DNA of 64,000 nt. It comes from Effrenium voratum. Its lineage: Eukaryota; Sar; Dinophyceae; Suessiales; Symbiodiniaceae. This document shows, piece after piece, positions 1 to 64,000 of the stretch. The stretch is from positions 1-64,000 of the forward strand of contig CAUJNA010001605.1 in the NCBI GenBank assembly GCA_963377175.1. Direction: 5' to 3'. Position numbers and translations under genes: made by a program. The stretch's first letter is position 1; every line of letters begins with the position of its first letter. The notes under the pieces were generated by a model. It did not search any database, was not told where the DNA came from, and saw nothing but the letters and a program-made list of their open reading frames with translations.

Positions 1-1
1 C

Positions 2-3000
2 GCCCGCGGCGTCTGCCGCGGCGCGGTGGAGTGCGCCAACCTAACCACGCGCCAGGCGGGCAACGACCCCACGGCGGCTGAGTCTCTCAAGACGGCGCCC
101 GTCCACTCCATCTCCTTGCAGTTCGGCCTCCAACTCATGGAGGCGGCGGCCGCCGGCGAAGCTTGGCCGGCTGAGCCGCGACAGCTGCGGACAGACACGC
201 GGCCGGCGGCTCAGCGAGGGCGCGTGGTCTCCTGCCCGTTCTGGACCTTCTACGGGGCACGGGGGCGAGCAGCCGAAGTCCGCGAGCTCTGCGCCTTTGA
301 GTTCGCGCGCCACTTCCTCTTCAAGCTGGCCAAGCGGCCCTTTGTGCTGGAGCAGCTGAGCGAGCGGCGCGACGAAGGTTTTCACGCCTCGCTGACGCGG
401 GCTGGGGCGGCGAAGCTTGGCGCAAACCCCAAGGCCGTCTTGCTGCCCGGGGCGGACTACGAGATCCACGAGGAAGGCGGGGAAGACTGGCTGCCGCTAG
501 GGCATGGAGCGCTCGCCCAGCAGTTCAGACACGATTGGATCCTTGCGCGCCGGGGCAGGCGAGGGGGCGGGGGGGAGGAGGAGGCGCGCGGCGCTCGCGG
601 CGCGGGGGCTGCGAGAATAGAGAGGCAAGGGGGGACGGGCGGCCGCGGTTCCCTTGCGAGGCCCCTCGTCCCGGTTGTCCAGGGTGCGCTTGGCGGTCGC
701 TCGGAGGAGGACTACGCGAAGCGGGTGCTGCTGCTCTTCTGCCCTTGGACGAGCCACCCCAACGACGCCTCGGCCGCCGCGCCCTTCCTTGCCGACCTCT
801 GCAAGTTCGGCAAGTCAGACTGGCGCCGCGCCCTCCGACGGCGGCTGATTCTCCGAGGCTTCCCGACCGAAGAGGTCAAGCAGTTCGCGCTGAACTTTTG
901 CTTCGTCTACTGCCTGCCGCGGGAGCTCCGGCCGGAACAGCACTTGCAAGAGAACAGCGACAACGAGGTCCAGGACGAGGGCGTGCGCTTCGACAAGGCG
1001 GACTTGGAGGCGGCTCGGGCCACGCACGTCCGCGGCGCGGGCAAGCTGGGCTCCGAAAACTTTGACGAACAAGACAGCGAGCAGGAGGACGAGGCCGCGG
1101 CGACGCGGCTGTGCGTCATGACCAAGCAGATGTTCGACTTGTCCCGGGCCGCGTGGAGGAAGAGCGGGGCCGACGCCTTGCCCGGCCAAGGCGCGCCCGC
1201 CGGGCCGCCCCGAGCGCAAAGCGAGCAGCTTGACCACAACGCGCTTGCCTGGGCCGCCCGCGCCTCGCGGAGCAAGAGCAGACTTCCGTCCTTTCCGGGC
1301 GTCGGCCAAGCCGGGCGGGATCCCGAGGCGCAGCCGCTCGGCCCGCCCGTGACAGCAGACGCGCTGTTGGACTGGCTGGGCAGCGAGCGCGTCCGGAGCG
1401 GTCTGAACTCCAAGCAATGGGAGATGCTGCGGGTGGTGGTGGAAAGGGTTCTGGTCGAGCTGGAGCTGGTGCCGCCGGACCACGAGATCGCTCTGCGGCG
1501 AGCCGAGCCGCTGGCCTGGCTGCTGCACGGCCCGCCGGGCACTGGGAAGTCCCACGTCCTGAAGTTCCTGCGGGAGTTGTTCGAGGAGCAGCTTGGCTAC
1601 GCGCAGGGGATCGACTTCGAGGCGCGCGGGCGAAATTGCGGTCGGCTCTCTTGCCCTGCTGGGGTCGCCGCCCCGCAGGTTGCGGCGTTCCAGGCCGTCA
1701 ACGCGGCCGACATTCGCGGCCGGCCCCTCCACAACGCCTGCGGCCTTGGCGTGGACGCGGCCGCGCTGGACCGCGCCGTGGGCCAGGAGGCGGCGAAGAG
1801 AATGAGCTACTGGAGATGGCTCGTCGTCGACGAGGTCAGCATGGTCAACGCGCGGCTGCTGGCGCAGGCGTGCGGGGGGGGAGGCCGGTCTCGCTTGCGC
1901 CCCGCCCTTCTGTTTGCGCGATCGACAGGTCGAGCAGCGGCTGCGGGCGGTCGTCCCGTCGGCCAGCCAGTGGAAGCGCAACGCGGCCGGGGATTCGCGG
2001 GCCTTCGCGGGCGTCAACGTGCTGCTGCTCGGCGACTTCTACCAGCTGCCGCCGCCGAGCGGCGGCTACCTTGCGGACGTGCCCAGCAGCCGGCGGCCGC
2101 CGCGGCTGAGCGCGGCCGCCGACGCCGAGCCGGACCTCCTGGCGGACTACGGCAGAGACCTAGTGTGGGGCGGCGCCCTGCAGGGTGTGACGGAACTGGA
2201 GGAGCGCGAGCCCTGCAAGGACGCCTGGTGGAACGAGGTTGTGGACGAGCTGCGGCGCGGCGAGCTGTCGGAGCAGAACTGGCGCTACCTCCACGGCAAG
2301 CCCGTTGAAGGCTGTCGACTGACCGCGGCAGAGCGCGAGTCCCGGCGCCGGGTCGTCGACGGGCCCGGCGACCCGCGCTTGAGCCAAGAGAAGTTCAGAT
2401 GGGCGGCGGCCGCGCGGAAGACTACTGGTCCGTGGCTCTGGACGCCCCCTCCGCCGAGGTCTTGCAAACGCAGGCTCAAGGGGTCGGGAGAGATCGCGGG
2501 GCTGGGGGGGGTAGGGGGGCAAGCCGCCTCCGCCTTTTGTCGGCCGAGCAGGAGTGCGACAAAGCCGCGCGGATCCGGTGGCTCCAGTATCATGACCGGG
2601 ACACCGAGAACCTCTCCGGCATGCTGCCCTTGGCGGTCGGGCTGCGCGTGGTCTTGGCCGACCACCTCGATCGCTCCGAGGACAAGCTCCTCCTCCGAGG
2701 TAGCGCCGGGCGCGTCCACTCCTGGGTCTGGGAGGAGAACGACCTGCGGCCGACTTGCGTCTATGTGAAGTTTGACGGGGCGACCTGGCAGCTCGACGGG
2801 GCGCCGGAGCGGACCGACGTGACCTTCGGGACCGTGGCTGCAAGCAGGGTCCGCTCCAGGGAGGACGTCTTGATCTTGAGGCGCGCGCGGGAAAAAGGGA
2901 AGGGGGGCGCGGGGGAAAGCAAAGCGGCACGTTTGCGGCAGGCCCTTCGAGCGCTGGCTCTACACCCGCGGCGCGCCGGAGGGCCCGGCGCTCCTGCTGA

Positions 3001-3705
3001 AACAACTGCGGGGGGAGGAGGTGGACTGGGAAGCCTTCAGGGAGGCAAAGGCGCCCTCTGCGGCCTGCGAGAAATGCAAAGATGTGAAGACGCTGGACTA
3101 CTTCTCCGACCGCCAGTGGGAGCGAGTCCGAGCCAACCGTTCGGCCATTTGCCTTGCCTGCGGCAAGCAAGGGCGGCCAGAAAACGCTGAAGCGGAAGCT
3201 GCCGTCTGGCCTGACGCGCTTGGACTGCCGCGGGTGTAAATTCCGGAAGCTGGAGGACGCCTTCCCCCGGGCGCAGCTTCAGCAGGACGATTCTGAGGCG
3301 AAGCGGCGCTGTCTCAAGTGTTTGAAGAAAGTTGACATTTTGGAGCGCTCCGTCTGCGAAAGCACGAAGCAGATCTCCGAATTCAGCAGCGCGATGGCGA
3401 CCATGCCGTGGGCGGCGGTTTGCGCTGATTGCGCGGCCGACGTCAGAAGGCAGCCTAAGTGGGGCCGCGCCGGTTGGTTCACTTGCCGGACTTGCGACTT
3501 ATTCTTTCCGGGAGCCGGCGCTGCGGAGCACGACGTCCTCCCCGCCGCTGTTTGAATTGCGCTTCGCGCGGCTCTTGGGCTAAGGGCAAGAGCACATGCC
3601 GCAAATGCGGTGGCGCGTGAGCGAGCCATGCGGGCAAGGGAGCGACAAGCGCCAAAGGCTTTGCCCAAAGTGCAGACCGAAAGCAAGTCGCGCGAAGCGC
3701 GCGTG
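2..3705 (+). CDS. PIF1-like (SF1B) helicase of Helitron-like element A, 5'-partial, with multi-zinc-ribbon tail
   Basis: The frame is open from the window edge, so the N-terminus, and any Rep domain, lies outside. Visible in order: a linker with YAKRVLLLFCPW near 705-750; Walker A GPPGTGKS at 1529-1552; Walker B WLVVDEVSM at 1817-1843; motif III LLLGDFYQLPPP near 2021-2056; and LQYHDRDTENLSGMLPLA near 2580-2640. A cysteine-rich tail at about 3060-3600 carries CEKC, CLAC, CRGC, CLKC, CADC and CRTC pairs. SF1B helicases of this kind unwind DNA during rolling-circle transposition. Several frame changes are explained by short GC-AG introns (1622-1678, 1868-1928, 2881-2941), so much of the gene is spliced rather than broken. 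Frame changes near 2400-2425 and 3165 look like real frameshifts. The G-rich stretch at 555-682 may be another intron or an insertion. Motif VI was not found between the helicase core and the tail. A host PIF1 relative is possible but less likely given the context. Confidence 0.8.
1622..1678 (+). other. GC-AG intron (57 bp) in element A
   Basis: Starts GCGCGC and ends CCCGCAG. Removal joins DFE to VAAFQAVNAADI in frame, giving the expected run just after the Walker A region of PIF1-like helicases. GC-AG introns are frequent in dinoflagellates. Confidence 0.65.
1868..1928 (+). other. GC-AG intron (61 bp) in element A
   Basis: Starts GCGTGC and ends ATCGACAG. Removal joins LLAQ to VEQRLRAVVP and moves the reading frame by one, exactly as needed to continue into motif III (GDFYQLPPP). 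This is the clearest of the three introns because it repairs a frame change. Confidence 0.75.
2881..2941 (+). other. GC-AG intron (61 bp) in element A
   Basis: Starts GCGCGCG and ends TTGCGGCAG. Removal completes a split arginine codon and joins VLIL-R to PFERWLYTRG, linking the helicase to the zinc-ribbon tail in frame. Confidence 0.7.
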
Positions 3706-4144
3706 ATAAGTGATCGCGGCCGCTCGGGGCAAAAAGCTAGCTCCAGGTGCCCGGGGGGAGAGGGCGAGCGGGGAGAAGGGAGAGCGTGACGGAGAAGGTC
3801 TGAGCGATTTTTCGTGGGGCCTTGAGCCGCGGTCCTGGCTCGACGCGCGCGGCTCAAGGGGGCTCCAGGGACGCTCTCGCTCTCTTCCGCGCCCGAACTA
3901 CTCAGGACTGGGAGCCGCGAGCTGCGAGCTTGCTCGCGTTCGCCTTTCCCGCTCGTGGCGCAAATCCTAAAACTTGAAAATCGAAATCCTTAGCCCCCGA
4001 AATCCAAAACCCTGAGCGCGAAACCAAAAAAAACCCGAGCCCCAAATCCTCGAAGTTCAGGGTTTAGGGTTCGCGGGGCTCGGCGTTTGGGATTTCGGGC
4101 GCCCGGGGTTTAGGGCTTAGGATTTTTGAGGTTTGGGGCGCGGG
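3706..4144. other. No gene; GC-rich spacer, then degenerate telomere-like A/T-rich text
   Basis: Nothing recognisable to about 3960. From 3968 to 4140 there are degenerate variants of CCTAAA/TTTAGGG in both orientations, for example a TTTAGGG near 4065 and another near 4110. Confidence 0.4.
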
Positions 4145-4390
4145 GCTCAGGATAGACCATTTTATCGCCCCCAATGGCCGTTTTATCGCCCCCAATGGCC
4201 GTTTTATCAAGCAAAGGCAGCCCGTAGACCATTTTATCGCCCGTAGACCATTCTATCGCCGTTTTATCAAGCCAAGGCAAGCCCGTAAACCATTTTATCA
4301 CGCCCGTAGACCATTTTAGCGCCCCCAATGGCCGTTTTATCAAGCCAAGGCAGCCCGTAGACCATTTTATCGCCCGTAGACCATTTTATC
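4145..4390. repeat. Minisatellite with core GCCGTTTTATC / ATTTTATCGCC
   Basis: About a dozen imperfect units of 18-25 bp alternate CCATTTTATCGCC with ATGGCCGTTTTATCAAG. The reverse complement of the core, GATAAAACGGCCAT, recurs hundreds to thousands of bases downstream in both orientations, so this is one block of a dispersed minisatellite. Confidence 0.75.
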
Positions 4391-4496
4391 TAAAAGGGAC
4401 CAGGGCGCACCCCCCCTATAGAGGAAAGTGGTTTGCTCCTTTACATCTCCGTGAGTCAAATTGAATTGTTCTTGGGCGCCAAGCTGTGTTGGCGAA

Positions 4497-4524
4497 CCCT
4501 AAACCCTAAACCCTAAACCCTAAA
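4497..4524. repeat. Interstitial telomere-type repeat (CCCTAAA)4
   Basis: Four exact tandem CCCTAAA units, C-strand orientation on +. It lies about 100 bp before the start of the duplicated repeat block at 4622. Confidence 0.95.
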
Positions 4525-5015
4525 CAAAGCGAGGAGCAGGAGCTGCGGTAGCCAGCGACGAGCGCTACCGAGGACGCCTTCGGCGCCGAGGGGCGGCCGA
4601 GCGAGCCACCGCGAGGTGTGCGAGGCCGCGGGCCTCAACGCGCGGTGAGCCGCGGCCCGGGCGTGGTGCCCGAACGGCAGCCCGCCACCGACAGGTGGCC
4701 GCTAAACTCAATTACCCTAAACCCTGTGCCAAACAAGGCCCGGAATGTCTCCATCCTCCTTTACATTGGCATGATAAAACGGCCATCGGCCTTGATAAAA
4801 CGGCCATCGGCATTGATATTGAAGCCAGCCTTGATAAAATGGCCATCGGGGCTGGCCTGGCCAGCTTGTGCCCCGGCAGGACCTGTTTGCCCCGGGAAGC
4901 CTATTTCTGTCCTGGGAGGCCGACAAGACTTTCAAAGATTATCCTTGCTAAACATGGCCACTGGCCAAGCCACTTGTGGCTGAGGTTTCCTTTCGTTTCT
5001 TCTCGAAATCTCAAA

Positions 5016-7230
5016 TTTGTGCATGGCCCGGCGGTTGATAAATTCTTTACACGGGAAATGGTAGAATGCGCAATCCGTGCTCCAAATCCAGAGATCTGGC
5101 CGCACCTGCATACTTAGTCTTTGAGACAAGCATATGACTACTGGCAGGATCAACCAGGTTTCCTTTTGTTTCTTTTCGAAATTTCAAGTCTGCGGGTGGC
5201 TCGGCTGAATTTCTTAGTGTTTTGAGACTGCCGGCGGTTGATAAATTCTTTACACGGGAAATGGTAAAATGGGCAATCCGTGCTCCAAATCCAGAGATCT
5301 GGCCACGCCTGCATTACTTAGTCTTTGAGACAAGCATATGACTACTGGCAGGATCAACCAGGTTTCCTTTTGTTTCTTTTCGAAATTTCAAGTCTGCGGA
5401 TGGCTCGGCCGTTGATAAATTCTTTACACGGGAAATGGTAAAATTTGCCATCCGTGCTCCAAATCCAAAGATGTGGCCACGGCTGAATTTCTTAGTGTTT
5501 TGAGACTGACATGATAAAACGGCCATCGGCCTTGATAAAACGGCCATTGGTCTTGATAAAACGGCCATTGGCTCTGATAGAGGGCTTGCCTTGATAAAAT
5601 GGCCATCGGGGGAGCAATGGCAGCTGGCCAAGCCATTTGTGGCTAGAGAAAACGCTTGTGCGGGAGCTCGCCTTCATAGAGCAGTTGTTTGATTTCTGTC
5701 CCGGGAAGCTCAGTTCGCTTCGATAAAAAGAATGATTCGGCTGCTGCTGCCTTGATAAAACGGCCACTTAGTTTCTACTCGAAACCCAAAATTTGCGCCG
5801 CCCGGCCGTTGATAAATTCTTTACACGGGAAATGGTAAAAATTGCAATCTGTGCTCCAAATCCGATGATCTGGCCATTTGGCCGCTTCTGGTTGATAAAA
5901 CGGCCATTGCGGCCACTGGCTTGGCCAACGGCCTTGATAAAGCGGCCATTGTACCCAAAATTTGCGCCGCCCGGCCGTTGATAAATTCTTTACACGGGAA
6001 ATGGTAAAAAATTGCAATCTGCGCTCCAAATCCGATGATCTGGCCACTTGGCCGCTTCTGGTTGATAAAACGGCCATTGCGGCCACTGGCTTGGCCAACG
6101 GCCTTGATAAAGCGGCCATTGTTGATAAAACGGCCATTGACGCTGGCCGGCCTTAATAAAACGGCAATCGGCCTTGATAAAAGGCTACTGCGGCTGGCCG
6201 GCCTTGCGAAAGATCGAATTCGCTTTGCCAGCTAAAAAGGGCTCGGCCTAGCCGCTGATAAACTCCTTACACGGGACCGTATGACATCGGCAATCCGCAG
6301 CCCGAATCTAAAAGATTTGGCAACGCCTGAATTACTTAGTCTTTGAGACAAGCATATGACTACTGGCAGGATCAACCAGGTTTCCTTTTCTTTCTTTTCG
6401 ACATCTCAAATTTGGCACGCCCCGGCCGTTGATAAATTCTTTACACGCGAAATGGTAAAAATTGCAATCCGTGCTCCAAATCCAGAGATCTAGCCATTTG
6501 GCCGCTTCTGGTTGATAAAACGGCCATTGCGGCAACTGGCGCTGGCCGGCCTTAATAAAATGGCCATCGGCCTTGATAAAACGGCTACTGCGGCTGGTCG
6601 GCTTTGATAAAATTGCAATTAGGTTTCCGTTTGTTTCTTCTCGAAATCTCAAATTTGCGCACGGCCTCGCCGTTGATAAATTCTTTATACGGGAAATGAT
6701 AAAAATTGCCATCCGTGCTCCAAATCCAGAGACTTGGCCACGCCTGACTTACTTTGTCTTTGAGACAAGCATATGATTACTGGCAGGATCAACCAGGTTT
6801 CCTTTTCTTTCTTCTTGAAGTCTCAAATTTGCGCACGGCCCGGCCGTTGATAAATTCTTTAGACGGGAAATTATAAAAATAGCCATCCGTGCTCCAAATC
6901 CAGAGACTTGGCCGCCAGCCTGACTCACTTAGTCTTTGAGACAAGCATATGACTACTGGCAGGATCAACCAGGTTTCCTTTTGTTTCTTCGCGAAATCTC
7001 AAATTTGTACATGGCCCGGCCGTTGATAAATTCTTTACACGGGAAATTGTAAAAATTGCAATCCGTGCTCCACATCCCAAGATTTGGCCGGCCGTTGATA
7101 AATTCTTTCTGCGGGAAATTGTAAAAATTGCTATCCCTGCTCCAAACCCAGAGATCTGCAACTTGGCCGGCAATTGCGGCCACTGGCCTGGTCCTTGGCG
7201 TTGATAAAGCGGCCACTGTTGGAAAAAACT
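5016..7230. repeat. Satellite built on GTTGATAAATTCTTTACACG units with 18S-derived inserts
   Basis: Units read roughly: CCCGGCCGTTGATAAATTC, TTTACACGGGAAATGGTAAA, ATTGC(A/C)ATCCGTGCTCC, AAATCCAGAGATCTGGCC, then either an 18S 5'-end fragment or GATAAAACGGCCAT minisatellite. At least nine units start at or near 5033, 5229, 5413, 5805, 5976, 6428, 6671, 6845 and 7019. Translations of these arrays (IKRPSALIKRP and similar) are not genes. Confidence 0.85.
5113..6974 (-). pseudogene. Five 18S rRNA 5'-end fragments embedded in satellite (array 1)
   Basis: Copies lie at about 5113-5160, 5317-5363, 6335-6382, 6753-6799 and 6928-6974. On the minus strand each contains TTGATCCTGCCAGTAGTCAT followed by ATGCTTGTCTCAAAGA, the near-universal start of eukaryotic 18S rRNA. 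Each begins at the ACCTGG of the gene start and stops after CTAAG, about 47 nt. The copy at 6753 has TAATCATATG in place of TAGTCATATG. They are far too short to be functional rRNA. Immediately upstream on the minus strand is a conserved AAACAAAAGGAA that may be native 5' external-spacer sequence (inference). Confidence 0.9.
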
Positions 7231-7329
7231 GCAATCGAGGCTGGCGGCCTTGATAAAACGGCCATCGGCTTTGATAAAACGGCCCCTGCGTTTGGCCAGC
7301 CTGAATAAAACGGGAATTCGCGCCAGCCC

Positions 7330-7950
7330 TTGATACAAAAAAGGATCGCCGCGGCACAAACCCATAGGTTGCGCCAACCGCTTCCACAGAAAATTGTCGC
7401 CTTACAAGTGTACCAAGTTTCTTCAAATCGCCACGCAACACCGCCGTGTATAAGCGCGTAGGCACTTTTCTACCATGTTTGATCCGCAGCCCGATCACGG
7501 GCGGCGCCGCCCGCAATTGTCGCTTCTGCTAAAGCTGACGTTTTCTAAACTAGCCCAGCCCGTAGGAGAGCTTGTTCCCGGAAGGGAGACTGCGGCACAA
7601 ACCCATAGGTGGCGCCAACCGCTTGGAAACGCCGCAGAAAATTGTCGCCTTACTTCTTGACACGCGCGCAACACCGCCGTGTGTACTAATCCGCAGCACG
7701 ATCACGGGCGGCGCCGCCCGCAATTGTCGCTTCTGCTAAAGCTGATGTTTTCTACACTGGGCCAGCCCGTAGGAGAGCTTGTTCCCGTAAGGGAGACTGC
7801 GGCGCAAACCCATAGGTGGCGCCAGCCGCTTGGAAACGCCGCAGAAAATTGTCGCCTTTTAGCGCCCGGCCCGCGAGCGCCGCGCACGCCCACGGAAATG
7901 CTAAAACTAAGGCGCTCAAAAAATGATCTCTTCTAAGATAGCTCGACCCG
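7330..7950. repeat. Repeated module with AACCCATAGGTGGCGCC and CGATCACGGGCGGCGCC
   Basis: Two to three imperfect units, at about 7340-7550, 7590-7760 and 7795-7860. Each has GGGAGACTGCGGC, the AACCCATAGGT motif, GCAGAAAATTGTCGCCTT and often a GATCACGGGCGGCGCCGCC palindrome-like core. A diverged copy lies at 18060-18250. No gene is seen. Confidence 0.7.
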
Positions 7951-8067
7951 CAATCCGCACAAGCCCACACCTGGGCCGCGGTGAGCCGCGCGCCCTAGGC
8001 CCGCAGCTTCTTTAGCGCACCTTCGGCGCACGGCGTCTCTCGCTGGCTCTCGCGAGCGGTGTTGCTT

Positions 8068-8257
8068 GTGTGTGTTCCCCCTAAGAAAGGGGGAAACTAA
8101 AGGGGGTCGATCGACCCTAAACCCGGTAAGGTTGAGGAATGGGTGGCCAGGGGTGGGTCAACCGCTTAACGCGTGGCGCGCGCCGCCCGCGACGCTCTGC
8201 GTCGAGGCGCGCGCCCCACCTTGCACAAACCCTAAACCCTAAACCCCAAACCCTAAA
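8068..8257. repeat. Module with CCCCTAAGAAAGGGGG hairpin ending in CCCTAAA run
   Basis: Contains CCCCCTAAGAAAGGGGG, GGTCGATCGACC, a GGCGCGCGCCGCC...GAGGCGCGCGCC inverted pair, and ends in telomere-like units at 8230-8257, one unit changed to CCCCAAA. The near-identical partner is 18293-18473. Confidence 0.8.
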
Positions 8258-8429
8258 TCTTCTCTTCACTGGAGACTTAAACCTTAATGGACTCTGCTAT
8301 CGATTTGACGAACCCCCCTCAGGGGTCTTCTTCTTCTAGAAGAGGATTCTTTCTTTGGGGAAGGGAAAGGTCTTAGGAATTGCCTTGGCCCTGTCCTGTC
8401 AAGCTCAAAAGCTTGCTCCTGTCTTGTTC

Positions 8430-9165
8430 CAAATCCCGAACCTGGGCTTGGCTGATAAATTGTTCATAAACGCAATGTCAAAATTGACATCCAGGCTCAA
8501 AATGTAAAGATCTGGTCATTTGGTTCCTTTCTGGGCTTGGCCAGCCGCTGATATACTGTTCATATGGCGCAATGTCAACATGGCTATCCAGGCTCCAAAT
8601 GTAAAGATCTGGTCATTTGGTTCCTTTCTGGGCTTGGCCAGCCGCTGATAAACTGCTCATATGGCGCAATGTCAAAATGGCCATCCAAGCTAAAAATGTA
8701 AAGATCTGATCGTTCGGTTCCGTTCTGGGCTTGGCCAGCTGCTGATACACTGTTCATATGGCGCGCAATGAAAATGGACACGCAGGCTCAAAATGTAAGA
8801 TCTGGTCATTTGGTTCCTTTCTGGGCTTGGCCAGCCGCTGATAAACTGCTCATTTTGCGCAATGTCAAAACGGAACGGACATCCGAGCTGATATTCTCAC
8901 GCAGGCCTGAACTGGGCTTGGCCAGCCGCTGGCTCAATGTGAAACGGCCATCCAAGCTCAAGATGTAAAGATCTGGTCATTTGGTTCCTTTCTGGGCTTG
9001 GCCAGCCGCTGATAAACTGATGGCGCAATCCAGGCTTAAAATGAAGGGTCTGGTCATTTGGCTCCTTTCTGGGCTTGGCCAGCCGCTGATAAACTGTTTA
9101 TATGGCGCAATGTAAAAATGGCCATCCAGGCTTGGAATGTCAAGATCTGGTCATTTGTCGGTTCG
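8430..9165. repeat. ~100-bp tandem array, core GCCAGCCGCTGATAAACTG
   Basis: About eight units starting near 8446, 8531, 8632, 8732, 8824, 8910, 8996 and 9073. Each has GGGCTTGGCCAGCCGCTGAT, GTTCATATGGCGCAATGTC, then a variant of AAAATGGCCATCCAGGCTC and AAGATCTGGTCATTTGG. The matching array is at 18640-19205. Confidence 0.85.
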
Positions 9166-9229
9166 CCGAGCGCTCAAGAGCAACAGCTTGCCATCGGCCG
9201 CTGCGGAGCAAGATAAATTAGTCTCGCAA

Positions 9230-9359
9230 CGCCCGTCTTGAAATTTGGAGAAACTAACAAACTCTCCTATGTTGTGGGTAACCAGTCTGGGTGGGTGGGA
9301 AAGCTAACACAAAACTTCCTCAATCCAGTTGATATACCCTCTAGACCCTAAACCCTAAA
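9230..9359. repeat. Terminal module ending CTCTAGA(CCCTAAA)2
   Basis: Contains GTCTTGAAATTTGGAGAAAC, CTCTCCTATGTTGTGGGTAA and GATATACCCTCTAGA, then two CCCTAAA units at 9346-9359. The partner is 19410-19558 with three units. Confidence 0.75.
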
Positions 9360-9360
9360 C

Positions 9361-9626
9361 TTAGCGAGGGCTCGATGAAGCGCTTGAAGCAGAGCCCGAG
9401 CGTTGGCTGCCGAGACCAGGCAGCCGCCCGAGCAGCTCAGCTGCGAGCGGCCTTACGCGTTCGCTTGACGTAGAAGCAAAGCAGGGCGGGAGGGTTAAGC
9501 CTCCCGCTGGGCCTGGAACGGACGCCTGCAAGTAGGGCCTAAGCCATGCCGCAAAGCGAGGCTTCATGGCGAAGCGTGCCCGGCAAGCACGCCACTTCTA
9601 CGTTAGTAGAAAGACAATACCCTAAA
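9361..9626. other. Hairpin-rich segment ending in TAGAAAGACAATACCCTAAA
   Basis: Two perfect short hairpins: GGCTGCC at 9405-9411 with GGCAGCC at 9419-9425, and CGGGAGG at 9487-9493 with CCTCCCG at 9500-9506. The segment ends with a 20-bp motif (9607-9626) that also lies just beyond the helicase 3' ends of Helitron-like genes C and E. It could be a solo Helitron-like 3' end (inference). Confidence 0.45.
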
Positions 9627-9779
9627 GCCGAGGCTTTTTGCCAGCGAGGTCGCCCCAAGTCCAACGTTGGTCCGCAAAAGCATTTTCGCTAGCAAAATAG
9701 CATTTGGAGAGCCAAATCTTTAGCTAAAATTTGCCAAGGCTTTGGTGTTGGGATCTGGCCATTCGGCTGCCTTGGTCTT
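9627..9779. other. No recognised feature
   Basis: Short spacer containing three imperfect AGCAAAAT/AGCTAAAATT motifs; no gene or array. Confidence 0.4.
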
Positions 9780-11145
9780 GAGAAAGCCAGGGAACGCTTG
9801 GCTATTCTATGAAGAGCTGGAAAAGAAGCAGGGGGCTCCGTGGCGCTATTCTATGAAGAGCTAGAAAGGAACCTAGAAGGGAAGCAGGGGCTAGCTCTCC
9901 GTGGCGCTCTTCTATGAAAGGAAGCGAGGCTAGCCAGGGAACGCTCCGTGGCGCTATTCTATGAAGAGAGCAGGGGCTAGCCAGGGAACGCTCCGTGGCG
10001 CTATTCTCTGAAGAGCTAGAAAGAAACAGAAAGGAAGCAGGTTAGCCAGGGAGCGATCCGCGGCACTCTTCCATGAAGGAGCTAGAAAGGAAGCGACGCT
10101 ATGGAAAAGAAGCAGGGGCTAGCCAGGGAACGCTCCGTGGCGCTATTCTATGAAGAGCTAGAAAGGAAGCGTAGCCAGGGAGCGCTCCGTGGCGCTATTC
10201 TATGAAGAGGTATGAAGAGCTGGAAAGGAAGCGGGGCTAGCCGCTTAAAACGGCCATTGGGCCGCTTTTGGCAAAAAGCGGCCTGGCCCGCTGATAACTT
10301 CATTGTGTGGGATTATTTGGAATCGGCCAACCGTGGCTCAAATCTGGGGATCTGGCCATTCGCTGCCTTGCTTTGATCAGGCCGTTGGAGCTGGCCTTGG
10401 ATAAAACAGCCACTGGCCGCTATTGGCGAAAAGTTGCCTGGCCCGGCCGCTGACTTTGAATGCAATCATATGGAATTCATCCGTGGCTCAGGTCTAAGGG
10501 GGACAGGCCATTTGGCTGCCTCGGACTTGATGAAACGGCCATCGGAGCTGGCCTTGGTAAAACGGCTGTGCGATTCTACGCAAAGCAAGCTAGAAAGGAA
10601 GCGAGGCTAGCCTCCGTGGCGCTATGCTAGCCAGGGAGCGCTCCGCGGCGCTATCTTGGCTATTCTATGAAGAGCTGGAAAAGAAGCAGGGGGCTCCGTG
10701 GCTATTGTATGAAGAGCTAGAAAGGAACCTAGAAGGGAAGCAGGGGCTAGCTCTCCGTGGCGCTCTTCTATGAAAGGAAGCGAGGCTAGCCAGGGAACGC
10801 TCCGTGGCGCTATTCTATGAAGAGAGCAGGGGCTAGCCAGGGAACGCTCCGTGGCGCTATTCTATGAAGAGCTAGAAAGAAACAGAAAGGAAGCAGGTTA
10901 GCCAGGGAGCGATCCGCGGCACTCTTCCATGAAGGAGCTAGAAAGGAAGCGACGCTATGGAAAAGAAGCAGGGGCTAGCCAGGGAACGCTCCGTGGCGCT
11001 ATTCTATGAAGAGCTAGAAAGGAAGCGTGGCCAGGGAGCGCTCCGTGGCGCTGTTCTATGAAGAGGTATGAAGAGCTGGAAAGGAAGCGGGGCTAGCCGC
11101 TATTGTATGAAGGGCTGGAAAGGAAGCGGGGCTAGCCAAGGAGCT
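9780..11145. repeat. ~50-bp tandem repeats, core GGAACGCTCCGTGGCGCTAT, with a ~430-bp duplication
   Basis: Units read GCTAGCCAGG, GAACGCTCCGTGGCGCTATT, CTATGAAGAGCTAGAAAGGA. The run at about 9785-10230 is repeated almost unchanged at about 10665-11090. Between them (10240-10600) lie two diverged units of the GCTGATAA satellite superfamily. Confidence 0.85.
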
Positions 11146-11488
11146 TAGATCGTCTCGTGCTGTTTTGTGTCTCGGCTTGCAAACTGCTTCGTTCCGCGGC
11201 CTGTCGTGTTGCTGCTTGATGGCTTTCTTTTGTTTTGCGTTTCTTTCAAGCTGCCCTTGTCTCTCGTTTCTCACGTAGATTGTCTCGCACTGTTTTGCGC
11301 TGGCGTGTTTTCGAACATAATTGTTTCGCTCCGCCGCGTTTCGTGTTTCAAGCTGTTCTTGTCTTTCGCCTTTCGCTTCGATCGCCCCGCTGTGTTTGGT
11401 GTTTCGTTTTGTCTTTGAATTCGAACTGTCTCACTCCGCAGCCTTTTGTGTTTCAAGCTAGCTGTCCTCATCCTTGCGACTAGGAGCC
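11146..11488 (+). promoter_or_regulatory. T-rich triplicated region upstream of gene B
   Basis: Three imperfect repeats of about 85-115 bp. Each has TCTCGC/TCGTGCTGTTTTG-type text, a TTCG(T/C)TCCGC box and TTTCAAGCT or a variant. They end directly at the first ATG of Helitron-like gene B, so this may be its promoter or 5' UTR (inference from position only). Confidence 0.4.
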
Positions 11489-14176
11489 ATGCCTGCTCGG
11501 AAGTGCAGCGGATTTGCAGCCCCGAGTGGAGAAGTGGAGGTTTGCCGCTTCCACCCGTCTGCCCTCGGACAGCCCGCTCAAGGCAAGTTCGCTGGGCGCT
11601 GCGTCTGGTGCTGCCCGGAGGAGCTGCTGCGCCGCCTGGGCGACGCCCAGCTAACAGGACTGCTGGTTTGCGCGCTGGCCGCCCAAGCCGCCAATCCCGG
11701 GGCCGTCTCGCAGCTCCTGGCGCGCGCCCCGGCCGAGCGGCGAGAAGATCTCCAGGAGAAGGTCCGGGAGCGCCTGGGCGAGGGCGCGGAAATCCAGGAA
11801 GCTCTGGCCGAAGCGGCCGCAGAAGCCAACAACGACGTGGGGCTCAAGCCAGAGGATGGCGATGAGGGGCGGCCGGTCAAGGCAGGCGAGCTTGCCGAGG
11901 ATATCATGGACTACTTCATGGACCGTGGGGGCTACGCCAGGAGCGACCCAAGCTCGGACGGCGAGCAGTTGGAGAAGGCCGCGGCGCGGGGGGCTTGTCT
12001 ACGACATCTACCGCCGGATGGGCGGCTCTTGCAGCCGCGCCAAGGTTGGCGAGCTCTTCGACCAGGAGATTGACGTTTCGGAGTACAAGAACATGGTTGG
12101 CGGCTGGATGAAGACCTTGCTGGAAGCGGAGGGCCAAGCGCCCGGCGAGATGGTGCTGGGCATTCTGAAGCACCCGGTCGGGCGAATGACTCGAGAGAAG
12201 TGGGCGGCCTGCCTGGCCGCGGAGGCAGATGACGCGGGCGAAGCAGAGGTGAGCGAAGATGGCCCGCCGCGGGCTGCGGCGTTCCGGGTCTTGAGTGACA
12301 GCGAGCGCAGCCAAGACGAAGCTGACGCCGAGCTCGCGCCTAAGAGGCGCCGCCTCTGCGGCAAGCAGCAGCGGCCCTTTGCCTTCCTGGAGCGCTTCGT
12401 TGGCCCGGGCCTGGCGGCGGCCGCTCGTGTCTGCCACCCCGATCCACTGCGCCGCCCTGCCGCGCGGGCTGCTCGGCCCAACGAGCACTGCGCTGGCGAG
12501 GATGGCCGGGAGTGCTCCTTCTCGACCACCGTGCTTGGGGCCCCGGCCCGTGTTCAGCCGGACCGCGGCCAACAGCGCTGCCTGTTTTGCAGCGGGGACC
12601 ACTTGGACAGCCTGCTCGCGCAGCAGAATGGCTTTCAAGCGACGAAGACATTGTCGGCCCTCCAGGCCATGAGCCCGGCGAAGTTTGAGGAGTGGAGAAT
12701 TTGCGGCGGCGGCGCGGAGAGGCGTTTGCTTCGGATTTCCGCGCTCGCGTCCTGCGCGCGGCAAAGCGTCGGGAGCAGAAGGCGGCGCCCAAGGCCAACC
12801 CGGCGGAGAAGTGGAAGGATTTGCTGGCTGCCCGGAGCTCAATCTGGAGGACGCCGCGGCCTGGCGGGAGGTGGTCCGCCGGGATCGGATGAGGATTCGC
12901 CGCAAGGTTTTCTGCCCCGACCGTATCGGCCGCCGCTTCAGCAAGGCCAGCGAGTGCGAAGAGCTTGCGCAAGCGCCGCCGGCGTCCGACGCGGCGCCCA
13001 ACGACTGCGGCTTGCCCAGCCCCGACATCTCCAAGCGGGCTGAGGTGGCTGAGAACTGGTGCAAATTTGGCTCCTGGCAGATGTGCCAGACATGCCGCAG
13101 CATGCGGCCTCGACCTTTCTGGCCGCGGCCAACGGTGAAGAGATGCGGTCTGTGCCATCGCGGGGTCAAAGTGCCGCAGCCAAGCGACATTCCGGAGCCT
13201 CTGCGAGGTTTGTCGCGCGAAGTTGTCGCGGCTCTGCGTCCGCTGGACATTGACACGGGCGCCTATGACAAGGTCGCGCACGGTTACCGGGTGCATTCCT
13301 CTATGATCCGCTTCGCCTGGTCGGCGCAAGATGTCGAGGACAAGATCGCGGCGCTCGAGACGCGACGGCAGCGCAAGCGGGCCCGTCGTGCCTTCCGTTG
13401 CCTTCTGGAGGACGATAGCCCGTCTGCCTACGCGGATTTCCTCGAGAAGCATCGCATCTTTTTGCTGGCGCACCCTGACGCTGAGGAGAAGCGACGCAAG
13501 TTGCCACTCCGTTTTCTGGAGGAGCGAGGTTTGGAGTGCGCCCTGTGGCCACACTTGTATTGGGAGGAGTCGCTCTGCGAGACAGCGGTTCGTCTGAGCG
13601 ACGAACGTCGCCAGCAAGCCAGGCGGACGGGCCTGTCGTCTAGCGACGAAGATGAGAGCAAGGGGAAGGACTCTCAGGAGGAGCCCGCTGGCTCAGATGG
13701 GAGCGAGGAAGATGAGCCGGGCGCTCGCAAGTTGCGGAAGGGGCGGCAGAGCATTCGGCGCTCGTTTCTCCAGAAAGTGTTGGGGCCGGTCGCCGGGTAC
13801 TCAGAAGAGTACGAACTGCTCCACTTTGTGTATGACTTAGTCATGTGGAGCACGTTAGGTGGCACGAAGAATTCAGCCAAGGGAGTTCCGCTGCGGCTGG
13901 CCCTCAAGAATGCGTCCTTCTCTCCGGAGTACTGGCGTGCGCGGCACTCGGCCCTGCTTGATCTCCAGCGCCAAATTGGCCTGCCATTCCTTTTCAGGAC
14001 GCGTGCGCCGTACGAGCTATCCTTTCCGTACCACGCGTGGGTGATGGACGAGATGGCAAAAGTTGGGTGTGGGCGCCAAGAATTGCCCGGGCCGGAAACT
14101 CTGCACATGGCTCATGTTCTCAAGGAGTTTGACCGCGGTTACTTCAGTGGCATGAACCGCCGGACCGCGGGCAAGG
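11489..14176 (+). pseudogene. Helitron-like element B: N-terminal half of Rep-helicase gene, truncated
   Basis: Begins MPARKCSGFAAPSGEVEVC with CRFHP and CVWCC cysteine clusters. It continues through LVYDIYRRMGG, a CLFC zinc pair near 12575, and FGSWQMCQTCRSMRPR with CGLCH near 13065-13160. The Rep-proximal region has LRPLDIDTGAYDKVAHGYR, LECALWPHLYWEESLCETA, PYELSFPYHAWVMDEM and ETLHMAHVLKEFDRGYFSGM. These segments align by eye with F (61.3-63.4 kb) and D. There are three frame changes, near 11990 (in a G run), 12697 and 12840. The gene ends at GMNRR, just before the HUH motif, where the duplicated repeat block begins. The HUH and Y2 motifs and the helicase are therefore all missing. Confidence 0.8.
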
Positions 14177-14689
14177 AGCCGCGGGCCTCAACGCGCGGTG
14201 AGCCGCGGCCCGGGCGTGGTGCCCGAACGGCAGCCCGCCACCGACAGGTGGCCTCTAAACTCAATTACCCTAACCCTATGCCTTACAAGGGCCTGGATGT
14301 CTCCGTCCTCCTTTACATTGGCATGATAAAACGGCCATCGGCCTTGATAAAACGGCCATTGGCATTGATATTGAAGCCAGCCTTGATAAAATTGCCATCG
14401 GGGCTGGCCTTGAGCTAAAACTAGCCAGCTTGTGCCCCGGCAGGACCTGTTTGCCCCGGGAAGCCTATTTCTGTCCTGGGAGGCCGACAAGACTTTCAAA
14501 GATTATCCTTGCTAAACATGGCCACTGGCCAAGCCACTTGTGGCTGAGGTTTCCTTTCGTTTCTTCTCGAAATCTCAAATTTGTGCATGGCCCGGCGGTT
14601 GATAAACTCTTTACACGGGAAATGGTAGAATGCGCCATCCGTGCTCCAAATCCAGAGATGTGGCCACGGCTGAATTTCTTAGTGTTTTG

Positions 14690-17120
14690 AGACTGACATG
14701 ATAAAACGGCAATCGGCCTTGATAAAACGGCCATTGGCGTCCTTGGCCCGCAGTAGCTGCTTCCTTGAATTAAAAAGCATGTAAGACGCGCTCTTGTCCC
14801 GGGAGGCTCACTTCTGTCCTGGCTTGTTGGGATCATATGGAATTTGCAATCCGCGGCGTAAATCTAGCGGCCATTTTGCTCACGTGATAAAACGGCCTTG
14901 GCATTGCTATTGAAGCCAGCCTTGATAAAATGGCCATCGGAGCTGGCCTTGAGATAAAACTGGACAGCTTGTGCCCCGGCAGGACCTGTTTGCCCCGGGA
15001 AGCTCATTTCTGTTCTGGGAGGCCACTTGTGGCTGAGGTTTCCTTTCGTTTCTTCTCGAAATCTTAAATTTGCGCATGGCCCGGCGGTTGATAAATTCTG
15101 TACACGGAAAATGGTAAAAATTGCAATCCGTGCTCCAAATCCAGAGATCTGGCCACGGCTGAATTTCTTAGTGTTTTGAGACTGACATGATAAAACGGCC
15201 ATCGGCCTTGATAAAACGGCCATTGGCGTCCTTGGCCCGCAGTAGCTGCTTCCTTGAATTAAAAAGCATGTAAGACGCGCTCTTGTCCCGGGAGGCTCAC
15301 TTCTGTCCTGGCTTGTGTGGGATCATATGGAATTTGCAATCCGCGGCGTAAATCTAGCGGCCATTTTGCTCACGTGATAAAACGGCCTTGGCGTTGCTAT
15401 TGAAGCCAGCCTTGATAAAATGGCCATCGGAGCTGGCCTTGAGATAAAACTGGACAGCTTGTGCCCCGGCAGGACCTGTTTGCCCCGGGAAGCTCATTTC
15501 TGTTCTGGGAGGCCACCTGTGGCTGAGGTTTCCTTTCGTTTCTTCTCGAAATCTTAAATTTGCGCATGGCCCGGCGGTTGATAAATTCTTTACACGGAAA
15601 ATGGTAAAAATTGCAATCCGTGCTCCAAATCCAGAGATCTGGCCGCGCCTGCATTACTTAATCTTTGAGCAAAGCATATGACTACTGGCAGGATCAACCA
15701 GGTTTCCTTTTGTTTCTTCTCGAAATTTCAAGTCTGCGGATGGCTCGGCCGTTGATAAATTCTTTACACGGGAAATGGTAAAATTTGCCATCCGTGCTCC
15801 AAATCCAAAGATGTGGCCACGGCTGAATTTCTTAGTGTTTTGAGACTGACATGATAAAACGGCCATCGGCCTTGATAAAACGGCCATTGGCGTCCTTGGC
15901 CCACAATAGCTGCTTCCTTGAATTAAAAAGCATGTAAGACGCGCTCTTGTCCCGGGAGGCTCACTTCTGTCCTGGCTTGTGTGGGATCATATGGAATTTG
16001 CAATCCGCGGCTTAAATCTAGCGGCCATTTTGCTCACGTGATAAAACGGCCTTGGCATTGCTATTGAAGCCAGCCTTGATAAAATGGCCATCGGAGCTGG
16101 CCTTGAGATAAAACTGGACCCGTGCTCCAAATCCAAAGATGTGGCCACGGCTGTATTTCTTAGTGTTTTGAGACTGACATGATAAAACGGCCATCAGCCT
16201 TGATAAGACGGCCATTGGCGTCGTCGGCCCGCAGTAGCTGCTTCCTCGAATTAAAAAGCATGTAAGACGCGCTCTTGTCCCAGGAGGCTCACTTCTGTCC
16301 TGGCTTGTGTGGGATCATATGGAATTTGCAATCCGCGGCTTAAATCTAGCGGCCATTTGGCTCACGGCTCCATCCTCCTTTACATTTGCATGATAAAACG
16401 GCCATCGGCCTTAATAAAACGGCCATTGGCATTGATATTGAAGCCAGCCTTGATAAAATGGCATCGGGGCTGGCCTTGAGCTAAACCTGGCCAGCTTGTG
16501 CCCCGGCAGGACCTGTTTGCCCTGGGAAGCTCATTTCTGTCCTGAGAGGCCGACAAGACTTTCAAAGATTATCCTTGATAAACATGGCCTGGTCAAGCCA
16601 CTTGTGGCTGAGGTTTGCTTTCGTTTCTTCTCGAAATCTCAAATTTGCGCATGGCCCGGCGGTTGATAAATTCTTTACACGGGAAATGGCAAAATGCGCC
16701 ATCCGTGCTCCAAATCCAGAGATCTGGCCGCGCCTGCATTACTTAGTCTTAAACAGGTTTCGTTTTATTTTTTCTCGAACTTTCAAGTTTGCGGATGGCT
16801 CGGCCGTTGATAAATTCTTTACACGGGAAATTGTATAATTTGCCATCCGTGCTCGAAATCCAGAGATGCGGCCACGGCTGAATTACTGAGTCTTTAGATT
16901 TGCATGATAAAACGGCCATCGGCCTTGATAAAACGGCCATTGGAGTCCTCGGCCCACGCCTTCCTCCTTTACATTTGCGGCTGAAAGTAGCTGCTTCCTT
17001 GTGTGGATCATATGGAATTTTGCAATCCGCGGCTTAAATCTAGCGGCCATTTGGCTGACGGCTCCATCCTCTTTTACATTGGCATGATAAAACGGCCATC
17101 GGCCTTAATAAAACGGCCTT
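14690..17120. repeat. Higher-order satellite with TGTAAGACGCGCTCTTGTCC segment
   Basis: A composite unit repeats from about 14750, 15240, 15905 and 16228, with a partial near 16985; the first spacing is about 490 bp. It includes AATTAAAAAGCATGTAAGAC, CCCGGGAGGCTCACTTCTGT, GGGATCATATGGAATTTGCA, TAGCGGCCATTTTGCTCACG, minisatellite and a GTTGATAAATTC unit. Confidence 0.8.
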
Positions 17121-18030
17121 GGGCCCCGGCAGGACCTGTTTGCCCCGGGAAGCTCATTTCTGTCCTGGGAGGCCGACAAGACTTTCGAAGATTATTTTTG
17201 ATTAACGTGGCTGAGGTTTCCTTTCGTTTCTTCTCGAAATCTCAAACTTGTGCATGGCCCGGCGGTTGATAAATTCTTTACACGGGAAATGGTAAAAATT
17301 GCAATCCGTGCTCCAAATCCAAAGATCTGGCCACGCCTGCATTATTTAGTCTTTGAGACAAGCATATGACTACTGGCAGGATCAACCAGGTTTCCTTTTA
17401 TTTCTTCTTGAAATTTCAATTTTGCGGATGGCTCGGCCGTTGATACATTCTTTACACGGGAAATTGCAAAAATTGCACTCCGTGCTCCAAATCCACAGAT
17501 CTATCTGGCCACGCCTGCATTACTTAGTCTTTGAGACAAGCATATGACTACTGGCAGGATCAACCAGGTTTCCTTTTATTTCTTCTCGAAATCTCAAATC
17601 AAATTTGTGCATGGCTCGGCCGCTGGCTTCAAATCCAGAGATCTGGCCATTTGGACGCTTCTGGTTTGGCCCTGCTTGAATTACTTGGTCTGTGAGACAA
17701 GCATATGATTACTGGCAGGATCAACCAGGCAAACCTAGGCGCTCTTGGCTTGGACTGCTCCGCCCCGTTGAAGCGAGCGCCTGTTGGAGCAGAATTGACG
17801 CGCTGAGGTTCCTTATACGGGAAATCGTTACAATTGCAATCCGTGCTCCAGATCCAGAGATTAGTCTTTGAGACAAGCATATGATCACTGGCAGGATCAA
17901 CCAGGTTTCCTTTTGTTTCTTCTCGAAATCTTAAATTTGAAAAATTGCCATCCGTGCTCCAGATCCGGAGATTTGGCCATGGATGAATTACTTGGTCTTT
18001 GACGCAAGCCTATGACTGCTGGCAGGTTTC
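15657..18030 (-). pseudogene. Six 18S rRNA 5'-end fragments embedded in satellite (array 2)
   Basis: Copies lie at about 15657-15703, 17345-17391, 17523-17570, 17683-17729, 17861-17906 and a decayed one at 17991-18030. All have the same orientation and the same left boundary (the ACCTGG start of 18S) as array 1. The copies at 17683 and 17861 carry TAATCATATG and TGATCATATG variants, so the fragments have diverged since amplification. Confidence 0.9.
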
Positions 18031-18059
18031 CTCGTATCCACGGAACGCTTCAGTGAAGT

Positions 18060-18250
18060 CATAAGCGGCGGAGAGCTCGTTCCGCAACTGGAGACTGCGG
18101 CGCAAACCCATAGGTGGCGCCGAACGCTTGGAAACTACAGAAAATTATCGCCTTTGCTAAAACTTGTGCTTTCTAAACTGGCCCGGCCCGCAGTCCAAGG
18201 AGGCTGCGGCGCAAACCCGTAGGTGCCGGAAATGCTAGAACTCATGCGTT
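18060..18250. repeat. Diverged copy of the AACCCATAGGTGGCGCC module
   Basis: Contains GGAGACTGCGGCGCAAACCC, ATAGGTGGCGCCGAACGCTT and CAGAAAATTATCGCCTTT, matching 7590-7860 but shorter. Confidence 0.65.
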
Positions 18251-18292
18251 TTCTTCCGCGCGCGGAAGGTTTCAAAAAATAGCCATCTTGTG

Positions 18293-18473
18293 TTCCCCCT
18301 AAGAAAGGGGGAAACTAAAGGGGGTCGATCGACCCTAAACCCGGTAAGGTTGAGGAATGGGTGGCCAGGGGTGGGTCAACCGCTTAACGCGCGGCGCGCG
18401 CCGCCTGCGACGCTCTGCGTCGAGGCGCGCGCCCCACCTTGCAAACCCTAAACCCTAAACCCTAAACCCTAAA
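18293..18473. repeat. Second copy of the AAGAAAGGGGG module with (CCCTAAA)4
   Basis: Nearly identical to 8068-8257. The telomere-like tail (18446-18473) has four perfect units, where copy 1 has one altered unit. Confidence 0.85.
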
Positions 18474-18639
18474 TCTTCTCTTCAATGGAGATTTAAACCT
18501 TAATGTATCAGTGGTTCCGATTTGGTTCGACCCCTTGGGCTCTGTCCTTTGGGAAGGGAAAGGTCTTAGGAAATGGCTTGGCTCTGTCCTTTGCCAGCTC
18601 CAAAACCTTCTTCGACTCTGTCCAGCCATTGCTTCTTTT

Positions 18640-19205
18640 CTTCTCCAAATCAGAAATCCCGCTGATAAATTGTTCAAAAATGCTACCAGGCTTGACATGT
18701 AAAGATCTGGTGATTTTGCTCCTTTCTTGGCTTGGCCAGCTGCTGATAAACTGTTCATATGGCGCAATGCAAAAATGGACACCCAGGCTCCAAATGTAAA
18801 GATCTGGTCATTTGGCTCCTTTCTGGGCTTGGCCAGCCGCTGATAAACTGCCCATATGGCGCAATGTCAAAACGGCCAGCTTGGCTTGAAATGTAAAGAT
18901 CTGGTCATTTGGCTCCTTTCCGGGCTTGGCCAGCCGCTGATAAATTGTTCATACGGCGCAATGTCAAAAAGGCCAGCCTGGCTTGAAATGAAAAGATCTG
19001 GTCATTTGGCTCCTTTCCGGGCTTGGCCAGCCGCTGATAAACTGCTCATATTGCGCAATGTCAAAACGGCCAGCTTGGCTTGAAATGTAAAGATCTGGTC
19101 ATTTGGCTCCTTTCTAGGCTTGGCCAGCCGCTGATAAACTGTTCATACGGCGCATGTCAAAACGGCCAGCCTGGCTTGAAATGTAAAGATCTGGTCATCC
19201 TTGCT
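18640..19205. repeat. ~95-100-bp tandem array, second copy
   Basis: About five units of GGCTTGGCCAGCCGCTGATA plus ATGTAAAGATCTGGTCATTT near 18729, 18826, 18926, 19019 and 19110. Same family as 8430-9165 but with fewer units. Confidence 0.85.
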
Positions 19206-19409
19206 TGAAATGTAGAGATCTGGTCATTTGGCTTTTTTTACATCCCGGGCCAGCCAGTTCCAAGCCTCTTTTTTGGATGGCTTTTGCTTCTTTTCTCTTC
19301 AAAATCCCGAATCGGCTTGCATCCGTTCGGTATAAATTAGAGCCCGCTCTCCCGTTGATGCATCAACTTCTTCGCGCCGGGCTTGCAATGACTTCCAGAG
19401 TTGTGGAGT

Positions 19410-19558
19410 TTATCGCTCGCAACCCCCGTCTTGAAATTTGGAGAAACCAAAAAACTCTCCTATGTTGTGGGTAACCGATCTGGGTGGGTGGGAAAGCCAA
19501 CAAAACTTCTCTCAATCCATTTGATATACCCTCTAGACCCTAAACCCTAAACCCTAAA
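19410..19558. repeat. Second copy of terminal module ending CTCTAGA(CCCTAAA)3
   Basis: Matches 9230-9359 with small indels. Three CCCTAAA units lie at 19538-19558. Confidence 0.75.
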
Positions 19559-19740
19559 CTCTAACGCGCCCATCCATAGGGCGCGTCTGCATTTCTCCTT
19601 TTACGGCCGATGGCGGCCGACAAGCTTTAGCTTGGAGGCTTCTAGCTGGAATCCAAGCATTGCCTTACGGGCATCCTCAAGAAACCTTATGTTATATACC
19701 CTAAACTGGAAACACGAGACCCGGAAAGCTCTCCCTCTCA
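19559..19740. repeat. Hairpin module ACGCGCCC/GGGCGCGT, copy 1 of 3
   Basis: Starts directly after a CCCTAAA run. ACGCGCCC (19564-19571) pairs with GGGCGCGT (19579-19586). It is followed by TTTTACGGCCGATGGCGGCC, TTAGCTTGGAGGCTTCTAGC and TATACCCTAAACTGGAAAC. Other copies are at 25092-25265 and 26980-27140; a hairpin-less diverged copy is near 20720-20830. Confidence 0.8.
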
Positions 19741-19789
19741 GGCTTGCTTCGAAACTAGCTTTCAAAGCTGTTTCGCTACTTGAAGATAG

Positions 19790-20430
19790 ACTGTTCATAT
19801 TGCAATGTAATGGCCGTTTTATCAACGCAAGGCCCAATGGCCGTTTTATCAATGCAGAAGCAACCGGATGGCCAGACCTCCAGATTTCAGCGACAAATTG
19901 CATTTTCGCTATTATCCCGCACGATCAATTTATCAGCGGCCGGGCCAAGCTATTCTCAGCAAAAGCAGGCCCAATGGCCGTTTTATCAACGCGAGGCCCA
20001 ATGGCCGTTTTATCAATGCAGAAGCAACCGGATGGCCAGACCTCCAGATTTCAGCGACAAATTGCATTTTCGCTATTATCCCGCACGATCAATTTATCAG
20101 CGGCCGGGCCAAGCTATTCTCAACAAGCAGGCCCAATGGCCGTTTTATCAACACGAGGCCAAATGGCCGTTTTAGCAAGGCAGAAGCAGCCGGATGGCCA
20201 GACCTCCAGATTTCAACGACAAATTCCATTTTCGCTATTATCCCTCACGATCAGTTTATCAGCGGCCGGGCCAAGCTATTCTCAGCAAAAGCAGGCCCAA
20301 TGGCCGTTTTATCAACGCGAGGCCCAATGACCGTTTAATCAAGGCAGAAGCAACCGGATGGCCAGACCTCCAGATTTCAAGCGACTAATTGCACTTTCGC
20401 CATTATCCCGCACGATCAATCCGCAAAGAA
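19790..20430. repeat. ~165-190-bp tandem array with GATCAATTTATCAGCGGCCG
   Basis: Four units, each with AGAAGCAACCGGATGGCCAG, ACCTCCAGATTTCAGCGACA, CGCTATTATCCCGCACGATC, TTTATCAGCGGCCGGGCC and ATGGCCGTTTTATCAACGCG. The reverse complement matches the GCCGCTGATAAA superfamily seen elsewhere in the opposite orientation. Confidence 0.85.
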
Positions 20431-20865
20431 ATCTAAACATCTGGCAATTTGGCGACTTCCGGTTGTGTAGGGTCGAAGCATCGTTACACAAGACTAAAAT
20501 TCAGAACAAATTTTTAGGACCGGCCCCAAACCGTGTCCAAATAATAAATTTTTCGCATTAAACGTGTGGGGCCATATGGAACTGGCAACCGTGCCCGGCC
20601 GCTGATAAATTGCTTGTGTGGGATCATCTGGAAGTGCCCGTCTGTGGCTCAAGTCTGGAGGATCCTTTTCAGCAGCTCCTTATAAGTTCCGTTATGGAAT
20701 TTGCACTCAAATCTAAGCAGCAGCTTGCCCTTAGCTCGGAGGCTTCTAGCTGGACTCCAAGTACTACCTTATAGGTTCTCAAGAATCTTATAAGATATAC
20801 TTCAAGTTGTCTCGTTGAGGTTCTCCCTTGGACTTGCTTTGCTTTGCTATTAAAATGTTCAAAAA
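20431..20865. other. No gene; degraded repeat remnants
   Basis: One diverged GCCGCTGATAAATTGCTTG unit near 20598 and one diverged TTAGCTCGGAGGCTTCTAGC module near 20730. Otherwise nothing recognised. Confidence 0.5.
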
Positions 20866-21137
20866 TTTCTGGTTGCCCAGATTCTGGGCGACGCCTCCAA
20901 AGCACCTTCCGGGCCAGTGGAGAAGCAGTGCGAAAACTTGATTGCAAAAATCGGCTTCGACGTCGGCCAAGCCATCAATTCTTTTTCCCCCGAGCTCGGG
21001 GGAAGACAAGGGGGTTGAACCCTAAACCCTAAAAGGGTGCAATTTTGGGTGGTAGGGGTGGGCCTCATTCCGCATGGCGCCGTTGGGCCCTCTACCCTTT
21101 CAGGGGAGGGCCCAGGCGCCCCCGCTGTAGACACCCT
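20866..21137. repeat. Palindrome module CCCCCGAGCTCGGGGG, copy 1 of 3
   Basis: Contains CAGATTCTGGGCGACGCC, a perfect 16-bp palindrome at 20987-21002, AACCCTAAACCCTAAAAGGG, and a long hairpin: GGGCCCTC (21085-21092) with GAGGGCCC (21106-21113), flanked by GGCGCC on both sides. It ends GTAGACACCCTAAA. Copies are at 26745-26950 and 32866-33150. Confidence 0.85.
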
Positions 21138-21181
21138 AAATTCCCACCCGGTCTGCCTAGACCGTTTCCCACCCATTTCTA

Positions 21182-21317
21182 GGGTGGTGTATATTCACAA
21201 CTAGCGCCGCCGGGCGGCTTTATTCCGAAGGCTCGTATTTGCAGAGGGAGGCGCCTTGAGAATGGGGCAAATGATTGCTTAGAAGCAACCCTCGGCTATG
21301 CCCATTATACACCACCC
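21182..21317. repeat. Foldback element with 12-bp inverted repeats
   Basis: GGGTGGTGTATA at 21182-21193 is exactly inverted as TATACACCACCC at 21306-21317, with 112 bp between. It could be a MITE-like element. No target duplication is obvious. Confidence 0.5.
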
Positions 21318-21346
21318 AAATGAGCCTCGCGCTAGCTGCTCTTACC

Positions 21347-21366
21347 TAGAAGGTCAATACCCTAAA
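21347..21366 (-). other. Conserved terminal motif beyond Helitron-like gene C
   Basis: On the minus strand it reads TTTAGGGTATTGACCTTCTA. It lies about 130 bp past the 3' end of gene C. Related copies are at 9607-9626 and, beyond gene E, at 43256-43276. Confidence 0.5.
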
Positions 21367-21494
21367 ATGCGGGTTTTAGCCCTCCGGGGTCGCCCCTAAA
21401 CTCTGAGCCCTCCGGGGTCGCCCTTCCGCCGAGAAGCAGCATTTAGCAAGCAACTTTGCTCTCTTGGCCCGCCCCGCGGCCCCCTTCCTGGGGT

Positions 21495-24400
21495 CCTTCA
21501 GTGGAAGCGAGCTGGCGTGAAGTGGTGCACCCCCGGGTCGCCGAGGAAGCGCCAGTTCGCGTCGAACTCCACGCGGCTCAGCGCCACGTACGCGGCGGCA
21601 GGCATGTTCGGGATGTCCAGCCACACGGTGATGTGGGCCAGCGTGGCGCCCTGGACCTTGTGCAACGTGCTCGCGTAGCCCAAGCGCAGGGGGTAGTGGA
21701 CCACGTGGTTCTCCGACGTCCACGGGTGGATCGCCAGGCGAGCGCCCTGGTCCGTTCGAACCATCACGTTGTCGTTGTCCATGCCCAGGACGGTGGCGCC
21801 CATGCCGTTGACGAACCCGACGGTCTTGTTGAGGTTCTTGGTCAGGACCACCCGCGCGCCCGCGAAGAGGGGCGTCTCGAGCGGCGTCTCGGCCACGAGC
21901 TTGCCGCGGACGTAGTTGTCCACGTTGCTCTCGGGGTCGGCCGGCACAACGGCGAGCGGAGCGCTGTCGCCGAAGAGGGCCTGCGTGGCGAGGCCGTTCA
22001 AGCGGGCGCTGGCGCCGCGGCTGACGGTGAGGAATGTCGTCTCCGGCGTCTCTCCAGGATGTGGGTCACGTCGTCCAGCGTGGGAATCTCGTTCGTGACG
22101 TAGCCGGCTCGGCCGCGCGAGAGCGCCTTGTGTCCCTTCAAGATGGCTCTCAGCTGCTGCCGCAAGGGCTTGCCGGTCCGCAGCAGCTCCAGCTTCTTCC
22201 GGAGGATCGGGCACTTGCAGCGGATCATCTTGTGGAGGCGCCGCTTCTGGACTTGCGCGTGATGCCACTGCGGCGAGTCCAGCGCTGTCGTCGGCTCCAC
22301 GCCGGGCAGCTGGTAGAAGTCGCCGACAAACACCAGGGTCGGGATCCGCTCCGCCGCGCCACTGAGTAATAAGCCGCTCGAAAAGCTCCCGGCTCAGTTG
22401 GCCCACCTTCTCTACGACGATCAGGTCGTAGGGCCACATGACCTCCAGCGCCTCGTGGACAGGCTTGTAGGCAAGGAGCGCCCCGTGCACGGTGTCCACC
22501 TCCGTTGACGAACCCGACGGTCTTGTTGAGGTTCTTGGTCAGAACCACCCGCGCGCCCGCGAAGAGGGGCGTCTCGAGCGGCGTCTCGGCCACGAGCTTG
22601 CCGCGGACGTAGTTGTCCACGTTGCTCTCGGGGTCGGCCGGCACAACGGCGAGCGGAGCGCTGTTGCCGAAGAGGGCCTGCGTGGCAAGGCCGTTCAAGC
22701 GGGCGCTGGCGCCGCGGCTGACGGTGAGGAATGTCGTCTCCGGCGTCTCTGCCAGGATGTGGGTCACGTCGTCCAGCGTGGGGATCTCGTTCGTGACGTA
22801 GCCGGCTCAGCCGCGCAAGGGCGCCTTGTGTCCCTTCAAGATGGCTCTCAGCTGCTGCCGCGAGGGCTTGCCGGTCCGCAGCAGCTCCAGCTTCTTCCGG
22901 AGGATCGGGCACTTGCAGCGGACATCTCGTGGAGGTGCCGCTTCTGGACTTGCACGTGATGCCACTGCGGCGAGTCCAGCGCTGTCGTCGGCTCCACGCC
23001 GGGCAGCTGGTAGAAGTTGCCGACAAACACCAGGGTCGGGATCCGCTCCGCCGCGCGCCACTGAGTGATGAGCCGCTCGAAAAGCTCCCGGCTCAGTTGG
23101 CCCACCTCCTCTACGACGATCAGGTCGTAGGGCCACATGACCTCCAGCGCCTTGTGGAGGAACGCCCCGCGCACGGTGTCCACCTCCAGCCCCCGCAGCG
23201 TGGCGGCCAGTCGCCCGGTCGGGGCGGTCAGCAGCACGCGCGCCCCGCGGTCGGCAGCCTGCCGGATGGCCTCGTGGACGGCCGTGGACTTGCCGCTGCC
23301 GGCTGGGCCGAGGACCGCGAAGGCGGGCCGCCAGGCGGCGGGCTTTTCGAACGGGTCGTCCTCGGCTTCGTCCCTGGCCTCCCCTTTCCAGGCGTCCTCC
23401 CTCGCCTGCCGCTGCCACAGCCCCTTGCCGACAGACTCCAGGATCTCTTCCGCGATCCTCGCCTGCTGCCCCGACAGTTTGGGCGCCCCAGCGCGAGGCT
23501 CCGCCGCCGGCTCGTCTTCGTCTTTGTCGAGCTCGCCGTCGAGGTAGCGCTGGATCAGGCCCTGGTTCGCGAACAGCATGGCCGTGATGTTCCGGATGTG
23601 GTGCTCTCGGAACGCTTCGAGCTCCAGCTCCGCGCGGATGTTGGCTGCGCTGGTCCAGTGGCCCGGCCGCAGCAGGTAGACCATCGCCTGGTGGTAGAGG
23701 TGGGCCGGGACTTTCTCTAAGCCCTCGGGCCTGAGCTCGTCCATGGAGCGGAAGGGGACATTCAGTAGGGCCCGCTGCCCGTAGTACTCGTTGTTGTAGC
23801 GCGACAGACATGTCGCGGCTATGGCGACCTCGCCCTGGCACGGCGCGCTGTTGGCCCAGGCCGCAAGGTCGTGGGTTGTGCTGGGTCCGCGGCCACCTCT
23901 TCCTTGTGGCGGCGCTCGAGTTTCTTGTGGATCTTCCCTTGGCCGTTTGTCTTTCGGAGGAACTCGATGAGAGGCATCGCGTCCGCGCGCCACTCGCTGT
24001 TCATGTACTGCTGGACGCGCTCCGGGCAGTCGGCCTTCCAAGGCACTGGGACCCGGAAGCGCTGCAGCTGCCCGCGAAGACCTGCGGGAACCATTGCATG
24101 GCCAGCTGCAAGGTCATCTCGGGCTCGAGCGGGTGGTAGTCGGTCAGGACGCGCCTGGCCACCGCGTAGTCGCTGCAGGCGTCGTTGAGCCAGTCCGTCG
24201 TAAAGCTGTCTGAACGTAGCCGGAGCAGTACTTCAAGAGCATGCCCCGCCCGTCGGACAGCTGGACGTCCGTGTGACACCACAGGCTCGCCAGCACTTCG
24301 GGCAGGTAGGCGCGGATGCCCTCGGGGACGCCCTTCTTGTTGCGCTTGCAGAAGTCCTGGGCCGGGTGGTGGAGCCGCAGCAGGCCCGCGGCGGCGTCGT

Positions 24401-24620
24401 ACTGTGACGGCTCGTCGCGCCTTGGCCAGCCGCTGCCGGTCCAGGACCGCTGCGAGCCCTCGACCAGCGAGGCCAGGCCTGGGTTGTCCTCCGGCGTTGA
24501 CGCCGAGACGGCCTCCTCCAGCTTGACGGCCTCGACGTGACGGAGCCAGACGAGCATGTGCAAGTGGACCGTGCCTCGGCCGTGGTAGAACTGCGCGGCC
24601 GCCTCCTGCTCGTTCGCCTT
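21495..24620 (-). pseudogene. Helitron-like element C: Rep (HUH, Y2) plus PIF1-like helicase, frameshifted and internally duplicated
   Basis: Read from 24620 downwards. FYHGRGTVHLHMLVWL carries the HUH pair (HLH at 24558-24566). LLKYCSGYV near 24205-24240 carries two tyrosines three residues apart. Then follow ARRVLTDYHPLEPEM, YNNEYYGQRALLNVPFR, Walker A LGPAGSGKS (about 23287-23316), DLIVVEEVGQLS (about 23100-23130) and VGNFYQLPGVE (about 23000-23030). The C-terminus includes VLTKNLNKTVGFVNG, KVQGATLAHITVWLD and AAAYVALSRVEFDANW near 21555-21660, so motif VI is present. Several frameshifts lie between 24240 and 23800. About 690 bp is tandemly duplicated (21814-22502 and 22503-23170), repeating motif III and part of the C-terminal half. 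The N-terminal zinc-finger half is absent upstream of 24620. HUH-Rep enzymes nick and join single DNA strands in rolling-circle transposition. Confidence 0.85.
21814..23170. repeat. Tandem duplication of ~690 bp inside gene C
   Basis: The text beginning TTGACGAACCCGACGGTCTT occurs at about 21813 and again at about 22505. Both copies run through the same helicase sequence to GCACGGTGTCCACCTCC. The copies differ by small indels, including a 'gacaggcttgtaggcaag' stretch present only in the first. Confidence 0.85.
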
Positions 24621-25035
24621 CCCGTCGCTCGCCCCGCGCTTTCTTCCGCCCGCCGCGGTCTGAGCCCGGCCCCTTTCTTAGACGCTGCGCGGAGAGCCGG
24701 CGCCGACCCCCGTTTCCCCCCCGCTCGTCTTCGCTTCGCTCGCCTCGCCTCCTCTTCTACCCTCGGCGGGTCTGGGAGCGAGCGACTCCGGCGCTGCCGC
24801 TCGGCGCGCGCGTTCGTGAAGTGGGAATTTAGCACAAAACCCTAAAAGGAAATGTTGTGGGAGGTTTCCCGCGCTCGCCGCGGAGGGAGGGGAAAAAAAA
24901 GCTCGCGCCAATCTATTGGCCGAGCGCTGCCAAACAAATGATTGGGCCGTCGCGTCTGCAACCCTACTGCAGCCCTGGCTGCATGGGAGGCGGCGAAGCC
25001 CCCGCGCGTGAATGTCGACCGAGCTCGCGGCAACG
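24621..25035. other. No gene; low-complexity GC-rich spacer
   Basis: Arginine-rich shadow frames only. An AACCCTAAAAGG motif at about 24838 marks the outer edge of element C. Confidence 0.45.
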
Positions 25036-25091
25036 CCCTAAACCCTAAACCCTAAACCCTAAACCCTAAACCCTAAACCCTAAACCCTAAA
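25036..25091. repeat. Longest interstitial telomere-type run, (CCCTAAA)8
   Basis: Eight exact tandem units, followed by a CTCTAAC variant that opens the next hairpin module. Confidence 0.95.
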
Positions 25092-25265
25092 CTCTAACGC
25101 GCCCAGCATAGGGCGCGTCTGCATTTCATCCTTTTACGGCCGATGGCGGCCGACAAGTCTTTAGCTTGGAGGCTTCTAGCTGGAATCCAAGCATCGCCTT
25201 ATGGGCATCCTCAAAGAATCCTATGTTGTATACCCTAAACTGGAAACACGAGACCGTGAAGGGTC
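25092..25265. repeat. Hairpin module ACGCGCCC/GGGCGCGT, copy 2 of 3
   Basis: Arms at 25097-25104 and 25111-25118 are identical to copy 1 while the loop differs (AGCATA against ATCCATA). The downstream text matches copy 1. Confidence 0.8.
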
Positions 25266-25279
25266 CCGCTCAATGCTCT

Positions 25280-25645
25280 TTGGAAGCTGTTGATAAAGTT
25301 GCAAAGATCTTGTCATTTGGCTCCTTTCTGGGCTTGGCCAGCCGCTGATAAACTGTTCATATGGTGCGATGCAAAAATGGCAATCCAAGCTCAAAATGTA
25401 AAGATTGATAAAACGGCCAAGGCCTTGATAAAACGGCCATTGGACCTGACCTTGACAAAACAACCATTGGGCCCGCTCTTGGTGATAAACTTGCGCGGGG
25501 TAATGTGGAACTTGCAATCCGCGGCTCAAATCTGGATGTTTGGCTACTTGGCTGCTTCTGCCTTGATAAAACGGCAAAGGCCTTGATAAAACGGCCATTG
25601 GACATGGCCTTGATAAAACGGCCATTGGACATGGCCTTAATACGT
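25280..25645. repeat. GATAAAACGGCCATTGG minisatellite and GCCGCTGATAAACTG unit
   Basis: One ~100-bp GGCTTGGCCAGCCGCTGATA unit near 25331, then six or more TTGATAAAACGGC(C/A)A units to 25625. Confidence 0.8.
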
Positions 25646-25679
25646 TGGACCGGCTTTTGCTGAAAATGGCTTGGCCGCC

Positions 25680-26440
25680 TCTTATGGCTCGCTCCGCAAT
25701 CCGATCACGGGAGTGCCGCGCGCGCGGAAACTGAAGCTTTTTTCAAATATGGCCCGCCGCAATCTGATTGCGGGGGCGGAAAGCTGACCCTCTTTTCTAA
25801 AGCGGCTCGACCTGCAGTCCGATCGCATTAATGCCGCGCGCGCAGGTTGCTTCATGCGCGCCGGCGTCGCCCCGCACAAAGCACGCGCGCGGGAAGTTGG
25901 CGCATCGACTGATGACAGGGCGCCGATCACGGGAGTTCCGCACACGCGGAAACTGAAGCTTTTTTCAACCGCAGTCTGATTGCGGGCGGAAAGCTGACCC
26001 TCTTTTCTAAAGCGGCTCGACCTGCAATCCGATCACGGACACGCCGGCGTCGCCCCGCAAAAAGCACATGCGCGGAAGTTGGCGCATCGACTGATGACAG
26101 GGCGCAAATTTCTAAGCCCCCCTCTTATGGCTCGCTCCGCAATCCGATCACGGGAGTGCCGCGTGCGCGGAAACTGAAGCCTTTTTCAAATATGGCCCGC
26201 CGCAAGGAGCGGAAAGCTGACCCTCTTTTCTAAAACGGCTCCACTTGCAACCCGATCACGGGTTGCTTCAGACTCTCCGGCGTAGCCCCGCAAAAAGCAC
26301 GCGCGCGGGAAGTTGGCGCATTGACTGGTGACAGGGCGCGAATTTCTAACCCCCCCCTCTTATGGCTCGCTCCGCAATCCGATCACGGGAGTGCCGCGCG
26401 CGCGGAAACTGACGCTTTTTCCAATATGGCCCGCCCCATA
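25680..26440. repeat. ~220-440-bp repeats with CAATCCGATCACGGGAGTGC
   Basis: Units begin CTTATGGCTCGCTCCGCAAT near 25682, 26124 and 26362, with a partial near 25920. Each has GCGCGCGGAAACTGAAGC, TTTTTTCAAATATGGCCCGC and GGCGGAAAGCTGACCCTCTT. It shares the GATCACGGG core with 7480-7760. Confidence 0.8.
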
Positions 26441-26744
26441 GGCGCCGGCTGTGCGGAGTCTATCTTGGATCAAGGAAAGCCTAAACCCGGTAAAGGGTAA
26501 GAGCTGGGTCAGGAACAAAAACCAATAGAAAGGAAACCAGTCGCAAGGCGCAGATGCTTTCGTAGCGCTCGTTGCGCCTCAGTCAAGCAAGCGCTTGCCG
26601 CTACAGCCCTTTGCCGGGGAGCTGCGGCAAGCTCCCCTCCGCCTGGGCGCTTGATCGATCCCGGGTTTTTTGTTAACCCAGGCGGGGGCGCTTCCCGGGA
26701 TCTCACCAACCGCGACGAAAAAAAGCGCGCAGGTGCCTTGCCTT
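26441..26744. other. No recognised feature
   Basis: GC-rich text without a supported reading frame, except a short ACCCGGTAAAGGGTAAGAGC. Confidence 0.4.
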
Positions 26745-26977
26745 GAAAGCTAGCGCAAGCGATTTTTTTCTGCAATGCCGGCCAAGCCATTAATTCTTTT
26801 TCCCCCGAGCTCGGGGGAAGACAAGGGGGTTGAACCCTAAACCTTAAAAGGGTGCAATTTTGGGTGGCAGGGGTGGGCCTCATTCCGCATGGCGCCGTTG
26901 GGCCCTCGACCCTTTCAGGGGAGGGCCCAGGCGCCCCCGCTGTAGACACCCCAAAACCCTAAACCCTAAACCCTAAA
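26745..26977. repeat. Palindrome module CCCCCGAGCTCGGGGG, copy 2 of 3, plus (CCCTAAA)3
   Basis: The palindrome is at 26802-26817. The GGGCCCTC...GAGGGCCC hairpin is conserved, with one substitution in its loop. The module runs straight into three CCCTAAA units at 26957-26977. Confidence 0.85.
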
Positions 26978-27140
26978 CTCTAACGCGCCCATGAATAGGG
27001 CGCGTCTGCATTTCATCCTTTTACGGCCGATGGCGGCCGACAAGCTTTAGCTTGGAGGCTTCTAGCTGGAATCCAAGCACTGCCTTATGGGCATCCCGAA
27101 GAATCTTATAAGATATACCCTAAACTGACGACCCAAGACT
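26978..27140. repeat. Hairpin module ACGCGCCC/GGGCGCGT, copy 3 of 3
   Basis: Arms at 26983-26990 and 26998-27005, loop ATGAATA. The order telomere run then hairpin module is the same as at 19559 and 25092. Confidence 0.8.
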
Positions 27141-27149
27141 CTGAAGTCG

Positions 27150-28345
27150 CTCCTTTCAAGGCCTTGATAAAGCGTCCATTGGCCTTGATAAATTGGCCAT
27201 TGGCTTTGATAAAGCGGCTTGCCTCGACTCTTAGCCCTTTCAAAAACTGCTTCAAAAAGCAATTGGCCTTGATAAGATGGGGCGAGCTTTGCTAAAATGG
27301 CCATCCGTCCGTGCTCCAGTCTTAAAGATCTTGCTTCTCCGAGACTTTCAACCGGAAGGCTACAGATGGACCGATTTGATATGGTCCTGGGGCTAGCAGC
27401 CGTTTCATCAAGGCCGGCCAGCCAATGACAGTTTTATCAACAATGGCCGATTTATCAGCCATGGCCGTTTTATCAACCGGAAGCGGTTAAATTGCCAAAT
27501 GGCCAGATCTGTTAGATTCGGGCTGCGGATGGCCGATTTCATATTGTCCCATATAAGGAGTTTATCAGCGGCCAGGCCGAGCCATTTTTACCAAGGGCTG
27601 GCAGAATGGCAACTTTATCAAGGCCGGCCAGCCGCAGTGGCCGTTTTATCAAAGCCGATTGCGGTTTTGTCAAGGCCGGCCAGCCTATGGCCGTTTTATC
27701 AACAATGGCCGCTTTATCAAGGTTGAGGACCAGGCCAGTGGCCGCAATTGCCGTTTTATCAATCAGAAGCGGCCAAATGGCCAGATCTGTAGATTTGGTC
27801 TGCGCATAGCCGATTTCATATGGTCCTGTGTAAGGAGTTTATCAGCGGCCAGGCCGAGCAATTTTTATCAAGGGCTTGCGAAGCCAGTAGCCGTTTTATC
27901 CGATGGCCGTTTTATCAACAATGCCCGATTTACAAATTGCCAGATCTGCAGATTTAGGTTGCAGATAGCCGATTTCATATGGTCCTGTGTAAGGGGTTTA
28001 TCAGCGGCCAAGCCGAGCCATTTTTACCAAGGGCTGGCAAAGCGAGTAGCCGTTTTATCAAGGCCGGCCAGCTTTTATCAACAATGGCCGATTTATCAGG
28101 ATCTTTTAGATTTTGGCTGCGAATGGCCGATTTCATATGGTCCTGTGTAAGGAATTTATCAGCGGCCAGGCTGAGCCATTTCTATTAAGGGCTGGCTGGC
28201 AAAGCGAGTGGCCATTTTATTAAGGCCGGCCAGCAATTGCCGTTTTATCAAAGCCAATGGCCGTTTTATCAAGGCCGGCTAGCGTTTTATCGACAATTGC
28301 AAATTTATCAAAGCCAATGCAAGATTTGGCCGCAGTGGCAGTGTC
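27150..28345. repeat. Satellite in opposite orientation: GGAGTTTATCAGCGGCCAGG and GGCCGTTTTATCAAGGCCGG
   Basis: A composite unit with CCGATTTCATATGGTCCTGT, GTAAGGAGTTTATCAGCGGC, TTTTTATCAAGGGCTGGC and minisatellite occurs near 27530, 27812, 27970 and 28125. It runs to the 3' flank of element D. Confidence 0.85.
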
Positions 28346-28359
28346 ATTGGTCAAATTTG

Positions 28360-31300
28360 TTCAAGTCGACGGGTCTCCGGCTTTGCCCCCTCCCAGTCCT
28401 TCACTTCTCCACCGCTGGCGTGAAGTGGGCTGGGGAGCTTGCCCGCCAAGGAGTACGCGCCAGAGTGCTCCACGCGGCTCAGCGCCGTGTAGGCCACGGC
28501 TGGCAAGTTTGGCATGTCCAGCCAAACCGTGATGTGCTCCACATCGTCGCCAAGCACTTTCTGGACAGTGGAGGCGTAGCCCAAGCGAATGGGGTAGTAG
28601 GCAACGTTGCCTCGCTCCACATCCGTCCAAGGCGTAATGTAGAGTCGCTTGCCCGTCTTGGTCCTGACGCGCAGCGCGCCGCTAGTCTCCGAGTACGCCT
28701 CGACATAGCACAGCATGCCGTTCACATAGTCGTCCTTCTTCCGGACGTTCTTTGTGAGGTAGAGCTGAATGCCTTTGTAGATGGGCACTTCTGAGGGCTG
28801 CGGCGGGCGGTCCTCTCGCAGTTTTCGTAGTTGTCTGGATTGACTTCGATGTCCCCTGACAACACAACTGCAGGCTCCTTCTGTGGGTGCTTCAGCTGCA
28901 GGACCAACTCGTTCAGCCGCGCGGCTTTCTTCTTTGTGCAAGTGACCATTGTGGCCGCGACAAAGGTCGCGCAGGAGATGTTGGGATGGCTGGCTGGTTC
29001 GCAGCGCCCGCAGCTTGTCCAAGAAGGCAGGATCCTTGCAGCGGTGGACCTCGGTCAGCTTTGCGAAGCGCGCAACGTGCTGCTTCCACGCGGGTGACTC
29101 CCAGGCAGTTGGTACTTGTCACCAAGGAAGACCAAGGCAGGCAAGCAGTCGGCGTGCCGCCAGAGCCGCAGAATGCGCTCAAAGTCCTCAGCGCCCAACT
29201 GCTGCACTTCGTCTACGACAATCAAGTCAATGCCGTGGAGGGCGTGGACGGTTTCCTGCTCCGGCAAGTGCAACTGGAAGGCCGCCGTGCGAGTGTCCAC
29301 AACGAGGTTCTCATGTTCTGGCAGCTTGCTTCGGCTGCGGGCTGCAAATTGCGCAGTTGGCAGGGCGCAGAGGACTTGCCCGCCCTGACTCAGCACGCGC
29401 TCAACCTGCGCGCGCAGGACTGTGCTCTTGCCGGTTCCTGGCTCACCCAAGCAGACGACTGGGCGATGCGCGGCCCGCCCCGCATCGTCTCGGGCGGCTT
29501 GCGCCACAGCCTCCGAGGCCGCTGCCCTGGCTCTGCCTGCCGTGGCCACACGCTCTTCAATTTGCTGCGCCAGCAGAGCTTGGTGACCGCGAAAAGCAAA
29601 GCGGCCAGGTGGCGCCTGCGCCGCAAGGTCTTCCAGCTCACCAGCAACCTCGTCCGCTATGTTCAGGCGCCTGGCCAGGTAGTTGTCCACCGCTTCCACG
29701 TGGGCTGCAGCAAAGCGCAGGAAGTCGCCCCGATCCTTCTCTGAGATGCCCTCTGCGATCATGTCCTGTTCCATGGCAGCCGGGTTGCGCCAGAAGCCGC
29801 GCATGCTTTCTGGCAGATCGGGCTTGCGGTCGGTGGTCAGCAGGGCCGCAGCAAAGCCGTGGTAGCGCTTAGGCACGCGCTCCTCAAGCTCCGGAAATTC
29901 AAACTCCTGTAACTTGCGGAACGGCACGTTCATGAGTAGCCACTGGCCGTAGAGGGCGTCGTTGAGCCGCCAAAGATATTGCGCGGCAACCGCGATTTGG
30001 CCGCGGGGAGGTGTGTTGTTGGTAAACTTGGGCAGCGTCGCATCTTTGGCGGGGTCGTCGTCGGGCAAGGCCTTGTAGTCCCGCTTCACCCACTGCGCGA
30101 TGTTGCCGTCATCAGTGGACTTCCGCAAGAAGTCAAGGAAGCTGAGCTTGCAAGAGCGCCAAGCGCTGTCTATGTATTGCTGCAGCTGCTTGGACGGCTC
30201 TGCCCCAAGCTTTGGGGCAACCAAGTCCCTCTTGCCGCCTGAGTGTGTGCCCATGTCCCATTGCTTGTAGTTGCCGCAAAGCTGCAGCACCATCTCAGGC
30301 TCCAGGGGGTGATATTCGAACAAGACTTTTCGGGCAAGGCTATTCGCAGCTGCGCTGTCGCTCACCCACTCCTGAAAGCTGCTGTCCGACCACTTTGCAA
30401 CATACTTTGCCACGTAGGTGAGCAGGAGCTGGTGGCCGTCAGAAGCAATCTTGATGGCAGCGGAAGCAATCCATAAGGTCGGGGAAGAAGGCCCGCAACC
30501 CGGACTCGGCCGCTTGTGCGGAGTGGCGCAGTTGGAGGCGGTCTGTTGCCGGATCCCATTGAGAGCGCTCTGCCTGAACGGGCCAGCGAGACTCTCCCTC
30601 GCGATCTTCTTGCGAGCCTTGAGCAAAGGCTGCCAGGTCGGGGGCCAGGTCTGCGTCCGCGCCAAGGCCCGCTGCGCTCAATCCATGTGCTCCGGGCGGT
30701 CCAGCCAGAAGAGGACATGCAAGTGAGGCCGGCCGCTGCCGTGGTAGCGCTGCGTGCCGGCTTTCTTGCTGCCGTCTTGGAATTCTAGGCGAGTGAAGAA
30801 GTGGAAGCAGCCAACAGGCTTGCCCTCCGCGTCTTCGCCTTGCAGCAGAAAGCGAGACCACTTCGCCTTCTCTCCAGGGGCGCCGGCCCCGCCCGCCATG
30901 AAGCCACGGACCGCCTCCAGCATGCAGGTTGTGATGTGGAGCGTCTCGTGCGCAGGGGCGCCATGGCGGCCACGCAGCTGTTTCCGGAGCTCGTCCAGCA
31001 AGAACTCGCTATAGGGGAAGCTCATCTCCAGGGCGCAAAGGTCCAGTAGAGTTGGGGCGGGCCAATTTGACGGACCAGGTCCTGCAGCCCGGCTAACACA
31101 CCACGCCAGTACAGCGGCGACATGGGATGCTGCGCCATCATCAAGCGCATCTTGTTGCCCTGGCGTTCAGCAATGTTTCTCTTGGCGCCAAGCTCGCTCC
31201 ACATTTGCAGGTCATAGACAAATTGCAGGAGGGCAAAGTCAGTGGCATAGCCAAGTAGCGGCCCCAAGAGTTTCGCCCGGAAGCTGCGCTTGACGCTGTG

Positions 31301-31840
31301 GCGCTGGCCATCTGCGCCCTCTACATCCTCCAGGTCCACCTCGTCGTGCTCCCGCTCGAGCCGGCGCTTGTCGGTGTAGCGCTCATGCGTTTCACACATG
31401 GACGTCTTCCAGTACAAATTGGGCCACACAGCGCACTCCAGCCCCAGCTCCTCAATGAAATGCAAGGAGCGCTTGGCCGCTGCCTCCAACACCTCGCCGT
31501 CATGCAAGTCCAGGAACTCTTCATGGTCCGCGTGAAACTTGCGGTAGGCATTTTCCTCATCGTCAAGCAGGTGCCGCAGCGCTGCCTTGGCTTGCCGCCG
31601 CTCGCTGCGCTCAGGCAACTCTGCAATCTTCTGCTTTGACGACTTGGTTGCCCAAGAGAAGCGCAGCATGCGGACGTGCTTCCTGTAGCCATTCTCAGCG
31701 CGGCTCTCCGGCCCAAGGTCGTAGTCGAGCAGGCGCAGCGCTGACACAGCGCCGCAGCGGCTCTGGAACGTCGCGCGGCTGCGGAACGTAATGCTTCCGC
31801 AAGCTGCGCTTGCAGGTCTTGGACATGAAATGGTCAAGTC
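28360..31840 (-). pseudogene. Helitron-like element D: Rep (HUH, Y2) plus PIF1-like helicase, frameshifted
   Basis: From 31840 downwards: VPQPRDVPEPLRRC, LRLLDYDLGPESR, LECAVWPNLYWKTSMCET, KLLGPLLGYATDFALLQFVY, YWTFAPW-SFPYSEFLLDEL, ETLHITTCMLEAVRGFMAG. Then the HUH segment YHGSGRPHLHVLFWLDRP (HLH at 30717-30725) and the two-tyrosine motif LTYVAKYVAKWSDSSFQEW near 30370-30430. The helicase has Walker A LGEPGTGKST (about 29421-29454), DLIVVDEVQQLG (about 29200-29230), FLGDKYQLPG, and a C-terminus with VLGDDVEHITVWLD and AVAYTALSRVEHSGAYSL, so motif VI is complete. Frame changes near 31024, 30670 and 29060-29020, and one near 28850, leave it non-functional as read. The zinc-finger N-terminus is missing. 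The segments are otherwise co-linear with E/F. Confidence 0.85.
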
Positions 31841-32420
31841 CTGCTGACCAGTTCAAGTTGGAGTGAAACAAGTTAAGAAAAAAGGTGACACGCTCCCTCA
31901 CTTGAAGCCTCCAAAGAACTTGCTCTCCAACTGCCCCTCGCACCAATGGACACGACGGCCGCGCTGGCTGCAGTTCCTGAAAGCGTGTTCTGCAGCGGCC
32001 GCAGGGCTCTGGCGGGTCGACATGACCAGGCAACTACTCAGATCTTGCTACGTCATCTACTCTTGCTGGGCCGCGCAGGCTGCCCGGATATGTGATTTCC
32101 CGCCAACACTCAACGCTTTGGGTCGGTTCACTTTCAACCGGTTTCTGTGGGCAAACGTGGGCCAAAGTCGGCTTGTTTTGGCTTGGCAACAATGTCTGGA
32201 TCGGCTGACCAAGAAACATATGAAATGGTCAGCGGTGTCTCTGGATAAGTCCTGCTGACCAGTTCAAGTTGGAGTGAAACACATTGGCAAAAAGCGTGAG
32301 ACAGCCCGGTCACCTGAAGCCACCAAAGGGCTCGCTCTCCAGCTGCCCCTTGCACCGATGGACATGACGGCCACGCCAGCTGCGGTTGGCAAGGGGCGTG
32401 TTCTCCAGCTGCCACTGGTC
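31828..32420. repeat. Two ~200-bp direct repeats upstream of gene D
   Basis: 31828-32033 and 32216-32415 share TGAAATGGTCA, GTCCTGCTGACCAGTTCAAG, TTGGAGTGAAACA, a GTGA(C/G)AC box and CTCCA(A/G)CTGCCCCT. A third, diverged relative lies upstream of gene F at about 63707-63860. Probably the 5' terminal or promoter region of this Helitron-like family (inference). Confidence 0.6.
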
Positions 32421-32865
32421 CTGACAGGGTAGATCAGGAGATTTAAATCAAACTAGGAAGAGTTGAAGTCTGCAACAACGTGCATGCCCAGCACGTTAGC
32501 GGCGCCCCCCCGCCCGCCCAGAAGTTGAGTCTGCCTCTGCGCTGGACCTGACCCGCCTTAAAGTCTTCCGGTTCCTTGTTCGACGCCAGGCTTCCTCCCC
32601 GGTCGCCTTGGCGGCGGAGTCTACCGTATGGACTCTTACGCGCTTCAGCAGTGACTCTCGCTTCTAACCTCTAGGAATGAAAAAAACGACGTTTCCGCTC
32701 CTTACATTGCGTCTGCGGGCCGAGTTCGGCCCCGGCGCCACGGGCTGGGCCCCCAGGCCGCACACGCTTTTCTCCGGGACTGGCCCTGCCTTCTACTTTA
32801 ATACATTTTCAGCTGTGCAAACGGCCTCCAAACAGCCCCCGGCAGGGCCAAAAAAAGGCTTCAAG
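32421..32865. other. No recognised feature
   Basis: No supported reading frame or repeat. Confidence 0.4.
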
Positions 32866-33150
32866 AATCGGTCGCCCAGATTCTGGGCGACGCTTTTTGG
32901 TCGCCCAGAATCTGGGTGACGCCTGCAAAGCACTTGCCGGGCCAGTGGAGAAAACTTGATTTCAAAGTCGGCTGCAACGTCAGCCAAGCCATGAGTTCTT
33001 TTTCCCCCGAGCTCGGGGGAAGACAAGGGGGTTGAACCCTAAACCCTAAAAGGGTGCAATTTTGGGTGGTAGGGGTGGGCCTCATTCCGCATGGCGCCGT
33101 TGGGCCCTCTACCCTTTCAGGGGAGGGCCCAGGCGCCCCCGCTGTAGACA
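32866..33150. repeat. Palindrome module CCCCCGAGCTCGGGGG, copy 3 of 3
   Basis: Begins with a perfect hairpin GTCGCCCAGA-T-TCTGGGCGAC and a second, imperfect copy of it about 20 bp later. The 16-bp palindrome is at 33004-33019, followed by the GGGCCCTC/GAGGGCCC hairpin and GTAGACACCCTAAA. Confidence 0.85.
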
Positions 33151-33185
33151 CCCTAAACCCTAAACCCTAAACCCTAAACCCTAAA
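33151..33185. repeat. Telomere-type run (CCCTAAA)5, target site of the copia insertion
   Basis: Five exact units. The last TAAA plus G forms the 5-bp target duplication TAAAG (33182-33186) of the copia element. Confidence 0.95.
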
Positions 33186-33186
33186 G

Positions 33187-34399
33187 TGTGAAGAGATGAA
33201 TCTTCAGATGTCTTAAGACAGCCGTCTTGATGGCCTTTTTCATCAGCAATGATGTGTTCGTGTTTTTGCATTTACGAGCTCTTCAAGGAATGCATTTCAA
33301 TTGCAGCAAGCCTGCAATACTGCTTTGAAGCAGAGTTTTGGAGCACGCAGCTCCTGAGCATTTTCCATGGCAAAGTTCTAGGAGAAGTTTGGCGAGTCAT
33401 TTGCGCACAAGTGTTTATACCAACATTTGCCTTCATATTTGCTGTTGTGTGGACAAGTCCATACAGTTTGGTGTGCAGATTTGATTGGTGAGAACGACAG
33501 CTCGATTGAGCAGCTTGCATGGAAGTTGTGCTCGTTTTACATTTGGCAGATGCAGTGCATGGGAGTGTTTCGTCAGTTCATCTGACGTATGGTGACCATT
33601 TGCCTTGAGAACGTGCGCAATCAATTTGTCAATGCATTACAATTTGATTGCAGAGATTGATAGCTCAAATGAGCTACATACATATGGTATAAAGTGCATT
33701 GACCATTCGCAACATTCGTGTGCGAAAGTGGCAGCATGGTGTTTGGTTCGGTTCTCTGGATATGGGGAACACCCCAAGGTTTCGTGCTGTGCAATGGCAG
33801 CATTTCAGAGTCTTGATTTCTTTTCTGAAAGCGAGAGATTGGGACGCGATCTATGTCTCGAGATCCGATGATACCATTCTGGAATTTGGCAGAGAGCAGC
33901 GCGCTTACGCGCGCAACTTCGTGAGCCAGTGTTGCAATTAGCGCAAGTCGTGCGCGCAATTCTTGGAACCACTGTGATGGTCACATGTCATGACCATTAG
34001 GTTGTACAGTTGCGAGTTGTGGAATTGACATGAATTTGGATGTCAGCTTGCCGCAGACATGTTGCATGTGAACCCAATTCATTGTTTGGCAGTTTGCAAA
34101 CCACGTGTAGTTGTGAACAGCCAATTTGTAAACATTTGTGGAAACGTGTGCAGAAGCCAAGGTGAGTGATTGCACTTGGCATATGCGTTGGCTCAAGGCC
34201 GACTCGGTTCGTAAGTCTTGAGTGGATCAAAGATCCACGCGCGGCGGGCCCCGCCATTGAGGTCCACGTACAGCCGGCAGAGTTGTGTACGAGAGGAGGA
34301 AAAGTGCACAGCTTGCTTGAACTTTCGGAACCACTGCGCGACTTTTTGTTCACACTGTGAACCTGGATATACTACGTATTTGGGTTTGACAGTTTCGCA
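33187..34399 (+). repeat. Left LTR
   Basis: TG...CA ends, 1213 bp. Contains a TATAAA at 33688-33693 conserved in the right LTR (42386-42391). It differs from the right LTR by substitutions and many 1-8-bp indels, so the insertion is not recent. Confidence 0.93.
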
Positions 34400-34415
34400 T
34401 GGTAGCGGAGCTCGG
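34400..34415 (+). promoter_or_regulatory. Primer-binding site
   Basis: TGGTAGCGGAGCTCGG starts at the base after the left LTR. TGGTAGC is complementary to a tRNA 3' end reading GCTACCA, compatible with a methionine tRNA (inference). Confidence 0.7.
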
Positions 34416-34444
34416 TGCTCCAGCAGAATACAGACAGCTACACC

Positions 34445-37400
34445 ATGGCAGATGGTGCAGAAGAGGATGCTCGTAGTAGGTCCTCACACGGACATGGAGA
34501 CCAAGCAGCAGGAGCAGATGTGGCAGAACTTGCTTCTCAAATACGGCAGCTTGCTCAGACAATGCAGAACATGATGGTGCAACAAGCGCAACTGCAGCAG
34601 TTTGTTATACAGAACGTGAGTGCGCAACAGCAGGCAGCACAGCAGAATGTGTTTCAGCAGAAGGGAGTGCAGCCTCAAGAAGGTTCACAAGGACCCGGAA
34701 ATGTGGTGCGACCACCCGGTTTGGATCAGGCAGAAGCTCAGCAACAGCAGGCTAGTGCGGGAATTCCACAAGGTGCCACGCCAGTGAGAGTGCAGGGACC
34801 AATCCCGCAGCCGCCACCTGGAGATGGAAGAGTCCCTGGGTATGAAACGCCTAAGAGGTCCCCAGCGGATCATGGTTTCTTCAGCCCTGAACCACAGAGG
34901 CAAGTGGCGACACCGCCATCTCAGCATGGATCGCACGACTCTTTCGGCATGGTTGGGGAATTTATCTGACAAATATCCTCGAGAAGTGCAGATGTCAGTG
35001 AAGATGATGCAGCCTATCAGGCAAGAGACACTGTCAGCAGCAGAAGCTACAAGAAGTATTCGGTTGTATAGTTTGATTTGCCAGTTGTTTGCGGAACATC
35101 CCAAAGTTTCAGGCATCATCAGTGCCTATAGTGAGGGCACCGATGTTACCAATCATTGTGGTTATGAAGTTCTCAGGTTGCTTGCACAGGAGTATGCCCT
35201 TCGATCGAGATCGGAAGGACTTTTCTTTCGCAATGAGTTCTTGGGAAAAGCGTATAATCAGCCCACAGTTTCAGAGATGTTGACCGCCTTTGACACGGAC
35301 GTGGCCAGGTATCAGCGCTTGATCAACAGTTTGCCTCAAGATCAAGATCGTGAAGCCCTCAGACTGAACGATGCAGACAAGAGTTTGGTTTTGCTGAGAA
35401 GCCTTCCCAATAGATGCAGAGACCATGTGATTGTGTTCAGCACTGATGATTTTCAGACTATTCGGAGAGTGGCTATTGAGTTTGAGCGAAAGCACCGCAT
35501 TTGGGAGACACCTCTGTCACATGGCAAGATGAAAGAGTTGCTTGGTGATGATGCAGCTGAAGGAACAGCTGATGGAAGTTTGGCAGCTCTGTCAACGACA
35601 GAGACGAGAACTTGCTACTTGTGTGGCAAGCAGGGGCATTTAGCCCGTGAGTGCAGACAAGCAGATGCCATGGCGAAGAGAGAGAAGTTCGTTTGCCACA
35701 ATTGTGGCAAGGAAGGACATTTCTCCGCCAACTGCCCGCAGAAGAAGGGAAAAGGCAAGGGCAAGGGAGACGGAAAGTCTTCAAAAGGAAAAGGGAAAGG
35801 ATATGGAAAGGCCCAGAAGGGCAAGAGCAAAGGCAAGGAGAAAGGATCCAAAGGGAAGAAAGGCAAGATGAATGAGTATCTTGACGAGAGCTGGAATGAG
35901 AGTGAATGGTGGTCACAGAGTGACGCTTGGACGCCGAATGAGAGTGACTGGTGGGACAATGAGTGGATGCATGAGCAGCAGGGCCAGTATGAGCCCGGTG
36001 AGAGCCAGGATCCGACTCAGAGTGAAGAGACTCCCGTTTTGTCGCAGGTGTTGTGTATGCCTCTTGTGAAGGAGAGTGAGAACGTGTTGGATGAGAGCAT
36101 GATTCAGCAGTTTTCAGGTCTGAGAAAGACCAATTACAGCATGTTGTGGTTACTGGATTCCGGCGCTTCGTCTCATGTGATTTCCGAGCAGTACTTACAT
36201 TTGTATGAGGTGTTGGAAGAGAGACAAGCGGCAGCTACGTTTTCCACAGCCGAAGGGAATTCAGTGTGCATGAATCGCATCGTTCGTATTGCTTTGCATT
36301 TCAAAGTTGGCAAGCAGGCTGTTCGATGCGAACTCGAAGTGTTTGTTGGAAAGGTGCAGCACAACATCTTGTCTGTAGGAGCTCTGGTGGAGAAGGGTTG
36401 GTGTTTTTCAATGGACAGCACTGGGGCCGAGTTGACTTTGAAGCAGACAAGTATTGCTGTTGTTTTCCTTTCTGGATGCCCTTGGATTCAATCCTTTCGA
36501 CCGCGGACGGCTGTTCGCAGCCGCGATTCCACTGGAATGCGCGATGTGGAGATGCCAGATGCTTATCCTAGTTGCAAGTCTTTTCAGTGGAGCTCGGTGC
36601 CGCCATCCCTTGGATTGAACCAGATGCATTTTTGCAACCACCACAACTGCCAGATACAACATCAACATGGTCTTCAACCTGTCAACCAACAGAAACAGAC
36701 CTCACAATCAATTTGCAACAGTTTGTCAGTTGTGCGCGAGGCTCATGGTTTTACGACTCATGGTGCGGCGTTACAGCATGACCACATGTCACGACAGCAG
36801 CCAGCAACATCCACGACAACCCATTCCTGTTTGAAGACAGTGCAACCAACCAAGTCAGTGAAGCAGCATGTGAAGTTCAACTTGCACCCGCAGGAGCATG
36901 TGTGTCCCATGGATTCGGAGCCTGTTGTTTCTGCAGATGAGTGCACCTTGAATGCCTTCAAGTCAGACGTGCCACTTGAAGTTCATGTCCAGCGAGGTCA
37001 TTATCCGTTTGATTCCAAGTGTCCAGAGTGTAAAGCATGTCACAGCACTTCGCATTCTCGGAGAAGGGTGGAGACACCTTGTGATCTGCAGGCAGACTTT
37101 GCTTATGCATTCGGGCAACGGATTTTGGTTTTGTGGCACAGTCAGTCTGGACATTTGATTGGCATTGTGACCAAGGCCAATATTGATCAGACTCGAACTC
37201 AAATTCGCTTGTTCTTTGAGTCATTGGGCTTGACAGGACATGGTGATCCACTCTCCATTGTGACGGATAAGGAGGATGCTGTGAGCAAGCTCATACGGGG
37301 CACTGACCTCGGAGGCCGACACGTGAACTACGTCAAGGCTCAGCCACAAGGCCATCAGGCCGTGGGTGGCGCTGAGAGAAGTGTGAGAGCTGTCCACGAA

Positions 37401-37574
37401 GGACTTGCTAAGCTGAATTTACAATTGCGCAAAGGCAGCTTGAAGATTTCTTGCAGTGAGGATGCAGTGCAAACTGCATTGAACTATGTCTGTCTTTGCC
37501 ACAATGTTTTCAACAAGCCATTTGGTTTGCACACGCCCGTTGAAGAGCTGCAGCAGCGAGATCTGCCTGTTTGA
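34445..37574 (+). CDS. Copia Gag-protease-integrase (one frameshift)
   Basis: ATG at 34445 (MADGAEEDARSRSSHG). The glutamine-rich N-terminus runs to about 34950, where the frame shifts. Gag then continues with LSAWLGNLSDKYP and FFRNEFLGKAYNQPTVSEM. There are two CCHC knuckles, CYLCGKQGHLAREC (35612-35653) and CHNCGKEGHFSANC (35694-35735), then a K/G-rich basic stretch and an acidic tryptophan-rich stretch. Protease: LLDSGASSH near 36157. The integrase has a zinc-binding HVQRGHYPFDSKCPEC and acidic residues in DLQADFA, SIVTDKEDAV and GGAERSVRAV, the expected D,D,E spacing order. A TGA at 37572-37574 interrupts the frame, which then continues without a shift. Gag packages RNA, protease matures the particle and integrase inserts the cDNA. 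Confidence 0.9.
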
Positions 37575-40200
37575 GCCTCAGCAGTGTACATGTCTCATGT
37601 TCTTGCAGAACTTCCAGACAGTGTGAGAGATGCAGATGGTCCTCGCTTTGAGAAAGCTGTGTATTTGCATTTGCCACTTGGAGGTAAGCTTGGTCACATG
37701 TGCATGTATAAACTGCCTGGCATGAGCGATTGGAAAGTGTTTCACGCCAAGAGCATCAAGCTCCTCACGCCCATGACCTTTGAAGATCGACCCACAGGTC
37801 TGTGTGATGCTTTGCCAGCTGATGCGGCACCAGCCTCAAGTGACGTTGTGCAACCAGTTGAGCAGACCGCAGTTTCTGAGCAAGCCACTGCAGATTTTGA
37901 CATGTCCTCAAACCCCCCGTTTCAGTGGTATCAAGAGCACGGAAAAACCGAACGGTGTATTGCATGTCAAAAGGGGGTGAAGGGCAGAGTTCACTCAAAG
38001 GCATGCAAAGCGCTATCGTGCTTGGCTGGAGACTGAACGCAACAAGTTGCAGGGAGGTGCAGCAAGTGGTGCAGGTGCAGTTGCAGCTTCAGGCTCAGGG
38101 TCTGGAGATGTTGTGCCCGCAAGCATGCCAATGGTTCCTGACCCGGACATTGGAATGCCTCAGGAAATCAGTCAGCCAAGCCAGCCGTCTAGGCCCGCGC
38201 AGCCCGGATCAGTGTCTAGCTCAGATGTGCCTATGGATTCAGTTGGTCCAGTCAAGAGGCCACGCTCAGCATCAGTTTCTGGCAGTGCAAACATGGACAT
38301 TGACATGCAGGAGGCGAATGTGCCAGCAAATCCGCATGAAGACCCAGGCGCGACTGCAGTTGAGCAAGGAGAAGAAATGGACATTGTGGAAGACGATGAG
38401 AAGATGTCCATGTTTTATTCTTTTGTTCATGAGATTGTGCCTGAACCTTCTTTTCTGAGTGTTGCTACAGGGACTTTCAGGCGAAATGCCACTTACGAAG
38501 GGTCAGCTACGCGCAAGGTCAAGTTGTGCGGCGCTGAGGTGATCGTCAGTGTGCCTACTAACTGTTGTGATGAGTCTGGAAACCACTTGGATGGAGTTTT
38601 GGCAACAGATGGAATTTGCGTGGAGTACACTCACATGAGCACCAAAGATGTGGGACGCCCTGTGAAAGAGCCAGAAGCCGCAGCGTTGGCCAAAGAGTGG
38701 GGCATTCGCATCATTGGTTGCAGATGGGTTTTCAAGAGCAAACCTCCTGGAGTCAGATCTCGGTGTGTGGTGCAGGACGTTGCTCATCAAGGAGCTGGAT
38801 CCGCGTCTAGCTTGGGTTTCAGCAGTCCTACAGCTTCAGCAGATGCTATGAGGTTGGCATTGGCAATGGCAGCTGAGTATGACATGTCAATTTTGTCTGG
38901 AGATGTATCAGCAGCCTTCATGGCCAGTCCACTTCCGAGGAACGTCAAGGCAATTGTGAGAATGCCACCTGGAACAAGGTTCGCTGATGATGGTTCGCCG
39001 GTGTTCATGGTGCTCAGCAAGGCTATGAATGGCCTGAGACCAGCTAGTTTGGCATGGACAAAGCATTTCTCCAGTTTGGCTAAGAAGAATCTGAATTTGA
39101 GCTCCAACCCGGTGGAGCCAACATGCTTTGTGGGATATTTCCATCAAAAGGGCATGGATGACGTTCAATTTTCACAGCAAGCGAAAATGATGATTGTGCT
39201 CTATGTGGATGATATTCTTTTCTTATCCAATTCTCAGATTCGAAATCGTGCAGCTTTGCAGATTTTGGTGAACGCAGGACTTGAATTGCGGGAAACAGGA
39301 GACCTTGGATCTTCAGCCGAAGGTGGAGGCCAAATTGAGTTTCTCAGCAGAGTTTTGCAGCGAGAACCTGGAGAGAACACAATAAGTGTGGCATACAAAA
39401 CTGAGTACTACAAGGGCATTGCGGAGATGAAACTGGCAGCTGGATTGAAGCCAATTGGCTCTATTCCTCAGATCAAGCAGCATCTGGATGCAGCAGACGA
39501 GCAGTCAAAGCGTGATTTGGATGATGAGATGGCGACTCAGTACAGATGCTTGCTGGGGAAGATTGCTTGGTTGGCGCCTTTTCGGCCGGATTTGGCTTCA
39601 GCAATTTCCATGTTGTCAGTGGGCCAGGCAAAACCACAGTTGCGGCATGAGAGAGGTTTTGAAGCAGCTGACTCGGTATGTGCTGGCCACCGCGAATGCG
39701 AGAATGGTATTCCCAAGCCCTTATGTAGGAGTGTTTGCCACCAGATGACACCCGAGCACATTGTGGACTGAATGTGATGACAGATGCATCATTTGCTCCA
39801 ATGTCAGCATTGCAGAGAAAGTCAGTCACGGGCACGGTGGCTATCTGGTTGAATTCCGTGGTATCTTTTTCGTCGAGATTGCAGTCAACAGTTTCTTTGT
39901 CTTCAGCCGAGGCCGAGCTCACGGCGATTCAAGAAGCATGTTGCCAGGCGCAGTCTTTGATGTATCTTACGGGATTTCTGTTGTCTGAGGACCCGTCCCG
40001 TGAGGATGAGGATTTTTCGCAGCAGGTTCCAGCAGCCAACATTTTTACTGATTCTCGTGCAGCATGCGACGCACTGAAGCGACTGGATGTGCAACGAAAG
40101 CTGAGGCACGCCGACATCCGTTGGTGCTATGTGCGAGGGCTGATTGAGAATGAAGTGATTTATGTAGGTTGGTTGTCTGGATCGACCAATTTGGCAGATT
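37575..40200 (+). pseudogene. Copia reverse transcriptase and RNase H (frameshifted)
   Basis: In frame with the upstream part to about 38010 (YMSHVLAELPDSVRDADGP, FEKAVYLHLPLGGK), then a shift into KRYRAWLETERNKLQ. A low-complexity S/P/M-rich linker precedes the RVT_2-type domain: IRIIGCRWVFKSKPP, LSGDVSAAFMASPLPRN, AMNGLRPASLAWTKHFSSL and catalytic LYVDDILFLSN (YVDD at 39202-39213). Frame changes near 39645 and 39740 lead to RNase H with MTDASFAP, SSAEAELTAIQEA, IFTDSRAACDALKR and RHADIRWCYVRG. The catalytic residues are present, so the damage is frameshift rather than loss of active sites. Confidence 0.9.
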
Positions 40201-41170
40201 TGTTCACCAAGGTGCTTTCTGGAGAACATTTCATTTCCTTCAGAAGTCGATGTGGAGTGCTAATTTATGGTCCCTCCATTGAGATGACAATTCCGAGCAA
40301 GGCAGCCAAAGCCAAGAGTTCAGGTGGACGATCTTCAAGCAAGGCTGGATCAGATTCCGAGTGGGATGAGTACTTCGAGACATCTCACGAAGGATCTGAC
40401 GAAGATCCCGAGGATCTCATGCCTGTTGGAGATATGCATATTGCTTCAGTGATTCAGGAGTCGCCCCCTGAGTGGCAGATCACGCCAGATGTGAATTTCT
40501 TGCTCGTTGAGATTTGTTGTTTTGCAGATTCGCCTTTGTCCGCTCATTTTGAGTCAATGTCAGCATGCAAAGCCTGGAGAGTCCTCGAGGAACATGATTT
40601 TCGGCTCATCAGTACGGTCTTCAAGCTTGAGAAGTGCATCGTCAAAGCCAGAAAGGTCAACCCCAAGGTGCAGATCTGGTTGCATTTCTCGTTGCCCTGT
40701 TCTGGAGGATCCCGGCTGATGCAGCGCAAGTGCATCAAAGAGGTCGCATTGCTTTCAGGCGGATGCTGGCAAGCGCAAAGATTTTGCTCAGATCTTTGAA
40801 GCCAGACAATCAAGATCAGGCCAGTTTTGAGCTTTCTGCAACGTGCGCATACTGGAAGTGGCGAACAGTGCATCGGTTGAGGATGACAATTTCGCCATTG
40901 ACATGGTTTGCAGCATGCCCCAAGTTGTGTGCTATGAGTGAAGGACAGGTGAGTGCTGGACGACCGCCTTTGTCCAAGACATGGAGGATCATTTCCACGT
41001 CACCTCACGTGACCACGCGTTTGGCACAGTTTGAGGAGTGCAGGCATGAAAGCCACACCAAGCCCAAGTACGATGCAACTTCCAGATATCCGAGGAGCCT
41101 CATCAAGGCTTTGTGTCAGGGCATTGTGGCAGCCGACTCTATTGTGCCGGATTGCGATCGAATGTGGTAA
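40201..41170 (+). pseudogene. C-terminal extension of copia polyprotein beyond RNase H
   Basis: After LADLFTKVLSGEHF, which normally ends copia RNase H, coding continues: an S/K-rich and acidic linker, then VNFLLVEICCFADSPLSAHF, IWLHFSLPCSGGS, and after a frameshift ATCAYWKWRTV and TWRIISTSPHVTTRLAQFE with CRHESHT. I recall a similar block (VEVCCGP...PCTGGS...EWP...YW...KPWRI...C.H.H) behind RNase H in dinoflagellate copia proteins (memory, unverified). The CSGGS/PC loop and the N-terminal glycine/acid pattern weakly resemble a Rossmann-type methyltransferase, but no function is established. One frameshift lies near 40700-40760 and others are possible. Confidence 0.6.
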
Positions 41171-41450
41171 AAGGAGAGAGAGAGCCCCGTGTCTTGTTTG
41201 TCCATTAGCTGATGTTTGCGTTCATCGACGGCATGTTTCATTTCAGTTAGTGCTATGTGTGTGCGAGATGATTTCTGTTTGCAGTGACTGTTTGGTGATG
41301 CGCAGCAATGATTCATCAGTTGAAAGGGGGACGCATTTTTTGGCATTGAGTATACCGACACGACAACCCAAGCACCACGACACATTCATGAAGTTTGCAA
41401 TTTGCAGTAGTTTTTGCATTTGTGTTTGTTGGCCGCCATTCCGAGCCAGC

Positions 41451-41811
41451 ATGGAGATTGAGATGTTCATTGTGCTGTATACGGCAGCGATCGTTTTGAT
41501 AACTGCAGGAATCTTGAACTGGCGCTTTATCTTCAAGAAATTGTGCTGTTTCCGGAATCTGCTGATCGAGGATTACAAGATTGCTTCTGGAAAGGAGCAA
41601 GATGAGATGTCTTCAGCTTCGAGTAGCGTGGAGACGATTTTGTTCCCAAGTGCCAAGAAGGCCTCTCGAAGGCCTACCAAAGCAGTGTATGTATTTCCGA
41701 ACAGCAAGGAGGTGTATCATCACTCCGAGTGCCATCGCTTGAAGAGAAGAGATGCAGGAACGGGTTAGACTCCGACCGTGCATGAACTGCATGGATTTCT
41801 GGACAGACTAG
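41451..41811 (+). CDS. Small single-pass membrane protein with His/Cys zinc-like motif, last gene of the copia
   Basis: ATG at 41451. Residues about 5-25 (MFIVLYTAAIVLITAGIL) form one hydrophobic helix, followed by a basic stretch (FIFKKLCCF), then S/A/K-rich sequence. The end has VYVFPNSKEVYHHSECHRLK. The frame stops at 41768, but a one-base shift continues RLRPCMNCMDFWTD to a TAG at 41809-41811, completing an H-x3-C ... C-x2-C set that would suit zinc binding. It lies between the polyprotein and the polypurine tract, where envelope-like genes sit in some LTR elements. There is no sequence evidence that it is an envelope protein. Confidence 0.6.
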
Positions 41812-41860
41812 CGCCAGAGATTTGAGCACGAGGTATGCATGGACGTGGCAGTCTTAATCC

Positions 41861-41869
41861 AAAAGGGGG
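41861..41869 (+). promoter_or_regulatory. Polypurine tract
   Basis: AAAAGGGGG directly before the TG of the right LTR; the usual primer for plus-strand DNA synthesis. Confidence 0.85.
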
Positions 41870-43112
41870 TGTGAAGAGATGAATCTTCAGATGTCTTAAG
41901 ACAGCCGTCTTGATGACAAGCCTTTTTCATCAGCAATGATGTGTTCGTGTTTTTGCATTTACGAGCTCTTCAAGGAATGCATTTCAATTGCAGCAAGCCT
42001 GCAATACTGCTTTGAAGCAGAGTTTTGGAGCACGCAGCTCCTGAGCATTTTTCATGGCAAAGTTCTAGGAGAACTTTGGCGAGTCATTTGTGCACAAGTG
42101 TTTATACCAACATTTGCCTTCATATTTGCTGTTGTGTGGACAAGTCCATACAGTTTGGTGCGCAGATTTGATTGGTGAGAACGACAGCTCGATTGAGCAG
42201 CTTGCATGGAAGTTGTGCTCGTTTTACATTTGGCAGATGCAGTGCATGGGAGTGTTTCGTCATTCAGCTGACGTATGGTGACCAAATTTGCCTTGAGAAC
42301 CGTGCGCAATCAATTTGTCAATGCATTACAAATTTGATTGCAGTGATGATTTATCTTTAAGCTCAAATGAGCTACATACATATGGTATAAAGTGCATTGA
42401 CCATTCGCAACAATTCGTTGCGAAAGTGGCAGCATGGTGGTTGGTGTTTGGTTCGGTTCTCTGGATATGGGGAACACCCCCAAGGTTTCGGCTGAGCAAT
42501 GCACATTTTCCAGAGTCTTGATTTCTTTCTGAAAAGCGAGAGATTGGAGCATCTATTATGTCTCGAAGAATATCCGATGATCCATTCTGGAAAAATTTGG
42601 CAGAGAGCAGCGCGCTACGCGCGCAACTCTTCGTGAGCCAGTGTTGCAATTGCGGTCAAGGTCGTGCGCGCATTCTTGGAGACACTGTGATGGTTCACAT
42701 TCCATGAACCATTAGGTTGTACAGTTGCGAGTTGTGGAATTGACATGAATTTGGATGTCAGCTTGCCGCAGACATGTTGCATGTGAACCCAATTCATTGT
42801 TTGGCAGTTTGCAAACCACGTGTAGTTGTGAACAGCCAATTTGTAAACATTTGTGGAAACGTGTGCAGAAGCCAAGGTGAGTGATTGCACTTGGCATATG
42901 CGTTGGCTCAAGGCCGACTCGGTTCGTGAGTCTTGAGTGGATCAAAGATCCACGCGCGGCGGGCCCCGCCATTGAGGTCCACGTACAGCCGGCAGAGTTG
43001 TGTACGAGAGGAGGAAAAGTGCACAGCTTGCTTGAACTTTCGGAACCACTGCGCGACTTTTTGTTCACACTGTGAACCTGGATATACTACGTATTTGGGT
43101 TTGAGTTTCGCA
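41870..43112 (+). repeat. Right LTR
   Basis: 1243 bp, TGTGAAGAG...TTTCGCA, followed by the target duplication TAAAG at 43113-43117. Confidence 0.93.
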
Positions 43113-43117
43113 TAAAG

Positions 43118-43289
43118 TCTAAGCCGAGCCCGCCAACCCCCTATGGGCGAGGCTGCCGGAGCGCCAGCGGAGCGCCTCTCGTCTCCACAGCCGAGGAGAA
43201 GTCTCCGAGGCAAACTCGGCTGTATAACTAGCCCTGAGCAGTCCTAGCCTTACTCTAGAAAGGTAAAGACCCTAAATCCTACACTTTTT
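43118..43289. other. 3' flank of Helitron-like gene E with hairpin and TAGAAAGGTAAAGACCCTAAA-type motif
   Basis: ACAGCCGAG (43187-43195) is inverted as CTCGGCTGT (43215-43223). The conserved motif is at 43256-43276. On the gene E strand the order is gene end, TTTAGGGTCTTTACC, then hairpin, a layout that could be a Helitron-like 3' terminus (inference). Confidence 0.5.
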
Positions 43290-46022
43290 GGCTGCGCTCG
43301 CGGCCTCTTCAGGGTCCTACACTTTTTGGTTGCGCTCGCGGCTTTTTCAGGGGTGATGGCCACGTAGCCGCCCGCTCTGAAGCGTCTCATGTCCAACCAG
43401 ATCGTGATGTGAGCGAGCTCTGCCCCTTGCAGCTTGTGGGTCGTGCTTGCGTATCCGGGCGGGCCGGGAAGCATGTGACGCTGCCGCCGTCCTCCAATTC
43501 TTCGGTCAAGGGAACAGGGCAAGGTCTTTTCCCGTGGCCGTGGTCACTCTCAGGCAGCCCGACGCGGCGTCCAAGCTGCGGACAGTGGCCTCCATCCCGT
43601 TCACAAAGTCGAGCGGCTTGTTGAGGTTGCGGGTCAAGTGTAGGCGCATCCCCGCGTAGATCTCTTGTCGCAGCGGCTTTGGGATGGCCTCCTTGCGCCT
43701 GCCATTGCCCTCGTAGTTCTCGGGGTTCGCCTCCCAGTCTAGCTCCAGCTCGCCCAGGGCCGGCTTGCGCATCTTCTCGAACAGCGCCTGGACACAGAGC
43801 TGGTTGACGACGGCCGCCTTCTGCCGAGTGCAGGTGGCCACCGTCGTGTCGGGGTGCTGGCGCAACACTTGCTCGATCTCTTCCAAGGTCGGGTCCCCTG
43901 CGTGGGTCCAGGCCTTGTGCCCCCGGCAGATGTCCTTCAGCTGCTCCGGCGTAGGGATTGCCGTGCGCAACAGCTCGAGCTTTTTTCGGAGCTTCTCATC
44001 CTTGCAGCGCCACATCTCGTGCAAGTTGACCACGAATGTGCTCCTCCACTTTGGGCTGTCCATGGCCTGGCTCTCGCCGACGCCCGGTAGCTGCCAGAAG
44101 TCTCCCGTGAAGACTAGGGCCGGGAGCTTGTCGGCAGCTTCCCACATTTGGATCACGCGGTCGAACTGCTCTGCGGTCAGCTGCGAGACCTCGTCCACCA
44201 CCACGAGGTCGTACTGCGCCAGGGCATCCAAGTGCTCGTCGGCCCTCTCCTTCCACAACCAAAACGCAGCCGCGCAGGTGTCCACGTCCGCTGCGGGATG
44301 CCGGCTGCGGACCCTTGCCGCTTGCTGAGCTGCGGGCAGCGCGTAGAGCACGCGCCCGCCGCTCTCCAGGATCCGGTCGACGCAATTGCCGGCGACCGTG
44401 GTCTTACCCGTGCCAGGCGGTCCGAGCCCGGCGATTGGTCGGGCGTCCTTGGCCGCGGCCTCTCGGATCTCGTCGAGTTCCTCGATGTCCTGCGCCGCCC
44501 GCGCCTTGGCCGCCCGCTCGGCGGCGCCAAGCACGCTGTCGCGCAGTAGTTGCTGCTGTCGATTGAGCTGCAGGCCCTCGTCTGGGACAGGGAAGCCTGC
44601 TTCTGCCAGACTTCGGCGAGCTCCCTCGGCGTCTCCTTTGACGATGTGGCCCGCCAGATACTGCTCGACGAGGTGGCGCTCCGCCTTCAGCTTTGCAAGG
44701 AACGACTTGACCTTGGCGACGCCCGTGGCCTCCAGCTCCAGCTCCTTGGCCACTGCCTCCTCATCGCTCCAGTGCTCCGGATGGCGGGCCAAGGCGTTGC
44801 CGAGGTGCTGGTACTGCTCGGGCACCTTCTCTGCAACTGACGGGTCAACCAAGTCCTCCAAGTTCCGGAACGGCGCCCGGAGAGCCAGCCATTGGCCAAA
44901 ATGGCGATTGTTGAAGACCGAGACCGAGTCCACCGCGATGAGCTTTTCTCCCTCCATCTCGCAGTTGTTCGCGAAATCCTCCAAGGTCTTGCTGCTGCCC
45001 TGGCGATTCCGCTTGTTCCAGACCCACTGCGCAATCTCGCCCTTCTTGTTTGTTTTGCGGGCGAACTCAAGGAGGCTCATGTCCTCGCGTCGCCAGGCGC
45101 TCTCTTGGTAGAGCTTGACGATCTTGGGCACGGCCTCCTCGCTCATTCCCGGCCAGGGCGCCCGCAGTTCCTCCATAGTCCCGCTGTAGCGGCAGGGCGG
45201 GAAGGTCTTGGCCGCCAGGTAGAGCCACATCTCCGGCTCGCAGGGCTTGTAGTCGAAGAGCACCCTCCGGGCCACGGAGAACGCCGAGGCCTCGTCCGCC
45301 AGCCACTCCTTCTGGAAGGCGTCCGAGAATTTTGGCGTGTAGGTCGCGCAGTACTTCAGCAACGGCCCCCGGTCGTTGCCAAGCAGTGCGTCTTGGTGGC
45401 ACTTCGTGATCTCCAAGGTGTCGGGGAAGTAGGCTCTGTGGCCGGCCGCCGCGTCCTCCGCTGTGTGCTTCAGCCGCAACAGCTGCGCGGCGTCGTCCCA
45501 ATGCGACTCCTCCTCCTGGATGGGCCAGCCCGTCGCCGCACCTGGCCGCCGGGGCCGCCCCAGCACGTAGCCCCGCAGCGCCGCCTCGTCCTCGCTCGGC
45601 TCCGTGGCTCGGATCTTCTCCTCGAGCTTGGCCCGCTTGGGCTCCCGCAAGTAGTTCAGGCTGTGGCAGTGGACCCGGCCGCTGCCGTGGTAGGCCTGGG
45701 TCGCTGCCTTGCGCTTGCCGTCTTGGTATTCCAGCCGGAAGAAGAAGGCCTGGCTGGTCTCCGCGCCGCTGTCGGTCGGGCCAAGGAGGTGGGCCTTCCA
45801 GACGTCCCCGCCGTCGGCGCTGCTGCGCTTGTTCATGCCGGTGTAGAGGCCCCGCTCCAACTCCGTGAAGACGTGCGCGTGATGCAGCGTCTCGAGGCCT
45901 GCCAGCTCCTGTTCCGGCTCGCCCTCCGCCGTGGACCCACCGCGCCGCCGCCCCGCCTGCAACATCTCGTTGAGGATCCAGAAATGGTAGGGGAAGCTGG
46001 GCTCCCAGGGCGCCATCGTCTT
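43290..46022 (-). CDS. Helitron-like gene E/F, C-terminal half: Rep (HUH, Y2) and PIF1-like helicase
   Basis: Open for about 840 codons from the transposon junction. It begins KTMAPWEPSFPYHFW, then ETLHHAHVFTELERGLYTGM, FFFRLEYQDGKRKAATQAYH, and an HUH motif in the form HCH (GSGRVHCHSLNYL, 45663-45671). The two-tyrosine motif is LLKYCATYTPKFSD near 45320-45370. Then follow ARRVLFDYKPCEPEMWLYLA and the helicase: GLGPPGTGKTT (about 44395-44430), DLVVVDEVSQLT (about 44175-44210), FTGDFWQLPGVGES, LTRNLNKPLDFVNGMEATV. A frameshift near 43510 precedes STTHKLQGAELAHITIWLD. Motif VI is lost: GYVAI runs into a duplicated ~36-bp sequence instead of the usual ALSRV. The N-terminal half is at 61312-63417 on the same strand, 15.3 kb away. 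Confidence 0.85.
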
Positions 46023-46054
46023 CTTGGATGCCCGTGTGTGTTTGCAAGTGTTTG
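46023..46054 (+). repeat. Left terminal inverted repeat
   Basis: CTTGGATGCCCGTGTGT then GTTTGCAAGTGTTTG. Mismatches to the right end at positions 9, 14 and 17. Confidence 0.9.
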
Positions 46055-46556
46055 TCTTACATGATATGTGTTTATGCCAACTAAAAACTGTTTGTTTGGT
46101 TTGGCTAAACTCGGTTAGCGCAGTTACCAACGTTGAGTTTAGCAAAGTTACGTTCAATTTACGGGTCAGTTTATTAACTCGGCTAAATGCGCTAAACTCC
46201 TTAATGTTGCGGCCGGAGAAGCAAACATTTTGCTACGGCGCGGAGCGCAGAAACTCAAAAAGCTGCACGCTACTACCTGCGAAAAACCACAGGCGCCAAA
46301 AAATACTGCCACTCAAGCTTATATAAGCGAGCCGTGAAAATGGCCCTGCAGCGCGCGAGCTTGTCCACACGCGACAATTGGCCCTGCGCCCACGCGTGCG
46401 GAAGCGAGCCTCATGATCCACGGGGTCCGCGGAATTGCCTGACGCCAGCAAGTTGAATGCATCCAAAAGGGGCGCCAAATCTTGTTAACGTCACAAGCAC
46501 ATGCGTGCGCGCACGTGCCACACACACGCAGGCAAAGCGAGCCACGCAACATATTT
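46055..46556. other. Left subterminal region of the DNA transposon
   Basis: Repeated TTTGGCTAAACTC, GAGTTTAGCAAAG and GCGCTAAACTCC motifs to about 46200, then CTTATATAAG at about 46317 with GCGAGC...GGCCCTGC beside it. These may be transposase-binding and promoter sites (inference). Confidence 0.5.
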
Positions 46557-48890
46557 TCAGGCCATGACCATCGCCTTTCGGCCGTGTACAACTTTATAGG
46601 CTTTCGACTCCACAATGGATCCTGTTTCGACCCAACATGGATCGTCGTTCATGTCGAACACATGGCGGCCTTCTGGGCGCCAGCCCGACAGACATGTGAA
46701 AAGATTCGGCCCTGCTTGAGCATGAAACCAAACCTGGCCTACTGCGAGCTCTGCGTTGACTTGAAATGAGACCACGTCTCCTTTGGAGACTGGCTCGCCT
46801 TTGACAAGAGCACGCAAAGATGCTTCGCAAGAATTTACAAAGATCCCCCTTGCCTGGAAGAAACTAAGGAGATCTTGGGAGCCGGCGTGGGGGCTCAAAA
46901 GGCACGTCCCCTCCCTGCCATGCCACTCCTCAAGGGCCAGCGCCTGTTGAAGCACCACCTCTTCCAGGAGGCCTCGCTCCCAACTTGAGCCTTTGCTGGC
47001 GTTGTGGGATTGATTTGCCCGCTTCTTCAGCTCTTTATGTTTTCGCTCATGCGTCCACAATGAAACCAAAGCACCATGGCGGCGCAATTGGTCTGCAAGG
47101 TGGTGGCTGTAGTGCGCCTTTGGGGGGAAGGCTGCTGCTCCGTACGCTGCCAGGCGGTGATGCAAGTGCGATTGCACTGCAGCCTGAAGGGCGTCAGGGC
47201 ACACCGGCCTGCTCCGTGTTTCGACAAGCAAGTCAAGCACCGCAGCCAGGGCGTTATATGACATCACCTGATGCGGGCAGAAGCCAGAAGCAACCTGACC
47301 CTCGCCTACAGTACGCATGCTTTTGCGCAAGAAAAATGTGGACACGGCTTTTCCATATAAGCATGGATTGCCATGCATGTGTGTATATATATATATATAT
47401 ATGTATGCACTAAACAGGGCGTGCTTGAGACAAATTGCAGGCGGGGCACGCACTTGGCAAGGTGACCGTGAGGGTGCGGCACCATGTCTGCGAGCAAAGC
47501 CCTGAGGACAGTGTACAAATTCAGGCCCTCGCTGGCTGAAGCCTTGATTTCACCGGAGCCAGGAGTGCGGCCCCGGAAGACTTGCGCGCCGCTGCCCCCC
47601 TTGGACACGATTTTACTGGGAAACTTCACATCAGCAACGTATGCGTGAATCATCTCCGAAGTGATCTTGCAAGACCTGTGGAGTTCATCGCACCTTACGT
47701 GGCCAGAAACGCGACTCTTTATCAGGCACGTCGCGCGCAGCGCGGCAAAGAAATGTGGCACAAGCACACGGGGGAAAAAAAACAAAAGACATGACATGAC
47801 ATGATGACTTCTTGCCAGCGAGCAGATGCCCGCACTCCGAGTTCCAGAGGCCAGACACTAGGAAAATGTGCATCCAGTCGAAGCAAGTCACTGAGATGGG
47901 GCCTCCTTGAAGGTACCTGCAAAATTCCTGGTCCCACAAGGCGCCTTCAGGCGCAAAGGAAAGGCCCAGGGACTGCTCCAATTTCTCGAATGTTGTTTTG
48001 TTCACAATAGGCTTTTGCTGGCGCAAGTACTGAGCGTTGTCGAGGATCGATCGGTCAGTGTGGGGGATGACGTTCTCCAAATTGGTCTGGCAACTCGGGG
48101 CCAAATTTGGCCCGTACTCGTCAAGCCTCGAGCTCCACGCAACAAGGTTGCGGCACCTGAAGCAGAGCATGGTCCCGCTCGAGCCTTTGACTGACCACAT
48201 TTGCTTCAAAGCCACCTCGTCGGCGACAACCATGGTAATGCGTCCGAAGACCATGCGGCGTCGCTCGCCTGGAAAGGTCAGCATGACACCCTTGCGTAAA
48301 TCAAAAGGATCGTCAAAGAACAAGGAGGCGATTTTTTTGAATACCTGCGAGTATATGCTCTTGACGTCCTTGAGGCGGCTTGAGCGCACAGCGCAGATGT
48401 GCATCCAAAGGTCCTCCCTGGAGATGGATGCGCCGTATTGACCCACGGACCAATAAAAGCTAACCAGTTTTCGCTGGTTATTGCCTTTCAGGACATTGCC
48501 AGGCACAACCTCATCGCAGTACAAAAGGACCTGGAGCTGAGGGTCCTTCTCATTGTCGTTTGCGCCCAGCTTCTCTGCCAGGAATTGACCAAACTGAGGG
48601 CTGCGGCTCACGCACACTTGCAAGAAGAGTGGCAGAGGGCTCACCACGGGCAGACTGAGACTGCTCCCGTCTTGAAGCTCTAACTCGATGGTTCGCCAAA
48701 GGTCTCCTAGGGCAGTGTCCTTCGGCAACTCTTGCTGCCGTGTTCTCTTCAAGGTTTGTCGGCTAATGCGCTCTGGGAGGCCGTGGTCGCGCACCGCCTT
48801 GAGGACTGCCACCATTGCAGATTGCGTCACGTAGCTGTGCCGGCCGGCCGAGATGTACACCTGTCGCCCCGAAGAGGAAGCCGCTGCCAT
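46557..48890 (-). CDS. Probable DDE-type transposase, spliced in about three exons
   Basis: Exon 1 (48890 to about 47820) starts MAAASSSGRQVYISAGRHSY. It contains VLLYCDEVVPGN, KLVSFYWSVGQYGASIS, VVADEVALKQMWSVKGSSGT with CFRC, and CFDWMHIFLVSGLWNSECG. Exon 2 (about 47740-47442) has VADVKFPSKIV and SASEGLNLYTVLRALLADM. Exon 3 (about 47307-46557) has KAHYSHHLADQLRRHGALVS, WTHERKHKELKKRANQ and SSWERGLLEEVVLQ. The intron between exons 2 and 3 contains a (TA)n tract and fits GC-AG or GT-AG borders. Acidic residues in CDEV, ADEV and FDWMH, and the late WTHERKH block, resemble CMC/Plavaka-type transposases and a large uncharacterised dinoflagellate family I recall. The catalytic assignment is inference. 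About 700 residues are expected after splicing. Confidence 0.65.
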
Positions 48891-49914
48891 GCCGCAGGTT
48901 TGCTAAAATTTGCGTGCTCACGAGCACTGCATGAAAGGGCGAGCAACAAATGCCCTGCGCACACCGATCTCCAAGCCTAAAAAGCCCGCAGTGACACTGC
49001 TTGTTGTTTTGCCTATATTGCACATGCGCCAGACTTGCGGCGGGCAATTTGATTCTGTGCTTCCATGCGGAACCGTCAACTGCATCTTCTGTGCGCTTTC
49101 ACGAGCCAGGCGCAACCAGCCGCATTTTTGGCGCAGCATGAACATGACTGCCCAAACCCATGCAGTGGGTCCAGATCACAACAGCATGCGAGCGCCGATG
49201 CGCATGAGCTTGCCAGACATTCAACAAGCCCGGCCTGCATGGAAGGGCATTTGCAGGATACACCTGCGTGAGCGGGCACTCAGCTTCACAACCACCCTAA
49301 ACCCTAAGTGATTCAAAAGCCGAAACGTGTCTCTTGCAGCGCATCATTCCAGGACCTTCGTTCAGCTCTCTGCTCAACTGTTCATGGCTGCGCTCTTTTC
49401 AGGCGCAATTCAAAAAACGTGGGTGTGGACAATGTTGTCCGTGGGAGCAAGCTTTCCAGCAACCGGTTGCCCCTTCTTCAAGCTGAATGCAAAAACAACG
49501 CAGTGGCATCAAGGCTGCAGGGGCTGCAACAGCTCGCGCCAGAAGCAGGGCCACATTTGATCAGGGCTCGCTTTCACCAGGATTGGGTTCACACTGAAGC
49601 CTCTCAGTTGCGCCCGAAAACACTGACTTGAGAAAAGGGGGCACATTGGGGAAGCTTGCCCTTGGGAACGGATCTACGCGGGGTCCAATTTCCCCTCGCG
49701 CTCACGCCGCTTGCGGCGCCGGATCAAATATTGAACCAATGGCAAACACTGCAAAATCGCGAGCCTGTGACTGAGGCCCTGCGTGCATGCAGGCCCTGCA
49801 ACTTCATGGCGAGCCATCGATCACTGGCTGGGGCTTGCTGAAACAAATTTGAACACTTTGCGACACTATCAGCGTCAAACAAAATCAATAGAACACCAAT
49901 GCCCCAGAGCCAGA
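48891..49914. other. Intergenic region between transposase and gene 2 of the DNA transposon
   Basis: No supported gene. Contains a CCCTAAACCCTAA motif at about 49294 and a GCAGGGC...GGGCTCGC motif at about 49540-49575. Confidence 0.5.
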
Positions 49915-51654
49915 CTAGCGCCCTTGCTCAATCAAGCTCAATGCCTTAGCAAAGGACGCGTCAGGGTCCTCACCAATGCGGATCTTTCTGTCGCAGCGGT
50001 CGGTGTTGACAACAAAGACACGCCAGTGGCCACCATTGCGATTGATCCTGCCGGGGCCATACCATGTAGTCCCCACTGGTTCTTCCGGCGTTGGCGGCCT
50101 TTGTCCGAGTGGATGAGGCGCAGGGCGAGACTTGGGCTTCGGCTTTGCCTTTGGCTTTGCCTTTGCCTTGCCCTTGGCCGCTGCAGGCGGCTGCTGATCT
50201 TCGGTGTCGTCTGCGGCCTGTTCACTGGCCTGCACCTTGCCCTCATCAGCACTTGCCGTGGCCTTGGCCTTGGCCTTGGCCGTTGCTTTGGCCTTGGCCG
50301 TGGACTTGCCTGCAGCCTTGCCCTTTGCTTTGGGCTTTGGCTTGGCCTTCTCTCTTTCCTGCAAGGCCTCCATCATAACCTTGGCCTGCTCCTCAGGACT
50401 GACGACAGGCACATCCGGCAGCGCCAACGCATTGGGCGACTGGGAAGCCTTCTTCTCAGAAGGTGGGCTGGCTGCCTGGCTCTCGCTCTCCTCTTTGGTG
50501 GGGGTTCCGTCTTTTCCGCGGGGGCTGCTGGCAGCAGCGGGTGCATTTGTCGGCGGCGCAGCAATCGCCCCCTTCTTCCGAGGATCATCGAAGATCTGCA
50601 GCCCTTGCAATTGAACTGCTTGCTGCGGTGAATTTCCAGAAGCCATTCCTTGCCCTAGCTGCGCCAAGCAAGCCAGCATCTGAAACATAGGGTTGCCATC
50701 TTGGCTGCTGTGGCACAATGCTTGCATGCAGTCCAACATCGTCAAGCTGCTGCCGCTCGAGCTGGAAGAAGCATGGGCAGAGGAAGGGGCTTGGGCTGGG
50801 CTCAGAAGTCGGGAGCTCTTTCGCAGCGCGACTGTGTGGGGGAAATGCTGCCCGCTGAAGCCCTCGCCTAGTGGCTGCTCGCGCTCACCGTACGCGTTCT
50901 GCCACCAAGTCTCATAGGCGGGCGACCCAAGGGTGTCCTTGAGACCTTGCGGCAACGCTGGGAAGTCAAGGACGTGCACAGCGTCCTCATCGCGCTCCAC
51001 CTTCCTGACCTTGGTTTTCAAGCTCTTTTTGAGGTCTCGCAGCATGTCGTTTCCGTGCTGCGCGTTCTGGATCTCCACACCACAGGCTTGCCCCACCCTG
51101 GCACGCCGTCGGCGCCAAGGCTAGGTTGTTTTAACAGAGCCAAGAGAAAGAAAAAAAACAACGCACAACATGACCATGGATAGGCGAGCAGCGATAGCAC
51201 ATGGCCACTGGTTGGCTCGGATGGCAGATGCAGCCCGATCTTATACATGCGAGATGCTAGAACATCCAGCTTGCTGAGCGCGCCTGTCCCCTGGCGGAGC
51301 TGGTCCATGTCCGAAGTGGTCATGTAGGCGCCAAAATTTTTCATGTTCTGGCGTTGCCTCATGGCAAGAGGCTCCTTGGACCCTTCACCGCCCCGCTTTG
51401 CGACAGCTTGCAAGAGCTCTTGTTTCATATTCAACTTTGGACAAGTTCATGCGGGCGATCCGCTGTCGCCACTGTTTGGCTTGCTGAATTGCCACATCTT
51501 TGAAAGTGTCATTCGAAAGCAGGCCCCGTGTCCTGTCAAGGTAGGCCGTGGCGGCCTTGAGGCCCTTAACAGCCTCATCCACATCCATGAGGTGGACAGT
51601 TCCCCCCAAACGCCAATGCCTGAGCCTGAGCTGAATTGCTCTGCGCAAGCACAC
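49915..51654 (-). CDS. Transposon gene 2: unknown protein with K/A/P-rich linker
   Basis: Exons: about 51654-51240 (MDVDEAVKGLKAATAYLDRT, then a frame change to KRGGEGSKEPLAMRQRQNMK and SRMYKIGLHLPSEPTSGHVL), a T-rich intron, then about 51096-49915. The last exon has LRDLKKSLKTKVRKVERDED, AYETWWQNAYGE, a serine-rich stretch, and a low-complexity KAKAKATAKAKAK/KPKPKAKG linker. It closes with a compact C-terminal segment, TTWYGPGRINRNGGHWRVFV then DRCDRKIRIGED. The basic linker suggests nucleic-acid or chromatin contact (inference). I do not recognise a named family. It is co-oriented with the transposase. Confidence 0.6.
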
Positions 51655-51989
51655 CTGTGTGGCAGGCGACGCTCAGCCCTATTCTATAGAAGCAAGCAAC
51701 GACAAGATGACGTTCGGCCTGGAGCTCCGCGTCCAGCATCTCCCTGACCATGCAGGTCAGGCGCCAGACTTCGGGCACAACGCTAGGACTGCATCAACTC
51801 ACATTAAGTGTGTCATGAACAAACTGAAGCACGATGTCCGTGTGGCACGCTTTTCCTTGCGCTATCAAAAAACATGGCAGCTCTTGTCTCAACTGCCCCA
51901 GCGGCCAACGCCTGACCTTGCTGCCGAATAAGTCAATGGGTCGTCAGAACATTTTGGGCCCTGTATCCACGTGGGCGCAGCCGCTGAGC

Positions 51990-52604
51990 CTAGCGCCTGC
52001 TAGCCGGGCACTTCGCAACCCTTGGTGGCGCTTTTGCAGGCCTTTTCATGGCCGGCTCTTTGGCCCTTGCCAACTGCTCAATTGAAGTGCTTGAACGTGT
52101 CTGCACACCATTAGAGTCCAAACAGATGATCTCGTCCTGGTCGGTCCACCACTCAGGCTTTCCCGTCATGTCACTCAGAATGTGCACCAGCAGAGTCGAG
52201 ACGGTGATGGGCCTGATAAACGTGCTCTCAAAGCCGCAGTCACCATATGGGTCGAGGCCAACTGCAGAGACATGGATGCCCGCATTGGTCTCCCGGCAAG
52301 ACAGCTTCATGCTCACCTTCTGCACCGGCGCGGTCATCATGTATACATAGGTGTCCTTGCCGGTCTTGCTGGGGCGCTTCAGGATGACGCCACTGTCGTC
52401 CACGTTCATCACCTGCCACTTGAAGGCCACGCAGGGGGACGTGGTGAGGTAGAACTTCTCTCCCACGAAGGCTAGGCTGCACCGCCGCGAGGCAGCAGGC
52501 CCAAGCAGCAGCCAATCAGACAGCGTCTGGTTCTCCCAGTTGGCCTCGTCCTCTGACAGGTCGGTCTTAAACTGCCAGCTCTCCATGGCGGCACACCGAT
52601 ACAC
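51990..52604 (-). CDS. Transposon gene 3: unknown ~200-aa protein
   Basis: Probable start MESWQFKTDLSEDEANWENQ (52586) or the upstream MYRCAAM (52604). A globular pattern follows: SDWLLLGPAASRRCSLAFVG, TSPCVAFKWQVMNVDDSGV, KDTYVYMMTAPVQKVSMKL, IHVSAVGLDPYGDCGFES, FIRPITVSTLLVHILSDMTG. It ends with a basic tail (KRPAKAPPRVAKCPASRR). Neither a signal peptide nor a membrane segment is seen. No known domain recognised. Confidence 0.6.
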   Translation of the reverse strand: MYRCAAMESWQFKTDLSEDEANWENQTLSDWLLLGPAASRRCSLAFVGEKFYLTTSPCVAFKWQVMNVDDSGVILKRPSKTGKDTYVYMMTAPVQKVSMKLSCRETNAGIHVSAVGLDPYGDCGFESTFIRPITVSTLLVHILSDMTGKPEWWTDQDEIICLDSNGVQTRSSTSIEQLARAKEPAMKRPAKAPPRVAKCPASRR

Positions 52605-54188
52605 AAAGGTGAAGGGTCACTGAGCGAGCCTCTGTGGCAAGGCCCTGCTTCAAAATGCACACAGCGAGCGCTCACAACGCCCTGCATTGGTTCATGTCAA
52701 GCACATGAACCCTTTCCAGAACGTGATGTCGGGCCAATGGCCGACTGTACACCACGTGCGTGCGATTGATTGGACACTCCAAATTCGATTGCAAACGATT
52801 ACCAACTCAACCTGATGCAAGCAATGTGAGACGCCAAACTCAAGCAGGGCTGCAACAGCTCGCTACAAAAGGCAGGGCTTTTCAGAAGCTCGCCTGCGCG
52901 TGGCTCGCTTCACTGAAAACACAGCTCAAACACATCCAAGACATGCCCAATGCAACGCACTCCCAGCTGAGCACCAACATGGTTTGTGCACACTACCAAA
53001 ATGGTGTTCCCCAGCTGAGCACCAAAGTTAAACTCGGGCCTCTCAGGATGCCAGTGTTGGACCCCAAATTGTGACGCCCTTATTTTCAAACTTCCTTGCC
53101 ACACCTGTGGGCCCTTTAACTCCTGTCACCTGCCTCAAACTCATTTCCACCCATTAATTGATTCAAGCAACCCTTAGTTGAACCAATTGCATGTGTGTGT
53201 GGGGGAAATCCTCCCTCAAACGCATTCTCTTCAGCTCGCTCCACAATCCAGTACAGGTTAAACATGTTCCAGTCAGGATCTGCCGCCACACAAACAAGTT
53301 CGACGTGACATGTCAAGCACTGCGCACACACACACACACACCCTGGCCAGAACCTCACTCAGCAGGCAAATGCTTTTAACGTCCGCGGACGGAGGTGAAT
53401 TCCAGTCGAGGGTGAAACCGTGCACTTAGGGGATGGGCATACAGGGTAGCCAAAAAAACAACAACTCTCAAACATGGTGTCTCAAAAATTTGTTGAACGA
53501 CAAATCTTGGACTAGGCACTATCCTGGAATTTGTTGTTCAATAAATATGGTAGTGTTTGTTTTGTCGTTCAACAAATATTTGGCGTTTTTATTTGTTGAT
53601 CAACAAATTCTGAGAAACCCGACATGTGGAAATTTGTTGAACAACAAATTCTGAGAAACCCAACATGTGGAAATTTGTTGAACAACAATTGAGGTGTGTG
53701 TTAGGGGTTTGGAACAAGTGATGCCCTGCGCGCCCTTTGTTGTGACGGATCTGCCGGCTGGAGTCGTGCTCGTGATTGACTGGACATGTCCATGTTGGCT
53801 GTGGCCGTGAATCCTGCCGCAGTTTCTAAGTGACTCGCCTGTGCGTGGCGTGGAGCCTGAAGCATGCACGCGCATGTGCGAGGTTTCATGTGTTCTTGTC
53901 AAGCTCCACGACTGGCGCAACCTAGCCTACGCATCTCTCACTCTGCTGCCCATGCTCGCTTTGGCCACCGCCGCCAGGTCCCTCACCGCCTGCCACCTCA
54001 CCATCTCCACGTTGCTGCTGCCACCGCGCGAGCGGGCCCTGGAGCGTCCGTAGCCAAACCTGGGCAAGACGGAAACAGCGCAAGGTTCCAAACCAAAGCT
54101 TTGCAAATCAACATGCAGGGTTTCTTTGAAACTCGCATCAGCAGGGCCATGACGGCTCGCTCGCACATGCAGCCAAAAGAAACACTCC
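52605..54188. other. Intergenic region with palindrome cluster
   Basis: No supported gene. Holds GCAGGGC/GCTCGC motifs near 52850-52915 and 54113-54165, a (CA)n tract at about 53327-53341, and the TTTGTTG/CAACAAA palindromes at 53487-53692. Confidence 0.5.
53487..53692. repeat. Cluster of six TTTGTTG-NN-CAACAAA palindromes
   Basis: Examples: TTTGTTGAACGACAAA (53487), AATTTGTTGTTCAATAAAT (53531), TTTGTTGATCAACAAA (53590, perfect), TTTGTTGAACAACAAA (53632). The last two to three sit in a ~40-bp tandem repeat with GAGAAACCC(G/A)ACATGTGG. Candidate binding sites for a dimeric protein (inference). Confidence 0.7.
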
Positions 54189-55451
54189 TCAAATACTCAG
54201 CCAACAAGACCGAGACATGCCAAGTAGCGGAAAGAACTGCCCATCGGCAGTCTCGTAGCCGCCAGGCACGTAGCGACCACCCCACCTGTCGGTCTTGCCC
54301 TCCATGCTTCCCCTCTCGCCCTGGTTCGGCTTTGATGATGCCCACCACGGCTTTGGAGCCTTGCCACCCTTGAGCTCCTGCTTGATGCCGTCCTTGCCGC
54401 CGTCCTTGCCGCCGTCCTTGCCACGCTTGCCGTCCTTGCCACCGTGGCCGTCCTTGCCACGCTTGCCATCCTTGCCATCCTTGCCATCCCGGCTGTCCTT
54501 GCCGCGCTTGTCGTCCTTGCCGCGCTTGCCGTCCTTGCCATCCTGGGCGTGCTTTCCGCCCTTGCCAGCCTTGCCATCTTTGCTGGCCTTGCCAGCCTTG
54601 TCTTTGGCCTTGCCAGCCTTGCCGTCTCTGCCGGCCTTGCTGTCGCCGGCCTTGCTGCCGGCCTTGCCATCTCCGCTGCCATATCCGCTGGCCGCACTTG
54701 CGCCCAGCTTGCCATAGGACCGCGATCGGTCTCGACTGCCATGCCATCCCTTGCCATGGCCAGGCTCCGGATCTCCAGCGCGGCCAGCGTGCTGCTGGGT
54801 GAAGACCGTGGCGGGCCTGGCTCTGCCCATGTACTCCGCGCTTGCAGTGGGGCGAACTCCCGGCTCCGGCTTGGGCTCCACCTGCGGCTCATTGAGCTCC
54901 ACCTGCGGCTCCTTGGAATTGTGCGGCTCCTTGAGCTCCACCTGCGGCTCCTTGAGCCCCACCTGCGGCTCCTTGAGCTCCACCTGCGGCTCATTGAGCT
55001 CCACCTGCGGCTCATTGAGCTCCACCTGCGGCTCCTTGAGCTCCACCTGCGGCTCATTGAGCTCCACCTGCGGCTCGTGCTCCACCTGCGGCTCGTGCTC
55101 CGAATCCTGCATGAGCTCATCCTCTTCCTCCTCCTCCATGCGCACGAGCTCCGCTTCCTCAACAAGCTGCAACAAATGTTCAACGTCGACATCATCTTCA
55201 TCATCTTCTTTCTTTTTTTTCTTCTTCTTCTTTTTCTTCTTTTTCACAGGATCATGTTCGGGATCCCCACATGCGTGCTTCTCTTCCGCGAGCGCCTCCT
55301 CCTTCGGCTGTTCCAGCTCATCCTCCACTCCGCAATCCTGCTCCGCCTCCTGCTTCAGCTCCTCCAGCAGCGCACTGCAATTGCATGTTCTTGTGTGAGA
55401 AGCACCCCCAAACCCTAAACTGAACATGTTCTTATGTAAGCAGCACCCCAA
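54189..55451 (-). CDS. Transposon gene 4: highly repetitive acidic/basic protein (EPQVEL and KDGK repeats)
   Basis: From 55451: a cysteine-containing N-terminus whose early part overlaps two CCCTAAA-like motifs and is uncertain, then an E-rich segment, a run of about 12 lysines (about 55205-55245), and an acidic stretch. About twelve EPQVEL-(N/K) repeats follow (about 54880-55100), then a central globular stretch and a DGK/GKD-rich basic repeat (about 54360-54700). The C-terminus has GGRYVPGGYETADGQFFPLL. The charge-patterned low complexity suggests a disordered linker or scaffold. The codon periodicity of the repeats favours real coding. No family recognised. Confidence 0.55.
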   Translation of the reverse strand: MGCCLHKNMFSLGFGGASHTRTCNCSALLEELKQEAEQDCGVEDELEQPKEEALAEEKHACGDPEHDPVKKKKKKKKKKKKEDDEDDVDVEHLLQLVEEAELVRMEEEEEDELMQDSEHEPQVEHEPQVELNEPQVELKEPQVELNEPQVELNEPQVELKEPQVGLKEPQVELKEPHNSKEPQVELNEPQVEPKPEPGVRPTASAEYMGRARPATVFTQQHAGRAGDPEPGHGKGWHGSRDRSRSYGKLGASAASGYGSGDGKAGSKAGDSKAGRDGKAGKAKDKAGKASKDGKAGKGGKHAQDGKDGKRGKDDKRGKDSRDGKDGKDGKRGKDGHGGKDGKRGKDGGKDGGKDGIKQELKGGKAPKPWWASSKPNQGERGSMEGKTDRWGGRYVPGGYETADGQFFPLLGMSRSCWLSI

Positions 55452-55470
55452 ACCCTAATGTGAACATGAC
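55385..55470. repeat. ~42-bp tandem pair containing CCCCAAACCCTAA
   Basis: CATGTTCTTGTGTGAGAAGC and CATGTTCTTATGTAAGCAGC are each followed by ACCCC(C)AAACCCTAA and TGAACATG. A telomere-like motif again lies at a gene boundary. Confidence 0.65.
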
Positions 55471-56449
55471 TGCATGCATCAAATGGCCGGTCCTCCTCCT
55501 TCGGATCCAAAACCAGCCGCTTCAGCAGCTCGCCCGGGGTCCAGTGGCGTTCATCTTCTTGAGCAGGCACATCCATGTGCGCACGATGCCGGATTCGGCC
55601 AGTTGAAAAAAAAACAAACACCTGGTTGGTTTCCAAAAACTGAAGCGAAACCTGATGAGAACAAGAGTGTTGAGGTTGGTTGGGAGCATGTCCATGTTGC
55701 AATCAAACCTTACTGTCATGTCTATAGCCATTTGGTTTGCGCTGCCTTAATCCGTACGGTGACATGTTGTTTTTCTTCGAACTGCAACCACACAAAGTTT
55801 TGGGGTCTTCCTTATCAAACACTAGGTTCAAATGACAGTGAAAGTTGAGGTTGAGCCCAAACCCTAAGCAGTGGAGTGAGGTGTGCCCAATCGGGATGCT
55901 GTGTGAATGGAGTTCCTGCAGCATGCGTTACTGGAATTGCTAAACTAACAAAACCAATGCAACCACTGCCACTATGTGAAAACATGAACACGCATGGTGC
56001 TGCGCCCCTGCGAGCCACAAAGCACAGGACAAATCCAAACTCACGATGCAAACCGTTTGCAGGTTGGCAATGACTTTCAGACATGTCTGGCGTTGCTTTC
56101 AGCCTCGGGCCACTTTGGCGTGGGGTCAAAAAGGGTGGTCAAACAAAACGTGTCTTTGTCTAACCCCTTTTTAGGTTTCACATGCGCCTTAGCTTCAAAT
56201 TGCCAAAATCATGGCAGGGTTTCAAATAGCTCGCCTCCAGCAGGGCTTTTCTAAAAGCTCGCTTTGAACTGTTTCCAGCAAAACTGCCAAGCTGGAAGCG
56301 CACACCAATGCAGGAATGAAAACACAGAAACTCTCCACCTAAAATAGCAGAAGCACGCTGCTTTGTTGATCAACCGACTCACGATCGTTGCAGCCGCCCG
56401 TGCCTCACCACTCAAAAAACGCACTCGGCTCACGCTGCACAAACCTGGC
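55471..56449. other. Intergenic region
   Basis: No supported gene. Two adjacent GCAGGG(C/T)TTT...GCTCGC motifs at about 56214-56265 and a CCAAACCCTAAGC at about 55856. Confidence 0.45.
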
Positions 56450-57127
56450 TCAATTTTCAACATCACTGGCTGGGGGTTCAGGAAGATCACCAGAATCCAC
56501 CTCTTGGCCCTTGCGCAGCCTGGTCGTTTTCTTCTTGGGCGAAGCGCGCTTCCGTGGCTTCAACTGCGTCTGCCCTGACGCAGCCATGTTCTTCATGAAG
56601 GTCATGTTCTCCTTAGTCAGCTCAACCCAGAGGTTCTTGGACGTGAGCCCCCACAAGACCCGCATTGGCCTTGACACGTGAGTGACACCCTTCCACTCCA
56701 GCTGCGGGGTCTGGATCGTCACGATCGGGCTGACCAGGTGCGCATCCTCCTCTCTGACTTTGCGCTTCTTGCGCTTCATTGCCTTGGATTCTTCTGGCAG
56801 CGAGTCTTCCATTTCAAGGGCTGCCGATGCTGCTTGGATGCTTGCTTCCTTGCGCAAGCTCAGCAAGGCATCAAAGTGCGGAACATTTGCGTTCCTGTGG
56901 CCGTCGCCCTTCTTTGAGGTAGAACTCATGGTCTTGTTCAGACAGAACTTCACGAAGCCGCGGTCAAATTTGGAAAGCCTGACGAAGGGCGCCCCAGCCT
57001 TCTCCACGGTGGTTGGCAGCCACGCCCTTTCGCCGCTGCTCGTCACAACCCATTTCTGCTCGATCTTCACGGCAGCCTGCTCATCGCCAGAGTCTCCATC
57101 CGATGGGCTTGAACCGCGTGCGGACAT
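56450..57127 (-). CDS. Transposon gene 5: unknown ~225-aa basic protein
   Basis: ATG at 57127 (MSARGSSPSDGDSGDEQAAV), with a TATATA-like sequence about 25 bp upstream. Contents: KIEQKWVVTSSGERAWLPTT, FVRLSKFDRGFVKFCLNKTM, a basic KRKKRKVR that could be a nuclear-localisation signal, VTIQTPQLEWKGVTHVSRPM, and a C-terminal KPRKRASPKKKTTRLRKG. The two basic clusters suggest nuclear or DNA-associated action (inference). No family recognised. Confidence 0.6.
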   Translation of the reverse strand: MSARGSSPSDGDSGDEQAAVKIEQKWVVTSSGERAWLPTTVEKAGAPFVRLSKFDRGFVKFCLNKTMSSTSKKGDGHRNANVPHFDALLSLRKEASIQAASAALEMEDSLPEESKAMKRKKRKVREEDAHLVSPIVTIQTPQLEWKGVTHVSRPMRVLWGLTSKNLWVELTKENMTFMKNMAASGQTQLKPRKRASPKKKTTRLRKGQEVDSGDLPEPPASDVEN

Positions 57128-57458
57128 TCACACACTGCAATGCGAGCCACTATATAACAGGGCCCTGCACACAGGCTACGAGCTTGAATGAGAAGCCCTG
57201 CAGCCGCTTCCTTGAACGCGCGCCAAATTCAACATGCGCTGCCTCACACTCAAGTTGCAAGCGGGCAACGACAAATTGTCCGCGCGTTTCCAAGCTTGGC
57301 GCGACGTCAGTGCCACATCAAAAAATATTCCATCCAACACTCTAGGCTCCACGCATGGAGGCCGGCATGATGAGAAGAAAAACATCATGAAGCAAACAAA
57401 CAGCCACAATGGAGTTTTCTAAAGTTGCTTCGTGACACGCAAGTTCTTCTCGGCCGGA

Positions 57459-59683
57459 TCAAGGAGCGCTCTTCTGGCGCTTCCGCTGCCTTTGCTCTGG
57501 GGCAGGCGGCTCCACCTTCAGCTCCTCAGGCTCAGACTCTTCCGGCTTGGGCGAGAAAAGCAGGAGGCTTTCGCCAGCGGATAAGGCCCTTTGGTTGATC
57601 ATAAGGGGGATCTTCACTGCAGAGTTGTCCTCGCCATCGCCAAACATCGGGGAGATGACACAGTTGGCCTCTTCCTCCTGGTCAGTCTTGCGCACCATGA
57701 AGAAGGGACAGAGCACCGAGCGGTCAAGGCTGCCGTCCTTCCCTGGTGGGGAAAAGGAAGAGTGGATAAAGAGCTGCACTCCGTCAATCTTACCGAGAGG
57801 CAAGCCGCCAGGCTTGGTCTCCAACTTGTGACTGCTTGGAGCCAAAACCATTTTCCCTTTTGGGAAAGATTGCTGGCACACGACATTCCTCATCGGCTTC
57901 ACTTGAAGCTTCAAGCCCTCCATGGTGTGCTCAAACTTTCTGCCTGCCTGCAGCACGGCCTGCGCCACGCGACCGCGGACTCCCATGAGCTGCAACAGGT
58001 TAGAGTTGGTCCCTGCAAAATCCTTGTACACTGGCCAACTGAACTCGAGGGACTCTGCGGGCTTCTTGACGATCTTCCAGTCCCCCCTCAAAAAGCTGGC
58101 CACTGCCACCTTGCACACACCGCTGATGGACTCTGTCTCAATGGTCAGCACAACAACCGAGCTCTCCATAGAGCGGATCTGGCCGCGGGCTTTGTCCTTC
58201 TTGCGGACCACGTAGGAGCCCACCTGGAAGCCTTTCTCCTTCAAAAGGACAGACTGATCTCGCAGCTCGCCCTCAGAGTCGTAAGCCCTTTGCCTTGGCA
58301 GGAGATAGCAGTTTAAGGGTTGCATATAACCCCGGAAATTTGGAGAAATGAGGACGACTTTTGCGGAAAACAAAACAGCCCGGAGTATAGTGTAGCAAGG
58401 TGCTCGGTGTGCTGCGCACACTGTTCGGCCTTGGAAGAGCCGGAAGAGCTCTCTCTGCGCTGGCCGTACTCCTCACAAATCCTTTTGCCAGTCAAAGCTT
58501 GCACCTCGTCCACAAGTTTGCTGCAAGCCTCGGACATGTCCAGGCCTTTGACCTTCTGCAAAGCAATCAAGACCAGAGTGTCTTCAAACTTGTCCCGCGC
58601 CTCGAGCGCTTGCAAGCCGGCCTCACGAACCAGCGGCCGCATCTTTTGCATCAGGTCCTGGGCCTTCAGGATGCCTGGCTGCAGATCTTGAGCCACAAGC
58701 ATTCGCTTCACATCTGCTGCGGCGATCATCTTCTTCTCCGAGGCATACGCCTGAGAGAACACCGCGTAGCGGAAGTGCATGTGCTGCTGCGACTGGTCCT
58801 TGCAGTTGCCACTCAAGGCAGCGTAGAAGTCAGAGCCCAGCTGCCCCGTACGCAAGCTTCGCTTGACCCTTTCTTCGGCCCTGGCAAAGAGGTCAGCCTG
58901 GTAGAAGCGCATCAGGAAGGTGAACATATACGGGCACGCGCTGGCACACATGGGCTTCGAGGCCAAGATCCGAAGCTTGACTTTGTCCCACTCAGCATTC
59001 TGGTTCACCTGGATCATGGACAAGATCCGCTTGAGCATCTGAAATTCGTGCTCCCCCTTCGCAAGCTGACTGCCAGTGTTGCACGCCGACTGCACCAACT
59101 CGCTCACGCCACTCACGCACATCACCTCCAAACTAATCACCTTCCATCTCATCCCACAACGAGCCGCCTCTGCAAAGCCTGCGTCAATGGCCTCCACTCT
59201 GGCCAGGCTCAGATGGCCATCGACGCAGAGCGGGCCACTCTGCGGGTGCAGGGCCTCATGTCGCAAGGCTCGCAACATCGCATTCGTGTGCGACCCAGCC
59301 AGCGAGGCGTAGCGCATTGAGATCTCATTGATTGGCGGTATGAGGCCACCACTGTCCTCACACAGTTTCTTATTGAAGGCAATGACCTGCTGGTCGTGCG
59401 GAGCCAACTCCAGGCATATGCCTCTGGCCTCACCGTCATTCCATCCCACCTGAGCCACCTTCTCCACAAGTTCGTGGATGTCGGGCCCCGACAATCCGAA
59501 CCCGTCTCTGTTGAGAGGCGAGCATGCAATCTGATCAGGCTCCAGCTGCACGCCCTCTCTGATCAAGCCGTGTCTCTTCAACGCTGCAAGCAACTGATGG
59601 TGGGCCTGAACTACCTGCCCAGTCTCTTCCGCATGCCGCACGGCGGCCTCAATCTCCTCTCTTGCAGCATTGCTCAACGACAT
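57459..59683 (-). CDS. Transposon gene 6: large unknown protein, at least two exons
   Basis: Start chosen at 59683 (MSLSNAAREEIEAAVRHAEE) rather than the longer upstream frame, because a TATATA-like box lies about 100 bp upstream. Exon 1 includes SPLNRDGFGLSGPDIHELVE, VGWNDGEARGICLELAPHDQ, MLRALRHEALHPQ, LSLARVEAIDAGFAEAARCG, FLMRFYQADLFARAEERVKR and a helix-rich end. Around 58420-58320 an intron with ambiguous borders leads to exon 2: QRAYDSEGELRDQS, GFQVGSYVVRKKDKARGQIR, GDWKIVKKPAESLEFSWPVY, a C-terminal half with VQLFIHSSFSPPGKDGSLDR, and a basic tail (QRQRKRQKSAP). I recall similar exon 1 text (NRDG.GL...HEL...VGWD) in uncharacterised dinoflagellate proteins (memory, unverified). Function unknown. 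Confidence 0.6.
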
Positions 59684-61277
59684 GTCTTCCAGAGCTTCCA
59701 GAATTCTCACTCTTGAGCACAACACTTTGCAAAAAACAAAGCGAGTCACTTGTACGCGTGCATGCGAGCTTGACAGCCCTGCTAAGTTGCTATATAAGCG
59801 AGCGTTCCGATCTGCCCTGCTTTGCACGTACCATGACATCTCAGGTTTCACATGTGCTCATAAGGCATGCAAGACTGCAGGTAACGCACGACAGCCCGGC
59901 CTCCACCCTGCATATAATAGTTGGGTTTATCGAGATATCCGGCCTGCAGATTGAAGCAATCACAACCAGATCGCACACATAGCAACCCTAGCCAACACAG
60001 CCGTTGGCAAGTTGAGCGCTGACGGTCTAAGTCTTGGACAGTATACAGCACACCTGAAAACGTAAGCCGCACACCTGCCAAACTGCCTTAGACATGACTG
60101 ACTTGCCAAATCTGACACGTTGCAAACCTGGCTAAGCACAATTGCAGACAGCAGCACACCCGCCTGCATCCCATACACACAAGGCTTTGCAAAAGGTTGT
60201 AACTTTTGTTGTTTGACGCCCATCCTCCGGAAACCAGCAGAATAACAGTTCAACTTCTTAGGCCATGTGTGAGTTCCATGCAAATCCAACAACGCCATGC
60301 ATGCAGGCTGCTGCGTGCGTGCCGCTTTGCAAGCTTGTTTAGTTTTCGCTGTTCATTGTGTTTGTTTCGAAAAATTGCCGTGAGCCTAATGGGTTTGACC
60401 ATGTTGTTCTCGCAGTCAGAGTTTCGGTCCAGCCGGTAAAACAAGCGGTTTTGCCAAGACATGATGTAAAAAAAATCGGCACATGTTGTAAAAAAATGGC
60501 ACCAACAACAAACATGCACGCAGCCCTATATCAGGCAGCACCCGGGACACGTCAAAGTCTCAGTTGCAAACCGCACATGGCAATGCCGGTTACCAACTGC
60601 AAGCGTGGCGCGCAAGGCCTCGAGCAAGGCCTTTTAAAACAAACGCACCAAGTTCACATGGCCCCAAAATCAACCATGAGGAAGCTCCCGCCCATGCATG
60701 GGCTTATGTTCGCACGCGCCATCCCAACGGCGCTGGCCAGCGCAACGCTGCAATCACATGCTCAAGTGCAAAAATACATGTTTCCTACATATGTTCAACA
60801 CGCACGCGTGACTCAACATCAACCAACCGTCGGCTTGCTGTAGAAAAAAAACGAATCTCGGAGGCAACTTGGCGCTCTGCTGCAATACGCGCGCTCGTTT
60901 TTGGCCTACCGCGCAATTCACTTATATCGTGTTTTGGCCGGGCGTCCTCCAATTTCGGCCGCCATGAAGGTCGAGAAAAAAACAATTTACCCATGTTACA
61001 ACTAGGATAGCAACCCAGCCAAACTGGTTTAGCTATAATGCCCAAACGCAACCGCTCAGTTTAGCCTGTTTAGAAACATAATTTGCAAACTGAACCCAAA
61101 CAGAACAGCCAGTTGTCGCACATAGTAAATTCGGGTCAAATGTTAGTAAACCGCCTATTGCACGCAAGCAAGGTTGGTTGGTTTACGCACGCTTTAGATC
61201 AGTTACGTTACGCGTTGTGCAACTTACGCCCTAGTTTGCGCAGCTTATCGCACCTGACGCAAATCAGCCATGTCGGC
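59684..61277. other. Upstream and right subterminal region of the DNA transposon
   Basis: CTATATAAGCGAGC at about 59789 with GCCCTGC 10 bp on. Nothing coding from 59850 to 60990. From about 61010 to 61270 TTTAG/TAAAC motifs are dense (CTGGTTTAGC, CAGTTTAGCC, TGTTTAGAAA, GGTTTACGCA), mirroring the left end. Confidence 0.55.
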
Positions 61278-61309
61278 CAAACACTTGCAAACGCAAACGG
61301 TCATCCAAG
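61278..61309 (-). repeat. Right terminal inverted repeat
   Basis: On the minus strand CTTGGATGACCGTTTGC then GTTTGCAAGTGTTTG, the inverted partner of 46023-46054. Confidence 0.9.
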
Positions 61310-61311
61310 TT

Positions 61312-63417
61312 GAAGATCTGCGGGTGTCCACATTGTCGCTGCAGGTCGATGAGCGCTGCGTGCCGCGTCTTGAAATACAGCGGCGAGAACGTCTCGCCCT
61401 TCAAGACGAGCCGGAGGGGGATGTGCTTGCACGCGTTCTTGCCCCCGCCGATGCGACTCCACAGACTCAAATCATAGACAAACTGGAGCAATTCGAAGTC
61501 CTCCGCGTAGCCGGCGATGGGGCCCAGGACCTTCTTCATGAAGGACTTCTTGATGCTCTGGCGACCGCTGTGTTCGCCGCCCTCCTCTGCCTCCGAGCCG
61601 CTGCTTTCGGCTGGGTGCCAAGCGCGCGGGTGGCGCCGCCCTTCCGGCTGCGGCCCGCCGACTTCCTGGGCCGGGTCGGCCGCGCTGCGGCGCCGCTGAC
61701 GGCGCACATCGCTGGCGCGGATGGCTGTCTCGCACATTGCTTCGGCCCAATAGAGGTTGGGCCAGAGCGCGTTCTCCAGGCCGGACGTCTCCAGGAACTG
61801 CAGCGGCCGCTTGCGCCGCTGCTCCGGCGCGTCCTCGCCTTCCCGCCGCAGGAATTTCTCGTGTCGCTGAACAAAGTCTCTGTAGGCGGACTCCTCGGAA
61901 TCCATCAGGAAGTCGTAGGCTGCTCGGGCGGCCCTCCTCTCGTCCCGCGGCAGCTCTCGGATCTTTTCCAGGACGCTCTCGGTTGCCCACGCCAGCCGGA
62001 TCATGGCGGTGTGGACCCGGTAGCCGTAGGCCGCCCTCTGGTAGGGGCCTGCGTCGATGTCTAGAGGCCGGAGCGCCTGAACGACTGCCTTGGAAAGCGC
62101 CCGGAGCGGCTGCGGCATCTCCTCGAAGGTTGGGATGGCAACCTTGCTGTTCTGGCACGCCTTGCAGGCCCGCGGCGCGATCTCCGGCTTGGCCACTCTG
62201 CGGCAGTCGATCGGCTCCAGCCGCCGCGGCTGCAGCGAGCGGCAGCCCTTGCAGATGCCCCAGGAACCGAATTTTGCCCAGAGCTCCACGAAACGGCCCT
62301 GCTCTGAGCGGGCCGGCGCCGGGAGGCCCGCGTCGTTCTCCGCGATGTTGTCGCCGGGCGGCGCCTCGATGTCGTGGGCCTCGAAGAACTTCTTCTGGAC
62401 GCGTTTGCGGTCGGCCTTGACCCGCTTCTTATGCTTCTTGGCCTCTGCCGCGGTTAGCGGGCGCCAGGCGCGCTTCCGAGAGGCCAGCGCCGTGGCCCAG
62501 GAGGTCTTCGGGCTCGAGCTCGCCTTCTTCGCCCGACGACGCGCCGCCCGCGGCTGGGTGTCCGCCGCCGCCTCCTTGTGGAGACGCTCGCGAAAGCTGT
62601 CTGGGACCCGAAGCAGAGCCGAGTTGTAGATGTGGGGCTTCTCCGCGTAGACAGCGCGGAATTTCTTGAGGGCGCCCAAGATGGCGCCGCGGCCCTTCGC
62701 CTTCTCGCAGGCGCCCGTCATCAGCTTTTCGTTGCAGAAGACGCAGGCCTTGTTGCCCTTAATGTGGCTGTTGTAGCTGCCCGAAGTCCCCGGGCGCTGC
62801 TGGCTATAAATACACGGCCAACGCGCTCCGCGCCCCGCGCACTTGCGCGCGTCCGCCGGGGAGGCCGCGCTCGGCTTCTTGACCGCTCTCGCCCCCGTGC
62901 TCGCGCTGGGTGCCGCGCTCGGCTTCTTCTTGACTGCCGCCTTCGCCTTCTTCGCGACCTTGTTCGCGGGCGGCCGCTCCTCTACTTTCTCCAGCTCCGC
63001 CAAGGCCGCCTCCAGGAGGTCCTCCGTCTGCGCTTTGCCCTCGCCAAGGACCTCTGCCGTCTCATGCGGCCGCTTCCCCCACGCCCGGCAGCGCTTGGGA
63101 GCCTCTGCTTCCGCCCGCTCCTCCGTAGCCGCGGCCACCTCTGCCGCCTTGTCCACCTCCGTGACCATGCTGTCGACCCACCGGTCCCAGGTCATCCGCC
63201 CGACCGGATGTTTGAGGCTGTCCAAGACCATTGTGCCAGGCGTCTTGCCCTCTGCCTCCAGCAGCGCTTTCATCCAGCCGCCGACCATGCGCTTGTAGTT
63301 CGAGATGTCCGCCTCCTGGTCGAAAAGCTCGCTCACCTCGTCGCGGCGGCGCGAGCCGCCCATCCGCTGGTAGATGCCATAGACGAGGTCCCCGCGCCAG
63401 GCGTAGTAGAGGGCCAT
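61312..63417 (-). CDS. Helitron-like gene E/F, N-terminal half: zinc-finger and Rep-proximal region
   Basis: About 700 open codons. ATG at 63417 (MALYYAWRGDLVYGIYQRMG), though gene B has a further exon-like segment upstream, so this start may be internal. Contents: SELFDQEADISNYKRMVGGW, a KKPSAA-rich linker, ACVFCNEK, a basic region (KKHKKRVKADRKRVQKKFFE), and FGSWGICKGCRSLQPRRLEP with a later ACKAC. Then LRPLDIDAGPYQRAAYGYRV, LENALWPNLYWAEAMCETA, SIKKSFMKKVLGPIAGYAED and RHAALIDLQRQCGHPQIF. The next residues belong to the inserted DNA transposon. The continuation is at 46022-43290. Together they would make a Rep-helicase of about 1,550 residues. Confidence 0.85.
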
Positions 63418-63423
63418 TGATCA

Positions 63424-64000
63424 AGGGGGGCCGTCCTGCAAGTCAGTGTTGGGGGGCTGCCGCTCTGACTTGAGCTTTGGAAACGCGTCGGCGCACGTGA
63501 CGAGTTTTCGACTAAAACAACTGTCTCAAACATCTTGACCCAACCTTCCGCCGACTTCTGATTCCCAACTTGCCATGTCTGTCGGGGCCTGCCGTTTGCC
63601 TGTGACGCGTGACTTGGCGGGGCCTTCTGACCTTGACTGGGCGTCCCTGGCTCCCTCTTCCGTTTTTTCCGCTCGATCACATTTGTGTCGATGTTCCGAA
63701 ATGATCGACAGTGTCTTTGGATAAGTCTTATCGACCAGTTCAAACATATCAAAAACCATAGTGAAACCAAAGGTGAGACAGCCGCCCCGCTCACTTGATT
63801 GAGGCCTCCCAGGGGCTTCTTCTCCGGCCGCCGCCTGCCGAAGGATGGGGCGTCCTCAGCGGCCGGCCGCGGTTGCCGAGGCCGGCCTTCTCCGGCGGCC
63901 CAGCGGGTCCTGTCAGGGGGCGGGTCACCGACCGAGCGGCGAGCGCGACTGGCCGACCGAAAGCAGCGTGTGTGCGGGGCCGACCGGAAAGCCAAAAGTA
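63424..64000. other. Upstream flank of gene F
   Basis: No supported gene. About 63707-63860 carries GTGTCTTTGGATAAGTC and GACCAGTTCAA, then GTGAGACAGCCG, related to the two direct repeats upstream of gene D. The rest is unrecognised GC-rich text. Confidence 0.5.

Follow-up and report, generated by a model that had tools for sequence, protein, structure and literature searches.

Why does a helicase-type gene of the dinoflagellate Effrenium voratum lie in two halves some 15 kb apart? Its 5' half (61312-63420, minus strand) and its 3' half (43509-46022, minus strand), which includes the helicase domain, lie within the 64,000 nucleotides of contig CAUJNA010001605.1 that we analysed (the window). 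A preliminary description from the sequence proposed that a transposon splits a Helitron-like gene and that its precise removal restores the reading frame. Excision of 15,287 bp together with one TT does yield a single stop-to-stop frame of 1541 amino acids, with the junction HPQIF-KTMAPW. However, the frame by itself is weak evidence, since removals shifted by a few bases also reopen it in about one phase in three, and the weight therefore rests on relatives of the gene that align across the junction. Three further, diverged relatives reside in the window, at 12859-14172 (plus strand), 31747-28791 (minus strand) and 24626-21723 (minus strand). The first aligns unbroken over the junction (FRTRAPYELSFPYH), as had been claimed. 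The second, also described as continuous, aligns over the junction through YWTFAPW (31747-31013), but runs into a stop and a change of frame about six codons beyond. The alignment of the third ends short of the junction.

The Helitron label survives only in part. Pfam identifies an SF1-type helicase (AAA_30, E 1.8e-20) in the C-terminal part of the split gene, but no Helitron model at E ≤ 0.1. We also read in this gene what we take to be HxH and YxxxY motifs, and the split-gene family itself looks mobile. Elsewhere in the window resides a Copia-type retrotransposon (33993-42927) with a zinc knuckle and RVT_2, whose direct repeats (33993-34212 and 42708-42927) are identical over 220 bp. Moreover, nine exact copies of CTGGCAGGATCAACCAGGTT (minus strand, at 5141, 5345, 6363, 6780, 6956, 15685, 17373, 17551 and 17888) lie inside repeat arrays. 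We take CTGGCAGGATCAACCAGGTT, once reverse-complemented, to be the sequence with which 18S rRNA usually begins at its 5' end, and it is odd that repeats should carry an rRNA start; a search of these repeats against Rfam returned a weak SSU match alone (E 0.64).

The sequence that separates the two halves (46023-61309, 15,287 bp, with the genes described below on the minus strand) is bounded by inverted ends, CTTGGATGCCCGTGTGTGTTTGCAAGTGTTTG on the transposase side (46023-46054, plus strand) and CTTGGATGACCGTTTGCGTTTGCAAGTGTTTG, inverted, on the companion side (61309-61278, minus strand). These match at 29 of 32 positions, and a TT flanks each of them (46021-46022 and 61310-61311), both as first reported. 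With up to three mismatches allowed, the 32-place end pattern occurs twice in the whole window, at these two ends, and on average 0.00 times in 100 shuffles. Are such ends found elsewhere? Across the assembly (1.156 Gb in 3699 contigs, the window being C1605), the left 381 bp gave 13 matches in 10 contigs, nine of them besides the window's, and the right 383 bp gave five matches in five contigs, four besides the window's; together they place element matches in 10 other contigs. The element end in all 10 begins CTTGGATG, so that copies with ends elsewhere, which would have spoken against the proposed insertion, did not appear.

The most telling of these matches is a full-length copy of 15,429 bp (C2084:7957-23385) that has the same ends in other flanks, with TA on both sides, and agrees with the window element in 15,209 aligned columns while differing in 33. 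An internally deleted copy of 5,367 bp (C3371:417211-422577) is likewise flanked by TA on both sides, its right end diverging after about 20 bp. Inverted ends, TT flanks, a split helicase-type gene and a near-identical full-length copy together make it very likely that 46023-61309 is a DNA transposon, and the two TA-flanked copies support the original proposal that it splits a gene. It could be argued that the split gene is a chimera of the assembly with no real insertion behind it, since the insertion is known from an assembly alone, and one in 3699 contigs. We consider this extremely improbable, because matching dinucleotides lie on both sides at all four loci at which both ends could be read (the window, C2084, C3371 and C3411, a more distant relative discussed below). 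The C2084 copy may also split a gene: its removal with one TA opens a frame of 234 codons, compared with 142 codons for the same frame when the TA is left in and 191 for the best other frame. No frame above 150 codons arises at the C3371 site after removal.

The remaining copies give a fuller view of the target. In C1619 the left end is missing and the right end is followed by TG, the C315 copy has AA before its left end, and C745, C398, C634, C814 and C919 hold partial copies in the stretches fetched. The left flank is TA at seven of eight other loci and the right flank at three of four, in a tabulation that omits the second, tandem end in C398. Thus, the family prefers TA: its usual duplication is TA and not the TT first described, and the TT of the window is a departure. 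In C398 (169833-170454) two left ends follow each other in tandem at a distance of 455 bp, with an identical flank.

What would move such an element? On the transposase side lies a putative three-exon gene on the minus strand. Exon 1 (47815-48890, its 3' limit approximate) encodes the first D (48515-48513), the second D (48221-48219) and a C(2)C motif (48164-48153); exon 2 (47450-47677) has two approximate limits and is based in part on the gene model of P0001, which like P0027 is an Effrenium voratum entry in NCBI; exon 3 (46560-47292, its 5' limit approximate) encodes the H(3)H motif (47114-47100), the catalytic E (47048-47046) and then a BAH-like end. Between the second D and the E, the C(2)C motif reads CFRC and the H(3-4)H motif HYSHH. 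In alignments, the presumptive catalytic residues D, D and E are kept in 59 of 59, 61 of 62 and 46 of 49 rows. Movement by cut and paste through the element's own transposase is a likely reading, yet the window copy might instead have nonfunctional genes and depend on other copies to move it in trans as a passenger. Its splice structure is putative, it lacks about 50 bp after 51429 that C2084 has (here the alignments of C745, C3371, C398 and C1619 contain 45 extra bp), and the transposase carries stops in the partial copies C315 and C398. However, all seven hallmark residues are kept in the window copy, its exon frames are open and dN of exon 1 relative to C2084 is 0.001, and we regard a mere passenger as rather unlikely.

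The core of the transposase is predicted to adopt a RAG1-like fold. Pfam searches with 19 members of the transposase family gave no family match better than E 0.057, and none to BAH in the transposase. The C-terminal part nevertheless resembles BAH domains in Foldseek searches (E 0.012 and weaker), and is likely a chromatin-reading domain. It is conceivable, though rather unlikely, that this tail is a generic beta barrel without a role on chromatin, given the modest Foldseek values, the lack of a Pfam match and the modelling of this part within a longer chain; we nonetheless favor the chromatin-reading domain.

On the right-end side of the element is a companion gene with two exons on the minus strand, 58421-59683 and 57462-58295, which are 99.8% and 99.3% identical to P0027. 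Relative to C919, dN/dS is 0.148 for exon 1 (404 codons) and 0.152 for exon 2 (291 codons), indicating purifying selection; values relative to C1619 and C2084 rest on few changes and were left out. Ten homologues of the companion were found. In F. kawagutii, the companion and the transposase each have a homologue, encoded by successive gene models (Skav222050 and Skav222051) that share a scaffold and a strand and start 13.3 kb apart, compared with about 10.8 kb in the window (59683 to 48890). It is likely that the companion works together with the transposase. Comparison with Pfam and with solved structures gave no credible match for it, and the resemblance of its N-terminus to ParB is a tenuous clue. 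Between the two genes lie further minus-strand open frames: gene B (56453-57127), with stop-free aligned pieces in C1619, C2084 and C919 (two pieces in each of the first two) and dN/dS of 0.21 relative to C919; gene C (54192-55454), a low-complexity and only putatively coding frame; gene D (51993-52616), with one stop in C398 and dN/dS of 0.52 relative to C919; and gene E (49918-51120), with dN/dS of 0.61 relative to C745 and a further frame upstream at 51021-51446. Overall, we hold with considerable confidence that 46023-61309 is a DNA transposon, likely mobilized by cut and paste through a transposase that it encodes itself, an enzyme with a predicted RAG1-like fold and a BAH-like C-terminus, and with a conserved companion as likely partner. 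In such a scheme, the transposase would bind and cut the CTTGGATG ends and insert them into a TA-like target of 2 bp, the companion would be needed, perhaps for end pairing or target choice, and the BAH-like part would guide insertion by reading chromatin.

The family extends well beyond these copies. With P0004 as query, at least 72 matching transposase pieces were found in the genome, some genes being represented by two or three pieces, and 64 of the 72 matched rows are free of stops; 66 of 459 candidates were scored, and the counts are lower bounds. For subfamilies B720 (four copies) and C704 (three copies), one end per copy was read by comparing copies, which revealed sharp edges: the C704-type end is CTTGGATGAGC, flanked by TG, TG and TA, and the B720-type end is CTTAAAGG, flanked by TA, AG, TA and TA. 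In one copy, L052 (G000:C3456:1025584-1030583), a run of N directly before the shared block masks the second end. No boundary was found within 1.6 kb for a third subfamily (C1424, C3210 and C1979). Both ends could be read for the C3411 element (about 10983-22456, 11.5 kb), which has TA on both sides, a transposase only 28% identical to P0004 and, near its far end, a relative of the companion (about 170 residues, 25-29%). Thus, the order of companion and transposase is common to both subfamilies in which both ends of full-length copies were read. CTT opens the ends of all three subfamilies with an end read, on both sides in two of them, so that a CTT start and a 2-bp, often TA, target are common to very distant subfamilies.

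Where does this family belong? By hallmark residues (D, D, E with C(2)C and H(3-4)H), a RAG1-like predicted fold and a 2-bp duplication within the 2-5 bp of the clade, the element fits the CMCT clade, whereas its CTT..AAG ends depart from the CA..TG termini reported for the majority of its members. By its ends the element is neither CACTA nor Plavaka. Plants are known to harbor large EnSpm/CACTA elements that carry a second gene. EnSpm/CACTA elements share the CMCT hallmark, yet they have CAC..GTG ends and, in described families, 3-bp duplications (PMC12730594). The same source gives Plavaka, again with the hallmark, duplications of 2 bp (A) or 2-3 bp (B) like ours, but TGT..ACA or CATCA..TGATG ends, and gives KDZ elements duplications of 7-8 bp (Kyakuja 7, Zisupton 8), unlike the 2 bp seen here (PMC12730594). 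The ESTA elements are CMCT transposons named for their TA duplications, the dinucleotide at most of our loci if not in the window; they occur in fungi and with TET/JBP genes, whereas our element resides in a dinoflagellate (PMC12730594). It is possible that the family is an ordinary member of such a described CMCT lineage (ESTA or Plavaka, for example) newly encountered in a dinoflagellate, as its hallmark residues, its 2-bp duplications and the very name of ESTA might suggest. We deem this unlikely, because the CTT ends of three subfamilies are none of those given for EnSpm or Plavaka (PMC12730594) and because the 19 members gave no better Pfam match than that noted above, the comparison of ends covering EnSpm and Plavaka. 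Since the hallmarks fit CMCT but the ends differ from those of EnSpm, PlavakaA and PlavakaB, there is a fair chance that the family is a superfamily of its own, a comparison that takes ESTA by description alone. A search of titles and abstracts found no such dinoflagellate element named. Roy and colleagues reportedly dealt with dinoflagellate introners in 2023.

The comparison with RAG1, ProtoRAG and Transib is instructive. They share with our transposase the predicted fold of the catalytic core and the order D-D-C(2)C-H(3-4)H-E, and the second gene recalls RAG2 beside RAG1. However, identity in structural alignments is 8-13%, the element has CTT..AAG ends and a 2-bp duplication where RAG1, ProtoRAG and Transib have 5 bp, its companion lacks a credible Pfam or structural match, and the tail of its transposase is of BAH type, whereas the reader supplied by RAG2 is a PHD domain.

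The CMCT/RAG group gains a branch in dinoflagellates whose ends are defined and whose copies include complete, near-identical ones, and in which a RAG1-like enzyme is joined by a probable reader of chromatin and a partner gene that is conserved. With at least 72 transposase pieces in E. voratum, the family may put a name to part of the mobile DNA in dinoflagellate genomes. RAG1-RAG2 is held to derive from a two-gene transposable element, and an independent parallel would open to test the question of why enzymes of this kind take on chromatin readers and partners. Tentatively, and with slightly less than even confidence, we propose that an undescribed superfamily fills dinoflagellate genomes, with a RAG1-fold transposase bearing a BAH chromatin reader, an obligate DNA-binding partner that may be ParB-like, CTT..AAG ends, TA targets and a size of 11-15 kb, which would mean that a RAG-like system of two genes, equipped with a histone reader of its own, arose independently a second time.
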